Assembly (NCBI GenBank): GCA_022539475.1
Contig: VCMS01000134.1
Location: 115,289 to 179,288 of the forward strand
Origin: Gracilaria domingensis
Lineage: Eukaryota; Rhodophyta; Florideophyceae; Gracilariales; Gracilariaceae
Direction of reading: 5' to 3'
DNA: 64,000 nucleotides
Part shown: in pieces, positions 1 through 64,000 of the stretch
Layout of the letters: each line of letters begins with the position of its first letter
How positions within the stretch are numbered: the first letter of the stretch is position 1
Position numbers and translations under genes: made by a program
The notes under the pieces: model-generated
Databases searched by the model: none
Seen by the model: only the letters and a program-made list of their open reading frames with translations
What the model was told of the DNA's origin: nothing

Positions 1-479
1 GCGGTTTCCTTGATTCGCCTTTTTGTTAATACTAGATGATGTGCAAGGGAGCTCATTAAACGTTGTTGTGGGGACCTATTTGGCAATATCCGGACACGAG
101 CCGCTCTGTCGCGTTTCTTGCCCCCGTAGATAAGTACGTTCGAGATACGTGAAGAGCGTTTCTTCCGGCAGTTGTGCTGTCTGTTGACTACTCATGATTC
201 GACCTTATTCGATCGATTGTTGGGTTGCTTGACGTTGTGTGCCTACTACGGTCACATCGTGTCCTTGTCGGAAAGGGAGAGCGTGGCTACCTCCTGAACA
301 CAAGAGCGTGGTGAGGTGCGTTTGTGTAGATGGGATCCGTTCGAGTTTCTCTCGTCTTTTTCTTTTGCATACGAATAAATATCGAATAAGCAGTGGCGAC
401 AAAACAGGCAGAGAAGAAAGCCCTTTGAGCTTCTTATCGTTCATTTACTGCAAAGAAGTAAAGAAGAATGCCGGCTAAG

Positions 480-678
480 GGTGTTTCCACAGCGGGACAT
501 TAACAGATTTGCAGCTGTCTCTTGTCCACAATTTTGGGGTCGCTTCTTGAAGAGACACTTCAAAAATCGTTCTGTCAGATTTGTTTTTAATTTTTCTGCA
601 GGCAAGGTTGATTTGTTTTTAATTTTTATGGTACACGTGTGCCAGTTTTGCGTGTCCATGTCCCGGTGTGGAAACACC
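480..678. mobile_element. MITE-like element with 21-bp terminal inverted repeats
   Basis: The ends at 480-500 and 658-678 are inverted copies of one another with a single mismatch (both begin GGTGTTTCCACA when read inward). The ~200-bp interior has no coding capacity and holds two direct copies of an AT-rich block (GATTTGTTTTTAATTTTT) near 582 and 611. Size and structure fit a non-autonomous DNA transposon. No target-site duplication could be assigned with certainty. Confidence 0.6.
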
Positions 679-682
679 GTAA

Positions 683-1082
683 GAGCATCTCCACCGGCAC
701 GGACCACAGAAGCAAACAAGCAAATAATCTGACGTGAAAGACTACACTTGTATCATTTTTATTTGCTGCATTGCGTAGGTACTGTAGTATCCGTCACTCG
801 CATCGTCAGAGATGTTGTCTCACATGATTGGCTAATGGCATCCCTAAGTTTTGCATTGAAAATCGCATCCCGTTTGCTGCGTTGCTCATTTGGTCCCTGG
901 ATCCTAGGAGTATTTCCAATTTTTGATGCCGAAATAAGAACAAAACACCGTTTTGATACCAGCTGCGCAAAACGTTGTGCAAAGTTTGTCAGCTATCATT
1001 ACAGTTACGGCAACAACGCATCCGTCAGTGTGAAAGTGAGTTTGCTTGTTTGCTTCTTTGGTCCGTGCCGGTGGAGATGCTC
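683..1082. repeat. 42-bp inverted repeat pair (683-724 and 1041-1082)
   Basis: A 42-bp block at 683-724 (it contains CACCGGCACGGACC) recurs inverted at 1041-1082 with one mismatch. The pair encloses about 316 bp with no convincing gene. It may be the termini of a second small non-autonomous element next to the 480-678 MITE, or two dispersed copies of one repeat end. A long frame at 748-1338 crosses this region but begins at TTG and shows no protein-like features. Confidence 0.55.
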
Positions 1083-1477
1083 AAAGGTCTGCTCTAGTAC
1101 ACAATCTGATCGATGCGCTATCGCTTGGCTCTGCAGAGGCACGGGGAAAAGCGGGAAATGGCAAAACTTTCAAAATAGTGAAAAACATATATTTTTGCGC
1201 CAATCAGTAGTCGTGAATTGTTGTAAAAGTTTCGTAATCTACTGCATCTTTGCCTACAGAGAGGCAGAGACATTACAGTGGCACGGTGTGTGCAGCCAAG
1301 ATGTTCGCAAATATTGCGGTAGATGTCGCGGAATCTGAAATTGTCAATGATACTCCTTCACCAAAAGTAGAAAGTCTGTATCATCGAATATTTGCGTTGC
1401 TAGATCCCCAAAGAAGAATATCTTGCTAGGCGATAGAATGCTCCAGTGGAGTACTTGGTTCTGATTCGTAAGTAAAT

Positions 1478-1574
1478 ATCATAATAACAAAACTACGCCG
1501 TACTCAACACCGCTATATAGCGACAAAATCGCTATATAACGCGGTTTAGTACGGCGTACTTTTGCTGTTATGAT
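1478..1574. repeat. foldback element (imperfect hairpin)
   Basis: The sequence folds back on itself with arms of about 46 bp (left 1478-1523, right 1529-1574) around a 5-base loop (CAAAA). Both arms contain TACGCCGTACT and TATATAGCGA, with a few indels between them. This resembles a very short foldback MITE. Transcribed, it would form a long hairpin. Confidence 0.55.
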
Positions 1575-1578
1575 GAGG

Positions 1579-3727
1579 TCTTTGAAGTCGCATTAGGGAA
1601 CTCCAATAGTACTACGACATATCTACAAATATATCCATGTGTTGGGTGAAAGACACTTTTTTTCGTCGAGAACGAAGCTAACTGATAACGGATCCTCCGG
1701 GAAATACACACTTTCTCGCTGATCTATGCCGATTTAGCCAGCCAGAATGGCAACGTTCGTTTGTTTCGTCAATAAGGCCTTGTGCACTGTCAGCAATATA
1801 TACCCTACTACGGAAATAGATTTCCCGCTCTTCCCGGCGCGTATTCGAAAAGGGATGCCAATCTTTGTAGGAACAACTTTTTGCCTTCCACGCCCAACAC
1901 GTTGGTAGCGGTGTACGCGTGTCGTAACTCCAGCAGACTATGGCGGGTACATTGCTGTACCAGTGTCATCTAAGAGGGGTTTCTACATACGGCCAAGAAC
2001 ACGCACATATTGCACACGTGTGTGGCAAGATTTAAAAATAAAGGAATAACCTGCCGGCGGTGTCGGAAACTTTAGAAACAAATCTGATAGAACAATTTCT
2101 CAACTCTCTCTTCGTTGTAAAGTTTCTTTGTTTGCTTTTGATTACAGATTTCCGACAAGTAATACATGTCTAGGTCTAAAAGAGAGCCAATTTATTTTCG
2201 GTTAAACAGAGATAGTAAAAAGTGACACATATGCCCCTGGATATTCATACTCTTCGTCCTTTGCAGCTTTTTCTCTCGATCAGAAATATCCTCTGCAAAC
2301 CGTAGTGAAGAATGAGGGCAAAGTAATGGATTAAACTCGCCGCCCTCATGTAAACACTGGATACAGATTGAGCGTTTTTCACTTGATTCTCCTGCTTCTG
2401 ACTCCAGTCGGTGAATATAGTGATTGAAGTCCGGACGAAGAGACAGAGTATCCATCGTATCATCATCGATTATCTCTGCAAATTCAGTCGGTGGTTCAGT
2501 ACTCTCACTTTCTGAAAGGTCATCAGAAAACTCGCTCTCCAGCAAAGATGAAAGGCGTCGGAACTTCTCACTTCCAATCAATTCTGGTAAATCACCGAAT
2601 GTGATCCCTTTTCCCGCATATTGAACATTTTTTCACTTCCGACAGAGCAGGGAGCTTTAAGCGCTCGATGAAATCGAAGCCCGGGTGTGCCGCTGTGGTT
2701 TTCGGGAACCACTGTCCTTTCATTCTCTTGTCGGTCGGCAAATGTGATTCTTTTTGTTATTCCTTTTTTCATTTCGATTTAACTGATAGTTCCAAAAGAA
2801 GTGGAATAGATCTATTGTCTCTCTTATATTTTGAAGATGGTGAGTGGTTCAAGTTCTACTAAAATATTAAATTTCTACAGTTATGTATATGAAAATGCAC
2901 GACAGAAGAAAATGTATTGGTGGTACGTTCATGTTTCTTCAATTTCCTGAATAAGTATTTATATGAAAAGAAAATATTAAGCCTTAGAAATATGTTTTGC
3001 TAAGGTTCAAGGGTATATATTTCGTTCTACTCATAACTGAGAACCTATTTTGTTTTTGAAACCTAGAGCATAAAAACAAAATATTCTAATAATTCCAAAA
3101 ACGGTCAGGAACTCTACCGAAGCAGCTGATAGTCAAACTTTAGCTTTTGAAAATATTACGTTGTCAGGTACTACCGTTAGATCGCTGTTTAATGATCTCC
3201 TTGCGAACGTCTGAAAACTTTAAGAATTGCTCTGATCATAGGTGAAGTCACTCCCGTCTTCATGATCTTTTTCTCGTACCTGGAAGTGCATTCATCATAC
3301 ACCTACATTTGTTCTTTTTTTGAAATGCCGACAGTGTTTGTCGGTGCATGTCGTCTACAAAGCAATCTTCAGTAAAGTTCTTGCTGTCTTTCCTACCAGA
3401 TGACTCTATATTTTGAAGACGGATGAGGAAAACAAAGTTGTCCCTTTGGTGATCAACCCTCGACAGCAACAGATTTTGCGCTCGAATATGGTCGAAAGAC
3501 CTCGGCAATGCTTTTATGATGATGATTGTTTCCGCAGGAAAATAGTTTTTGGTTTTCACCATTATGCAGCATCAGGTCCCAACCCTAACATGCTTTAGGC
3601 AAGGATTCAGAAAGGACGAGAAATCTCTTACTCTAGTATTGGAACCATACCTAAAGTTGCGAAATCCTGTGTGAGATGATGGTGAAAGATGGCAGCCCAC
3701 GATCAACATGTTCTGCACACAACTGCA
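1579..3727. other. AT-rich stretch with no firm gene
   Basis: I see no supported gene here. The only protein-like piece is on the minus strand at 2192-2581: an acidic Ser/Glu-rich segment followed by a C-x2-C...C-x-H cluster. It has no ATG at its head and looks like a relic. A phrase (TATATTTTGAAGA) occurs near both 2827 and 3407, suggesting a dispersed repeat. Confidence 0.35.
2192..2581 (-). pseudogene. possible relic of an acidic, Cys/His-containing protein
   Basis: This open frame of about 129 codons begins at a TTG (2581), and its first ATG is well inside. It carries an acidic Ser/Glu-rich stretch and then ICIQCLHEGG...LLCPH, which has the spacing of a small metal-binding cluster. A second minus-strand frame just upstream (2578-2772) also reads like protein, so this may be the frameshifted remnant of a larger gene. 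I do not recognise a family. A chance open frame is possible. Confidence 0.22.
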
Positions 3728-4399
3728 TTAAACGGCATACTCGCACTCGAATACGCGTTCGACAATAACGTCCACCACCTCAAACAATTGGTCGACCGAG
3801 AAACTAGAACCACCACCAATCGAGGCGATCTGCTCAAGCTGTGCTGTATCGGAGAGGCCCACACTAACAGTGTGAATTCTTGCATTGGAGCCGAACTGCT
3901 CTCTGAAACGCTTCGCCGCAAGAACAGGTCCCTTTCCAGCTGCGCCTTTTCCGTCACCCAGCAACACGAGTTCGGTTGGATTATCGGCATTACTCGCCAA
4001 CTGCTCCGAACAAGCAGCAATGCCAGACGCTATGGAAGTCTGTGACGCTTCCATGAATTCTGACTCGTCCACTCGGATGAGAAATTGTCTGAGATCTTCT
4101 GTCATCGGGGAAATGATCTCACTTACATTGCCATACTGAACGGCGGAGACGAATGCGCCATTTGTCTCGAATGAGGCGACGTCGGCTACAATTATGGTGA
4201 AGGTCGTCTGGAGTCGGTATCCGTCCAACCCTACAAAGGCGCTGCCATCAAGAGCAAAGCAAAGATTTGGGCGGCAATTTTGCTCAGTGACCCTCATTGA
4301 CGGTTTGATCCTGGCTGCGTTGACGACGCAAAGTGCAAGAGCAAACAAGAAAAAGGATGGTGCCACTTTCATGTTGATGGAGATCTGGAAAGGGGCCAT
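3728..4399 (-). CDS. secreted von Willebrand factor A-like domain protein
   Basis: The 223-residue product starts at ATG 4399; a second ATG (residue 10, at 4372) would place the signal peptide right at the N-terminus. Residues 11-29 are a hydrophobic segment ending VVNAA, a good secretion signal. The rest resembles a single vWA domain: a first strand CFALDGSAF (about residues 47-55) where the metal-site motif DxSxS belongs, a central SxxSGI segment, and a later LLGDGKG strand carrying the third metal-site Asp. The final Ser of DxSxS is Phe here, so metal binding may be weak or lost. Family knowledge suggests adhesion or protein-protein binding outside the cell; the partner is unknown. The gene stands alone on this strand, about 0.7 kb downstream of another secreted-protein gene in the same orientation. 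Confidence 0.68.
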   Translation of the reverse strand: MAPFQISINMKVAPSFFLFALALCVVNAARIKPSMRVTEQNCRPNLCFALDGSAFVGLDGYRLQTTFTIIVADVASFETNGAFVSAVQYGNVSEIISPMTEDLRQFLIRVDESEFMEASQTSIASGIAACSEQLASNADNPTELVLLGDGKGAAGKGPVLAAKRFREQFGSNARIHTVSVGLSDTAQLEQIASIGGGSSFSVDQLFEVVDVIVERVFECEYAV

Positions 4400-5111
4400 T
4401 TAAGACAAGTTAATACGACTTGAAGGTGTGCGGTGAGAATGGATCGGTGACGTTGGGTGCTCAACCGGCTTTTGTACTGGCTTTGGCCAGTTCATATCAG
4501 GTCAAACCTGGTCATATATTCGAGCATGGACCTTGTTGTGTATGACATTCTGTATGCAAGACTCCAGTTGGAGTGATATTGAACGCCGGTAGGAAGATAG
4601 ATACCATCGTACTGACATTGATGATTCAACGCTACCGAAGAGTTCTATTAATATGCACAAAAGTAGAAAAAGATACAACATATTTTCTGCATGAGTTTAC
4701 GGCACGTGTAATGCACTGAAAAGTCTGCTATACTTGCGAAATAGCGCATTGTTATTCTGCTACCGCTACTTCCCGTGTATTTAAACGAGAGAGACAGCCA
4801 GAAGAAGATTGACCAGCAATGAGAAGACCAGACGTCGCAGTCATCAACTTCCACGGAGTCTTAGTCAAGCAGGCGTCAACACCGTCCCAAGTGCCGACGG
4901 TGAATGACTTTGCAACACGGATGTGACATACAGAAGCATTGGCCCATACCGTCTCAACAAAGCTCGATATGATACTCTACATCCTCGTCACTGCATCAAG
5001 GGCTGCAAGTTTCAGGAAAGACTCCAAGGTCCCTTGCTTTTTAGTTTCCATTTCGAAACAGTTCTTATCTGGCATAGAAACTTGCTCTGCAGCGTCATCG
5101 TACATGATATT

Positions 5112-5300
5112 TCAACACGAAATTGCCTCATAATCACAATTACTGCCACTACACACTCCGAAACAAATTGAACAGCTAAGCGAACTTCCAGCCATGCAGG
5201 TGTCATGAAGCCCGATGCAATATGAGTCAGAACACGACGATGCCATCGCGACCACGCCTGCATAGGACGCAAGAAGTATAACCATGAGAAAGATAGGCAT
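5112..5300 (-). CDS. small secreted cysteine-rich peptide
   Basis: A 62-residue frame begins at ATG 5300 (an extension back to 5321 would need a TTG start). Residues 1-19 are a hydrophobic signal-peptide-like segment (FLMVILLASYAGVVAMA). The predicted mature part of about 42 residues holds eight Cys (SSC, SYC, DTC, LSC, SIC, GVC, SNC, ISC) and ends in Cys, consistent with four disulphides. A TATAAAT on the minus strand at about 5455-5461 lies roughly 155 bp upstream and could be its TATA box. Similarity to known families cannot be judged from such a short sequence; a defensin-like or signalling peptide is a guess. Confidence 0.5.
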   Translation of the reverse strand: MPIFLMVILLASYAGVVAMASSCSDSYCIGLHDTCMAGSSLSCSICFGVCSGSNCDYEAISC

Positions 5301-5461
5301 AGCAAGACGGCACGAGAACAAAGGCTCATCAACATATCCTTCAATACCGAAGCGATGAGAGGTTTTGGCTGCCGCAGTCGAATGGAGCAGTACACTGCCC
5401 AGTGTGGTAGATCTTGAGTGGAAAGGGGAGATCGAGGCAGAGGTAAACCTCCAGATTTATA

Positions 5462-6854
5462 CGTATGTGCGCTCATGATTGTGAACGGCATTTCTCGTAA
5501 CCGGACGCAACGGCGCGGGTGGTAACAAACCCAAGCAAAGAAACACAAGAAATGCCCAAAAATACCAGCCTAAACAGCGAAAATTAATTCAGTAGCTTCG
5601 CAATAAACGCAACAGCCAAAAAACAGAACTAAAACAACACGACTTGTCTCAATGTCCATATCAATACCAACAACTGACGATGCGGACGCAAAACAAATAG
5701 CTAGTAAATGCACCGCATGTCCAAAGATTGTTGGTAAAACAAGGCCACATGTACGATGAAATTTGTTGCAGTGTGCGCACGAGCCCAACAAAGGGCAACA
5801 AACTACAATTTTAGAACAGAGAGCAAGTGACCTAGCCGATGGTAAAGAGTGTAGAAAAGGAAGAAATTTGATAAGAGTAAAACACAGACCGTGCTAAAGG
5901 AAAAAAAAGATTGCCAAACAAAAGTTTTTTTTAGTTGCTTCGTCGGCTAACGTTAGTGGTGGTGGTGGTGAGTGGCAAAGAAATTAAAGCAAGCCCGGGC
6001 CGCCATTTATATAGAGAAATCGTTTATTTAATTCTGGTGCAGTTTTGAAGGTCCTTCTGTGTGTAACTAAACAGTAAGAACATGTAACCAGCGTGCGCTC
6101 TGGAGACATATCCCATGTTCGCGTGCACAAAGCCATTTGCCTTACTAATCTTTCCCATCCACACGTTTGCTTGTTAAGAACTACTGGTATTAAGCCCTCG
6201 TCTGTGGCTCACTATGTGGTTGATGAATCATCCATAGATCACTCCTTGCTGTCTTTTTTCCACAACGGGAGGGAACGCAAAAAGAGTTCGATCTGGGACC
6301 TGTTTTGGGAAGCTCGGGAGTAACGTACACTCTGCACGGAATTTCGACGGGATTAATCGAGTAATTACTGCTGACGAAAATAGAAGTGCATTGCCAGGGG
6401 AAAAATATCCAGATTCATGAAAACCGTACCAATGTTTTTCTCTGGAGGTGTTCTGAGGCAGCCCAAATTCACTGCACTTCTCGTGATCAGTTAGGTTAAG
6501 GGACATGCCCCTATTCCTTAACTCATTCTTTTCTGTGGTGGGGATTGCTTCCCTCCTCTTATCAAGAACTTTCTGATAAATGTTCCTAATTTGGGTCAAC
6601 TCCGGACGTATACATTTGGTCTGAATTTTGTGGAGCAAACCCACCCCTCACGGGTACTTCTGAACCTGCGTAGGATGTGCGCTTCTTCTGGGATAAAGTT
6701 TTGTTCTCGTCCAGACTGCCTCCCATTACTCGGGTAATGTTGTTGATATTTCTGATGAACCTTGTCAGGTGATGTCGGTCTTGGAACCATTGCATGATGA
6801 GGAACACGTGGGATGTGTGTAGTATGCATGGGTGCATTGTACCATGAGGTACCC
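5462..6854. other. non-coding stretch
   Basis: No supported gene. Open frames on both strands are short, lack ATG starts or have no protein-like composition. A GTGGTGGTGGTG simple repeat lies near 5955. The right edge is set by the first recognisable base of a Gypsy LTR-like sequence at about 6855. Confidence 0.5.
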
Positions 6855-8498
6855 TGACAGTGGGTGATCCACGTGTATGGACCTCATGAGGTGAGCATTA
6901 CTTTAGTTTATATTGTTAGTTTAATGTACAGTTGAACCTACTTAGGTGGGCGCGACCTCGCCGTCGCGTGCACTCAGTAAAGTCAACTGAAGTTCGTCTT
7001 CGAGACTACTTTCTCGTTCGAGAGCACTTTTGTGTTGGCTCTAGGCGTTTCTGCCCTTGCCGGTCTACGACTCCATGTGGAGAGTGACCTCAAGAGGTAT
7101 AAGCACACCTACATCCCTCAGGGACGCCACAGGACATGTTTATTACACGCTGACGTGTTGAATCTTGTTTGTTTCTTATTCCTGATTGCAGGACAGATAT
7201 CCGACCCAGTATTGGGTGTGTTTCTTGTTATTGTTTCTCTTTTCTCTGGTTTTCCCCGTCTTTCGGGCCTGTTGCCTGCTTGCGCACGGCCCCTGACTCC
7301 TCTTTTCTGGATCTTTTCTATCCCTTTCCCCTTTCGGGCTACGCCTCCTCTCGGAGTCTACAGCCCACTCTCTCGAGTTTCTCCACCATTTTCCCATTCT
7401 TTCTGGGTTTTTCCTACCTTTCTGGCTTCTCTATTTCACCTCTGTAGGTTCTACCTCAGCCCACTACTGGCTTTACACCCAGATCCTCGGTGGCAACAAA
7501 AGCTCTGCAGCCGAGATTCCATCCCAACAGTGAGCAGGATTCCGAACGTCCTGTGCGTGTTTCCCGTTTCCGGGCTTGCACCACAAGTGGTCTCCCGACT
7601 TAGAAGAAATCTTGATCGCTTGGAACACCTACAAGGTTTGGAATTGTTTTCTCCTGTTGAAGGAATTTGATTATGGTTTGGGATACTCACTTTCGTGACT
7701 GGATTACCTGCTCAAGGTTTATCTTGTCGCTTTCTGCTTTTCGGAAGTCGTGTGTGACGCTTTTTCTGACCGCGTTTTCGGTTCATCGACATGATGTTTT
7801 TGTAGTCACTGGGTGACACCGATAACGATTCTACCCATTCTGGGGTTATTAACGAATCTCCGCATTTATATTCTCTCTGTGTTCCCCAAGGGATTGGTGC
7901 TGAAGAAGTTTCATCCGATTCTCGGAAAGTTTTGTCCGTTTCGTCGGTACCCAAAGCCGGGTGGTGTATTGATCCAAATCATGTTGATCATGACGCATCC
8001 GACTTTTGGAATATCGACCCTGTTGTGTTCTCCAGGTTGAAGTCAAACACCAGAAGTTTGGTCTTTGGTCAAGGCTCCGTGGTGGAGATGCTGCTGAATC
8101 TCAGACGAGAGGTTTCTGATCTCAAACTCCGAGAGTTGTCAGCAGATGTTCGTGAGTTGCAAGTCAATGTTGCCTCCATTCTTGAGGGTTTCGCTTCTTC
8201 AAAAACCTCATTTGAGGATCTTACTGTGAAGTTACACCGTATTGGTGAACACCTGGATTTATTGGAGATATCTACTAGGTGCCTTGGTAGTTTCACCGAT
8301 TCGCCGGTTGTTGTACATCGTTCTTGTAAGAGATCCGCTCCTTCGCGGAGTTCAACATCCGATACTGACTCATCCTCTACGGATTCCAGTTCATCACACA
8401 TCTCATTGGATACAGAATTCCGTCCACGGAAGAGTTTCGAGCGTTCCCAATTACACGGTTGTAGCTCTCGAAAGAGATTGAAGAAACGTTGCACTTAG
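6855..8498 (+). mobile_element. 5' remnant of a Ty3/Gypsy-type LTR element
   Basis: From 6855 the sequence (TGACAGTGGGTGATCCACGT) matches, with substitutions, the start of the LTR-like sequence of the minus-strand Gypsy element at 47612 read in its own direction. A second shared block is at 7200-7222 here (CCGACCCAGTATTGGGTGTG), matching 47220-47241. An LTR, leader and gag N-terminus in this order are implied. The fragment ends near 8500, before any nucleocapsid, protease or reverse transcriptase. The LTR 3' boundary and primer site could not be fixed. Confidence 0.55.
7932..8498 (+). pseudogene. truncated gag-like frame of the Gypsy remnant
   Basis: An open frame of 188 codons with no ATG at its head. 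It has a helical, heptad-like middle (EMLLNLRREVSDLKL and following) and a C-terminal Ser/Asp/Thr-rich tail (SSTSDTDSSSTDSSSS). The same arrangement, a coiled coil followed by an Asp/Ser-rich tail, is seen in the gag N-terminal part of the minus-strand Gypsy element at 45962-46657. It is therefore read as the gag N-terminus of a related copy that lost its downstream part. Confidence 0.4.
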
Positions 8499-9112
8499 TC
8501 ATAAGGTATTGTTTCTGTTCACCGCAAGTCGGTTCACTCTCATGTGAGTACATCTGACACGGAAACGTCCACGTCAGACTGTCGAGAGTTGACAGTGACG
8601 TGGGCTGATATCATGGTAGTTGTGATCAACATTGCTGACCTTGAATTGTTGTTTACAGAGAGAGGCTGTAACGGGAATTGAATTGATTTGAATCTACGGA
8701 ATGCCTGAAAGTGAAGTACGATGTAGGCAAGCAAGTAGCACTTAAGTAGTTATTCTCATGATAAGCAGTAAAGGATGATCACCATCGAACATTACAAGTA
8801 ATATACAACCCCCATCTTGCCCCACAACGCATATCGAGGGTCCGCTTCACGGCAGCCCTCAACCACAGGCACCTTTGCGCCAGTGAAATCCGCAGAACCT
8901 CTTTCAATCAGCCAAATATCAGGCCGGGTGTGAGACTGCTTCTGTGAGAAGCGCAGACTTTGTCGCAACAGCCGAACAGAGGGCCGTACGTCAGAGCGAG
9001 AGCTGGACTCAGTGTCACTGCACTGTCCACAGTACACTGTGTTTTCTAGGCTGTGTCTCAACAGTCATAACTGTTCGGTCGACCACAATTGTAACGGTTA
9101 CGCAGCTACATT
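8499..9112. other. junction between Gypsy remnant and Copia element
   Basis: No gene is seen. This stretch should hold the 5' LTR and primer-binding site of the Copia element whose gag starts at 9113, but I could not identify either an LTR boundary or a tRNA-complementary primer site. Confidence 0.35.
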
Positions 9113-10546
9113 ATGTCAGAGCCCGACGGAGTTCAAGCCGTGGAAGCACTCAGGCAGCAGATTGAACCTGGAGGAAGCACTCCACAGATTGTTGCTCTTG
9201 ACACAAAGCTCTTAAGGCCTTTAACGAAGCTCTTTATGACGCAGTAGGAGACCCCGATCCACCACCACCCAACTGCCCACAAGAGGTATTGAAGAAGTAT
9301 AAGGAAGATCTCGAAGAGTACTCGAAAGAGATGATGGACGCATTCAAGGAAACTGGTGCACGTAACGAAGTATTGTGGTATGAGTTCTCGTCTAGTTTTC
9401 GTCCAGAGACTTTTGGACATATGTCGAAGGCCACGACTGTACGTTGGATCAATTACTTGATCGACAACGGCGTGTGGGTTCGGCGTCAGCAAGGTTACAG
9501 ACGAGCTAGAGCTCTGGTTGAGTATCTTCAGCAGCCGAAGTTCATTCCACTACATCCAGACACACCAGCGGCAAATACTCTAGTACATTCTGAGACTGTA
9601 AACCCTGCGCAAGCCTTCGTAGAAGAAGAGGCAGGCCAGAGTCCGGGGCGAACTGAACGCGAACTACAACCTCACAATCAACCAACATCTGCACATCACT
9701 CCAGAGTGGAGATACTTGATGATGCTGTAGCATCAAACGGTAGACGAGCCGCAGAAGATGAAGGAGTCCATTACAGAGAGGTTGCGGCAGAAAACACTCC
9801 ACATCATGAACTCCACAATATACTTCCAAACGTCTATGCAAATTCGTTTTATGCAACCAGAAACGGGAGCAATTTCCACGGAAAGCCGGGCGATCATTCC
9901 AGCTCCAGGCATACAAACGGCTTCAACAACATGCTCAGAGCATGCAAGGAGCGATGTTCTTATGGAGGCGGATTTGATGAGGACCTGCAAGGTGCTTTGG
10001 ATTTTTACGATTCGATGGCAAGAATGTTTCGCCTGTCAGACTAAGATAAGGCAGAAGCACTCCGAGCTTTTCTGTGTGACGACGCTCTTCAATCCTACAT
10101 GAAAGAGTACAGAGTTGGTTATTCGTACCCTGTTATTCTGCATAAACTTGTCGACAACTATATCAATCCTGATCAGCGGAACAGGACACTAATCCTTTCG
10201 CAGTCTATGAGGCTTTCACAAGCTATGCGAGAAAACCCCAGTAAGAGTGAGCTGGAAGTGTTCAGATATTTTTGCCATAGACTCGTGCAACTCCAGAACC
10301 AACTTGACCCAGCGTACCAGACTGATAATTTTCTGCGGGACCAGTTGATAATATCAGCCGATACTTCCCAAATAGCCCAATCTCTACGAGAACGAGTTCC
10401 TGCAAGCTAGAAGCCGCATCGCCATTTTTCTGTCGAATGAACGGAGGTCTGCAGAAGCATTCGTCGCGTCTCACCAAACCCGAAGTTCTGACAGTAGCGC
10501 TTTCTACAGCCTTGGTAATCGATACGGAGGTGACGCAAGAAAAACT
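9113..10546 (+). pseudogene. Copia gag, interrupted
   Basis: A likely gag start is ATG 9113 (MSEPDGVQAVEALRQQ). A frame change near 9215 leads into the long frame 9289-10044, which is rich in charged helices. At 10042-10044 a TAA interrupts the same frame; coding continues directly to a TAG at 10408. Another frame change then leads to the pol frame at 10547. The 10047-10410 segment (with DKAEALRAFLCDD and ELEVFRYFCHRL) reads like the capsid part of gag. Several independent breaks make a functional product unlikely. Confidence 0.65.
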
Positions 10547-12875
10547 TTGAAGGGCCATAGCCGTCGGAAGAAGAGTGATCGTCGTGGCAGTAGAATCTCA
10601 TCAAAGTGGCTCGCAGGCAAGAAAGGCTGCTACGTGTGTGGCGAAAATCATTTGGCTCGAAGCAGACACTCCCAACAAGAAATTCGAGATGCGTTTGATA
10701 AGATGAAGAGCAGTCGGCCATCCGCTTACTTCACTGCTACGGACCTCTTCAACGTAATTGAAGATGTCACAACTGAGAAACGGGATGCAGATGCTGTAAA
10801 TATCGTTTACTCAAGCGAGAGCGACGCATCAGTCACTGATGATGAGTCCGAGGAGGACGCAGCGTACATAGTACAGGATGACATGTCACTCCATGAATCT
10901 GATGAAGTGTTCTTGGCAAATGCCTCGTTCTTGCACGGCATTGGGTACCACAGAGACCGAGACGCGCCTTTGGCTACGATGGCGGAGGAATTGAACAAAG
11001 GAGAACGCGAGAACTTTCGTGGACTTTATATCGACACTTGTGCTAACCGATCATCGGTAATGTCTTACTCTCAATACAAAGCGTACTGTGAACAATTCAG
11101 CGTCGCGTGCACTATTGATCTCCACAATCTGAAGCATCTCAAGGGTCTTGGGGGCAGCAGCACATCAGTTGGAACAGCTACCATACCGGTTCCTTTCAGA
11201 GACTTGAGCCTGGTCATTGATGTGACATTTTAAATCCTGAACGACAATGTCCCCAGCCTTCTCAGCATGAAAGACATGGTGGACAATGGATTGGAAATCA
11301 GTCTGCAGAGACATGAAGTGATGTACAAGCATCTTCACCAAACTCTGACGTTCAAGAACTACTTCTTGATTCACAATTGGAGCCATGGAGACCTTTCGTA
11401 CTCGCTTTACACTGAGTCGGAACTGAGGAAGCTACATCGCTCTTTTGGTCACCCAACTGTTTAGGCCTTCACAAACGTCCTTAAGAGAGCCCGTCCTCAT
11501 GAGATGAAACCTGAAGTGAAAAAGGCGATTGACGAGCTTACACCAGCCTGCGTAACTTGCGCCGAGAATGCAAGACGCCCGAGAAGATTCAAGCTAACTA
11601 TAGGTATGGACGATCTCAGGTTCAACCATATTGTGGCAAATGATGTGATGTACATCAACCAAAAGCCGGTATTCCACGCGGTTGACGAAGCCACTCATTT
11701 TAATGCAGCTTTGTTTCTACGTCGCATGACCTCTGCCGAAGTATGGAAGGCGTTTCTCCGCTGTTGGTCACGACTGTACTTTGGACCACCCGATTTTCTG
11801 CATGTAGATCAGGGAAGTAATTTTGTTTCAAAGGAGTTCCTGGATCTCTCCGATGCGGATGGGATTACAGTTATGCCAGCCCCAGTCGAGTCCCACTCAA
11901 CTATGACACATGTGGAAAGGTATCACGGTCCTCTTCGCTCTGCATATCTCAAGCTGAGAGCCTCCCTTCCTCGAAGCGAGACCGACGCCAACTGTCTGCA
12001 AATGGCAGTTAAGTCTGTCAATGACACGATCGGTCATGAAGGCTTATGCCCAACGCTACTCGCATTCGGCGCCATACCTCGCCCAGCTCGACAAAGGCCC
12101 GCGGAGACTCAGGTCCAACGAGCAAGGGCGATTGACAGTGCGATGGACGAAGTGAGGAAAGAGCAAGCAAAGCGACACGTATCTTTCGGCCTCAAACATT
12201 TCAACGGTCCGAAAGGAAAGGAGAAGAGCCAAGAGATATTGAAGCTACCAGCCGGTGCCCCGGTACATGTTTTTCGAGAGAGCTCAAAACAATGGGAGGG
12301 TCCCTTCCCCTTTATACATATTGATGGTGAAACCGTCGTTGTTCAACTTCCCCATGGGCGGCGTATATTCCGTTCCAGTGTCGTAAAGCCAGTCTGGAAG
12401 TCACTGCTCCAGACTAGGACTACTTTTAACACTGAAGTTGCTGGAGGGGATTCAATGAAAATGAACGCAAAGGTTACAGCGAAAGAAGTAACGGCAATGT
12501 TTGGGGGGACCTTTACTGTGGAAGATTTGTCACCAGGATACGAGAACTTTTCGAATGCACGCGCAAAGGAACTTTTGGGTTTGAAGCAGCGTGGTACATC
12601 TGAAGTTGTTGATCTAGATCAAGTTTCCAGCGGGACTCGCATTTACGGGTCAAGATGGGTGGATGTCGTAAAATCGATCGAAGGAAAGGCGGTGAAAAAG
12701 TCACGATTGGTGGCCCAGAACTACAGAGATCGCGGAGCATTAGACATCGCAACGAAGTCTCCCACCGTCAGTCGACGTGGTCAGAGGATAGCTATTGCCC
12801 TTTCTGCCATGATTCCGGGACATAATTCGTACGTCCGAGACATTTCGCAACGTCTGTGTTCTGCAAAGTGGAATA
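10547..12875 (+). pseudogene. Copia pol: zinc knuckle, protease, integrase, partial RT
   Basis: One reading frame with in-frame stops at 11231 (TAA) and 11462 (TAG). In order: a knuckle CYVCGENHLARSRH (C-x2-C-x4-H-x4-H, last ligand His instead of Cys) at about 10630-10671; a protease strand YIDTCANRS at about 11030, with Cys where the usual DTG/DSG has Gly; a pre-integrase segment ending LHRSFGHPTV at about 11460; an integrase from 11504 with ACVTCAEN, NDVMYI, HVDQGSNF and the ESHS...HVERYH region, giving a DDE set; and an RT start (IYGSRWVDVVK, SRLVAQNYRDRG) ending near 12840. Both stops are single-base nonsense changes in otherwise well-preserved frame. Confidence 0.8.
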
Positions 12876-15115
12876 TCATCGGGGTGGCCAAACATGGGAC
12901 GGCTGGCAAACTTGGGACTGTATTTTACTTGAATTTATGATACTAGGTCATTCAGAGCAGTTCTACGCGCACCATATAAGCCTTACCGCTTTAACCATTC
13001 AAGTACGCGCATCGCCGCCGCCGGATTCGAAAAGCGCGCCCTTTCTTTGTTGGGAGCGCAGCTCACCAGCTCCCCATACTATCCGGCGGCACCATGGCGA
13101 CCCATCCACCGCAGTGTCGGCGTCTTGTGACTTCCGAAAGCCTGCGGCTACTCTTGCAGCTCCCGACAGAGAATGGTAGCACGTCGCGCCCCCCGGACCA
13201 CCCAGGCTTCCCTTCAAGTGGCTGTCGCTTATGTTGGAACGTCTAAGTGCTCCATTCGCAGCGCAGCAAAGCGATACAATCTCTCCAAATCCAGCGTACA
13301 CCGTGCTCTCCACAAACCTAAACAACAGCGACGGGTGGGCCGACCGCCTGCATTGATGGCAAGCGAAGAAGAGATCATCCAAGACGCCGTCTTGCACTAC
13401 TCTCGCATGGGAACGCCTTTGTCGCGAGACTGTTTCAAGGATCTGGTACAAACCTTCGTCCATTCACTGCCAAGCGAACGACAAAAGAGAATTCCGTTCA
13501 AAAACGGCATACCCGGGGATGATTTTGTTCGTTTGTTCTTCAAGCGACATCCATGTATATCGCTGAAACGTCGTGCAAGCCTTGAAAAAGCGAGAGCAAT
13601 AGCCATGTCTCCAGAAAATCTTGCCACACACTACGCTCGTCTCCAGCAAGCGTACGATGAATACAAGATTCATTCCCCGGAGCAACTGTTCAACATAGAC
13701 GAAAGCGGGTTCTCTGTGCGAACAGCGGCCCGAGCCCGATCGAAAGCGATGTTTGAGGCGAAGGGACGAAGCAATTCAACAGAACTCAATTGGAGTGGGA
13801 ATGCGCAGCATGTAACCATTATGCCGGTCGTATCAGCGGATGGAAGAGTGTGGTCTCCGGTGGTGGTGTTGCCAGGCGTACGTGCTAAGTATCGAATTCG
13901 AAATGACGGCAAGAAGGAAACCCCGCAAGACTTTCTCCCTTACAACGCCAAGACCTGTTACAGAGACCCCGCAGGTGTTGATTCGTATATATTCCTCCAA
14001 TGGGTGAAAGCTTTTGTGAGAGAAACAGCCGAGCTTCGGCAAAAGCACAAGCACATATTGCTTACCTTTGATGGATATGGGGCGCACGTGAGCCTTAAAG
14101 CATTGAAACTGATGAAAGAAAACAATATTGTCGCGATTGGACTCCCCGCATACACATCTCATCGGACGCAGGTGCTGGATTACACGGTCTTTTCTCCATT
14201 CAAGACACGCTTTCGTAACGCACTGAATGATAGAACTTTGATATCCGAAGGTAATAATCGCAATGACATCTACACTCTTTGTGAGATGTTGACAAAGAGT
14301 TACAATCAGGCGGTATCCTACAGCAACATTGTGAAAGGTTTCGAGGCATGTGGTGTTTGGGACCCCTACCGAAAGCGCAGCAACCACAGCGTTATAAAAC
14401 GGAGTGATATTACCAATATTGATGGTTATGAGTCGCACGAAACAGCATTCCAGTCTTATAATGAACTTGTGGCAGAGTACGGGGCAAGCAAAAGATTGTT
14501 AGAGGCAGACAAGGAGGTTGTTCAGAATGGTACTATTAACACAAGTAAGGGGGCATTGCTTACCGGTGGATATGTTTTGGGTCTGTTGGAGGAGAAGGAC
14601 AGAGAGAAAGAGGAAGAGCAAAAGAAAAAGGCAGAAAGAGCGATGTTGGCAGAACAGCGGCGGGCTGAAAGGGAGCGAGAGGCTGAGCGAAAGCGTCGTG
14701 AAAAAGAGGCAGCAGAACGGACTCGGTTGTTGGATCAAAGGTGGCGGGAGAACGCTGGTGTGCGGTGGAGGCAACTAAAGGAATCGCGGACCGCACGTCG
14801 TGCGCAGGCAAGGCTACGAGCTGCAAGACACTTGGAGAGCACTTAAGAACAACTGCGTTTGCGGGCAAATTATGATACTGTCTTTTCATAATTTGTCCCA
14901 ACGTTGTCCTGCCCATGGTCTCCTTAGCGGTTATCTCGCCACTCAATGAAAACATTTGTAGCAACTGAACCCTCTTATTTATAGCCGTGAAACGTTGTCA
15001 GGGCAATGGTATACCACCCTGGAGGATGCCTATGCATTTCTGGCGTGCTATGCGTCCGTAAACTACTTTTCTTCTTTAAAATATGATTTCTGTCCCATAA
15101 TTGCCTGCCCCCTGA
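12876..15115 (+). mobile_element. pogo-like (Tc1/mariner superfamily) DNA transposon
   Basis: An intact transposase is flanked by candidate inverted termini: left TCATCGGGGTGGCCAAACAT (12876-12895), right, read on the minus strand from 15115, TCAGGGGGCAGGCAATTATG; both continue with GGGAC. A TA dinucleotide borders each end (12874-12875 and 15116-15117), the duplication expected for this superfamily. The termini match imperfectly. A further inverted block resembling the left end lies at about 14862-14920, so subterminal repeats are likely. The exact ends are an inference. Confidence 0.6.
13173..14846 (+). CDS. pogo-like DDE transposase
   Basis: An uninterrupted 557-residue frame from ATG 13173. 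The N-terminal part has a helix-turn-helix of the psq type (CSIRSAAKRYNLSKSSVHRA, about residues 26-45), then a second DNA-binding region (RIPFKNGIPGDDFVRLFFKR). The catalytic core shows NIDESGF (first Asp, about residue 173), LLTFDGYGAH (second Asp, about residue 301) and HRTQVLDYTVFSPFK (third Asp), the DDE_1/pogo pattern. A charged Arg/Glu-rich coiled-coil tail of about 90 residues follows, long for the family. No stops or frame changes are visible, so this is the best-preserved transposase in the window and may still be active. It would cut and rejoin transposon ends in the nucleus. Confidence 0.88.
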   Translation: MVARRAPRTTQASLQVAVAYVGTSKCSIRSAAKRYNLSKSSVHRALHKPKQQRRVGRPPALMASEEEIIQDAVLHYSRMGTPLSRDCFKDLVQTFVHSLPSERQKRIPFKNGIPGDDFVRLFFKRHPCISLKRRASLEKARAIAMSPENLATHYARLQQAYDEYKIHSPEQLFNIDESGFSVRTAARARSKAMFEAKGRSNSTELNWSGNAQHVTIMPVVSADGRVWSPVVVLPGVRAKYRIRNDGKKETPQDFLPYNAKTCYRDPAGVDSYIFLQWVKAFVRETAELRQKHKHILLTFDGYGAHVSLKALKLMKENNIVAIGLPAYTSHRTQVLDYTVFSPFKTRFRNALNDRTLISEGNNRNDIYTLCEMLTKSYNQAVSYSNIVKGFEACGVWDPYRKRSNHSVIKRSDITNIDGYESHETAFQSYNELVAEYGASKRLLEADKEVVQNGTINTSKGALLTGGYVLGLLEEKDREKEEEQKKKAERAMLAEQRRAEREREAERKRREKEAAERTRLLDQRWRENAGVRWRQLKESRTARRAQARLRAARHLEST

Positions 15116-15455
15116 TATAGTCTGTTCGCTTTGGAAACTAAGCTAGTTTTGGGGCTTTTTGGGGCGCGCGAGGGGGTAGCAGAGGCTGGCACTCAAAAAA
15201 TTAAGAAATTTTGGAATATTAAATTCCATTTCGCGCAGTTTAGTTCTTGGGTCCCCTAGTTTTTGTAGAGGTTCTACTTCGCCGCACCACCGCATTCACT
15301 CTTTTCCGCGACCCTCTCTCAAAACTGCACTCGTGCTAGTTTGCCTTTCCGTTTTCTCCCATGTTGCAATGCCAATCGCAACTCATCCCACCTCAATCAT
15401 CCCATCACTTCTTCCCAGTCCACACCACCCCCGCTATTTTCCCATTTCTCGCCCA
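15116..15455. other. spacer between pogo-like element and coiled-coil gene
   Basis: No gene seen. The plus strand of 15280-15450 is strongly C/T-rich, a continuation of the purine/pyrimidine strand bias of the neighbouring minus-strand gene. Long plus-strand frames here (15333-15986, 15341-16234) are Pro/Ser/His-rich shadows of that bias. Confidence 0.4.
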
Positions 15456-16489
15456 TCACGCGTTCGCATCCTCTCTCTCCGTCTCCGCAAACGTCATTTT
15501 GTAGAAGTCAGGTGGACAACCCTCCCCCTTCTCGTATACCCGCCTCGCCCAAAACGGCTTCACATCCCTCCCATCCTTCTCTCCTCCTGTCCCCTCAGAA
15601 TCCCCTTCGCAGTCCGCGCTACCTCTGCCGCACTCCTAAACCCAGTCACCACCGGAGCTCAGACTCCCTCCCGCGGCACCTCCTCCACCACCTTCTTCAT
15701 CTCCTTACGCCTCTTCTTCAGACGGCTCTTCCCATCCCCAACCCCACCACCCTTTGTCTTCGGTGTCACAGGATACCCCTTCTGCACCGCCACCCTTCCC
15801 ACACTTACCTTCTCCGTCTTTCCCTCCACACCTCCTTTCACCGTCTCCTCTTCCACCAATCTTTGCCTCTTGCCCAGCTCCTTCACCTCCTTCTCCAGCA
15901 CGTCCAACCTCTCGTTCAGAACCCTGTTCCCCTCCCGCAACTCTCCAACCTCCCTTCCCGCACACTCCACTATCCCATACACATGATTTCTCATCTCCAC
16001 TCCCAGTACCGACAACGAATTCCGCAGGCTCGAAATCGCCTCAACCGAAACACCACTACCACCCCCACTCAGCACCACACCGCCCATTTCCGTTACAATC
16101 TCCACAATTCCATCGTCCAGTTGCTCCTTCATCACCAACCCCAACATCCCCACCCTCGCCTTCATCTCCCCCACAAACCGCATCTCCCTGTCACCCTCTC
16201 CGCCCCCACTCTCTATCTGGTCTCCAACCTCTAACTGACTCAGATGCACCGCACCCCTTCTCTCCATTGCGACCCCCTCCACCTCCAATTCTACACCCTT
16301 CTCCACCTCATCACCATCCCCTCTCCTCGCCTCACACTTCTTTCCTTCATCAGCCACTTCGTTCTTCTGCGACATCCGACCAGCCACCGTAATCACGTCC
16401 TCTTCCCGCTTTGGTGACTGCGTCTGCAATACCTGCCCTACCTCCATCAGCGCCAACAGCTCCTCATCCTTCACGTATCCGTTCGACAT
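15456..16489 (-). CDS. unknown coiled-coil protein, probably frameshifted near its C-terminus
   Basis: The open frame runs from ATG 16489 (MSNGYVKDEELLALMEVG) to a TGA at 15659, 276 residues. It is rich in Glu, Lys, Val and Gly. A heptad-like helix (GELREGNRVLNERLDVLEKE and onward) near residues 185-235 suggests a coiled coil, followed by a basic segment (SRLKKRRKEMKK). After the stop, protein-like sequence resumes in another frame, crosses a TAG, and runs to a TGA at 15456 (with KPFWARRVYEKGEGCPPDFY), so the ancestral protein was probably about 340 residues. The coding strand is unusually purine-rich. I recognise no family; it may belong to a mobile element. Confidence 0.45.
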
Positions 16490-16834
16490 CTTCAGAAAAA
16501 GAAGTAGTAGTTGGATCGAAGTTTCCGCTGCGATACAGTGCAATCGAGCTAAACTGTGCTGTCCACCCCCACTGTCCAACCACACGGGCTATATCCAGCA
16601 CCATGATTGTCCCTGTTTCCCTCATCCCATTTCCCGCCAAAACATCTACTGTACACCTTCGCACCTTCCACTATTTGAGCGCCACCTCTCTGTCTCCTCT
16701 TTCGCGCTCACATAATCCCCACCCACCTCGCCTCGACCGGCGATATTTTTCTCTTCCACCATAACCCCACTCGATGGTTATAGCAAAACAGGAAGATATT
16801 GCCAGTGGAGGCAAGCCAGGGACTAGTGATTGTA

Positions 16835-17070
16835 CTTAGAGTTGCTCACCCTCTGTCTCAACTGGGGGCATGTTCTTCTTCCGTCACATCCTTTGTGGGT
16901 TGTGACAAAAAAAGAATATGTCACCACTCGACACCGGATGGGTAACAATGGTAGCACGTAGAGTAGTTCATCCTCCCTCTCAGCGTCCACTGGGGATATA
17001 TTCATGTTCTCTCACATCCTTTCCCGGTTGTGATACAAGAGAAATACATCTCCAATGGAGACGGAGAATA
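16835..17070. repeat. diverged tandem duplication of about 128 bp
   Basis: Two adjacent copies about 128 bp apart share CACATCCTTT (16885 and 17013) followed by GGTTGTGA, and a preceding CCACTGGGG/CAACTGGGGG block. Each copy can pair partly with itself. No coding signal. A third, weaker resemblance lies near 16760-16800. Confidence 0.4.
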
Positions 17071-17174
17071 TAGTCGTGATAACACGTAAAGGTAACAATG
17101 TAATAAACAATAAATTTATGCTACTATCTCTAACAAACCTTTCGAAAACCAGCTATGACATGAGCTGGGTTACT

Positions 17175-17435
17175 CTAGCCAAAGATGGCAGATCCTGCAA
17201 CTGAAATGTTTGCACCGGCCTTCACTACTGCTTTCACAGTACTTAGTCCAATACCTCCATCCACCTGTATCTCTATTCTTGGGTACAACTCCCTTGCATG
17301 TCGCACCTTATCTAGAACACCCTCCATAAACGCCTGTCCTCCAAACCCTGGCTCCACCGTCATCAACAATAACATGTCTACAGCTCCTTCCTTCATAAGT
17401 GCTTCTACGACCTTTATAGAGGTATTCGGGCGCAA
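17175..17435 (-). pseudogene. rpe: C-terminal fragment of ribulose-phosphate 3-epimerase
   Basis: About 90 codons read as the C-terminal third of ribulose-5-phosphate 3-epimerase, the pentose-phosphate and Calvin-cycle enzyme that interconverts ribulose-5-P and xylulose-5-P. Family hallmarks are DMLLLMTVEPGFGGQ (the phosphate-binding and gating region), IEIQVDGGIG (with the second catalytic Asp) and SVAGSAIFG near the end. There is no N-terminal two-thirds: an in-frame TAA lies only five codons upstream of the first residues shown (GLRPNTSI). The frame stops directly after AIFG, about 20 residues earlier than usual. It is a truncated, almost certainly inactive copy, from a partial duplication or retroposition; the functional gene must be elsewhere. 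Confidence 0.8.
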
Positions 17436-17847
17436 TCCAACTCCATCCTCTTAATTATGGCAATCCAAGTGAAGCTATAGAACCCGTTCACGTCATTTCT
17501 GAAGCCAAAATGGCTCCTTTCATGCTGTATTCAAGCTCCCCGTAACTCGTACTTTACAACTACTTTACAACTCAGGTTCGAAATCAGTTTCATTCATTGC
17601 ACACTTTCTACTCTTCCACCTACCTTTCATAAAAGATCATCACACTTTGTGGCTTGTCGTCTCATACAAGCCCTATCATTCATTCAGTACAATCACATAT
17701 CATACATTTCGCTCACTTTCACAAAGTGAACCATGTTCCCGTTCTGCGCTTCCCAACCGTTTTTACTTAAGTATCACTCTTTACCCCAGCAGTTCTCCGC
17801 CCCATCTTCTATTTCTATCGTCACACAAAAACATTCGAACACTTGCA

Positions 17848-18750
17848 ATGAACTCCCAGTCCGACATGCCTCCCACTCCGCCTCCGAGTCCCAGATACTC
17901 TGACGTCCCTCAGGCCTCATCTCCCGCCCGAAGGACTCGGGCCGTTATTGTTGGAAGGGGGCGTATAGGTACCATGCTGGCGAACGAAGAAGATACGGTC
18001 ATTTCCGCACACGAATTCTGCAGCATGGCTGCTACCTCTCATCTTTCTGATGTACCGATACTAGTTTGTGGAAGAACGAACACCCTGGAGACCGTAATTG
18101 AGGCTTGCCCTTATTCGCTCAGAGAGAATCTCGTTTTCTTCCAGAACGGAGACATCATATCATTGGTTTCGAAGCTCGGTGTGGACAAATGTTCAAAATT
18201 TGTCCTATACGTTGGTGTCCCCTCAAGAAACGCAGCTCCGCAGGATGGTGTCACTCCTCAAAGTCCGGATGGTCTCACTGTCGCAACAGGAAAGTGGGCC
18301 TCCAACGTTGCAGACAGGTTTAGGTCTATGGGTCTCACTTGCGGGGTTGTCGACGAAGACACATTTCTCGTAAGCTATTATGAGAAGCTCGTGTGGCTAT
18401 CAGCGTTCAACATCGTCGGGGCCTCAAGAGGTTTCATTCCTATGGACGTAGTCGCTACGGAGTGCAGTACGGTTGTGCTCACAATAATGAAAGAGCTGTT
18501 GAAGATAGTTTCGCTTAAGACAGGTACTACTTTCAACCTGGAAGAGACCGTTGGGCGACTTCTTGCATATGGGAAAACTCTCGTTGGCTTCCCTACTTCT
18601 TTCTCCGACTTTCAGTTTAGGAACGCGTACTTCTACGACTTTTCCCGCCAAGAAAGAAACATTGTAGGCGGGGACCCCGCTCCTTTTCATACAAACTACG
18701 TCAACGTTGTTAAGGAAAAGTTATCCCCCTCCCCATTCCCCCAGCTTTGA
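17848..18750 (+). CDS. ketopantoate reductase-like (ApbA/PanE family) dehydrogenase
   Basis: The 300-residue protein starts at ATG 17848 (MNSQSDMPP); the frame is open further upstream but without ATG. After a Pro/Ser-rich leader, residues 32-44 (AVIVGRGRIGTML) form a Rossmann strand and GxGxxG dinucleotide-binding loop. A later conserved helix carries an EKLVW element, equivalent to the K-containing helix of ketopantoate reductases, and the C-terminal GFPTSFSDFQFRNAYFYD resembles the closing motif of this group in algae and plants. The family reduces 2-dehydropantoate with NADPH for pantothenate/CoA synthesis, but many distant members have other 2-oxoacid substrates, so the substrate is uncertain. 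The leader could be a targeting peptide, though it is short and poor in Arg. It is a single uninterrupted frame and probably functional. Confidence 0.7.
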   Translation: MNSQSDMPPTPPPSPRYSDVPQASSPARRTRAVIVGRGRIGTMLANEEDTVISAHEFCSMAATSHLSDVPILVCGRTNTLETVIEACPYSLRENLVFFQNGDIISLVSKLGVDKCSKFVLYVGVPSRNAAPQDGVTPQSPDGLTVATGKWASNVADRFRSMGLTCGVVDEDTFLVSYYEKLVWLSAFNIVGASRGFIPMDVVATECSTVVLTIMKELLKIVSLKTGTTFNLEETVGRLLAYGKTLVGFPTSFSDFQFRNAYFYDFSRQERNIVGGDPAPFHTNYVNVVKEKLSPSPFPQL

Positions 18751-19376
18751 GGTTAGAACACATGACTTTTCGGTGTTGTAAACCTTTTAGAGATAGTTAA
18801 ACATAAAAGTTACTTTATCGAAATGACCTGTTCCTATTACATTACTTTTACTGTTCGTCCTTCTGTGGTTCAAATATGCCCCTTTAAATCCTACATCCGT
18901 TATCACTAATACTTCGCTAAGATTTTGCTAGATAGAAAATGTTCATTCCATATCATTAAAGTGCACGATACTAGTAACGAAACAAGTACAAAAATTGTGA
19001 TATTTCTGAAGAACTAAGCGTTTGCATTACTTGGGGCACCAGTATAAAGTAGGTAAACCTTTTATGGGTTTCAACCCGTAATGGAGGTTGTTTTACTATT
19101 CTTGATTTCTAAGCTCATGTTAAAGATATTTACAGTTTTCTTTACCCACTTGAACCCGTACATATAATTTATGACTAAATCATCCTTTCTTTACTTCAAA
19201 TCGATGCAAAAACTTCTCCTCCTAGTAACTTTTTAAAACAGTACTACAATACCCGTATATGGTCGTTCTTAGACTCTTTTTATACTACGAAACACCTTGT
19301 GAACATCAATCACATCCTTCTCATTCGTATACCCACACCCATTTGCAAAACGAACCCTTTCGAAAGCTTTCAAAAA
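18751..19376. other. AT-rich intergenic region
   Basis: About 625 bp between the reductase-like gene and the first HAD gene. AT-rich and without coding signal. It must contain the 3' end of the former and the promoter of the latter. A TTTTTATACTACG at about 19275-19288, roughly 95 bp upstream of the next ATG, is a possible TATA-like element. Confidence 0.35.
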
Positions 19377-20249
19377 ATGTATAACTCAGAAGTTAGAGCC
19401 CAAGAAGTAACTCCTCAGCAGCTGGCTAACGAAATATTCGAAAATGGCTACGCCGTGATTAGTGATGTTGACGGTACTCTGAAAAGAGCTGGGGAGAACA
19501 TTCCTGCCGAAACAGTCAAATGCATGAAGTACATCAACGCACTCGTTGGTTTCGGAATTGCTACTGGGCGAGATATAGAGGATGCCGAGAGTTTCATGGA
19601 GCACCTGGGTGGCTACACTTTTGGCATCTCTGGAAACCAAGGCGCACGGGTGAGATTATCCAATGGTACCGAAATTGATCAGGATCTTGACAGGGAAGGC
19701 TACGAAAGATGTGCAGCCGAACTTGAGAGACTTGCACTCTCCTTAAATGAATCGCACGGACTTCACGAAGAGCGTCAACAAGCAGTGGTGAGCACTAGAA
19801 AAGACAGTGGACTCCCTAACTTCACGTACAATGGACTGTCGAAGTGGAAAACAGAAGTTAACTCCGGTATTTTAAAAGTGTTGACATCCTTTCCGAACCT
19901 GGTTGCGTACCCTCAAGATGAAAACTGTGACATAGGGGACATTCGTTTCACGAAAAATAGTGGGGCGCTAGCCTTGGTTGAAAACGACCCCCAGTTCGAC
20001 ACACATTTAATCGTTTCTTTCGGGAATGCTTCCAATGATGGCCCTCTATATGAAATGGCAACCCTGGCAGTTCATGTGAAGGGAGAAGACCATCCAGCAG
20101 CGGTAACATATCTTGTCGATGGGGTGGAGGACGTGCATGAGACCATCAGAAGGGTGGCAGAACTGTACGGGTACAGAAAATGCAAGTGTCAATGGTTTAG
20201 AAATGCTCTTGGAATTTGTTTCAAGTGCTACGATGCCTGTAATACTTAG
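19377..20249 (+). CDS. HAD-superfamily phosphatase (Cof/IIB-like)
   Basis: A 290-residue protein from ATG 19377 (MYNSEVRAQ). Motif I is VISDVDGTLK with nucleophile Asp30 and acid/base Asp32. Motif II is FGIATGRD. A cap domain with DSGLPNFTYN follows, and motif IV is SFGNASNDGPLYEMA, where the usual GD of GDxxND is GN. This layout is that of HAD subfamily IIB (Cof-type, sugar-phosphate and phosphoglycolate phosphatases), which hydrolyse phosphate monoesters with Mg2+. The substrate cannot be told. A Cys-rich tail (KCKCQWFRNALGICFKCYDACN) is unusual and may bind metal or be lipidated. It lies tail to tail, 52 bp from a paralogue on the other strand. Probably functional. Confidence 0.8.
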   Translation: MYNSEVRAQEVTPQQLANEIFENGYAVISDVDGTLKRAGENIPAETVKCMKYINALVGFGIATGRDIEDAESFMEHLGGYTFGISGNQGARVRLSNGTEIDQDLDREGYERCAAELERLALSLNESHGLHEERQQAVVSTRKDSGLPNFTYNGLSKWKTEVNSGILKVLTSFPNLVAYPQDENCDIGDIRFTKNSGALALVENDPQFDTHLIVSFGNASNDGPLYEMATLAVHVKGEDHPAAVTYLVDGVEDVHETIRRVAELYGYRKCKCQWFRNALGICFKCYDACNT

Positions 20250-20301
20250 CTATGATATGAGATCTCAGTAATAAAAGTGTCGTATATATCTCAATACCCT
20301 T

Positions 20302-21213
20302 TTATGAATCATGGTGGTTTTTATCGTGCTCCTTTTCCTCGTAGCCGTACAACAGAGCCACCAACATAATTGTCGAATGTACATCCTCCACGCTTTCGAA
20401 CAGGTTGTGTACTCCACCCGGGATACAATCTTCTTTGACGTGAACGCCGTACACGCCTACCTCATGCAAAGGCCCGTCGCTCAAAGCACTTCCGAACGTC
20501 ACGACGTCATCCGTATCAATAAATCTCGGTTCATTATCCACAAGATTTCCTCCTCCGCTTCCTTTTGTGTATCGCTTGTCCACAATTTCGCAACTTTTAT
20601 CGCCGGGATAGATAACAAACGCATCCATCTTCTGCAACAGGTCCCCAATAGCAGAATCCACTTCTTCTCTCCACTGCCACAGTTTGTTGTACACGAAATT
20701 GGGAAGGCCACTATCACTTCTGGTCTCCACGAACCCCTTCTCATCATCATTCACAATACCATGCCTCCTATTCAAATCCCTTGCCAGGAACAGTAGTCCG
20801 TCAACAGTGTGGTCAAGGGTGTGATCATGGAATGCACCCTTAATTTCCCTCTCGTCAGAGAAACGTAAGAAAGCTCCATGATTCGCCGAGACACCAAACT
20901 TATAGTCTACGAGTCCTTCCATTTTCCCCTCCACGTCGCCCACATCACCTCCTGTGACGAGTCCGAAACCAACACGTTCGTCAATGAACTTCATACACTT
21001 CACAACTTCTTCTGGAATTGACTCTCCTTCTCTTCTCAACGTTCCATCAACGGAACTTAATATACCGTAACCATTGGCATATATGAACTTAGACAAGGTA
21101 CTTGGTGAAATTTCCGCCAAGTCTCTCTGTTCCTCTGCCATTTTTCCTGATACAGTCACCATACTGCCACAAGTACCGCATAGACAGGAACTGTATAGAC
21201 TTCTCAGTTTCAT
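20302..21213 (-). CDS. HAD-like paralogue lacking the catalytic nucleophile
   Basis: A 303-residue protein from ATG 21213. It is collinear with the gene at 19377-20249 over nearly its whole length (NGYGILSSVDGTLRREGE, VVKCMKFIDERVGFG, DSGLPNFVYN, VEDVHSTIMLVALLYG). In motif I the nucleophilic Asp is Ser54 (SSVDGT, against SDVDGT in the neighbour); the second Asp is kept. Motif II reads VTGGD rather than ATGRD, and motif IV reads FGSALSDGP. With the nucleophile absent it should not act as a phosphatase. The frame is intact and the rest well conserved, so a regulatory or binding role is more likely than simple decay. The N-terminus has a Cys-containing 20-residue extension. The tail-to-tail arrangement suggests an inverted duplication. 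Confidence 0.75.
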   Translation of the reverse strand: MKLRSLYSSCLCGTCGSMVTVSGKMAEEQRDLAEISPSTLSKFIYANGYGILSSVDGTLRREGESIPEEVVKCMKFIDERVGFGLVTGGDVGDVEGKMEGLVDYKFGVSANHGAFLRFSDEREIKGAFHDHTLDHTVDGLLFLARDLNRRHGIVNDDEKGFVETRSDSGLPNFVYNKLWQWREEVDSAIGDLLQKMDAFVIYPGDKSCEIVDKRYTKGSGGGNLVDNEPRFIDTDDVVTFGSALSDGPLHEVGVYGVHVKEDCIPGGVHNLFESVEDVHSTIMLVALLYGYEEKEHDKNHHDS

Positions 21214-21477
21214 ACTTCTCTTAAAAGCAACCTTAAGTGCAGTTTCAGAAATGTTAGGACGCTACATGTTCAATTGCGAATTGACTGGTGCCACCAATGA
21301 TGTTAACGATACCGAGCATTTGGCATGTTGCAATTAGACGCAACTGGACCAAAGACGTTTGACATTTGTTCAATTACCAGCCTGCCGCACCTTTTCTATG
21401 TTCATATGTATAGCCTTGTAGTAGTACTCTACTCTTAATACTCGCAAGGCACTCCTAATTTACTAATCATCTCATTC

Positions 21478-22525
21478 TCATCCACTTCGAGGCGCTCGCA
21501 GCCTCATTATTGGCAAATCGTCATCACTAATACTCTCGAGCACTTCGGTTCTACCGGCGTCCGTTTCCACACCAATCTCCACGACCACTTGGTCTTCGTC
21601 CATGTCAACCGCCCCACCCTCCTTATCGAACAACAGTTCATCCTCCGCCTCTTCCTCCTCGTCACCATTGACAAACGTGGGTCGGAAATCCCGCACCCGA
21701 TGAACAGCATCAGGTAGTGCGTAGCCCTCTGGTACCATGTACATGTGGTATCTAACCAGCAAATCCATAGACTCGGGCCTATCCACCTTGTCCTTCCCAC
21801 TTGCTCCAGCGTGTGTCACATCACCACGGCCCACGAATACAGAGTACGGTGGGATGATTATCTTCTTCGCTGGATACACCTCCGACATCACTCGCAACTG
21901 TTGGTTGTTCATCCCCACCAGTTGATGGCTTCCAGCGCTCACCCAAAGAGGAAAGCCCTCTTTCCCAGAGGCCATTACAAAGTATCCGAGGTTGCCAGTA
22001 TTCATTGTTTCCTTCGTAACCAGACCACTGAAGTCGGTGTGCAGCGTCTGGCGCTTGCACTTTCTCGTCGTCCCCAGAAATCGACCACCAGTTTTCGGAG
22101 TGTACATCTTCACAGCTTCCCTTTCATTGTCCCATAGTCCCAAAGCCGCAGCAATTGTACCCATTCGAACATCAAGTAAAGCACGCGACCTTACAACCCA
22201 CCTGAGCTCCTCATTATCCTCCGGCTTCTCCACCGTACCCCAACGTGTCGACATCACTCTCCCCTCAAATGGTCCATCGCTACCGTCCTTCCATCCTTCA
22301 TCATCGTTGATTATTTGAACAAACGACTTCTGTTCCTCTCCTTTCCGTATATCCGGCATCGCTCCATACTCATTCTCGAAGAAGTCCACCAACTTCCCCG
22401 ACACATCTCCGAACTCCCGAACTTCTTCCAACTCCTCCCATTTAGGGACACCATTATCCGTCGCAAAGCCATCAAGCACGCAATATCCATTCTGCCTTGC
22501 ATTCGGGCGAAGAACATTTGCCCAA
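21478..22525 (-). CDS. 2-oxoglutarate/Fe(II) dioxygenase-like domain (C-terminal part of ParB-like protein)
   Basis: The frame is open from just after a TGA at about 22525 to 21478. It begins with QNGYCVLDGFATDNG, which resembles the opening strand of phytanoyl-CoA-hydroxylase-like dioxygenases. It then has RQTLHTDFSG (HxD iron ligands), GFPLWVSAGSH, a turn GRGDVTHAGAS (distal His) and LLVRYHMYM (Arg expected to bind 2-oxoglutarate). The order and spacing fit a double-stranded beta-helix 2-OG oxygenase. An acidic tail follows. There is no good ATG at the start, and the preceding ParB-like frame overlaps it, so this is most likely the C-terminal domain of the same protein, reached across a one-base frame change. 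Substrate unknown; with its partners, DNA bases or histones are candidates (inference). Confidence 0.6.
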
Positions 22526-24782
22526 ATTCGTCATGCTCCTTCGCAGCAACCCACAGAACCTCTTCATCATCCATACCTGTCGGTCGAGTACGAGGATACT
22601 GCATACCAAATGTCTCCGCCCGTAGGCGATGTTCAGCCCTTGCAGCGTGCCAAAAGACAAGATGGTGTACATCTCTGAGATTCGAGACACTTAGCAGCTC
22701 CGACCTATGTCCCTTCGGCAAGTGAATGACTCTGAGCCAGGGGTCCTTGTGCTCAATTATGTTCTTCCCTTTCCATTCCTGCGGTCTCAGCCTGGCATAC
22801 CCGCACCATGATGGGTTCGGTGGGCCATCATATGGGTCACCTCGAACAAGTCCGTGCTCCTCAGATTCCGGAAGAGCTGTAGGTAACTCGTCATCAAATA
22901 ACCCCCCACCTGTCTCTTGCTGATCGTCTGGCGCAGCATCTTTCTCGACGGTGACAACCCGTGGAACTGTCACAGAAAGAAGCTCATCGTCATCCACAAA
23001 TGCAGAACTGCCTGCGTTCTCTGCATTCGCTCCCTCTCCCAATGCCACGAACTGAACCTTCATCGACCTTCCTCTCAGCACATGTTCATTTAGTTGAGAC
23101 ATCAGGTCATCCGGTGTCATGCTGTTCAGAGTAGATCTCATCTGTTGTGTGAAAGTCTTTCTCTGTTTCTTCCTCGGCGGAGCCCGCTGTTCTTCTTCAG
23201 AGCTATCCAGAACTTCTATGACACCTCGATTTCGGCCGTGCTCAATTTCCCTATAACTCACCTGCGCCCGTTCTCGTGCACCTCTTCGCGGCTCCCCTTC
23301 TTCACTGGCAGATGTTGCAGCAGCAGCAGCGGGAGTCCTCCTCTTCGTCACGGACTGCTTCACTGGTGCGGGGGGCGGAATTCCCTTGAGCATCGTCCGC
23401 AATCGATTCTGAAAGGAAGTAGCGGCAGTTCTAATTGAGTTCTTCCTGCTCCGAACACGCGGCAATGTGTTGAAGTTCACAACTTGTCCCAAAAGGAACT
23501 GATTCACCGCTGCGATGTTGTCTGGGTCTTCAACGTCATCTTCGTGCGATGGAGCAGAAAGACTGACTTCGCGTTTCAGAAACACTTCCATGGACTCTTC
23601 CTCGTTCAGTTCATTCCTCACTGCTCGAGCCGCGCGGAACAGAGACACTGCTCTATCATAAAAGAAACCTCGAACCTCCTCAAATCTTTTCCATTGCTTT
23701 GTCTTTGTCGACTTGCCCTTCAATAGAAACATCTGAAGACAATCAAGAATGAAGGAAAACTCCTCGGCATCCAAAACATATAGCGGAGTATGGGAAAGAT
23801 GTGTGAGACCTATGTCACTCACAGTCTCACATATATCCTCGAAATGGGCCAGCATTCCCTCACGAGACATGAGTTGCAGGGCGACATTGGCATATCTCAG
23901 ATACTGACGCTCTTGCACAGTCCCAATCAGTTGGCTCTCTTTCAACACTTCTGTCACTTCCGCAGGATCCACGTCTGCTGGCGTCACCCCCTCAACATCT
24001 TCAATTAGAATGGCGACCACACTAACTATAGAGTGTATCTTGTCTGCAAACATCATCCTTCGCATGGTACTCGTCGACTCATTGAGGTACGAAGCAACAC
24101 ATAACAATTCCTTCATCCCAATGGGCCTCCCATCTCTTCGTATCAGCAGATTGCAACGCCAAAACTTGGCTAATCGCTTCCAGTTCGGTGCACCAGTCGC
24201 TGCCAAATATTGTATAGCTTTCAGACGATGCAAACCATCTACAATGAAGCACTTCTTCGTTAGGCGTCCCTTGTCAGTATCCCTCTCTCCCGTAGTAGCA
24301 TCTTGTAAGGCCAACACTGGAGAACCCATCGACTGCAATATCCCCCGCTCCTCCATACTCTTCACAAGGGCTTCAACGTGGCGTTTACTTACTCCACGGA
24401 GTAAATTGGGCGGAGTGTCCACCAGAGTGATGTCAACAGTAACAACAACCATCCGGTACTGATTGAGGTTCACCTTTGGTACCTTCTGACGAATTCGTCT
24501 GTACGTCTTGCTCCGAGTAGGTGTCCCTTGTGTTCCAGACCGCTCGCCAGAAACACTTGAACGTGCCATTCTTGCGGACAGAAGCACAACGTCATCGTCC
24601 TGCTGCTCCGCAGTTTCTGGTTCAGTTTGGGGTACAGATGGACCAGCTCCTTGTGCGGATTGCGCATCCGCGTCTGGAAGGGGACCTTTTATGATCTCAT
24701 TTTCCTCCTCTTGCACAGCCGTCCCCTGCTGAACCGTCTGTTTCGACGCAGAAGTTCCCCTTGTGTCGACCGTCTGATTCAT
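22311..24782 (-). CDS. large ParB-like domain protein
   Basis: An 823-residue frame from ATG 24782. The same frame is open back to about 24879, so the true N-terminus is the 24779-25303 frame. Around residues 108-250 is a ParB/sulfiredoxin-like domain: LVDTPPNLLRGVSKRHVEAL, then KSMEERGILQ and CFIVDGLHRLKAIQYL, where GLHR occupies the place of the nucleotide-binding GxxR motif of ParB CTPases. It continues with a large helical region; a basic, low-complexity region with RTMLKGIPPPAP and an NLS-like PPRKKQRK; VIEVLDSSEEEQ, which fits a SUMO-interaction motif; and a conserved-looking domain before the dioxygenase part. About 70 terminal codons (22311-22525) overlap the dioxygenase frame and are probably not real. 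ParB proteins bind DNA palindromes and load along DNA; a chromatin role is inferred. Confidence 0.68.
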   Translation of the reverse strand: MNQTVDTRGTSASKQTVQQGTAVQEEENEIIKGPLPDADAQSAQGAGPSVPQTEPETAEQQDDDVVLLSARMARSSVSGERSGTQGTPTRSKTYRRIRQKVPKVNLNQYRMVVVTVDITLVDTPPNLLRGVSKRHVEALVKSMEERGILQSMGSPVLALQDATTGERDTDKGRLTKKCFIVDGLHRLKAIQYLAATGAPNWKRLAKFWRCNLLIRRDGRPIGMKELLCVASYLNESTSTMRRMMFADKIHSIVSVVAILIEDVEGVTPADVDPAEVTEVLKESQLIGTVQERQYLRYANVALQLMSREGMLAHFEDICETVSDIGLTHLSHTPLYVLDAEEFSFILDCLQMFLLKGKSTKTKQWKRFEEVRGFFYDRAVSLFRAARAVRNELNEEESMEVFLKREVSLSAPSHEDDVEDPDNIAAVNQFLLGQVVNFNTLPRVRSRKNSIRTAATSFQNRLRTMLKGIPPPAPVKQSVTKRRTPAAAAATSASEEGEPRRGARERAQVSYREIEHGRNRGVIEVLDSSEEEQRAPPRKKQRKTFTQQMRSTLNSMTPDDLMSQLNEHVLRGRSMKVQFVALGEGANAENAGSSAFVDDDELLSVTVPRVVTVEKDAAPDDQQETGGGLFDDELPTALPESEEHGLVRGDPYDGPPNPSWCGYARLRPQEWKGKNIIEHKDPWLRVIHLPKGHRSELLSVSNLRDVHHLVFWHAARAEHRLRAETFGMQYPRTRPTGMDDEEVLWVAAKEHDEFGQMFFARMQGRMDIACLMALRRIMVSLNGRSWKKFGSSEMCRGSWWTSSRMSMERCRIYGKERNRSRLFK

Positions 24783-25384
24783 CGCAGCAGATGCCCTTTT
24801 CGACGCAGTGGGCTCCGTAGCGGAGGTAGACTTTGTTTGACCTGTCCGCTTCGTAGCTGGGGATGATATTGTCCCTTAGTCCGCTTCGTAACAGACGATG
24901 GACCGGCCCGCGGAGGTGCTACTGATGCGCTACCTCTCGGTGTTGATGAACTTCGAATTGGCTCCGTGCGGCTTGTCGGCGTCATCGCTTCACTCATAGC
25001 GCTCACCGTTCGTCGCTTGGACGCCGGAATGCTGGCTGCCACGGGTTCCATCATTTTCTCATCCCAAGGAGCGGCCGTTCGGAGATCCTGGATGTATTGT
25101 GGAAGATCCAGGCCCTCCGCCCGGTAAGGGTAGAACGTCTGACCGCTTCGACTGATGAGAATATTATGAACCACCACAAGACCTGGGTCCAATTGCTTTC
25201 CGTGCAACTCGCGGCGTAGAACACTTCCAATTCCATGCAACAACGCTTCCCGCACTATCACCTTTCCTTCATCCTCAATATCCATCTGCAGAGAAACCCG
25301 CATTCAACCTTGCAATAATCGAGTGCTTCGCCGAGTGCGAGGAGTCACGCTTTGCGTACGCTTTCGAACACGAGTTGGCTTCAT
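24779..25384 (-). CDS. N-terminal part of the ParB-like protein
   Basis: The frame starting at ATG 25303 encodes 174 residues (MRVSLQMDIEDEGKVIV) and ends at a TGA overlapping the ATG of the next frame. It holds a compact domain (residues 1-85, with HGIGSVLRRELHGKQLDPGL) and then a Ser/Thr/Arg/Pro-rich linker. Directly upstream and in frame is a 26-codon stretch from ATG 25384 (MKPTRVRKRTQSVTPRTRRS), strongly basic and NLS-like, ending in TGA just before ATG 25303. This suggests the ancestral start was 25384 and that the TGA is a nonsense change. Within the linker, 12-residue repeats containing ATKRTGQT lie at the frame switch to the next ORF; the spacing between two ACGAAGCGGAC copies there is 35 nt instead of a multiple of three. 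I recognise no family for the first domain. Confidence 0.55.
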
Positions 25385-25798
25385 GTTGAACAGCTATTGC
25401 AGTGAAAGGTGTATATCAACAATACGCTCGCTCTGGACGATACAAGAACGGATACGAGCCTTTAAATGGCGACTTACGCTGGGCACCCCCGCTTTCGGCA
25501 GCTCCTCCCAGCGCACTGCCAGTTTCGTCCGTGTCCTGTCCGTGGCCGCTCGCACGCTGATTGTACGCTTTAGAGTCGTGGAGTTCGCGCAATGATGACT
25601 CACGCGAGCAATGGTCGCGTTCTCTAATCGTGGTCTTCAAATGCTTTGCATAGTAGTCAAGAGTACACTCATTCACTTCCATGTACAGCCTACTCCCGCA
25701 AATACACGTGGACAGCGGAGCCAACGTACCGGCGGCCGGGTGTAGCGAAATCACTGCGGGGCGGCGTGTTTTGGGAGGTCCCGGGAAGGCGCCGGAAT

Positions 25799-26013
25799 GT
25801 GGCCAGAACGTACCCGCGGGCGGGGGGGGGGTCGGTCGTGTTAGGGTAGCTACCCTAACACGACCGGACCCCCCGCCCGCGGGCATAAAATCGCACATTT
25901 TTCAAAAAATCGTCCAAAACGTGCCCGCGGGCGGGGGGGTCCGGTCGTGTTAGAGTAGGTACCCTAACACGACCGACCCCCCCCCCCCCCGCCCGCGGGC
26001 ACGTTCTGGCCAC
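25799..26013. repeat. nested GC-rich palindromes (two ~70-bp hairpins inside an inverted repeat)
   Basis: Two nearly perfect palindromes lie at about 25812-25883 and 25923-26000. Each half runs CCCGCGGGCG, a G run, TCGGTCGTGTTAGGG, meeting its complement at TAGCTA or AGGTAC. They are separated by an AT-rich spacer (25884-25921). A perfect 13-bp inverted repeat, GTGGCCAGAACGT, encloses the pair (25799-25811 and 26001-26013). The homopolymers reach 10 G (25822-25831) and 14 C (25977-25990). The DNA could form two cruciforms or one large stem, and the G runs could form quadruplexes. Candidate roles are a binding site for the neighbouring ParB-like protein, a replication origin, or a recombination end. 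Confidence 0.8.
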
Positions 26014-26123
26014 ACGCCGTGCACATATATCAAACTAGAGAAAACTAGCGCTTCACATCCACTTGATCCGCGACTTTTAGCACAATACGGGACCGTTGCA
26101 ATAGCTCCGAATCGCGACGTGGC

Positions 26124-26165
26124 CGACACGCGACGCTATCGCTCCGACACGCGACGCTATCGCTC
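26124..26165. repeat. 21-bp tandem duplication
   Basis: The unit CGACACGCGACGCTATCGCT plus one C occurs twice head to tail (26124-26144, 26145-26165), directly inside the right arm of the inverted repeat. It has no counterpart at the left arm, so it breaks the symmetry of the control region and may be a duplicated protein-binding site or replication slippage. Confidence 0.65.
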
Positions 26166-26281
26166 CGAGCGGACACGGACACGGACGAGACTGGCAGTGC
26201 GCTGGGAGGAGCGGCCGAAAGCGGGGGTGCCCAGCGTAAGTCGCCATTTAAAGGCTCGCCTCCGTTGTTTGCGCTGAAGCG

Positions 26282-27289
26282 ATGGATTCCACCGATGTTG
26301 GAGAGGAGATACATCCTATCGACATGAGTGCTCCGCCTCCGGCGTTCCATGCATATGTCAGACTTTTCTTGGTTCTTCGCGATGCTTTGGCAAACAGCGA
26401 TGGAGGCCCTGATCGCCCACGGGACGTGGGGTTTAGAGGGTTAATAGAGTTCTGCGCCGAGAACTATAAGGATATTCCGGAGACCAGGAAGATGTTTGAG
26501 GAGGCCACTAACTCCAAGAACCTGCAGAACTTGACACTGCAACAGCTGCAAAAGAGTGTTGTGAACAACAAACCTATGGAACAACGATATCTTGTAACGA
26601 AGCTTCTTGACAAGAAGGACGGGGATGAGGACCAGAGACTGCGCAATTTTTTCCTTCTCTCTATGGATATGGGTATATACCTACCTGTGCGATGCCTGGT
26701 TGGTTATTTCATGACCAGGAGAAAGCAGGTTCTGAAGACGACAGTGTTCATCCCACCAACAGCTGTGAACCCATTTGAGGTCGTTATATACTGGTCATAC
26801 CTCGGCCACATAATGGGAGAGAACGACAACATCGGAATGATGAAGAAGAAACAACCGAAAAAGAAACGAAAAGTGAACCATGCACCATCTGTGTACATAC
26901 CCACTTTTACGTCGTTCTCCAAAGACAACTGTGATCGACTGGGATTCGCTATCAGTAAGGTCGTATTGGCATGGAGTTGTTTTGCGGCTCATCTTGGATA
27001 CACGAACGTTCAGCACATGGTGAAACCATACATTTACATGAATATGCAGACGTTGAAGTATACAGCGCTAGAGACACGGGAGTTTGGTTATGCCCCGCCG
27101 AGCCAGAGTACTCGATTCAACACAAAGGATGTGTCACAGAGCAGTACTAGTGGATCGGTGGAGACCTTGAGTGATGAATGCGATACAAACCTCCGAATAC
27201 TGGCTAAGGAATTTTTGACAGACCTCGAAACCGTATGCACCCACGATAGCCTCTATAGCTTACGGGCTGATCAGATGAGAACTGGATAG
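26282..27289 (+). CDS. unknown protein, first ORF of the methyltransferase-SET unit
   Basis: A 335-residue frame from ATG 26282 (MDSTDVGEEIHPIDM), placed 24 bp outside the right arm of the shared control region. It is well balanced in composition, mostly helical, with a basic NLS-like patch KKKQPKKKRKV at about residues 184-194. I recognise no family. It ends with TAG 27287, only 17 bp before the ATG of the next frame, and the next frame is open back to 27271. This is unusually tight for two separate eukaryotic genes, so the two are probably parts of one protein separated by a -1 frame change, or a dicistronic unit. Confidence 0.6.
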   Translation: MDSTDVGEEIHPIDMSAPPPAFHAYVRLFLVLRDALANSDGGPDRPRDVGFRGLIEFCAENYKDIPETRKMFEEATNSKNLQNLTLQQLQKSVVNNKPMEQRYLVTKLLDKKDGDEDQRLRNFFLLSMDMGIYLPVRCLVGYFMTRRKQVLKTTVFIPPTAVNPFEVVIYWSYLGHIMGENDNIGMMKKKQPKKKRKVNHAPSVYIPTFTSFSKDNCDRLGFAISKVVLAWSCFAAHLGYTNVQHMVKPYIYMNMQTLKYTALETREFGYAPPSQSTRFNTKDVSQSSTSGSVETLSDECDTNLRILAKEFLTDLETVCTHDSLYSLRADQMRTG

Positions 27290-27306
27290 AGTTTTCGGAG
27301 ATACGG

Positions 27307-28134
27307 ATGGATACCGTATCTGGTTCTGACTCCGGTGAGTTGCCTGCTCGATTTCAGAAGTTTTCGGAGTTGCTATGGAAACCGATACAGGATATGCGTC
27401 ATGCGGCAGGGTTCCATGTCGGCATTCAGGCGAAACCTGATATTGAACTGACGAAAACCCCTAAAACTTCCGGTAATGCCGAACCTTCTTCGACGAAGTC
27501 TGCCCCATCCCCACCTCGTCGAGAGTATATGAACCTCGTGAGCTCCGATAGCGACGAGTTCGAGAAGACGGTGAATCTTGCGGAGCATGAATCTCGGGTT
27601 GCCGGTTACAACATCCAAAAGACTGGTATTGAGCCGCCCATGAAGAGGATATCCAGTCTCCTTCGAATGAACATGGACAAGGTGTGGAAGGGGATGAGAA
27701 AGTCACACTTTGTAGCGTATAACTGTGACATGACGGACCTGAGGCACACACACGAAACGTTTGTGAATCAGAGTGAGATTTTATGGGGTGAGGCACAGCT
27801 TGTCCTAACAGACCCTCCCTTTAACACTCGAAGGAAGAGGAACAAACGGAATAGTGGTCACGATGTCTTCAGTGAGGAAGACATGATCCGTACGGCTGAC
27901 TTAATACGTTCCGCGCTTCGGTCAGGTGGGCACTTCATTATATTCTGTGCCGTGGCACAGTTTCATGTTTGGCACAGGATACTTTCGGAAACGGCGAGTA
28001 CGAAAGATGAAGCTGAAGCGAAGGTAAAGCAGAACTCATGCCTTCGTTTAAAGTGGATGCGAATCCACTGGTGTTCATCCGGGATCGCAGTAATGTTGGA
28101 GGGAATCCACGAAAGTTTGGGATACAGCCCGTAA
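27307..28134 (+). CDS. beta-class DNA methyltransferase, N-terminal half
   Basis: A 275-residue frame from ATG 27307. An N-terminal region of about 130 residues contains NLVSSDSDEFEK, similar to a SUMO-interaction motif. At about residues 165-175 is LVLTDPPFNTRRK, the DPPF catalytic motif IV of N6-adenine/N4-cytosine DNA methyltransferases. It is followed by SALRSGGHFIIFCAVAQFHVW, the next conserved strand. The SAM-binding FxGxG motif is not in this frame but in the following one; DPPF before FxGxG is the beta-class (CcrM-like) order. Coding switches to the 28038-29435 frame between 28019 and 28134; the tail of about 28-35 codons after the switch is probably not real. Confidence 0.7.
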   Translation: MDTVSGSDSGELPARFQKFSELLWKPIQDMRHAAGFHVGIQAKPDIELTKTPKTSGNAEPSSTKSAPSPPRREYMNLVSSDSDEFEKTVNLAEHESRVAGYNIQKTGIEPPMKRISSLLRMNMDKVWKGMRKSHFVAYNCDMTDLRHTHETFVNQSEILWGEAQLVLTDPPFNTRRKRNKRNSGHDVFSEEDMIRTADLIRSALRSGGHFIIFCAVAQFHVWHRILSETASTKDEAEAKVKQNSCLRLKWMRIHWCSSGIAVMLEGIHESLGYSP

Positions 28135-29435
28135 CGGAGTACGCCGTTCATGGGGTGAAGCGTAGATTGCGACCATCGGAGGAAGCCAGTCTTAGTCCAT
28201 TTGAGGAGAACAATTTCATTCCTTCTACTTTCCCGGCTAACAGGAATGTAATTGACCGGGTGCCAAAACCGAGAGCGGGGGAGTGGTCGGCATGGAAGGT
28301 ACATGAGCCAGGTAGTTCAGTACCAGGTGGGCAGTACATAAGACCGGAGCAGAAGTCGAGGGAGTTGATGAAGGAGTTGATATGTCGCTTCACAAGACCG
28401 GGTGATCTTGTCATGGACATGTTCGCGGGAACTTTTTCTACGGGTATGGCGTGCCTATCGCTGACAAAGCATAGGAAGTTCTGGGGGTGCGAGAAGAATA
28501 GGCCATGTTTCAGCCATGCGAAGCACCATCTAACGACTCTTATGGCCGAAGTTATTCGCGGGGGGAAGAATGACATCCTGGTTGAACAGGAGGTGGTGGA
28601 TGCGGCTTCAACGACTTATGAACGGGTTCCACATCGGGACCGAGGTTGGCTTGAATGGGAGGCTCCATTTGGTTACCCCCAGTACCAAGTGATGCCTGGA
28701 CATATTACTCAGTTCCTAGGAAGATACTGGAAGGACTGGGACTTTGTCGACAAGTGTGGACAGCGTACTGTAGATCGTTGGGAGGAGAAGTACCGAGGAG
28801 CTCTGAATCTAATGGATATGCATATGCTGTTGACTGTTGAAGCCAATCGCTATCGCTTACATATAGCATCTTCTAAGATTCGACATCCCCGTGCTGGTAT
28901 GGGGATGTTCACGGAACATAAGATATTGGCTGGGGAAACTATCTGCCATTTCTATGGAACTTTGGTATACACGGATCTGACGAACCGGAAGGAAAGACAC
29001 TTAACGTATGGAAGTGGCTGTCTCGAAGCAACTCCAGTGCGGTACAAGTTGTTTTCTATGATGGTCACTGTGACTGGTACGGAGTTTCTGCACCTGAGGA
29101 ACACACCAGGACAGGCTCAGGATAGAAAGGAGAGCGAAGTCTACATTGTCCCGGCGCCTTTTTGTATCGGGGGCTACATGAACGACGCCGGATATCAAGC
29201 CGGGGATCCCGATTTATCGGAGCCCCGGTCAAACAGGACTCGAAGTGCCAATGTGCAGGTGGTGGAAGCGAAGTCCGTGATACAGTTTAAGTCAGACCTT
29301 TCTAACTATGCTCTACTTCGTTGTAGAGCAGTAAGAGATATTGAGAGGGGCGAAGAGTTGTATTCACTACGGAGAGCAGTACGCCTGGGACTGGGCTCTG
29401 ACATTGGAGCAATAGATGAGTTCAGTAGCGAATAG
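28038..29435 (+). CDS. DNA methyltransferase C-terminal half fused to a SET domain
   Basis: A 465-residue frame; the ATG at 28038 may be internal, since coding enters from the previous frame. NPLVFIRDRSNVGG (start) is the target-region strand of a DNA methyltransferase. PGDLVMDMFAGTFSTGMACL (about residues 120-139) is the SAM-binding motif I, followed by KFWGCEKNRPCFSHAKHHL. From about residue 275 a SET-like domain begins: PRAGMGMFTEHKILAGETIC and YGTLVY, then CIGGYMNDAGY, an Asn-Val segment, and IERGEELYSLRRAVRLG at the end. SET domains methylate protein lysines, commonly histones. The usual NHS and C-terminal DYG signatures are weak: MND replaces NHS and SLR replaces DYG, so lysine-methyltransferase activity is uncertain. 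A DNA methyltransferase joined to SET would couple two chromatin marks. Confidence 0.72.
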   Translation: MPSFKVDANPLVFIRDRSNVGGNPRKFGIQPVTEYAVHGVKRRLRPSEEASLSPFEENNFIPSTFPANRNVIDRVPKPRAGEWSAWKVHEPGSSVPGGQYIRPEQKSRELMKELICRFTRPGDLVMDMFAGTFSTGMACLSLTKHRKFWGCEKNRPCFSHAKHHLTTLMAEVIRGGKNDILVEQEVVDAASTTYERVPHRDRGWLEWEAPFGYPQYQVMPGHITQFLGRYWKDWDFVDKCGQRTVDRWEEKYRGALNLMDMHMLLTVEANRYRLHIASSKIRHPRAGMGMFTEHKILAGETICHFYGTLVYTDLTNRKERHLTYGSGCLEATPVRYKLFSMMVTVTGTEFLHLRNTPGQAQDRKESEVYIVPAPFCIGGYMNDAGYQAGDPDLSEPRSNRTRSANVQVVEAKSVIQFKSDLSNYALLRCRAVRDIERGEELYSLRRAVRLGLGSDIGAIDEFSSE

Positions 29436-30139
29436 AAAGTAAATATGCTTGTGAGTGTTGCAGCTGCCTGCAATACGCGTTGTTGTACATGTACACTGGA
29501 GCTCTTCATCTGTAACGGCATATTCTGCGCAACCCATTGGCACCTCAAATTCCTAAAAAGCAGGAACTGCGGAGTCTCCCGAATATCTGAACCATGCACC
29601 CCCCCCACCCCCTCCCCCCCTCCCCAACAATTTCGTTTCATTTACCCTGTTTATCTCCACAACGATGGGTATAACGCCNNNNNNNNNNNNNNNNNNNNNN
29701 NNNNNNNNNNNNNNNNNNNNNNNNNNNNNNNNNNNNNNNNNNNNNNNNNNNNNNNNNNNNNNNNNNNNNNNNNNNNNNNNNNNNNNNNNNNNNNNNNNNN
29801 NNNNNNNNNNNNNNNNNNNNNNNNNNNNNNNNNNNNNNNNNNNNNNNNNCGTCTTCCGGGATCGCGTCAAGATCGTGTCATGCGAATGATGTCGTCCGCC
29901 GTCAACTGCCGGCTAATGCAAACGTGCATCTGTCTCTGCCCCTCAAGAAGATGAGGTAACTCGGCCAGCGGGTCAGGACAAAAGGGCATGACAACTGGAC
30001 CGAAGAGATCGTAGGACCAAAAACCTTCAATGATCCCGGCCTATATATATCGAACCGGAGCTACGGAGGGCGGGTTACGCGCCCAGTGGGATCTGGACAA
30101 CAAGGACAATGACCAGAAAGCTCGTGAGAGCTCTTAGGT
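29436..30139. other. spacer with C-rich tract and assembly gap
   Basis: A plus-strand C-rich tract (about 29597-29629, nearly all C with few A or T) precedes a run of N at 29679-29849. The unknown bases mean the right edge of the methyltransferase cassette cannot be determined. No gene is seen on either side of the gap before 30140. Confidence 0.9.
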
Positions 30140-31894
30140 ATGTTAAGATCGTTCACGTCCATGTCCCTGTCTTCTACGACACTGGGGCCGCCTATCGATT
30201 CGTATCAAATGCTCGCAATGGGGTCCGGCAAGGGAGAAACCACAATAAGAAATCAGAGACAACTGATAGACGAGTTACTTTTCGACCTTTCCGCTCTTTC
30301 CCAGAAGGGGGCCGTTGCAGCTCGTACGAGGCCCAATTCATCTGATATACCATGCCATGGAGGAGGACAGACACGGGAGTTGGAGCTCGGAGCCGTGCCA
30401 AGGGTGGACACAGAACGCCTGCAGCCTCTCGTGCTAAGGCTATGGCACATGAGGATAGTTCCGATAACGAAATAACACCGAATCCTGCGGCATTACCGGG
30501 GCCTGTCGCCGAAGAAGCTAGGGAAATAACGGAAGATATCCAAACTGGTGTGAATTCAAGCTCTATGAACAGACCTGATCTTTTAAATGAACTGAATTGC
30601 TGAAAGAAAAGGTTAAGACGCTACAAGAGGACTTGATGGTTCGGGAATTCTAGTGAAGGTCGCCCAAGAGCAGAGTACGGCTTTGAAAAAAGAGGCTTGA
30701 GAGAAGGATCTAGTCATTGAAGGGCTAAGGGGGCACTGAAACAGGAGGGAGATAGGAGTACACGTGCTGGTGAACCTGGGCAGACAGGTCGAAAGAAGCA
30801 TAAAATTGAGGTGTGCGACGAGTTTCGAGGGTTTGCTCGAGCAGTGTATCACAACATGCTGACGTGGGAAGGAGAAAACAAGTGAGCTATGCTCGAAGGT
30901 GAGTCGCTCACCCGAAATTGGGGTAACCGTGCCGAGAAGGTGGAAACGCAACTGAGAGTGGGAAGGCTTATTGAGCCGGAGGAAGGTGGGTCATACATGG
31001 TTCCTAAAAACCCCGTGGAGCTCTTGGGCAGTTTTGGCATGTTCACACCGTCGGTAGAGGGGGGCCAGATGCTTTGCTGAAGAAAATGGTTGAAAGCGAG
31101 TGAAGGAGTTGAGCTGGGAAGGTATTAGAAAAGCATCTCTTACCGACAGGTGTATACTGGAACTTTGTGCAGATATGTGCCTTAGGCAGAGAATGCGGCA
31201 GACCATGAGTGACGTCGTGGCGTTCGTAAGAGAAATACGAGGGATAAACTATTTCTGCTCCTGGGGTACCGATTCTGATTTGGAGAAGAACAAAGCTGGT
31301 AGAAGAGAATGCTGACGAACTCACAATGCAGTTGAAGGAAGCGCAGGAGAACATACTGCTCTTGACGAAAATGGTGGTACCGAACACTTCATGGTGGAGA
31401 AAAGCCCCATTTGTTCGTCTAAAGTACTCCAATGCGGACAATGTCGAGGATATGCCGACGGAAGATCAAGACTTGTTCTCCGAAACCGTGTCGGGGTACA
31501 AGTGCTGAAGGAATTTATTGGGTATGATGTGGAAGACAAGGATACGGGCACCTTTTTAGATGGCACAATACTGTTGCTCGCACGTTTGGACGCTTGGGTG
31601 TTGACGGTTGTGAGCCTTCTAAGTACGGATGTGTCAAGGGGTGGCCAGAGACAGAAACTGTTTACAAAGAAGTTTGCCGAACTGCTACCTCTGTGTTTAA
31701 AGAATGTTCTGGGGGATGTTAGGCAACGTGTCTTGAGGACCAATTCCAGCGAGTTTCATAATTTTGGAACGACAACGGAAGATTGGACTAAGGTTCTTGG
31801 TAATGACATGAGAGAGGCTACATTTGGATATCGAATGCCGTCGAACGGAAGACTTTACCTCACTGTGAAAGAACAATTTTTTATTGACATGTGA
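30140..31894 (+). pseudogene. decayed gene for an unknown coiled-coil protein
   Basis: Protein-like sequence runs through all three plus frames in turn. Pieces include 30140-30430 (MLRSFTSMSL and LIDELLFDLSALSQKG), 30432-30600 (MAHEDSSDNEITPNPAALPG), a helical segment near 30590-30655 (LLKEKVKTLQEDLMVREF), 30889-31080, 31326-31508 and finally 31509-31894 (LKEFIGYDVEDKDTG, KKFAELLPLCLKNVLGDV). At least five frame changes or stops separate them. I recognise no domain. It converges on the decayed transposase to its right, so it could be a companion gene of that element, but the pairing is not demonstrated. Confidence 0.4.
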
Positions 31895-32050
31895 GCCGAA
31901 GATTGGGGTCTATTAGCGATTGCTTCATTGGTGAATGCGAGGAAGGGATATGGAGTTCAAGGAAATGGACATGAACGATTTCGGAAGTAACACAGGATCA
32001 CAAGAAAAGGCACCACAAGGCGAACATGTAGAGGATGGAGCCCTTAATGT

Positions 32051-35000
32051 TTAAGGCTGTACAAGATCAACGTGCTCAGTTGGTCCTTCATCTGAATCAT
32101 GATAGAATCGATTGATGTAGAATCGGTGTTGAAACCATTGAAGCGGAGGACAAAAAGGTGGAGCAGGGTAGTTTGATCGAACAACATGGACAGTTCCCTG
32201 TAGTGCAGAAGCCGGAACCATCCCGTACCAAGGAGTTAACTCTACGATAGTCTCCGCTTTGGAATGACGAGGGAACGGAGGAGTGTGGTTCTTTTCATCG
32301 TTTGTAGCCCAGCATAAAGATATGCATTTCAATATGTGGTCGATGTTTGTTGCGGGGGGTAAAACCTCGAAATACCGGACGAATGCCACCTCTGGTGCGG
32401 TAAGTGCAGAATCAAGGAGAGATATTCGAATCAGAGCGACTACCTGGGCAACCCAAGTCTCTGAATCTTCTCCGCTTACCAATACAGTGGAAAACTTTGG
32501 CTTTCTACTGGGACCAAATGCTGGAGAAGCGAAGACACGTTGGATGATGGGGTATTTGGGTCGTCCCAGCTTAAGTGCCTTAGAAGACGAATGAAGTGTT
32601 CAAGAGTCGGAACGAAACCGCCTTTCACGAGGGCCGAATTCACCAGAGTTATCCATGTCTTTTCTGGGAAGTATGTAATAGAGTGCTCATCCAGTGTTTC
32701 TTTCACGAGACTGAGGAAAGGAGGAAGGGCCTGTTCACCAATTTGATCAAGAATCGACCTTGTGTCCGTACTTGAGAACATTTCTCTAACAGCAGTCCAT
32801 GTTTTTGAACTGGACATACTTGAAACACAATGTTGAAGAGCTCGTAAAGTGAAAGAACGCCCTCTCATTGCAAACCGAGGAAGCTGTGTGGAAGTTCCTG
32901 GTAAACCTGGATTACGCTGGTAAGGAGTATTGCCATTCCATTGCTTTCTAACATGTCCGTGCTCAATGGAGCGAATAGTCTCCTCCACAGCCGTTGCTGT
33001 TCTTCTGGACGTCTTTTGTAGTGTCTTTTAAATAGCAGGTGTGCATGTTCGTATATGCCTGCGTCGTAGTACTTGATACTTCCCAGACGGCGAATATCGT
33101 CCACGAGATGATCGAGAAGATGAAACTTCAGAGTTCCCAGTCTGGAGGGATGAAAATCCGCCAGAGTCTTTGTTGCGGAACGCTTGAAGGCTTCAATCTC
33201 CGAACTAAGACACAGGAGAGAGCTTTCAGTCCAATACGGGTCACGATTGTATCTGAATAAGTCGAGAGCAAGTCCGAGTACTGAGAGAAAACGGTTGTGA
33301 TTGGGGCAACGTCCTGTTCTCCACAGCATATGTCAAAGAATGCTCCTATGAAGGGAAAGACCATGTCAAGTGCTTTGTAGTTTTTGGCCTCCAGCATTCC
33401 ACGGAGACCGTCTTTCGTGAAGATACCATTCAAAGATTTGCCTTTCTCCTGCGTGGAGAAATCGATATGTAAACCTTTGCAGGAGAATCGCGTTCTATGG
33501 CAGCTAGAATTGCGTTTGCATGGTTGAGGAGTTGGGTGCGTATCGTTCGAAATGAACGCGATGCAGATGTTCCTATTGTGGTGCACAGGGTGTCTGACTG
33601 CAGTCTCTCGATTGTGGCCGTTTTATCAACTTTGAGATGCCGAGATGCAAGTTGTGGAATGGTTCGAATGAGAACAGACTGTATGGAGACAAGTCCGGGA
33701 TCATTCCAAGGCTTACGGAAGTTTCGAGGAACGAAGGAATGAGAGATATGGAATTTGAACGCATCAGAGTATCCGCTTGAGATCTCCTCTCCCTCGCACG
33801 ACGTGGACGTCTTTCCGCCTCGTCTTTTTGTGCATGTTGCAAGATAGCTGTGTATGTCTTTCGGATGCTTTTTGTGTGCTTTTGAGAACGTCCGTTGAAT
33901 GAGGTGGGGATAGGACTGCATAAAGATGAGCGAGGGGCTTTGCATCTATGACACGGGCATTCCGTTTTGGTCCCATGAAGAATAGACAGAATGTCCTTAG
34001 CCTCAGGAATATCCGCACAATAACTTGCAAGCAGAGGATGGCACACTCGACTTAGTTTGTCTTCGCCGATGAACTGAAAACCTTTCTGCGTGAGATTTAG
34101 AATGGGCTCCAGGACTTGACGAAGAGATTCTTGAAGGATTTGCATCCTGGACTCGCGTAGAGACTTGCTAGAAACGAATGGCATTGCGTCTGCTTCAGAT
34201 GCGGAAACCTCGATCAGTGTGGTAGGGAAGTATGCCACTACTGTGAGGTCATCACGGATACACTTACGGCGAAGCTCGTCGGAGAAGTTGAGAAATATGA
34301 GGTGAAGAGGATAGGCGGTAACCGATGTTTGCTTTAGAGTTGTTGAAGACTTATCGGTGTATACCTGCAGAAGACCTACGAAAGATTCACTGTAACTTAT
34401 TTCTTGGGAGTACCACACTATTCTACTATCCAAAGAGCCCATGACCATTTCCTTAAGTTTTGAGGTGGCGTCTCTTGCGAGAGAGCCGGACATGGGGTGA
34501 GATATTTTCGTGGAGTGGGTCTGAGGTATAGGGTGGAAGAATGTGTTTTCGTTGTTAGCCAACTGGAGCTGTTTCACAAGTGTCTGAACGGGGTCTCTCG
34601 TGTAGAGGGTGGCGCTGAACTTACATCCTTCTGGCGAGACAGTTCTGCGATTGAAACCGTCCTTTGAGGCGTATCGTTCGAAAATGGCGTTCTTCAGTTC
34701 TGTACAGCGCTTGGAACTTGTTATGGTCTCGTTGAATCGCTTTTGCGAGAATCGCGGGTCCCGAAGTAGACCAATTAGCTCGTCCGCCTCACGATGACCA
34801 AGGTTGGAAGCTACTGAAGCCAGACAAACCGTGAGATAATCCATATGCAAATCACCAAGGGCCTCCTCAGAAGGCACTGGGCGGGAACTGCTTCCGTGTT
34901 CTCGCTCTAATGACGCGGGACCCGTGGAAGGAGAAACACAATGCGAAGTGTCCGGAATGGGAGGGGCGCACGGAGTGGGGTCGACGATGTCCTCGGACAC

Positions 35001-35225
35001 CGGAGGCTCGGGAAGGCGACAAGGGGCAGTGACCGTTTCGGAAGATGCGGCCGCGCGCGCGGAAAGCTTGAGACGCTTGCTTCTCCGAATGGGCCGGCTA
35101 TTGTCGTCTTCCAGCGCTGCTTTCAGACGAAACGGGCAATGGTTGACATGCTGTTGAAGAGATGAGACTCCTCGGCGAGTAACGAAGGGGCACCCACGCT
35201 TCTTATGTGTACAGTAGTAGACCAT
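32051..35225 (-). pseudogene. Plavaka/CACTA-like transposase, frameshifted
   Basis: From ATG 35225 (MVYYCTHKKRGCPF) an N-terminal C2H2-like zinc finger (two Cys, then HVNHC) is followed by a long linker. The transposase core then shows LLQVYTDKSSTTLKQTSVTA and YPLHLIFLNFSDELRRKCI, the TDKT...YPVYLTIGN...RR pattern of Plavaka-type CACTA relatives, and CPCHRCKAP, a metal-binding knuckle. The first frame ends at 33573. Coding continues through 33430-33586, 33128-33586, 32865-33329 (LKFHLLDHLVDDIRRLGSIK then YEHAHLLFKRHYKR, the conserved C-terminal block), 32476-32988 and 32051-32482 (with FYINRF). Several frame changes make it a dead copy. No CACTA termini were found. Confidence 0.72.
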
Positions 35226-35590
35226 GGGAAGAAGAAATGAACGAGAAACGACGACAAAGACTGCAAGGGAAGGGCGTCCGAAGAGAGAAGGAGGTCGAGC
35301 GACAGTCAATATCGACGTCTTGCTCAGAACGGAGAATATATTTTGAGTTTAAATCACGTGCTTTCGTTCAAAAAGGAACGTAGGTACACGTCGACCTCAA
35401 CACAAGGATGTACTTCTCGTATTATCTACCACTGGTTATAAACCTGTGGTTTCCCAACGTTGTACGCTGTACACCTGTCCAATCTCGCACAGAAAAATAA
35501 ATCTCTTCCCTCCGCCGCCGCTGCCGCCCGTCCGACGTCCGACCTTTTGTTACCGTCGTGATCCGTGCCATCCTCGCGTTCTACTCCGCT

Positions 35591-35654
35591 CCGTCGTACG
35601 TTTTTCCGCCCTCGCACTTGCTACGAAGTGCGAGGGCGGAAAAAAGTACGACGG
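35591..35654. repeat. 64-bp near-perfect hairpin
   Basis: Arms of about 29 bp (CCGTCGTAC, a T run, CCGCCCTCGCACTT and its complement) surround a six-base loop GCTACG. The only imperfection is one extra base beside the A/T run. In transcript form it would give a very stable stem. It lies about 370 bp upstream of the Plavaka-like pseudogene start and could be a foldback element, a terminator-like structure or a small-RNA precursor. Confidence 0.75.
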
Positions 35655-35979
35655 ATTACGAAGTAGCGTGCTGAGAATGGATTCCATTAAGCGGACATGA
35701 AGCGTACCTCATTCTCTTTCTCCGCCTCATCGGACGCCTCCATAAAGCGGACATCATCCGTATCTCACGGATGTATTCCGTGCAGTCTTTTTGTACGTTC
35801 TCTTCCATACTCTTCTTTGTATCTTTTCTCTAAGCTAACCCATCGTCACCACGTTTTTTCGCGCTATGCGACATGTAAACGGCAGAAAATAAGCTTTGGG
35901 TTACCGGGTTCCCGTTTTCAACCTCCAGCTCGTTCTATTTGTTCAACTACGTTCTGCTTACGATATGTTCTATCTTGTT

Positions 35980-36779
35980 CTACGTCTTGTTACTCATATT
36001 GACTTGATTGAAGGTAACCACTCTTTGACGTGCGTCCTTTGTATTTCTTCCGACGTCCACAACGACTGTAAGTACGCGACCAGTTTCATTTCGTCTCTCA
36101 AGATCAATCTCTGACTGCTCGTGTAACCTATCACGCTGTATTGCCGATCTTGGTTCACTGTCTTGCGCCATAGGCGTCTCTAGCTTCTCGCATCTTGCGC
36201 TAATTTTGGTTTGTTGGCGATCTTGGTTCCGCGATAGACTCTTCTCTCTTCTCGCGTCTTGCGCTGCTTTTCGTGTATTGGCGATATTGGTTGATATTGG
36301 TTGACTGGCTTGGGCGATACGTTCATCATTGGCGATCTTGGTTGACAAAGTTGCGCCATAGGATGGTCTCTCTCTTCTCGCGTCTTGCGTTACTTTTGGT
36401 GCATTGGCGATATGGTTTGACTTGGTTGCCTCATAGGCTCGCATCTCTTCTCGCGTCTTACGTTGATCTTCCTGTATTGGCGATCTGGTTGACTAGCTTG
36501 CGGGATAGGCGATTCTGGTACTTGGTTGCGACATAGGCTGCATTCTCGATTATCGCATCTTGCGGTATGTTTGCTGCATGGGCATTCTTGGTGTCCTTGG
36601 TTGTGAGTTCTCGCTTCGACACCTTTCGCGCTTACGATGATGGTGGGCTGGTAATCTAGCCGATCCCTTTCCTTCTTCTTTTTCATTTTGCGAGTTACTA
36701 GGTCCCTCGACTTTTCTAGCGCAACGTTTCTGTTTTGCTTTATCAATGGTACGTTCCATCGCATTTCAAATGTATCCAA
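35980..36779 (-). pseudogene. relic of a protein built of short tandem repeats
   Basis: Two overlapping minus frames (36390-36779 and 35980-36444) share a repeated module containing NIANTRKAAQDARREK, IANAPKVTQDARRER and similar. At the DNA level, TCTTCTCGCGTCTTGCG followed by TTGGCGAT recurs at about 36184, 36249, 36374, 36447 and 36545, spacing 65-125 bp. The frame shifts between units, so no single long product exists now. The Arg/Gln/Lys-rich composition suggests a nucleic-acid-binding or structural protein. I do not recognise it. Confidence 0.38.
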
Positions 36780-36879
36780 CGGATCATTGACTAACTTATG
36801 GATACTTTCTGCTTGCGTATACAGGTAAATGACTTTTGATGCGGACGTAGCTCACGAGTTGCAGGTGCAGGTTCTTCAA

Positions 36880-37027
36880 GTAGGGAACCATGCATCTGGG
36901 CATGGTTCCCTACATGAGGAACGGAGAGGATGAGGCGCTTCGCGCCTCATCCTCTCGGAGTGCGTATTTGTTCTACCGATACAGCACTATGGTGGAGGTG
37001 CAGTCTGCGGCATCTGCCGCAGATTGC
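36880..37027. repeat. cluster of three strong hairpins
   Basis: Hairpin 1 is 36880-36913 (14-bp perfect stem GTAGGGAACCATGC, 6-base loop). Hairpin 2 is 36924-36956 (15-bp perfect stem GAGAGGATGAGGCGC, loop TTC). Hairpin 3 is 37000-37027 (12-bp stem GCAGTCTGCGGC with one G.T pair, loop ATCT), with partial pairing continuing outward. The three unrelated stems lie within 150 bp and have no coding function. They could be subterminal structures of a DNA transposon or a structured RNA. Confidence 0.75.
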
Positions 37028-37520
37028 GCCTACACCCGCTCCATCATGGGGAAATGGTACATGTAATATAGCGAAGTAGTGGTTAGCAAAAGCGGTGGAT
37101 AGAAGAATAGATACGAATAAAACGGTATGATTTCATAATGGGCATCATCTGTACTAGCACTAGTATTCCATGCGTTGCAGGGTATCATTCCGCAGAAGGT
37201 ATCGTGTAATGTGCACCTTAATGGAAACTGAACCTAGACTTCGCGAAATACAGTTCAGGTAGCCCTCGACTAAAGAACTAGCACGAGTGGAAAACCCACC
37301 AGTATTTACTGCACAGCGATTCTGGACGACCCAAGCAATTATCTGCAAATTTTGAAATAATTGATCTCGATATTTTTTCAAAAAATTTACTGGACGACCC
37401 TTGCCACTTTCTGGACGACCCTCGCCAAAAACTAGCATCTGCAAGAGACAGACGATTGCGGTAGAACCTCACTTGCTCCGATGTGAACGTGGAGAGTCCC
37501 TTGACCAAGCGCGTGGGGAG

Positions 37521-38670
37521 ATGGCTCGTTTGGCTTACTACAGGGTTGGAAGGTTGCGATATGATCATCCGATTCCGGCAGAATTCGACTTCGACGTGTC
37601 GCACTATCGTACCTACGGGGAGGTTTCATATGGAAACGCGTTGGCAGAGTTTCCGGTAGCGGAGCATCGGTATCACTTTGGTGAAGTGGATCCTGATATC
37701 CTCCTGTGGAGTCGTCCCTTGCTGAGGGCAGAGTTCCGATACCTGTCACGGAGTAGGCGTCACAACCGTGATCTCTATGATTTCGAGAGGCGGGTCCGGT
37801 TTGAGCGGAATGCGCGTTCCCGTCGGGGACTTCTGATTCCGTATCCAAATTTGGAGGTTGATCGTTTGCGCTTCGATGCCTTACCGTCCCGATACGTGGG
37901 CCTTCCATCGTGGTGGAGTCGGGTAGAGGTCCCTGCGGGGTGTTTTGCTGAACTCCCGCCGAGCATCTACTATATCGGCTCGCGGTTGATAGAAAATCCC
38001 GACTCGGGCTATTGGTCGTTGGTACTCGCCGAGTGGGCTGCCCGCGTCGCGGTTCACCTCCTGTGGGATGTCTATTATCACTACCGCATGTGGTATCTCC
38101 GTCCAAATTTGAGGTGGCTCCTTCGAAGGATTGATCTCGTTACCCCCTTGGGTTCCGAGGCTAACCAGGAAGAGGTTGGGGAGTTGTTGGATGTAATCGA
38201 CAGGGTCGATTGGGACCGAGTTCCGGTAGCTCGGCAGCCTGAAGGCGACAGCGTTTCCGCGACCGATCACCGGGGCGAATTTCCACCCGTTCCGGGGTCT
38301 GGGTGTACTACGACCGTGGGAGCGACAGTTCATCTCCGAGGAGCAAGCGACTGCAATGGCGGCTATGCCCCGCGCAATGCCGGTCGGTCACCCAGTAGGG
38401 TTCGTGTTCCCCGAGGATTACGCCGTTCCGTCGGATTCACCTGATCCAATGTTGGACAATGATGAGATTTCCACCGTAGCCGGGCCAACACAGCTGACAG
38501 GAGTTCCGAACTCGGATCCTAACGCGGCAGCGGTCCCAACAGAGGGCGTTCAAGCCCCTGCGGGATGGTCCTTGATCGCTCCCACTACTCAGCCTGCCAA
38601 TTGGGCTGGGAGTGTGGCTTCCCTTCGTGCTGACCTCCAGGCTCATGGCATTCCGATCCCCCGGGAGTGA
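37521..38670 (+). pseudogene. unknown protein in two overlapping frames
   Basis: Frame 1 runs from ATG 37521 (MARLAYYRVGRLRYDHPIPA) to 38444 and is rich in Arg, Tyr and Trp. Protein-like sequence switches to a second frame after a TAG near 38225, reading KATAFPRPITGANFHPF, QFISEEQATAMAAMPRAMP and onward, and ends at 38670. A single frame change between 38230 and 38290 would give about 380 residues. The basic, aromatic first part followed by an Ala/Pro/Asp-rich part is reminiscent of gag or capsid proteins of retroelements, but I recognise no motif. Upstream (37320-37425) the decamer CTGGACGACC occurs three times. Confidence 0.4.
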
Positions 38671-40087
38671 ACACCGTTGCCGGGCTCGCGGCTCTCGCGA
38701 GCGAGTACTTCGCGCAGAATCCCAACACGGGAAGCGGTGCTCCCCCACTGGCGGTTAGCCCCTCATGAGGTCTTCCTCCAATCTTAGAGTGTCTCGTGAT
38801 AGTTTCCAATTAAAGCCAGCTAGTGGCAAATTTTCCCTTACCCTCGTCGAGGTATGCTTCTCGGCGACAAGCTTCTTCTTCGTCCTTCTTCCTCACCAGG
38901 ATCTGTCCTCTTCCACTTCTCTTCCAGTTCCTGGCCACGTAGTGCAGATGTCTTCATTCCTTTTTTTTGGCAGTTTCTACTTCTCCGTAATACGGAAGTT
39001 TCCCGATAATTCGGTAATTCTACTACATCTCTCCTATGATATAGAGGATCTCTTCCTACTTCTTTCTCTTCTTCTTCTCTTCTGAGCATCCTTCTTCGAA
39101 CTTCTTACCGCACGGCGGGCATGAGTACTGTAAAGCACACCGGTAAGCGGGCTACCCGACCATCGCGCTATCCAATGTTGGAGGCAATGGCGTCCGAGTA
39201 CGGCGATGATACGACATCACCTTGAACCTGGGAGGGGTTCAATTGGCTCCAAAGTGGCCTTGTCAGGGGGAGAGCCGTACCAACGGACTCTATAGAGTAG
39301 TTTCCCTTCGGGGCTTTCCTCGTGTTCCACGATACGATCTACCACGAATTATTGTGGGTATACGCCATCTTCGGCTTCTTCCTTGTTCTTTCCCGACATC
39401 GGAGAGTGAAATTAGCAAAACCCAAGCGGGGTAGTAGTTCCTTCGGGCTCTCAACCGGTTCTCGGGGCGGGGACGGGTGAACTGTCGTGTCCTCCAGTCG
39501 TCGCGACGGAGTGCGCTAACTCCCGACACGGGGTCCAATTGCCTCACAAGTGAGCTCAATCGAGAGCTCTCGATCTCCGGATTCCGGCAAACTCTTTTCT
39601 ATCCCAGACGGAGGACTAACCGACAAACGGTAGCGTCCGTCCTGCGGAGCTGCTCTCACTTTGGCTGCGGAAGAGCCGTTGGGGCGGAGAAGCGGTGCAC
39701 GGCACTCCCTGTGCAGGGCGGCGGAACGTCGGGCCACGGCGCGTGACCTGCCGTTCACTCCATTTTCATTGGATAGGAGGGCGCGCCGTGCACGCGTGTG
39801 CGCCACACGTCCCGTGAACGGGATCTACAGTGTCAGACCCCGGCCGACGGTTGCCAAGCGGCGTGCACGACTCTCCAGCAATGGCGCTCGACTACAGCGT
39901 GTAATCTCAAATCTCCCGCCATCGGGCTGCGCATGCACACTATCGGCAGTGACGTTTACCGTGATTACGGGTCCCACGCGTGGTAGCGTTCCGTGTTCTT
40001 CATTACGCCCTCAAGGGGACTTCTCCACTTCCTTCTTCAGGCTTTCCAGGGTAATTCGCAAGGATTCTTCTCTTCTTTCTCCTCCCG
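38671..40087. other. spacer before the minus-strand Gypsy element
   Basis: No supported gene. A 34-codon ORF starting at ATG 39121 (MSTVKHTGKRATRPSR) reads like protein but is too short to judge. The 3' LTR of the Gypsy element should lie here if the element is complete; I found no convincing match to its 5' LTR-like sequence. Confidence 0.4.
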
Positions 40088-43000
40088 CTACCGGCTGTTC
40101 CCAGGTGGGCTATGCATCGCTCTCCATGTCGCTTCGTCCCACAAAGGGGTCGGCGGAGACTGTGCGTTCGCGCGAGCGAGATGCGGCACGCTCCAACGAC
40201 TTGGACTGCAACCCAATGGGGCTACTAACTTTCTTAGCAACAGCACTCCCAGCAGGGGATTCTTCACTTCTTCTGACGTCCTTTCTCGCCGAGCTCTTGG
40301 ATTCGCGTAAATCAGCACCAACGCGACCATTCCAGCGAGGGATTTCGTCTCATTCTGAGATTCAGCACCTCGGTCAGGTCCAGCGGATGCCGGAGCAACC
40401 GGAGCGCGATTTGCACTGCCCTCTCCCTCCTTAGGGTGCGATGCGGCTTCCGCATTTCGCGCCAATACCGTAGACGGGGGGTGAATCTCATGCAACTCAG
40501 TAGAGGGTGTAGGTGTAACCCGTGAGAGTCCGGGGTTATCCTTGAGCAACTCGGTTGTTTCAGGGAAGTCAGCGAGACCGCGCTGCGGGTGGGGCAAAAC
40601 TGATGGACGGTTTGCTGCAGTACCCGACTGTTCGGTAACTTGATGCGACGATGGACCGTTTCCGGTATCCGGCGCTGCGATAACTTCCTGTATAGGGCTT
40701 GGTGCGCGATATACGCGATCTCGCGATACCCGCTCGTGCTGATTATCGATATCAAGCATGACGGTAGTCTCCTGTACGAATACAACCCGAAAGGGGCCAC
40801 TGGCGATTGGAGAGAGCTTATGGCGCTTCTCCTTCTCAGGATTGTAGTACTCCTTCCTGAGGAACACATAATCACTAACCCGCAGCTGCGGTAGCGGCCT
40901 ACGGATTCGGCTATCGAAATTGCACTTGTAGGCGAGTTGAGCTTTCTCCATAGAGCGCTTAGCAATAGGCACCATCGTGGTTAACCATTTCTTCCACGCT
41001 TCGCGGTGTAGCCTCGGTGTCGAGTAGTCGTCCATGGTTGGCTGTGCCTCAATGGCAAGAGGAGGTGGTCTCCTTGACAGGACTAACTCGAAAGGGGCAA
41101 CGACGTTACCCAATGTACCTTGGTGTTGTACGCGTATGTAATGGCGTCTGTGTACAAATCCCAAGTCTTGGGTGTTCCGCAACGTAGGATCTCAATGCAC
41201 CAAGAATGGTTCGATTAAATCTCTCTGCCTGACCATTAGTTTGGGGGTGATACGTTGTTGTAAACAGATTCCTAATGTCGAGGATGCGACAAACGTCTTG
41301 GAAGAATTTGGACGTGAACTGGGAGCCGTTGTCGGAGAGCAAGTGTACCGGTGGTCCATAGACAAAGACCCAGTGGGTAACAAACGCCTGAGCCACAGCG
41401 GCAGCACTTATCCGCTTGAGCGGCACAGTCCGTACCAGCTTTGAGAAGCGATGGGTGATCACCAAGAGGTATTGATTCCCTTGCGAGGTTTTGATCAATT
41501 CGCCAAGAATGTCAATGGCGACAGACTCTAGTGGCGCCCTTGCAGGGAATAGCTTCAACTTCTTTGAATGCTTCCTCAGCTTGATGTCGTTCTTGGCACA
41601 TTCCTGACAGGATCGACGTAGTGCATAGCAGTCGAATGCCATTGCAGGCCAGTAAAAATCCTTTCTCCATGTGAGATACAACTTTCTTCCTCCCGGATGG
41701 GCTCCCAACTTCACATAGTGAGAGAGGTGAAGAACTCGACTCTGTAAGGAGTGCGGCACCACTATTTGTGGGTTCGTTGACACCTTTCTTATTAGGTAGC
41801 CTTGATTATTCACCTGAAAGGGCAAGTGTTATCCACCCTTCAGACGGGCTCGTACCTGTGTACAGAAGGGATCCATCTGCTGTTCCCGTATCATCTCCTC
41901 GGGCGTGATGGGTATAAATGACCCGGTACCCGGTTCAGTGGATCATGTGACGAGTATATCGTCCAAACGTCATCCGACACAATTCCCATACTCCCCTCGA
42001 GGTCACCAACCATAAAACATGGGATGTCGGCGTCCTCGGTAGGCTCGGCTTCAGCTTCTGTGCCCAAACGGGATAGGGCGTCCGCCTAGAGGTTAAGGGA
42101 GCCTTTCTTGTACACTACTTCGAAGTCGAATTCCGACAGTCGGAGTCTCCAACGCATCAGGCGTCCCGATGGTTCGTGATTTCCATCAGCCAGCGAAGGC
42201 ACTTGTGGTCGGTGTGTACACGAAAGTGGGTTCCCATCAAATATGGTCTGAGTGTCGACAAGGCCCAGACTACGGCAAGACATTCCTTCTCGGAAACTGA
42301 GTAATTCCGCTCATGGACGTTTAGCGATCTCGACCAGTACCCAATAGGGTGTCGTTCCCCGGTCTCATCGATTTGAAACAAAGCGCACCCAACCTGGTTT
42401 GCGCTAGCGTCAGTGTCGACCTCATAGGGTAACCCAGGTTTGGGGAGAGCCAGAATTGGCGGAGACGTCACGGCTTCAACCAATGCCGCGAACGCGGAGG
42501 CCTCTTCGCCTCCAAAGGGGTCCAATTCAACAGGTTTTCCTTTCGTAAGGAGCTTGTTCAACGGTGAAGCAATGTCCGCGAAGTTCGGAACGAAACGTCG
42601 GTATACGTTACACAGTCCGAAGAAGGATCGCAGCTCTGTTTGAGTTCTCGGGTGTTTCGCCTCCTTCAAGGATTTGACCCGCACTTCATCCACTGAAAGC
42701 TTTCCGGGACGGATTATGTGACCCAGATACTTGACCGATTCGGTGAAAAACTCGCACTTCTTGAGTTTCAATGTTATCCTGCGTCACGCAGTACTCTCAT
42801 AACGTCCCACACATGGCCAGATGATCATCCAGATTGTTGGAAAAAACGACGATATCGTCCAGATACACCAAACATGTGGTCCACTTAAATCGCGCCAGTA
42901 GGATATCGACCGCACGCTGGAATGTAGCGGGTGTATTAGTTAACCCAAAGGGCATTCTCCGGAAACGGTATAGGCCTTGATGGCATACGAACGCCGTCTT

Positions 43001-44142
43001 ATCCCGGTCTTTCTCCGTGATGGGAACCTGCCAGTATCCCCAGTTAGCGTCAAGGGTGGTGAACACGTTCGCGCTCCCAAGAGAATCGATATATTCGTCC
43101 ATCTGGGGTATCGGATATACATCTTTCACTTTCATCGCATTCAACTTTCGGTAATCGATACAAAATCTCCAAGATCCATCCGGTTTCGGAACTAGCACTA
43201 CTGGTGACGCCAAGGGATTGAGCGGCCTCAATAACGCCAGCCCGCAACATCTTCTCAACTTGAGACTTCTCTTCCTCCGGGCCTTCGGTCCGGCCCGATA
43301 GGGGTGTTGTGCAATCGGCCGAGTGTTCGGAAGCAAGTCAATGCAATGCGCAGTTATTCCAATCTTTCCTAGAGTTCCGTCCCACATGGGAGTGAATTCC
43401 CGCAGCATCTCGCGAAGCTTCTCCCGATGGGATTCCGGTACATGCTCCAAACCAAGCTTCATCAATTCCTCAACAGGATCCTTCAAATCACTGCCAGGTG
43501 GCACAGGACTAACCTCTAGAGGTCTCGGATTGTCTGAACCCGAGTCTTCTTGGGCTTCTTCCGTATCCACGGCTTCAACAACTTGCGATTCGGCGCTCTC
43601 TTCCCCCTCCTTAGGGTCAGACACTCCGAGAACCTTGGCAATAGGTATCTTCGTCGGAACGACCGCAGTCGAGTGTGGCAGCACAGTACCAATCACTTGG
43701 TTCTTTACCAGCCACTGAGTGGATTTTCAAGTTGGCGACCATGACCTTGAAGGGTTGATCTGGTTGGATAGTGACCACTCCATTAGCGAGAGCGATTTGG
43801 CGCTGTTCATATAAAGCCGGTAACGGTTGTATCGTGTGGAGGCCCATTGTTTGGTGTTGACGTCGACCGATACCTGGGACTCTGGTGGCAAGTGCACGGA
43901 CTTCGTGACGTGTAGTTTGTCGACCCATGCCATCGTTGGAGGCTTGTTGCGCGGCCGGCACGGTACGTGCTTCCGCGTAGCGGCTCGCAACGGTTTCCGA
44001 ACAATCGGCAGTATCGACCCGTCTTCCATTTCCACTTGGCGTTTTCGCGGACGGATGGCTTCCACGAACCGTCGCAGAAGTCACAACCGAAAATAATCGG
44101 GGCAGCCAATGAGTCACAGACGACAAAATCAAGTTGTACCAA
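40088..44142 (-). pseudogene. Gypsy pol: protease-like, RT, RNase H, integrase
   Basis: A protease-like segment (AAPIIFGCDFCD) lies near 44100; its D-[ST]-G active site was not found. The reverse transcriptase (42797-43696) has SPVVLVPKPDGSWRFCIDYR, FTTLDANWGYWQ, MPFGLTNTPATFQR and YLDDIVVFS. The RNase H (42157-42771) has KYLGHII, DTDASANQVG, SEKECLAVVW and VHTDHKCLRW. The integrase (41106-41825) has a H-H-C-C finger (HLSHYVKLGAHPGG ... CQEC), AIDILGEL, LLSDNGSQFT and HPQTNGQAERFNR, a DDE set. A C-terminal extension continues at 40088-41182 (DYVFLRKEYYNPEK). At least three frame changes separate these parts. Confidence 0.8.
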
Positions 44143-44815
44143 ACAATTTCCTAATCGTACAAAGAGTGTAATATAACCAGCCGTTCTTAACGGATTATTG
44201 TTCGCATCGGCGAGATTTAGAGCAGGGCCGAAACGGATTGTCTCCCGAAGAGTGGGCGGATTAGCCTCTGTTGATCAAGTTGGGGCAGTCTGTTCAGGAA
44301 GCTAATTGTACAGATTGGTGGGCGGCCAAGTCGCTACAGTTCCTGTTGGCCATTACCAGGATTCTATCCGGAGCCCGGAAATTTCGGGACCGTACCCACG
44401 GGCGACGAAGAACACCACAGTGTTCCGAATCCACGTCAGTGGCAGCCATCTTCCTTGTTAGGATTCTAACAGCCGGGGAGTGAAGCGGAGGCGCCTCGGG
44501 CGTCTTCAGCTTCGGCTCAGAAGACGCCCCTCCCGTTGGGGAGACTCCCAAGTCTAGTTTTTCGGAGCAGGACCAGCCTGTCGGGGCCGATTCCCGTCCT
44601 GGGCACCAACTTGATGACCGTTCGCGGGTTCAACTCTTCCTCCATATTCTGGGCTACCACTGGAGTGGCTTGATTCGCCATAGATCCACCACTCAAATGA
44701 ACTGCCATTGCGTGCTTTGCGCCTTCGTAGGAAGTTCTCGGCACACGAGCTTGGTTCTCTGTGGGAGAGATTCGAACTGAGCGATGATTTTCGACCTTTC
44801 CCGCGAAGGGAGCGT

Positions 44816-46657
44816 ACACTGCGTTGAGATATGCCCATATTGGTAACATTCATAACAGATAACTGGCGTCGAATAGTCTGTGGACCTCTATCCACGACTC
44901 TGCGGGGTGTTATCCCTCCATCCTGGGCGAGTAAACCTCGTGCCACGACCTCTATAGGGAATTGGCGCTGCCGGAACCCGGTGTCCTTGCGCATAGAATG
45001 CGGGATCCGTTTCCGAAGACGGGACAGAGGTGGACGGGAGGTCAGAAGTACCCATAGAGTCGGGGTTGCTACCCACGAGGTTAACGTTATCGTGATCTAG
45101 ATTGGAACCATTCCCATCAACATGGGCAGAAGAATAATCCGATTCTTCGGCGAAGAGTACCTTACGAGGTTTGGTTCTAGAGGGACGCCTAGCTCGGAGC
45201 GTGTCACCTTCGGCTTGGGCATACTGTACTAATTCCAGGTAGGTCATCTTCCTATTATTCTCCCGATGTCGGGCGACAAGTGCCCGTATTTGGGGATCCA
45301 GCCCATCCACGAACAGGGAACATCTCTCTCCAGAGGAATGTACATTACCGCAGCGGTGGAAAGCCTTACTCAAGCGCGTTGAATAAGCTGTTTCCTTTCT
45401 CCCGGACGTTGCTTCGTATCCCTTAAGGCGGAGGTCGCCTTTTGGATGGCATGACCAGTAGCGTATGACCTTAGGAGGTAGTGTACCGCTTCGGGCCAAC
45501 ATGTAACTCCCCTTCCGAGGCTCTTGACGATCGGCGGACGGAATTAAACTGATCTTCTGCCAAACCGTTGAGGTAATACGGGAGGGCTACATACGCCTGG
45601 CCCTCGCTCATTCCGAGTATATCGGCTTCTTGAACAAACCTTGCGAGGAAGTCCAGGACCAGAATAGGGTCCTCTCCTGCAAACTCTCTCTTATTCAGAG
45701 TAACGCCGAGTTTTCGGATGTAGTCCCGGACCTTTCCGGTTCCCTTGAGGTCCGAACTTCGGAGGTATCCTTAAGTCGATAATAGCGATATGAAAGCAAC
45801 TTCGGATAGAGCGGATTAGATGGCTTCAACTCCTTCAAGCCAGGGTGCTTCCTCCCCTCCTTCCGGGTGCGGATTGCTCCCTGAGAGGTAAAAGTAGCCT
45901 TGGACCGTGACTTCGATGAACGGGGACGCCGACGTCGGCTATCATCCGAAGAGTCGGAGGACTACGACGAGGACGAACTGTCCGAAGTACTTTCGGAGTC
46001 GGAGTCAGACACATCCGAGTAATTACGGGAATCCTTCATGGACCTAAGACGGCTTCTCCTAGTCGATTGACGAACTGAACTTTCGTCCTCCGAACGATTC
46101 CGCTCGGCGGCTTCTGCTTCCTCGTCCATCCGAATGGTGGCTTCGAGGGTGTCCAAGCGTGCGTGGATCCGTTCCACGGCGGCTTGAGTATCCTCTCGTA
46201 CGAGGCGGTTTTCCTCCACATAAGCCCTTGGGGAGCCGAAGCACTCCATGAGTGAATTCATCTCCTGCCTCAGGATACGCACCTCTCTTGAGACGTCCTT
46301 ATCTAGGAGTTTATAAACCTGTCGACGGAGTTCCTCGACTGACTCAATGAGGGATATGTGGGCAGCGTTAGCAATACTAAGGCGAGTGCCCAGATTACTG
46401 TACTCCTGAGAGTCAAGTCTTTCCGGCGGTGCGGCAGAGGGTGTCTCCACGACTGGAACTTCCTCTTCAGGTTGTGGTACCGCCTGCGGAGGGAGTTCTA
46501 TAATCTCCTGTCCATCAACTGATGCATTCCGGTTCTCGGGGTTGTCGCGATTACTTCCCGATCCAGGGACCGATATTCTCGAGCGGGTACCACCTGACCG
46601 CGCAGGGGCATCCGAGGTAACCGATCTTTCTTTCGAGGATGTAGCTCGGCGTGGCAT
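44816..46657 (-). pseudogene. Gypsy gag, interrupted
   Basis: Begins at ATG 46657 (MPRRATSSKERS). The first part has a coiled coil (LIESVEELRRQVYKLLDKD, LRQEMNSLMECF) and an Asp/Ser tail and stops at 45962. Capsid-like sequence continues in other frames: at about 45545-45760 (RDYIRKLGVTLNKREF, LVLDFLARFVQEADILG), then 44888-45502 (LFVDGLDPQIRALVARH). A nucleocapsid knuckle CYECYQYGHISTQC (C-x2-C-x4-H-x4-C) closes it. Frame changes near 45960, 45780, 45500 and 44890 are needed to connect the parts. Confidence 0.65.
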
Positions 46658-47799
46658 ACTGCAGCTTGCCAACCGAACTCGGGGGCTATTACGCGAACAA
46701 GTGCGAGACTTCCAAACTGCAGCCAAAAGGGGTGAGAAATCTTGTGTCACAACCCAGTGAACGGGGCCGCGACCTTCAATCTCCCATAAAGGGAATTCCA
46801 AGTGTCCAGATTCCAAGCGACACAGCAAACCCAGTTATGGTCTCCACCGTTCTAGGTCGAGAGACTAAAATGTAGAGCAAAACCCTGCGCTAGGCGCGAT
46901 GGGGAATCTCCACTAGGATGTCCGAGTCCTACTCCCTGGATGGGATAGAAACAGCGGCAGAACCCTCTGTCCGTGCTCGAGTCGCGAGACAAGCCGGGTG
47001 TAAGACCGGAGACGGTGACTGGATATACCTACAGAGGTGAGATGCAAAGACGGTGTAGATCGAGAGGTGAAGTGTGCTTGGAACCTGGAGAGATGGAGAA
47101 AAAGGGGACCGTGTCAACGGGGGGAAAGCTCACGGTGCAACCCACCGGAGCGAAGCTACGGACCGTGCCAACCGGCGGGAACAGGTCCGATATCGGAGCG
47201 ACGCACAAAGGCGTGCCAAAAATATACCCAATACTGGGGCGGAAGCAATACCTGAACCAGGGGAACGGGTGACAACAACAGTCACGAAAGTAAACAAAAA
47301 AATACAATGAAAACAACAATGGACCGATACAACGGTAGATATAACAAAGATTCCAGAGATGGCAAGATGCAAGCTTCCTAAGTGACCCTGAGGGGTAGTA
47401 GCGCCGAAACCAATCGTGGTTACTCTCCGAGGGGAGTGGTAAACCTACGTAGGCAGCTGTCTACTATAGCCCGATCCTCAACAGGACGCGACTCAGTTGT
47501 CCATTTACTCGGAGGCTCCAGGGTGAGATCACCCGAGCATATATACTATTACTACTACGGTATCTACAATGCACACCTCCCGATGGTCATACACGTGGAC
47601 GAACCACTGTCAGGGTGCAGGGTATTCCCCAACGGGCGTGGCACAAATATCTAACTAGCCAGCTCCACCACGTGGCCTACTATCACACCCACTAGGCACT
47701 TCCCATGCAGGGTCCACCTATTAAGGGTCCAACCAAACCATCCCAACAATACCCAAAATTAAAGGGAGTTTTCATAACTTAGCCACGTCACCGGCCATC

Positions 47800-50700
47800 G
47801 GTACCATCTCATTATGAGAACCGTGATGCATCCGATAGCGGAAAGCCGTTGCTCCACAGTTTGCCACACGAACTTGAGCTACTAAGGGCGACTTCGTTAC
47901 GTTCTGTAACGAGCAGGGAGGCCGATTGTGAGCAGTTGGTAGCTGAAGATGTGGAAAGCATGCTCTTTCTTAGTTATGATGACGAGCGCTACGAAAACGC
48001 TCCGTGGTAAACGCACAATAACGAGAATGTTCCTGAAGTTCTACCACAATCTAATGAGCAACACCTGGAGAGCAGAACACGTTCTTGTTCTGACGTTGGC
48101 CTTCCAAACTGGGATTACGACAGTCCATTTGAGCCCATCCAAGTAGAGATTGATGATGTTGATAACTGGTTAGGGACAAGATTTCTTGATGAAGCTAATA
48201 TAATTCTTGGCGATGTGATTAACGAAGTCGAAGCTCAAAGTACGGTACGAAATGGAACCCACAAGGTTTCTAGGAACGTGAATAGTTTGTCGAAGGTATC
48301 TCCCAATTTCACTTTTGCTGGTATTTTTTGCCTGACGCTTTGCTCTAAAGACTGGTAGATGTGTCTAACCGAAGTTTAGTATGACGAAATTAACCCATCA
48401 CAAACAAAGAAGAAATTCTTGGATTAATCGTTCTACACATTCTTTGTGCGTCCAACGACGAGTCGCCTACTGTCGTTTGTGATTTTAATGAGCGCGGAAA
48501 CTTTTTACAATTAGGATTCACAGGGGAAAGATATCATGACGTCTGGGGCTCACTAGCTGGTGGAAAAAGCAAGCGAGGAGATATGGATTACTGCAGAGGT
48601 GGCTGGAGCAGAGCAGCAGGACGTCACACTGCATTAGTTTTACACATTGAATCAGACCTTGCCGCAATTAACAGGGAACTGCTTTACGTTCCTCAGGCTA
48701 CTATCTTATCTCTAGATGATGATCACCTCAGGATGGCATCTAGGGCCGTAGTGAGATTGACCTACTTGCAGCAACAGAATAATCCCAAGAAAGGACTGGG
48801 ACCAGTTGGCAATGCGCTCTGCTCCGCGTTAAACCCTGTTTTCATTGCTTGCCACTTCTCCAGAAAAGGGGAGAAACTTATTCATTTATGGGAGAGGCTG
48901 ACCAGACTTCTGCAGGAAGCCACAACGGAAGGGGAATTACGGCCTATGTGCGATGCAATTTTCGCAGCAGATCGTTGGCATAACTCGAAAGAAACGACAG
49001 AATTTGTGTCGCACAAGCTGGAAGCAAGCTTGCTTGGCACTCATAAGAGAGACCTCACGTACCCTTACCTCTTTGGGGATGGTGCGATAACACATCGCCA
49101 TAAAGGAATGCTTGTTTCGGAAAAGGGATGCGGAGCTGTGTACCCCCAGATTAAAACGCAGAGATTCACATCGGGCGTGAGCGAGGAAGATTGAAGCTTG
49201 TCTGTACCGCGAGAGCTGTTCAGGACGTATTGCAGCCTTAATCCATAATAATCGCAGATTGTTTAAGTCTCGTTCTTTTACAGTCGTGCTTCATGAGCGC
49301 TTTCGAGAAATGGACGCGCTTAGAGATATAGAAGAGATCCAAACCGTTTTCGAGGAAGACAAAGAAGAGCTTCACGCAATGAGAAGTAGTTCAAGTCGGG
49401 ATTTTCGAGATCTCGCAAACGATGCACTACGTCATGTTTCTCAGTTAACGTTCTCTCAGTTGGAAGATCCTGTCTGGTTCCTATTTCGTGCCTTCAGGTT
49501 TACTTCCAGAACCTCGCACGTATTTCTAACCACGCTTGCGTCCGATTGTGATAACATGATACAGAGCCTGTGTTACTTGGCCAAGGGTAAAACCCTCACA
49601 AAGGGTGGTGATATTCTCCCACAATCTGTGACAGATGTTAAGGCACGTATTGAGCCAAATTGCAAGGTTGGTATGGATCTATTGGGTCTCACAATTAGGA
49701 ATGTCGAGCCAACATCTTCGCAGCAGAATGTGTCATCACAACTGAGTGGGTACTCTATAACCGCTGTCAAAGCGTTAACAAAACCCAGGCTCCAGGGAAT
49801 CTTATCCGTTTCTTCTAGATCACTAGGAGCAAGGGCAGCGAAGAACGAATTAGTTGCAACAGTGTTAGAACTTCAGTCGGATCTACGGGAGGGGAGGGTA
49901 GTGGCAGAAGCAGATATCGAGATTCCGGTTTCTGAAGAAGCACAAGCACAGGAGTACTCTATCAAGACTTTGTCTCAGGTGCAGCATGCCTCTCTTCAAG
50001 CATGGGTGATGAAACCTTTGGTATGCACCACAGGAATGAAAGAAGGCTCACGTAATGAAATAGAAGTGCTTAAGGCCCTCCCCGAATTCTTTAGACACAG
50101 TCCTGGAGCATGCGAGCTAGACGAAAGTGGAGCTTCATACAAGTTTGACATAGGAAAGAAACTCAAATTGCGATGCATACGAACAACGGGGCTCGTAGAA
50201 AATAACAGCTCCAAAATGATCGCCGACAGTCCAGACGCAATTCTTATATGTAATTGGTGGTATGAAGGATGGCTTCGATGCGTAGTGGAGGTCAAGACTA
50301 TGACGGCAGGAAGAACCATCGACGAGGCTTCTAGTTTGGCGTCTTTGTATGGACCGCTTGCTGTTATAAAAAACATTGAGTCTCAAGACAAAGAAAAAGA
50401 GCTTTTCCACAAACTGATTCCGTCATCAGCCTACAGGTAACAAGAGTTTCACCACGTAGCAACGTTGGAATTGGATCATGTTCTCTTTGTTGTAGCTACA
50501 GGATGTTCTATTACACAAGGCCGAATAATGTACGCATATCTTGTGGAGATTACAAGAAGTATGAGAAACAAATACAAGTTTGTTTTAGACAGTAAGAGCT
50601 GGATGTTTTGAATGGATTGGGGAAGATGCAAAGGACATGCCACAAGAGTATGACGTTATGCTGAAGGACTCTCATGCATCTGATCTACACAGTTTTGCGT

Positions 50701-51477
50701 CATATTACTCGTTGAGAACCGCACTTAGAGCAAGAACAAGAGAACAGAAAGGGCCTATATCTCCTTGCAGAATGATACGCCTTACACCACCCGTGTGCTG
50801 GAACCACCTTAAAGGTGGAGTGGATGTCATTTCTCGTTACATGAAGTCGTTGGCTCGTTCGAACATATCGGAAACCGCTGTGTTTAGCATATTGGCAAGA
50901 CTACTAACTATGCAGGTTAACAATGCGGCTGTATTGCATCGTTTGTATAAGTCAAGGATAAATGGAAAACTGCCCGAGAAGGAAGCAAAGATTGGGTACG
51001 CCCGTGCACGTCACAGCGTGACAAGCTGTGGAACGTTTGGAGGATTTGTAAGAACGTTGGCTCGTGAATGGTTGGAATGTTATCAATCTAGTGAGAACGA
51101 CGGTTTGTCAAGAACAGCTAATCTGGAGCCAATTCAGGTTATGTTTTTGCGGAAAGCTGCTGAACATTACAATTTAGGCACACACCAAAGCAAGAAGACT
51201 TGATAGAAATCTCAATCATGTGCCCATATCGGCAAGGGCCGCATATTGTTCGTTATGTAGCTGGTCGTTAAGAGGAAAACTACCCTCTGGAAAAGTGAAA
51301 GTTTAACACGCGGGATCAAAGACAAAAAAATGGTGTAGAATATGCAAGCAACCAGTGTGTGGCAACTGTTGGTCTGTGTGGCATACGGAACCAGTTTTAA
51401 AGCGTAAGACGCCCACAGAAGGAGAAGGACATACCTTTAACACTTCTCTTTCTCAAAAGCGAAGAAGAGTTATTTGA
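47800..51477 (+). pseudogene. piggyBac-like transposase containing a PD-(D/E)xK nuclease domain, decayed
   Basis: Coding-like sequence runs through several frames. An acidic N-terminal region (about 47860-48300) is followed near 48420-48580 by EEILGLIVLHILCAS and DFNERGNFLQLG, which resemble the opening helices of piggyBac transposases. Frame 48583-49194 has ILSLDDDHLRMASRAVVRLT, then LCSALNPVFIA where the first catalytic Asp is expected (Ser here), and IFAADRWHNSKETTEF...GTHKRD (second Asp). Frames 49193-50440 add about 400 residues with MIADSPDAILIC...CVVEVKT, a PD-(D/E)xK nuclease core of the YqaJ/lambda-exonuclease kind; after an in-frame TAA at 50438 comes a matching YqaJ-like continuation. 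Frame 50637-51203 has CWNHLKGGVDVISRYM (third Asp). A C-terminal Cys/His finger WCRICKQPVCGNCW lies at 51331-51372. Confidence 0.6.
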
Positions 51478-53219
51478 ACGTTGTGAATAAGAACTCAAAT
51501 GTGAATCACTGATTTTATACAGAAATTAGATATTCAGTATTGTTTGGTAGCAATATAAAAAGGCTACGGTGTTGCGCTTTTAAGAATGATATTCTATGGG
51601 GTTTTGTAGAGTTTTAAAATGATGTCTAATTTTTGTAGAACTATTGTGAAGTCTACCTTGATTTGTAGAAGTCTATTGCTGTTTCTACGAATATTTAAAT
51701 CTTTGAAAATGTTGGACTCTGTAGTTTGAAACCTATAAGAAACTTGATGTTTTTGTTTTCACATATGAGTTTGGGGCTAAATCGAAGTCATTTGGTATGT
51801 TTTTGGATGTTAAATATGAATTTTATGGCTTTGAAGTGGTCATCATTATATTTGGGCTTAAATTAAAGTTCTACTATTTGCGTCACAGGGCTAAGCGCAC
51901 TAGGTCAGCTGATATGTTTATTTTTCCCTTCTCGCCAGCCCCGCACTGTGCCTTTTCGCTCAACATGTTTTTTTTCTCGTTTTTTCTGTTTCTTTCTTTG
52001 TTTGTCCTGGTACTTACTTTCAACCTTCTGTTTATAAGAATAAACAGCAATGCACAATGCAATATTATTCTGACATTACAGCATTCTGTACTTATTCCCC
52101 AGCTCTCTGGCCGCGACTTCGGTTACTTAAAACGCCATTTTGGTTATGTTCGTCGGGTTACACCAAAGATGTGGGCCAAAACGATTAAAAAGTTAAGTTT
52201 GCTCCGTAGATACCAGCACAACGGACGAATGAAGGCACTAAGCAAATATAAGCTTACGTAGGATAGAGAGCGGGCAGAAGGCCTAAACTATACAAAGCAG
52301 GAACAAAGGAAGCAGAGGAGGGATACCAAACGTTAACAAAAGATAAGAATAACGAATGAGTGATATATAGTTAGGATGTTGAGATATGATATGAAATGGT
52401 GTGCACAACTCCAGCAATGAAAATGAGACCTGTGCTTAATAAAGATAGTATTGTTCTTCTTTCTAAGTGTTCCGACGATGCGGGGGCGTGCGTTCCTGAG
52501 TGGACGCAAGATCAGTGGTTTCTTGAGAGAATGCCGGATGTTCTGCGGAGCCTGTTTTGCCATGTGAAGGGTCCAGCTCAGAATTGGATTTGCACGGCAG
52601 CAAGCTCTGCGCATGGCTGACGGCCGGATTGAATGACTGGTTCAAGCTGGACTGCTGTGGGCTTTCTGGACCTTTGATGGTCACATACACGACAGCGTTT
52701 GAGATTTGGCTTACACGGCGGAGGGTTACGACGGCGCTTCTCCTTCGTGAGTAGGCTACTCTCGTTACAGGGTTATGGCCTCGCGCTGTCCGCGTCAAGA
52801 GGGCTGCTACAGCGACGCGTTATTTATGCTGCGGATCGGTTCGGACTCTTCTAGACGCTTCTGTCCGGGTCAATAACCATGGACGAATACTCGCGTGGAA
52901 TAGATAACGGAAAGACCTTGCGCACTTGAAATGGTGAAACAAACAAGATAGTATATTAGTAGCATCTGAAATGCCAAAGAGTCAGTGAGAACAACTTTAC
53001 TTTCTTGAACGATTTCCCTCAAGGGGCCGTTAGTTAATAGGAACCTTTCACGCCGCGGTTGTATCACACAGTGGTCTGGAAGCAACAGCTGCAAAGCAAG
53101 GACACTATGTGAGGAATCGATATGCAACGCAGAAGAACCAGTGAGAAGCAGAGTCCGAAAAGGGCGATGATAGACAGGATGGTATACAGAGTGCAGGCAG
53201 GGTTAGCTAACCAGGCGCA
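51478..53219. other. AT-rich region, no firm gene
   Basis: No supported gene except one weak small ORF (52396-52620). 51540-51720 is T-rich with several copies of TTTGTAGA. The 3' terminus of the piggyBac-like element should lie here, but no TTAA-flanked inverted end could be matched to the left side. Confidence 0.35.
52396..52620 (+). CDS. hypothetical small ORF
   Basis: A 74-codon frame from ATG 52396 (MVCTTPAMKMRPVLNKDS) with several Cys and Trp and a balanced composition (WTQDQWFLERMPDVLRSLF). It has no recognised relative and no visible promoter. It could be a fragment of a decayed element or a chance ORF. Confidence 0.2.
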   Translation: MVCTTPAMKMRPVLNKDSIVLLSKCSDDAGACVPEWTQDQWFLERMPDVLRSLFCHVKGPAQNWICTAASSAHG

Positions 53220-53420
53220 ACAGAGAAGGGACACGGAGTGTAGTATTCATACACAATGGTGGGTGTGATGGTGGATTAGGGTGTGGCGTATGATATTTGT
53301 GGTTGTGTTTGTGGGAGTTGTGATTGTGGTTTGGGAGGGTAGGGTGGATGGTTGGGGGGTGTTGAGTTCGTTGGTGTGAGGTGGTGATGTGGAGGAGGGT
53401 GGTGTGGGGTAGTGGACATA
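53220..53420. repeat. GT-rich low-complexity tract
   Basis: The plus strand consists largely of G and T with scattered A (GTGGTTGTGTTTGTGGGAGT and similar). The minus-strand frames across it (53203-53674) are Pro/His/Thr-rich artefacts of this bias. A similar tract lies at 57590-57780. Confidence 0.55.
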
Positions 53421-53863
53421 CCGTGGCTGGTACGACGGCGTGTACAACGATTGTAAAGCAGAGAGCAACGAAAGCAAAGGGAGTGACAACCCACGGAGAA
53501 AGAGAGGACGGGGAACCGGAAGAAGACAGACGGACTTCGGGAGAGAGAGGCACTGCCCGCCAAGGCGGGTACCCAACCGATAGGGTAGGCGCGAGACGCT
53601 TGTTGCCGACCCACACGAGATCGAGCCAGCACGAGGGGCCTGTGTGAGGCGCGAGGAACGTTGGGGCGTGACACCTATAATGCGCGCAAAGGGGAAGTTA
53701 GTAAGGAGGTTGGAAAGGTGGGAGAGAAGTTGTTGAGACGACGAAAGGAGAGAGAGATGTAGGAATGGGGTGTGTTGGGTGGTGGAGCTCGTCGGAAGGT
53801 GGGAAGGTAGTCTGGCCTGGATAGTTTGATGCAGGTAAGCGACTTGCTCGCCTTTTAATGCAC

Positions 53864-53906
53864 AACCGCACCGTCGATGTCTAGCGTCAGAATCGACGGT
53901 ACGGTT
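53864..53906. repeat. 15-bp inverted repeat
   Basis: AACCGCACCGTCGAT (53864-53878) faces ATCGACGGTACGGTT (53892-53906) with one mismatch and a 13-base loop. No coding context. It could be a protein-binding palindrome or the remnant of a small transposon end. Confidence 0.5.
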
Positions 53907-54265
53907 GGCTGCCAGATGGCTGCGTTTTATCTACCGTACTAGCTATAAGAGGCGTAGATGGTGAGATAATTTAGCGGTGGAGGTACTCAGTCAAAGGGCG
54001 CCTACGCCACGCAGCCCTATCGTGGAATGCACGTGGTACCTGTGAAAGTTGATCATTACGGGCCATGCTGGCAATGGATCACTGCATGAGCCTGCCATCA
54101 TGGCAATGTACACTTGCATACCTGCCGGTGCGTTGGCAGAATCGCGGATGACACTATACTTAGTGTCTAGACATGATAAGGAACGATCTTCACCAGGTGT
54201 CGTGCGTCGTATGCGTCCGATCTCTATGCAAGCTTGTTCATACTAGGTCAGAACTGACATTCGTC

Positions 54266-54490
54266 ATGAAGATACGTGCGCAGTCCGGTCCCATCGCCAG
54301 GCCAAGGCAGTTGCTTATACCTGACTACGATCCCGTCGTGGACGTGGAGGCGATCCGGCGCCGGCCTCGCCCCTACGCGTCGCAGAGTGCCGTGCACACC
54401 CTGCCCCAGAAGGTCTGTGGGGTGTTTCGGATGCGGCTTCGTCGGATGATATTCGAGCAGTTTACTCCGAGAGAGGTTTCTACGGGTTAA
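54266..54490 (+). CDS. hypothetical small basic protein
   Basis: A 74-codon frame from ATG 54266 (MKIRAQSGPIARPRQLLIPD) in a locally GC-rich island. The product is Arg/Pro-rich with RRRPRPYASQSAVHTLP and a helical end (RMRLRRMIFEQF). The change in base composition and the absence of low complexity make it more credible than neighbouring ORFs, but I recognise no family. It may be one exon or a fragment of a decayed gene. Confidence 0.25.
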   Translation: MKIRAQSGPIARPRQLLIPDYDPVVDVEAIRRRPRPYASQSAVHTLPQKVCGVFRMRLRRMIFEQFTPREVSTG

Positions 54491-57400
54491 TGTTCGAGTG
54501 TTGTTATATGGGCACCGGCGCGCCTTATGGACTTATCAGCCAGCGCGACGCTGTATACGCGCAAGTAATCGCGGTATAATATCCGTCGTGCGAGGGGGCG
54601 CAATGATGCGTCGTACATCTTATTGGCACGGGTCCTCCCCGTTAGTTACTGCGCGCTTACAGATAGTAGTGCATGCGGTATTCGCTTTGCAGGCCTACTT
54701 GTTGTAGAAGTAGAAGGAAGATGAGACGGGCGCAGCGCATGCACCGCTCACTCTTCTATTTCTATCTCACACTTACCTTCTTTTACATTGTGGTTTTCTC
54801 GCACTTGCCCCGACTCAATTGAGTATTACAGTGTTAAAATCCATGTCACTATGTATTAACCAGCAAACGCAGTGCTTGTAATAGATTTTCTAGGCGTACC
54901 GCAGTAGAAGTAGATTTATTGAGCAAGTTCATTCATGCGATTCAGTCGTCTCGACGGGACTCTACCATCGCTGTTCTGGAGAAGCACTTATTGCAGACTA
55001 GCTGTTGTGTCAGATCGGTTGAGTCACGAGCAAGTCAGAGTGAATGTTTCGCCTGATCGCTGTTTCAAACCTCTCCCCCCGTCCCGGGAACAGTACATCT
55101 CTTCTTAGGTGCCCTTGGAGGCTTGCGTTGAATTCTGTTTGTTTACTGTGCTAATTATGCTTAATTCGCATGGTTGATCAGAACATGCCGTCTGCACTAC
55201 CCCTTGGCGCCAGCAAGCACTAAAGATCTCCGTCTTTATCGTGAAGTAGCGGGACAATAATAAATATACAGTATGCCTCTTTTCCCGCAACTCCCCGCAA
55301 ATAGTTTGATATTGATCAGATTTAAGTACTGTTTAAGATCTATTGAGCGTGTCCAGGCATGTCAGTTTCGACAAGGATTCCCTTTGGGATTGGCTCACGT
55401 TATGAGAGTGACAGCCTGAGCCTATAATTGTTGCCCTCAACGGATGAGCATTGTACGTCTGGTGTACGCGGTGCATGCCCACTTCTTGTCGAATCAAAGT
55501 TCGGTGGTTCAAGAGAACTACGCTGTGCATTCATAGTACGGCTACGGGTACATTTGCGTCCTGTATCTGGCTATTTCTTTTAGCACACTCAGCGTAATCC
55601 AACGAGTTCCCTCGTGGATAACTTTTCTCGCCTGGTTACAGGCAACATCGTTTTCCGCGGGGACCATCTACCCTGCATCCGCATCCTCGAATATGTTCAA
55701 CGTATGTCTAATGAATGAATTCAATGGCTGCTTCAATCTTGGAATAAATATTCTTATTGAGAAGCATTGTGTTGGTATCGCATTACATCGCTTTCTGTTA
55801 CCATTCATGAACGTTAGTTCACAGAATAATGTAAGGATCGTCGATGCGGTATCCTCCCTAGAGAATGCTTCTTGTTATGTGGATTCCAGTGCCCCAAACG
55901 TTCGTCAAAGTACCAGACGTTACAGAAGGTACTGAAATGATCATTACCACTAGACAACAACAGACGTATGCTTGTTGACATAGCGACGTATATCATTGTG
56001 TTGTCATCGTGGATGTAACAAAAGTTTGTCTCGTTGACTATGATACCGCGAAGTGACAAATGATTCCGGGTAGGATCCGTTTATGAAAGAGTCTTATCTC
56101 GGTGATTTATGCAAGGTATACACCTAGTTGTGTTGTTCATTGTCTGGTACATAATCGGTTTCTCCTGTTCCCATGAAGATACCGATTCTCGTTTTGATTG
56201 TGGAAGCGATGGAATATGCTTCGTGTAGGTGTAGTGAATTGGTGTAAGCCGAAGTTCAGAGACGTGTCAAGCTGTACTTGATAGTAGTAGAGCATTCGAA
56301 GAATACAATGGAAACTAGTACCCTGTTGCCTCTACTCGAGAATTGTTGCAGCTAAAGAAGAGTCAGCAACTTAGAATATATTTGCGCGTTTCGCTGCATC
56401 TGGCGTTGCCCAAGTGAGAAGACAAAGCCGACTCTGCTGGTTAGCATCCCTTACCTTCGGGTCTGACATCGCCCTAATACTTAAACGTTTTCCCTTTCAT
56501 AGATAGCACAGGAAAGAGCAGTGGGATACCAGGCATAAAGATTTTTTCGCAGGTGGGTTTCAATGACTTCATCATGAGACCTTTCTCTACATTGCTTTGT
56601 CTTTCTATATAAAAGTTCTTGATTGGTGCGGAAGTCATTTGGATCCCACCTGTTGAGACAAGATCTTTTTTTCGTATTCGTACTTCTGGCTTTTCTCTTG
56701 ATATTTGAGATTGTTATATGCAGTAGGCCACTCCGCGTACATATGTTCGAAGGATGTTTAGAGGTATAGATCCAGATCGCCGGTCACTCTATGGTCCAGT
56801 CTGGGCGAATCAAGTCTGGTCCGTGGATATGGTTGGAAGGTTATAGAGGCAGTTTTTCCAGACGAGGCGGTAACACGTATTTGGTAATTGGTAGGAGCTG
56901 AGGTAACTACCTCCTGTTTTCTTTTTTATTTGTTGACAGAGTTCTGTGAAGCGTGATTGGTCAAGCATTGAAGAATACGGTAGAGTGAATATTCTGTGCG
57001 TACGGAGAATGATAGAGCATTGTATAAAGGGTGATCGTACTTATGCGTTGCGAAAGTTTTGCAATTGTCTTTCCGGGTTACATTATCAATTGAATTTAGA
57101 TTGTGAGTTCTTTCAAGTTTCCAATTTGTCTCTGAAACATGGTTGCAGCGGGTCTTACTGAATATGATGCAGTCGATGGTACTGCTGCTCTGCAGTTCTG
57201 AGCTCCTTCTTTGTTGGGACGACCATGGGGCTCGGGGTAAAAAAGTAGAAAAATCTGTGAGAAGATTTTTAAATCGTCGACACGATACGTACGAGCATTG
57301 GAGTGTTATCGAAATGGACGGGGTGTGCGTTGTGCATGGGAGGTGGTCTGCATGGAACCTACGTGAGGAACAATAAGTTAGAGACTTGCGGCTTGCTGAT

Positions 57401-59607
57401 CATTCGGTTTCCGCCCTTGAAATAGTGCCGTTATCTACCCAAGACTAGCAGAGCGCATATAGGCGGGTCTGTCAAGCTCGATAAGAGCTGCCCGGAGTTT
57501 TATTGTAGTGCGGTGTGGACTGCCGATGAGGCTGGCCTGACGTTCGAGCCCACCGATGTTTCCATCCGAAGGCCGATAACAAGGCTCCGAAGTGTGCCCA
57601 GTGGGTGGTGGTATGGTGTGCGCCGTGCTTAGGGTGGGTGGTGTGACGATGTGACTGGTAAGAAAGGAGACGAAGAATACAACTTGGGCATACGCAGAAA
57701 TGGAGCTCCGTTGGGTTGGTTTGGTTTTGTGGGGGTGGGTCGGTTCTGTGTTGTGGGTGGGGTCGGAGGAGGGTGGGGTGTTCATGAAAGCATCTTTCTG
57801 CGTATAGACGATATCGGGATGGTGATGACCTTGGATTGGTATGGGGCCGAGGAGCCCGAGGGGATTATTCAAGTGGCTTATTGGAGTATTGATACCTCTG
57901 GGTACTGTTTCGTCCAATGGAATAAATTATTTGAGGCGATCACATGAGAAAGGGGGCGAGTATTTAGTGTTGGAAACGCGGTTGTTGGATCCGACGCGAA
58001 GTCAAAAGGTGTGCTTCCGAAAACAGTGATAGTACGTAACGGCTTCAGGGTGTATGACAAGAGGCCTGTGAAAAGTGTACTTCGAAAGAGTTTGATAATA
58101 CCGGGTACATACTGTGGAGGGTATGAGCATGGATTAGGGTTGGAAGAGCGAAGGAGATATAGCAGAAGAAATAAAAGAACAAATGGCATTTACTTTTAAT
58201 ATCCACTGGGAGGGAGGAGTCGGTTAGGTCTAGCAAAGCGGGCCTCATGTTCCATCGAAAGCTGGGGCCATTGCCGTAAGGTTCGTTTAGAAAGAGGATC
58301 CGCCATAGCGTGATTCGCTGAGGACGATGGCCGTGCGCATCAGTCTCCTTCCTCGATCTGTATGCGATGGCCTGCCACCCAGTTAAGAGTTCGCGATAGT
58401 GGATAGGTTGGTAACAGATGCTTTTAGGAGCGGAGTTGGTGAGTCGCGAAACTAAACGGTAGTGCTCCAACTGAACGAACCCAGAAGGCAGCAGCGTGGA
58501 GGCGGCGCGACGGAGGAGGTGTGTACGGGAGCTGGATAATTGAGAAAGCATGGAGCTCGGCTCGACGAACTCCGATTTTCGATTTGCCGGCTGCGTCAGG
58601 TCATCTGATCGACGTCAGGAGCGACAATGCCAGAGCGCGAACGCAATCGGTCTATTACTAGGGGAGCGGATGCGACGTTGTGAGTCGAGAAAACAGAAGG
58701 CTCGATGCGATATTAAGAACGTAGGAGACTCTATGTATGCAAAGATCTGCTAGTTACTGCTGAGTGACAAACTGTCAGGCGCGCGCCCACAATAGTCGCG
58801 CGTGCTGAAAAAGCGCATATGCTCCTTAAGTTACAGCAGATTAATTCTGAACCTTCTGCGAGTGGACCTAGGATATACTCAGAAAATTCTAGAGAATTCT
58901 GAGAAGTGCCAGAGGACACTGGAAATTGACTATTTAATCTTAGTGCAGTGATGCTTAGTATTTGCTACATTTAGGAAGCCACGGCGTTCTAGAGTTCTGG
59001 GATGACGTTCTTAGAAGTCTGTAGCTTAATCTAGAAGTTCTAGAAGCCTCCCTAAATAATGTTAAAATGTTGATATTGGCTGGGTAGTCCTTCAGAAAGG
59101 AATAGTATGTTAGGAGTGGCAGATTATTGAGATGCGACAAAATGTCTAAATTAATCTGCTGATAGGCCAGTAGAACTGGTAAAAATACGAAAAGTGGTTT
59201 CTGCGATTTTTGCTGGCCCCTCAAAGAAAGCTAAATCGAGAGTGTAAACGATGCTTTATAGCAGGGTGCCATCACGTCGATTCCTTTGGGTTGAGTGCTA
59301 CTGCCAATTTGCCATTTTCTCGACTATACATCCGTACACATAAACAGCAACCCTGCTAGGCAACCTTCTCTTTCTTCCTTTGTCTATGTGTGATTAGTGG
59401 TGTTGGCTTCTTTCTGACACACTGTCTATTTGGGTAACCTTGATTGATCGTGACGTTTTTTTTTTCTCTCTTGAGTCAAATTTTGGTTTTGTCCGTAAGT
59501 CTGAAAATGATCCTCTCTACGGTTGTTTCTGTTAGATCTTGCAGGTTTGTGTCTGACTTCGACAAAGCTTTGTGACGGTCGATATCGAATCCTCGTCTAA
59601 AGATGCT
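54491..59607. other. long stretch without recognisable genes
   Basis: Open frames are short, begin at non-ATG codons or are skewed by GT-rich sequence. Nothing resembles a transposase, reverse transcriptase or host enzyme. A GT-rich tract (57590-57780) and an HSE-like palindrome cluster (58870-59055) are the only structures seen. Confidence 0.4.
58875..59050. promoter_or_regulatory. cluster of GAA/TTC repeats resembling heat-shock elements
   Basis: CAGAAAATTCTAGAGAATTC (58878-58897) is part of a near-perfect palindrome and contains alternating GAA and TTC triplets with 2-base spacing, the arrangement bound by heat-shock factor. Further TCTAGAA/AGTTCTAGAA blocks occur at about 59028-59047. 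No gene is clearly downstream, so function is doubtful. Confidence 0.2.
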
Positions 59608-59961
59608 ATGGGCTTTCAGCGTTGGGTTCGAACTGTGCTGAAGTTTGAGAGCAATGATTTTAGACGATTATTGAATCCTGACGTCTGCAGTTTGATGCTG
59701 GCTGTTTTGCCGTTTTTATTTGATTGTGTATTTTATGGCGCATTGCACATTGCTCCGTTTGAACTTTTGGCTGGTACTCCTTGGCAACTTTTTTGGTTTG
59801 TCACCACCTGTGTCATTCTGTACCAAAAATGGCGTTCCGACAGTATAGTTCACAGGGGAATTGTTGTTGGTGATACTGTAGTGAAGAACCTTGTACAGGT
59901 CCGCATTCGAATGAGGGCTGAATGGCTGTTTAAATTAACTGACAGGTGCTGTCAATTGTAG
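59608..59961 (+). CDS. hypothetical membrane protein ORF
   Basis: A 117-codon frame from ATG 59608 (MGFQRWVRTVLKFESNDF); the frame is open a little further upstream without ATG. It contains two hydrophobic stretches (SLMLAVLPFLFDCVFYGALH, and WQLFWFVTTCVILY) that could be transmembrane helices. It is the longest ATG frame between 53 kb and the end of the window. No family recognised; a chance ORF or a remnant of a longer gene is possible. Confidence 0.25.
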   Translation: MGFQRWVRTVLKFESNDFRRLLNPDVCSLMLAVLPFLFDCVFYGALHIAPFELLAGTPWQLFWFVTTCVILYQKWRSDSIVHRGIVVGDTVVKNLVQVRIRMRAEWLFKLTDRCCQL

Positions 59962-62900
59962 TTGTTGTGGGTGAGTGTGCGCCTGGGATGTTTTATGTGG
60001 TGATGTGAGGGGTGTGGAGGTGGAATAATATTGCGAGAGTTGTGTTACCGAGCTTAGATTCTACGATGAGGAGTTGTGACGGAGTAGTTCTGTCTTCTGG
60101 AGCAGTAGAGGCGTTGTCGGTCACGCTCTCACAATATAGGGTATGATGTAATCACTCTTCTTGGACCATCTGGGTGCTGGTCCGCCCGCGATTGTGATGT
60201 GGGGGTGTGTATGACTGATTGCTCTCAAGAACGTATTACTTACGCATGTTAATCATTACTTGATGATTTAATTGTAAGACGATGCGGATGTACGTTGATG
60301 AACAGCAATCTCTGTTGCAGTGCTCTTTGAGGTGTTCTCTGTCGGACCAACAAGAGTCTGTTGAACAAATATGGTCACGGCGAGATTGTTCAAATTTCAG
60401 GTTGACAGAAACCTAAAGACGACTATTGTTTAATTTATGAGGGAATCGCATGGGAGTAGACGGTTTCTTGTCGGGGTCGTGTTTTGTGTGTGTGGTAGGT
60501 TGGAAATTGCTTCACTGATCGGGTTCTGATAGTTTCACAGATTATTGAAGCCCAGTTTGACCAGCTTACATGAACTCTGTGGGATATTGCCACAGATTAC
60601 AAAGGTCCAACCAAGCTCGAAGGGTGAGTCGGGCACAACGAACACGATCGTTAGTCTCTGGAGTCAGTGACCGGCCTGAAATACCACGTTGCGGGCTCTG
60701 ACGGTGGCAGAAACATGTCATTTACAGCGTTCTCCTGTGGACAGCTACAGCCAAAATCACTACCGAAAATAGCCCAACCCGGTGACTAAGCAGTTCATGG
60801 AGTTCTGTTAGAAGTAGCTGTGTGGAATGATTGTACGCCGATTATACGAATCTGTTGCCATTCCAGGACGGAGACTAATGAGTTCATCCTACAAAGATGC
60901 CATAACTGCATTCTGCTTGATGATCGAGATAGAAGCGATTAGAGTATGAGTGAATAGATCCAGCCGATTTATAGTGCGATGAGATCTGACGGTACCCGCT
61001 CCGGCATGCCGTCGTGGTGCTCGTCTTGAAGTTTTAGCGGGTTTATGGTCTTACTTCAGGTCAACGAGATCAATGATAAAACAGCCGATTGGGGCATACC
61101 TGTGTTAAACTAGGGAGATATTTTTATATTGATTTGAATCCTAGTATGTCGTTGCTTTTGGGATATTCATGTTTGTGGCTATATTGTTTGACGGATAGTT
61201 TTCATATAACTGGATTGTATCGTGACACGCAGTATGAGGTGCAGCGCGCAGTGTTACATCGACCCCACCTATAGGCGACCCGTGTCGGAAAGCCCCACGA
61301 AGTGCACTAGTCAGAGATAGTGCACGCTAGAGTGTTGTACTGCCAGATCTTTCGGACAGCGTTGTCTTTTTGTCGCTCTTGCCCTCCGCGTCGAAATGTT
61401 CAGCCTCCTACTCGCTTACGCGAAGCTAAGATGCAATCTAGTACCATGCTGTGGCAGTCCGTGGGCCAAGGAAGGTCGATTCGAGCGAGGTAATTCATTT
61501 CGAGATCACACACTGTAGAGCGTAGGGGAGAGGTGTTAACCAACCTGGCAACAGCATAATCGTTAGAGTTGCGTTAGTGCTGCTCTTTGTCTTCCTGCAT
61601 TATCATTATGTGTTCCGTAATTAAGAGTTCATTAACTATAGTCTTCACAACATCTTCTAGACATTGCTCCTTGCAGCATCCGGGTTATCTCTGATAGTTA
61701 ACCAACGAATACGTTCCTCGTTTGTGCAACATTATTTAACAAGAGTTCTGTTTGACCTCCTTGCTGCACAAATTCGCAATTGTTTGTAACGGCGTAGTTC
61801 ACTAAATTCTGTCTTAAACATTCTGGCCTCCCTACGACGCAATAAATTTCTGTTTGCCAGGTACACACCTCCATATCACGAGCGAATGCCGTTTTTGGTA
61901 GTAACTCTTGATTTTAATCAGGATCGGGAATAACGCCTTTCGCTGACATGTTCCTTCCCAAGCCTTCGTACTTCCATGTGTCATCGTAACCAAAGAGGTT
62001 CATTGACCCTCAGCCAAACCTTTAGTCCCGGCCGTCCAGACTTTGTGAACAAGTTGCTACGCTGCTCAAGGCGATCTTCGGAAAGAGCCATATGATTTCG
62101 TTCAATAAGAAGTATTGACTCGATACCGCACTTGAAGGTGCGGCCGGTAACACCGCAAGCCATTAGTGTTGAAGAGCGAGTGCAGTTCTCGAGGCGATGT
62201 TACAAGTATAGTTACCTGATCCGTTGTTAGCTGTCTAAATCTCGCGTGAGCAGAGGCAATTATCCATTATTGAGAGCGAGCAGATTGGAGTTGGTAATGC
62301 TTCCTGACAATGGGCAAAGAAGACCGGGGTGTAGACCGACTTCGCTAAAAATAGTCGTTTCGTTCTGACACCGGGCAGTGTCTTCGTGTGAGAAGTATGG
62401 AGGGGAAGGGTTTGTTTGAAGAGGAGCGCTCGGCTCTTGAGATCGCATGACTGCCAGGCCGAGGAGCTTTTGAACGTTGCCCGTGGCACTGGGTACAAAG
62501 GAAACCGATGTGACGGCCTTTGCCTCAGTAGTTTTGGTGCTCGCACCGTATATTCGATCTTCATTTCTGCCAAAAATGTAATGTCTTGTTTCGGCGCTCT
62601 TGATATATAGGTAAGCAACCTGTAAAAAGTCCTGATATCATCACGCTTAAGATGTTTTGGAGTCAAACGCACTCAATGTGACGTAATGTTGAGATATCTC
62701 CCGCCACTTTCCAGCCAGTCGACGCTCAGGCCTGACCGATGTGAAGAGAAAGCTAGATGCTTAAAGGTGTGTGCCTAATGACAAATTTCTGAACCCACCA
62801 TTTGATGCTTTGAAATCTTGGATCGCAGCCAAAGCGTCTCGTTGTTGCTCTGCCAAGGTGTGATATCTGTCGCGCGTTTACGTTTGTATAACGCTTGCTG

Positions 62901-64000
62901 TACGGGCATTTCATGCTCCGGCGGCGGAAAGAAGAGTGCTATGAAGCCTGGTTGCTCTATATTGCTGGTACTTCAGGTCGTTGTCGCAAATCAAGTTGAG
63001 TTGCGACTTCTGTATCGCTCGAGTTGAGTTGACTGCTGTGCGCGCGCCTTTTGAGGTGGTTAAGCCGTGAGGCGGGAAACACCCTTATCTGGTTGCTAAG
63101 GCAATGCTCGGTCTACTGCTCGTCCCAGTACGATCATTGCGTATTATCTGCAGTTAGTTAGACTGAGTTGAGTTTGGGTTTCGTTTCCTTTTGGGGTGAA
63201 GTGCATTTGGAAATAGCTAGTCTTCGATTCTATGTGACGGCTCTGGTTCATTTGGCTACAAGAGCGTGTTACAGCGTCATGCCGCACATGAAGGTATAGA
63301 GACAGGTTGTCTTATATTGACATCCTTGTGTGCTTCGGCGCGATGCCAATTCAGTGCACTGCAAGTAGGATGGTTCACGTTGTCCTCAGAAGGGTGCACG
63401 TATAAGCGCGGGTTATCCTCTGTTATTGACATTTTTTGTGAATAAAAGGGCGATATGCGGTTAGAGAAGACAAAAGCTCTGCAAGCTGTAACTCTTCCTA
63501 CAGGGACGGGGACGATATCCTCCTAATATTCCTTGAAGCCAGTCGTTGGTAGCACGTGTGGTTGACATAGCCACCTGCAAACTTTGGGATGAACACATCT
63601 GCTGTAGTGAAGACCCGCGAGAATGTGTAGCTTGCCTGATGTGATCGACATCTTCGTATCCGGACATGATGAAACTGCATGAGCCTAGCACCGAAGAATC
63701 GAGCTCAGATCCATGAGCGATACGGCAATTGTGAATTCACCTTTGGATTCAGCTTAAAGTTAGATTCGCTACCATTGTTTGTGACGAGCCTGTGGATGAG
63801 CCAGATAAAGGCCGGCATATTAGCCCGTCAATGTCGCCGCACGAGGTCCTCACGGGGGTATCTCCGCTCTTGAAGCCGGCCGTTCGCTATAAAGATTGCT
63901 TGCAGGTCTTCTTCGTATGGTCGAAGGTCCGTGGTCTCCCGCAATTGAGAAAACTCTGGAGGCGCCTCGAGTGATTTCGCGTGCTTAGGCAATATGCGCA
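59962..64000. other. no recognisable gene
   Basis: The final 4 kb shows no protein-like frame longer than about 145 codons, and those that exist lack ATG starts or recognisable motifs. No tRNA or rRNA signature was noticed. This could be old, heavily decayed transposon sequence. Confidence 0.4.

Follow-up and report, generated by a model that had tools for sequence, protein, structure and literature searches.

A large Plavaka-type DNA transposon of the red alga Gracilaria domingensis with a conserved core of putative chromatin-modification genes

Within the stretch of DNA analysed here (64,000 nucleotides from the red alga Gracilaria domingensis, referred to below as the window), two genes face away from each other across a common promoter region. 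The left gene (21478..25384, minus strand) encodes a protein with a ParB-like domain and a 2-OG-oxygenase-like domain, and the right gene (26282..29435, plus strand) encodes a DNA methyltransferase joined to a SET domain. The start codons of the two genes face outward, and the divergent promoter region that lies between them (25385..26281) was delimited from the sequence and the intact frames. In the window, each gene is broken into three frames: 24779-25303, 22311-24782 and 21478-22479 for the left gene, and 26282-27289, 27307-28134 and 28038-29435 for the right gene. Among ten other copies read of the same repeat (family 1), the copy C296a has the left gene intact as a single frame of 1308 amino acids. 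Copy C171 has the right gene intact as a single frame of 1055 amino acids that ends in the SET motif ELYFNYG; the window copy has lost the last SET motif (GEELF.DYG type) through a frame break. Thus, the frame breaks represent decay of the window copy. The first-pass annotation had read this locus as two divergent units with a shared inverted-repeat control region, and the features it named are all present: leftward open reading frames (ORFs) at the coordinates above with the motifs FIVDGLHRLKA and LHTDF..GRGDVTHAG..RYHMY; rightward motifs of a beta-class DNA methyltransferase (LTDPPF, FAGTFSTG), with profile matches to PF01555 (1.2e-10) and, for the SET domain, PF00856 (1.1e-4); and a control region with 93-nt arms that are 95% complementary and a perfect 34-bp palindrome.

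The 2-OG-oxygenase and ParB folds of the left protein are putative, being based on invariant motifs together with weak profile hits. In the oxygenase-like domain, H167, D169, H243 and R259 (HxD..H..R) are invariant in 8/8 sequences aligned, the truncated sequence P0003 having been left out. This domain had no relevant match among Pfam, NCBIfam or PDB profiles, Tet_JBP (PF12851) had no match in 10 oxygenase-like members, and an hhalign comparison with two PhyH proteins from this genome covered only 14 columns (LWV..SH/LTV..SH), with a probability of 5%. In the ParB-like domain, DGxxR is invariant in 8/8 sequences. There was no significant Pfam or PDB match for this domain, and a genome search with Pfam ParB_N (PF02195) gave nothing at E<=1; PHROG ParB matches were obtained for one A3 member (E=0.001), the intact family-1 frame (0.0085), P0023 (0.018) and P0018 (6.2e-5). 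P0018 is a homologue of the methyltransferase-SET protein that has a ParB-like domain at its N-terminus, and hhalign comparison of this N-terminal domain with its counterparts in the oxygenase proteins gave E=3.6e-5 and a probability of 71%. Thus, the same kind of ParB-like domain is found joined to either enzyme.

The ParB-like ORF has at least 57 matches in the same genome (among the matches listed). It also matches two G. domingensis database proteins, with 93% and 86% identity, which are annotated as Mediator subunit 15-like and SasA; as both names are unrelated, the gene appears to be misannotated. Homologues of the ParB-like/oxygenase-like and methyltransferase-SET proteins exist outside this genome as well. 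No relative of the ParB-like/oxygenase protein was found when bacterial and archaeal genomes were scanned, and a search of viral contigs with the oxygenase alignment gave none either.

The methyltransferase-SET ORF has at least 92 matches in the same genome, and nine of the 92 listed lie in 1055-amino-acid frames without a stop in the match. Match numbers of this size for the two ORFs are far more than chance would give. Sixteen homologues of the protein were collected, one of them from Pyropia yezoensis; at E<=0.1, PF01555 was matched in 16/16 and PF00856 in 14/16, and motif IV (DPP) is invariant among the homologues. DPPY/F mostly goes with methylation of N6-adenine, and SPPY with that of N4-cytosine. 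In a PDB profile search, the best solved relatives were the adenine methylases DpnA, CcrM, MboIIA and RsrI. The methyltransferase is therefore predicted from its DPP motifs to be of the adenine type, producing 6mA, the PF01555 model itself being generic for N6 and N4 methylation. The SET domain is predicted to be a histone-lysine methyltransferase. When viral contigs were searched, the methyltransferase-SET ORF retrieved no relatives and the alignment retrieved 132; the 80 listed of these 132 match the methyltransferase part alone (query residues 442-768, 22-50% identity), and none matches the SET part.

The first-pass annotation called the pair of genes a self-contained cassette, possibly a mobile element. 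The suggestion of mobility has held up, as the cassette sits inside a transposon with a transposase, inverted termini and many copies; the cassette is not self-contained, being instead the middle of that larger transposon (15115..37454), the extent of which the annotation had missed and which carries a Plavaka transposase and further genes. The repeat borders of family 1 are sharp at about 15115 and about 37454 and the copies are mostly 95-98% identical (DNA searches, among the matches listed); the termini were compared across copies. The unit is about 22,000 nt long in the window, and the transposon type about 20-23 kb. The G. domingensis genome contains many family-1 copies (the assembly searched is 77.9 Mb, and copy numbers from DNA searches with the borders are lower bounds).

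The left end of family 1 is CGTCTGTGTTC[TG]GC, followed inward by common sequence, in 13/13 copies read; the window copy is without the outermost ~20 nt at this end. The right end is ..CATCTGCAAGA[GC]ACAGA[CT]G in 11/11 copies read, with a flank beyond it that varies between copies; in the window, this terminus is ..CATCTGCAAGAGACAGACG (37430..37454), and the differing flank follows directly. The ends of family 1 are thus short inverted repeats, CGTCTGT..ACAGACG. Six copies were read at both ends: a 2-bp target duplication is present in three (C106, TA; C121, AT; C38b, AA) and absent in the other three (C262, C23 and C383), and in a control with mispaired flanks 4/30 also match. The locus of C262 has two right ends, neither of which fits the left flank of that copy. 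A viral or polinton origin has no support, as none of the ORFs scanned matched a capsid protein or a DNA polymerase.

The transposase gene (32476..35309, minus strand) is frame-broken in the window and forms a frame of 1100 amino acids in other copies. Its ORF at 33573-35309 matches PF18759 with E=3.9e-19 and 69.5 bits (cut-off, 26.3); intact transposase frames score 65.6 bits in family 1 and 85.3 bits in a second family, described below. PF18759 matches 123 places in the genome, which fall into two or more groups according to the region matched. The motifs TDKS/SDKS, ADIPE, CHRC, HNLH/HNFH and YEHAH (DDE, CxxC and HxxH, assigned by eye) are kept in both families, and by this assignment the spacing of the H pair is 2 in both, versus 3-4 described for Plavaka. 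Plavaka elements have the termini TGT..ACA (type A, with 2-bp target duplications) or CATCA..TGATG (type B, with 2-3-bp duplications), according to the part of the source consulted (PMC12730594). The CGTCTGT..ACAGACG termini, which are found in both families, fit neither, and thus form a separate terminus type. The element is filed as Plavaka-type, Plavaka being CACTA-related, on the sequence of its transposase.

Between the methyltransferase-SET gene and the transposase gene lies a gene for a protein of 832 amino acids (29563..32060, plus strand; ends approximate), which is broken in the window and cut by an assembly gap (29679-29849). It was recognized by its open frame in C171 and by a homologue in the second family, and has no Pfam match. 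On the other side of the core, family 1 carries cargo. There are two HAD-like hydrolases, one at 20302..21213 (minus strand; PF08282, E=0.0018, 18.5 bits, below the cut-off of 20.9 bits) and one at 19299..20249 (plus strand; PF08282, E=5.2e-12), and a C-terminal piece of a ribulose-phosphate 3-epimerase at 17175..17450 (minus strand; PF00834, 2e-26). The epimerase model PF00834 matches at least 151 places in the genome, and 39 listed rows span model positions 2-198. A frame of 415 amino acids, stop to stop (17503..18750, plus strand), has no Pfam match and contains a GRGRIG stretch, which appears Rossmann-like. An ORF of 308 amino acids (15659..16585, minus strand) was recorded from ORF reading and the profile scan.

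The arrangement of the two divergent units recurs. Among 55 ParB-like places scored, 22 have a divergent methyltransferase-SET place within 9 kb, one has a convergent one, and 32 have no listed partner; by chance, about 0.02 such partners would be expected per ParB-like place. A search for other copies with both units in divergent orientation, which had been proposed as a check on the cassette, thus found them in family 1 (22/55, among the matches listed) and also in the distant second family. The partner list comprises the matches listed, and C69a carries a methyltransferase-SET gene yet is not among them; the 32 places without a partner are a mixture of unlisted partners and true deletions. 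Among the ten copies first read, C106, C121, C262 and C38b are without most or all of the methyltransferase-SET gene. One deletion junction, 26128 / ~32427, is common to C262 and to seven of 12 sampled clusters of the palindrome described below; the junctions of C106 and C121 differ from it. The presence of one junction in many copies implies that the form without the methyltransferase-SET gene has multiplied, and hence that the methyltransferase is not required in every copy for spread.

The divergent promoter region contains a long inverted repeat, the arms of which (25444..25536 and 26177..26269) are the 93-nt arms mentioned above. It also contains the perfect 34-bp palindrome (25833..25866), a candidate operator, and a second, slightly altered copy of it (25942..25975). 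The promoters of eight family-1 sequences, including the window, have two to six such palindromes; those of C38a, C106 and C121 have none. The inner 32 bp of the palindrome, with up to three mismatches, occurs at 1455 sites in the genome, and a reversed control at 0. Twelve palindrome clusters were sampled among those listed, picked for having no known marker nearby. Seven are family-1 deletion copies and five have other flanks; of the latter, four share 1.5 kb at ~87-99%, and the fifth (L138) shares ~0.5-0.7 kb with them at 81-87%. All five are ~70-75% like the family-1 promoter outside the palindromes. These five clusters outside the family weaken the idea that family 1 has the palindrome as its private operator, as an array that occurs with different flanks need not be private. 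Its presence in more than one family of repeats is compatible with a common binding site, but also with a repeat that spreads by itself.

The second family is represented by a member on C12, of which 20 kb and a further 3 kb were read. It has, in order, the transposase, the homologue of the 832-amino-acid protein, the methyltransferase-SET gene and the ParB-like/oxygenase-like gene, oriented relative to each other as they are in the window. Identity to family 1 is 45% for the transposase, 33-38% for the 832-amino-acid homologue, 32% for the methyltransferase-SET protein and 29-45% for the ParB-like/oxygenase-like protein. On C12, the methyltransferase-SET gene is one frame of 1118 amino acids, and the oxygenase-like gene is frame-broken. 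The promoter has inverted arms of 91 nt and 74 nt and two copies of a different perfect palindrome of 46 bp. In the 23 kb of C12, CGTCTGT occurs once (at 1880) and ACAGACG once (at 21850), giving a unit of 19,977 bp, the ends of which share CGTCTGTGTTTCCGG. The transposase-side end is identical in three more copies (C202, C565 and C169); the other end was sought at its presumed position in C202 and not found there. The flanks of the C12 copy have no matching target duplication, and its far end adjoins a piece of a family-1 copy. Five ORFs of the left part of C12 had no Pfam match above cut-off, and a scan of family-2 frames from the core and the left part did not turn up the sugar-related cargo of family 1. 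That both families keep these four genes in one order and orientation, with one kind of promoter, implies that the core is an old, maintained unit. It is very probable that this locus is the core of a large Plavaka-type DNA transposon which carries a conserved four-gene core.

Which mark such a unit might write can be considered against the background of the host. There was no match in the assembly to the C5-cytosine DNA methyltransferase model PF00145, nor any in the whole genome to Tet_JBP (PF12851) at E<=10, in exon-by-exon searches, which a split gene might escape. Among 15 copies, C>T changes in CpG numbered eight at 123 sites versus 35/369 elsewhere, and G>A changes 16/123 versus 56/558, so that no clear CpG decay was found. 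Together, these three results argue against 5mC and for methylation of an amino group (adenine). In a codon test, N:S was 165:75 among singletons and 26:18 among shared changes, versus a neutral expectation of 2.76, which suggests that coding constraint within family 1 is weak.

These features suggest a way in which the element might act upon itself. The ParB-like domain would recognize the palindromes at the divergent promoter, the methyltransferase and the SET domain fused to it would add methyl groups to adenines and histone lysines on the DNA of the element, and the oxygenase-like domain would oxidize or remove a mark there. This would probably serve to protect the divergent promoter and the transposase gene against silencing, and so keep the element open to transcription. 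In several eukaryotes, 6mA is associated with transcriptionally permissive chromatin, in the part of the source available (PMC12695648). The best explanation overall, to which we give a probability of about 0.6, is that this is the core of a Plavaka-type transposon that manages its own chromatin. That such management may specifically be a self-directed escape from silencing is proposed tentatively, at slightly less than even odds. In a wider and more doubtful form, this would be a transposon lineage with a full set of epigenetic tools directed at itself (a ParB-like domain that reads palindromes, a writer of adenine-DNA and histone-lysine marks in one chain, and a mark-editing oxygenase), imposing its own chromatin state in a host in which no C5-cytosine enzyme was detected, and perhaps the main source of DNA methylation there.

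The main rival to the anti-silencing reading is that the modification genes silence: the methyltransferase-SET protein would write repressive marks on the element's own copies, thereby limiting itself, or on competitors, and the ParB-like/oxygenase protein would repress the divergent promoter. The deletion copies speak for this, being common, sharing one junction and thus having apparently spread, as does N4CMT of bdelloids, an N6_N4-type methyltransferase with a chromodomain that, from what the consulted part of the source states, takes part in transposon silencing (PMC8885841). However, the genes have stayed together over deep divergence, which self-harm alone would not favour, and adenine methylation is indicated both by DPPY/F and by the closest relatives of solved structure; a silencing role is therefore considered unlikely.

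Less likely still is that the genes act on transposition, with methylation and palindrome binding marking newly replicated or terminal DNA so as to time or limit excision. Dam methylation times or limits the excision of Tn10 in this way, the core genes travel with the transposase, and the methyltransferase is of the adenine type, but the SET domain and the oxygenase-like domain would be left unexplained. A phage-like hypermodified base, made by the oxygenase, the methyltransferase and the sugar-related cargo (the ribulose-phosphate epimerase and the two HAD-like genes, as phosphatases, of family 1), is very improbable, since none of the ORFs scanned matched a glycosyltransferase, and none of the family-2 frames scanned, which came from the core and the left part, matched a sugar enzyme. 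Equally improbable is that the chromatin genes are chance neighbours, picked up on one occasion and multiplied along with the transposon without having a role, as the apparently passive metabolic cargo of family 1 might be, given that the four-gene order is the same in a family with a 45% identical transposase, that frames are open in a number of copies and that the ParB-like domain is joined to either partner.

Single epigenetic enzymes are already known as transposon cargo. No described DNA transposon with the present gene set was found in a literature search that covered few subscription papers. A set conserved across distant families, with a fusion of DNA writer and histone writer, an oxygenase-like partner and a domain resembling DNA readers, would test whether mobile DNA sets its own chromatin state. 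It also offers direct candidates for red-algal adenine methylation, for a one-polypeptide enzyme of DNA-histone cross-talk, and for palindromic operators of mobile elements in eukaryotes. The genome of this red alga is loaded with large, cargo-carrying transposons, two gene products of which stand under unrelated names in public annotation.

The closest known systems share parts of this arrangement. Fungal Plavaka transposons carry TET/JBP, thought to undo silencing, and thus likewise combine a Plavaka transposase with a putative base-modifying oxygenase, with target duplications of 2 bp or 2-3 bp reported, in the sections of the source consulted (PMC12730594). Unlike these, the present element has a red-algal host, an oxygenase-like domain without a Tet_JBP match that is fused to a ParB-like domain, an added methyltransferase-SET gene, and CGTCTGT..ACAGACG ends rather than TGT..ACA or CATCA..TGATG (comparison with the same sections, PMC12730594). 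The giant repeats of Amoebidium are also long repeats with a Plavaka transposase, and their genes have red-algal database hits, whereas many of those genes are tyrosine recombinases in tandem clusters; a methyltransferase-SET or ParB-like oxygenase protein is not mentioned in the part of that paper available (PMC11244446). HarbingerS and MuDR of Phytophthora, as named in the consulted part of PMC12730594, are DNA transposons with a SET-domain gene; unlike the present element, they belong to other transposase superfamilies, and fusion to a DNA methyltransferase is not mentioned there. In N4CMT of bdelloids, finally, a bacterial-type N6_N4 amino-methyltransferase is joined to a eukaryotic chromatin domain, as it is here; that domain is a chromodomain and the enzyme is a host gene that writes 4mC, by the portion of the source seen (PMC8885841), whereas here the partner is a SET domain, the gene belongs to a transposon and the motif is DPPY/F.

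The left part of the family-1 element, a Plavaka-type transposon, carries a C-terminal piece of the gene for ribulose-phosphate 3-epimerase (window 17175–17450), an enzyme with matches in at least 151 places across the G. domingensis genome; among the matches listed, model positions 2–198 of this enzyme are covered by 39 rows. Some of these lie where the left part of a family-1 element is expected, e.g., C296:20533–21162 in the same assembly. This seems to be an ordinary sugar enzyme that is borne by the transposon at high copy. The same left part contains two HAD-hydrolase-like genes (window 19299–21213). No HAD-hydrolase-like match was found in five ORFs from the left part of family 2, the second Plavaka family, and a search for DNA similarity to the family-1 left part inside the family-2 unit found none.

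An internal-deletion form, with its junction at 26128/about 32427, lacks the gene for the predicted DNA methyltransferase-SET fusion, and was found in seven of the 12 sampled palindrome clusters elsewhere in the genome (L139, L140, L143, L145, L147, L148, and L149) and in C262. The ParB-like gene is named Mediator subunit 15-like and SasA in the public annotation (P0001, P0002), where the predicted proteins leave out the oxygenase core.

Immediately to the left of the family-1 element (window 11504–14846) are two ORFs, one copia-like (rve/RVT_2) and the other for a DDE_1 transposase; adjoining the family-2 copy, at C12:64400–65400 (L133), are ORFs which by eye have the appearance of a Harbinger-type transposase.

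The palindrome array is also present in a further repeat family (L141, L142, L144, and L146), with different adjoining ORFs, one of which, judged by eye, may be ATP-grasp-like. The core of the palindrome (window 25833–25866) contains both TTAGGG and CCCTAA, i.e., the letters of a common telomere repeat.
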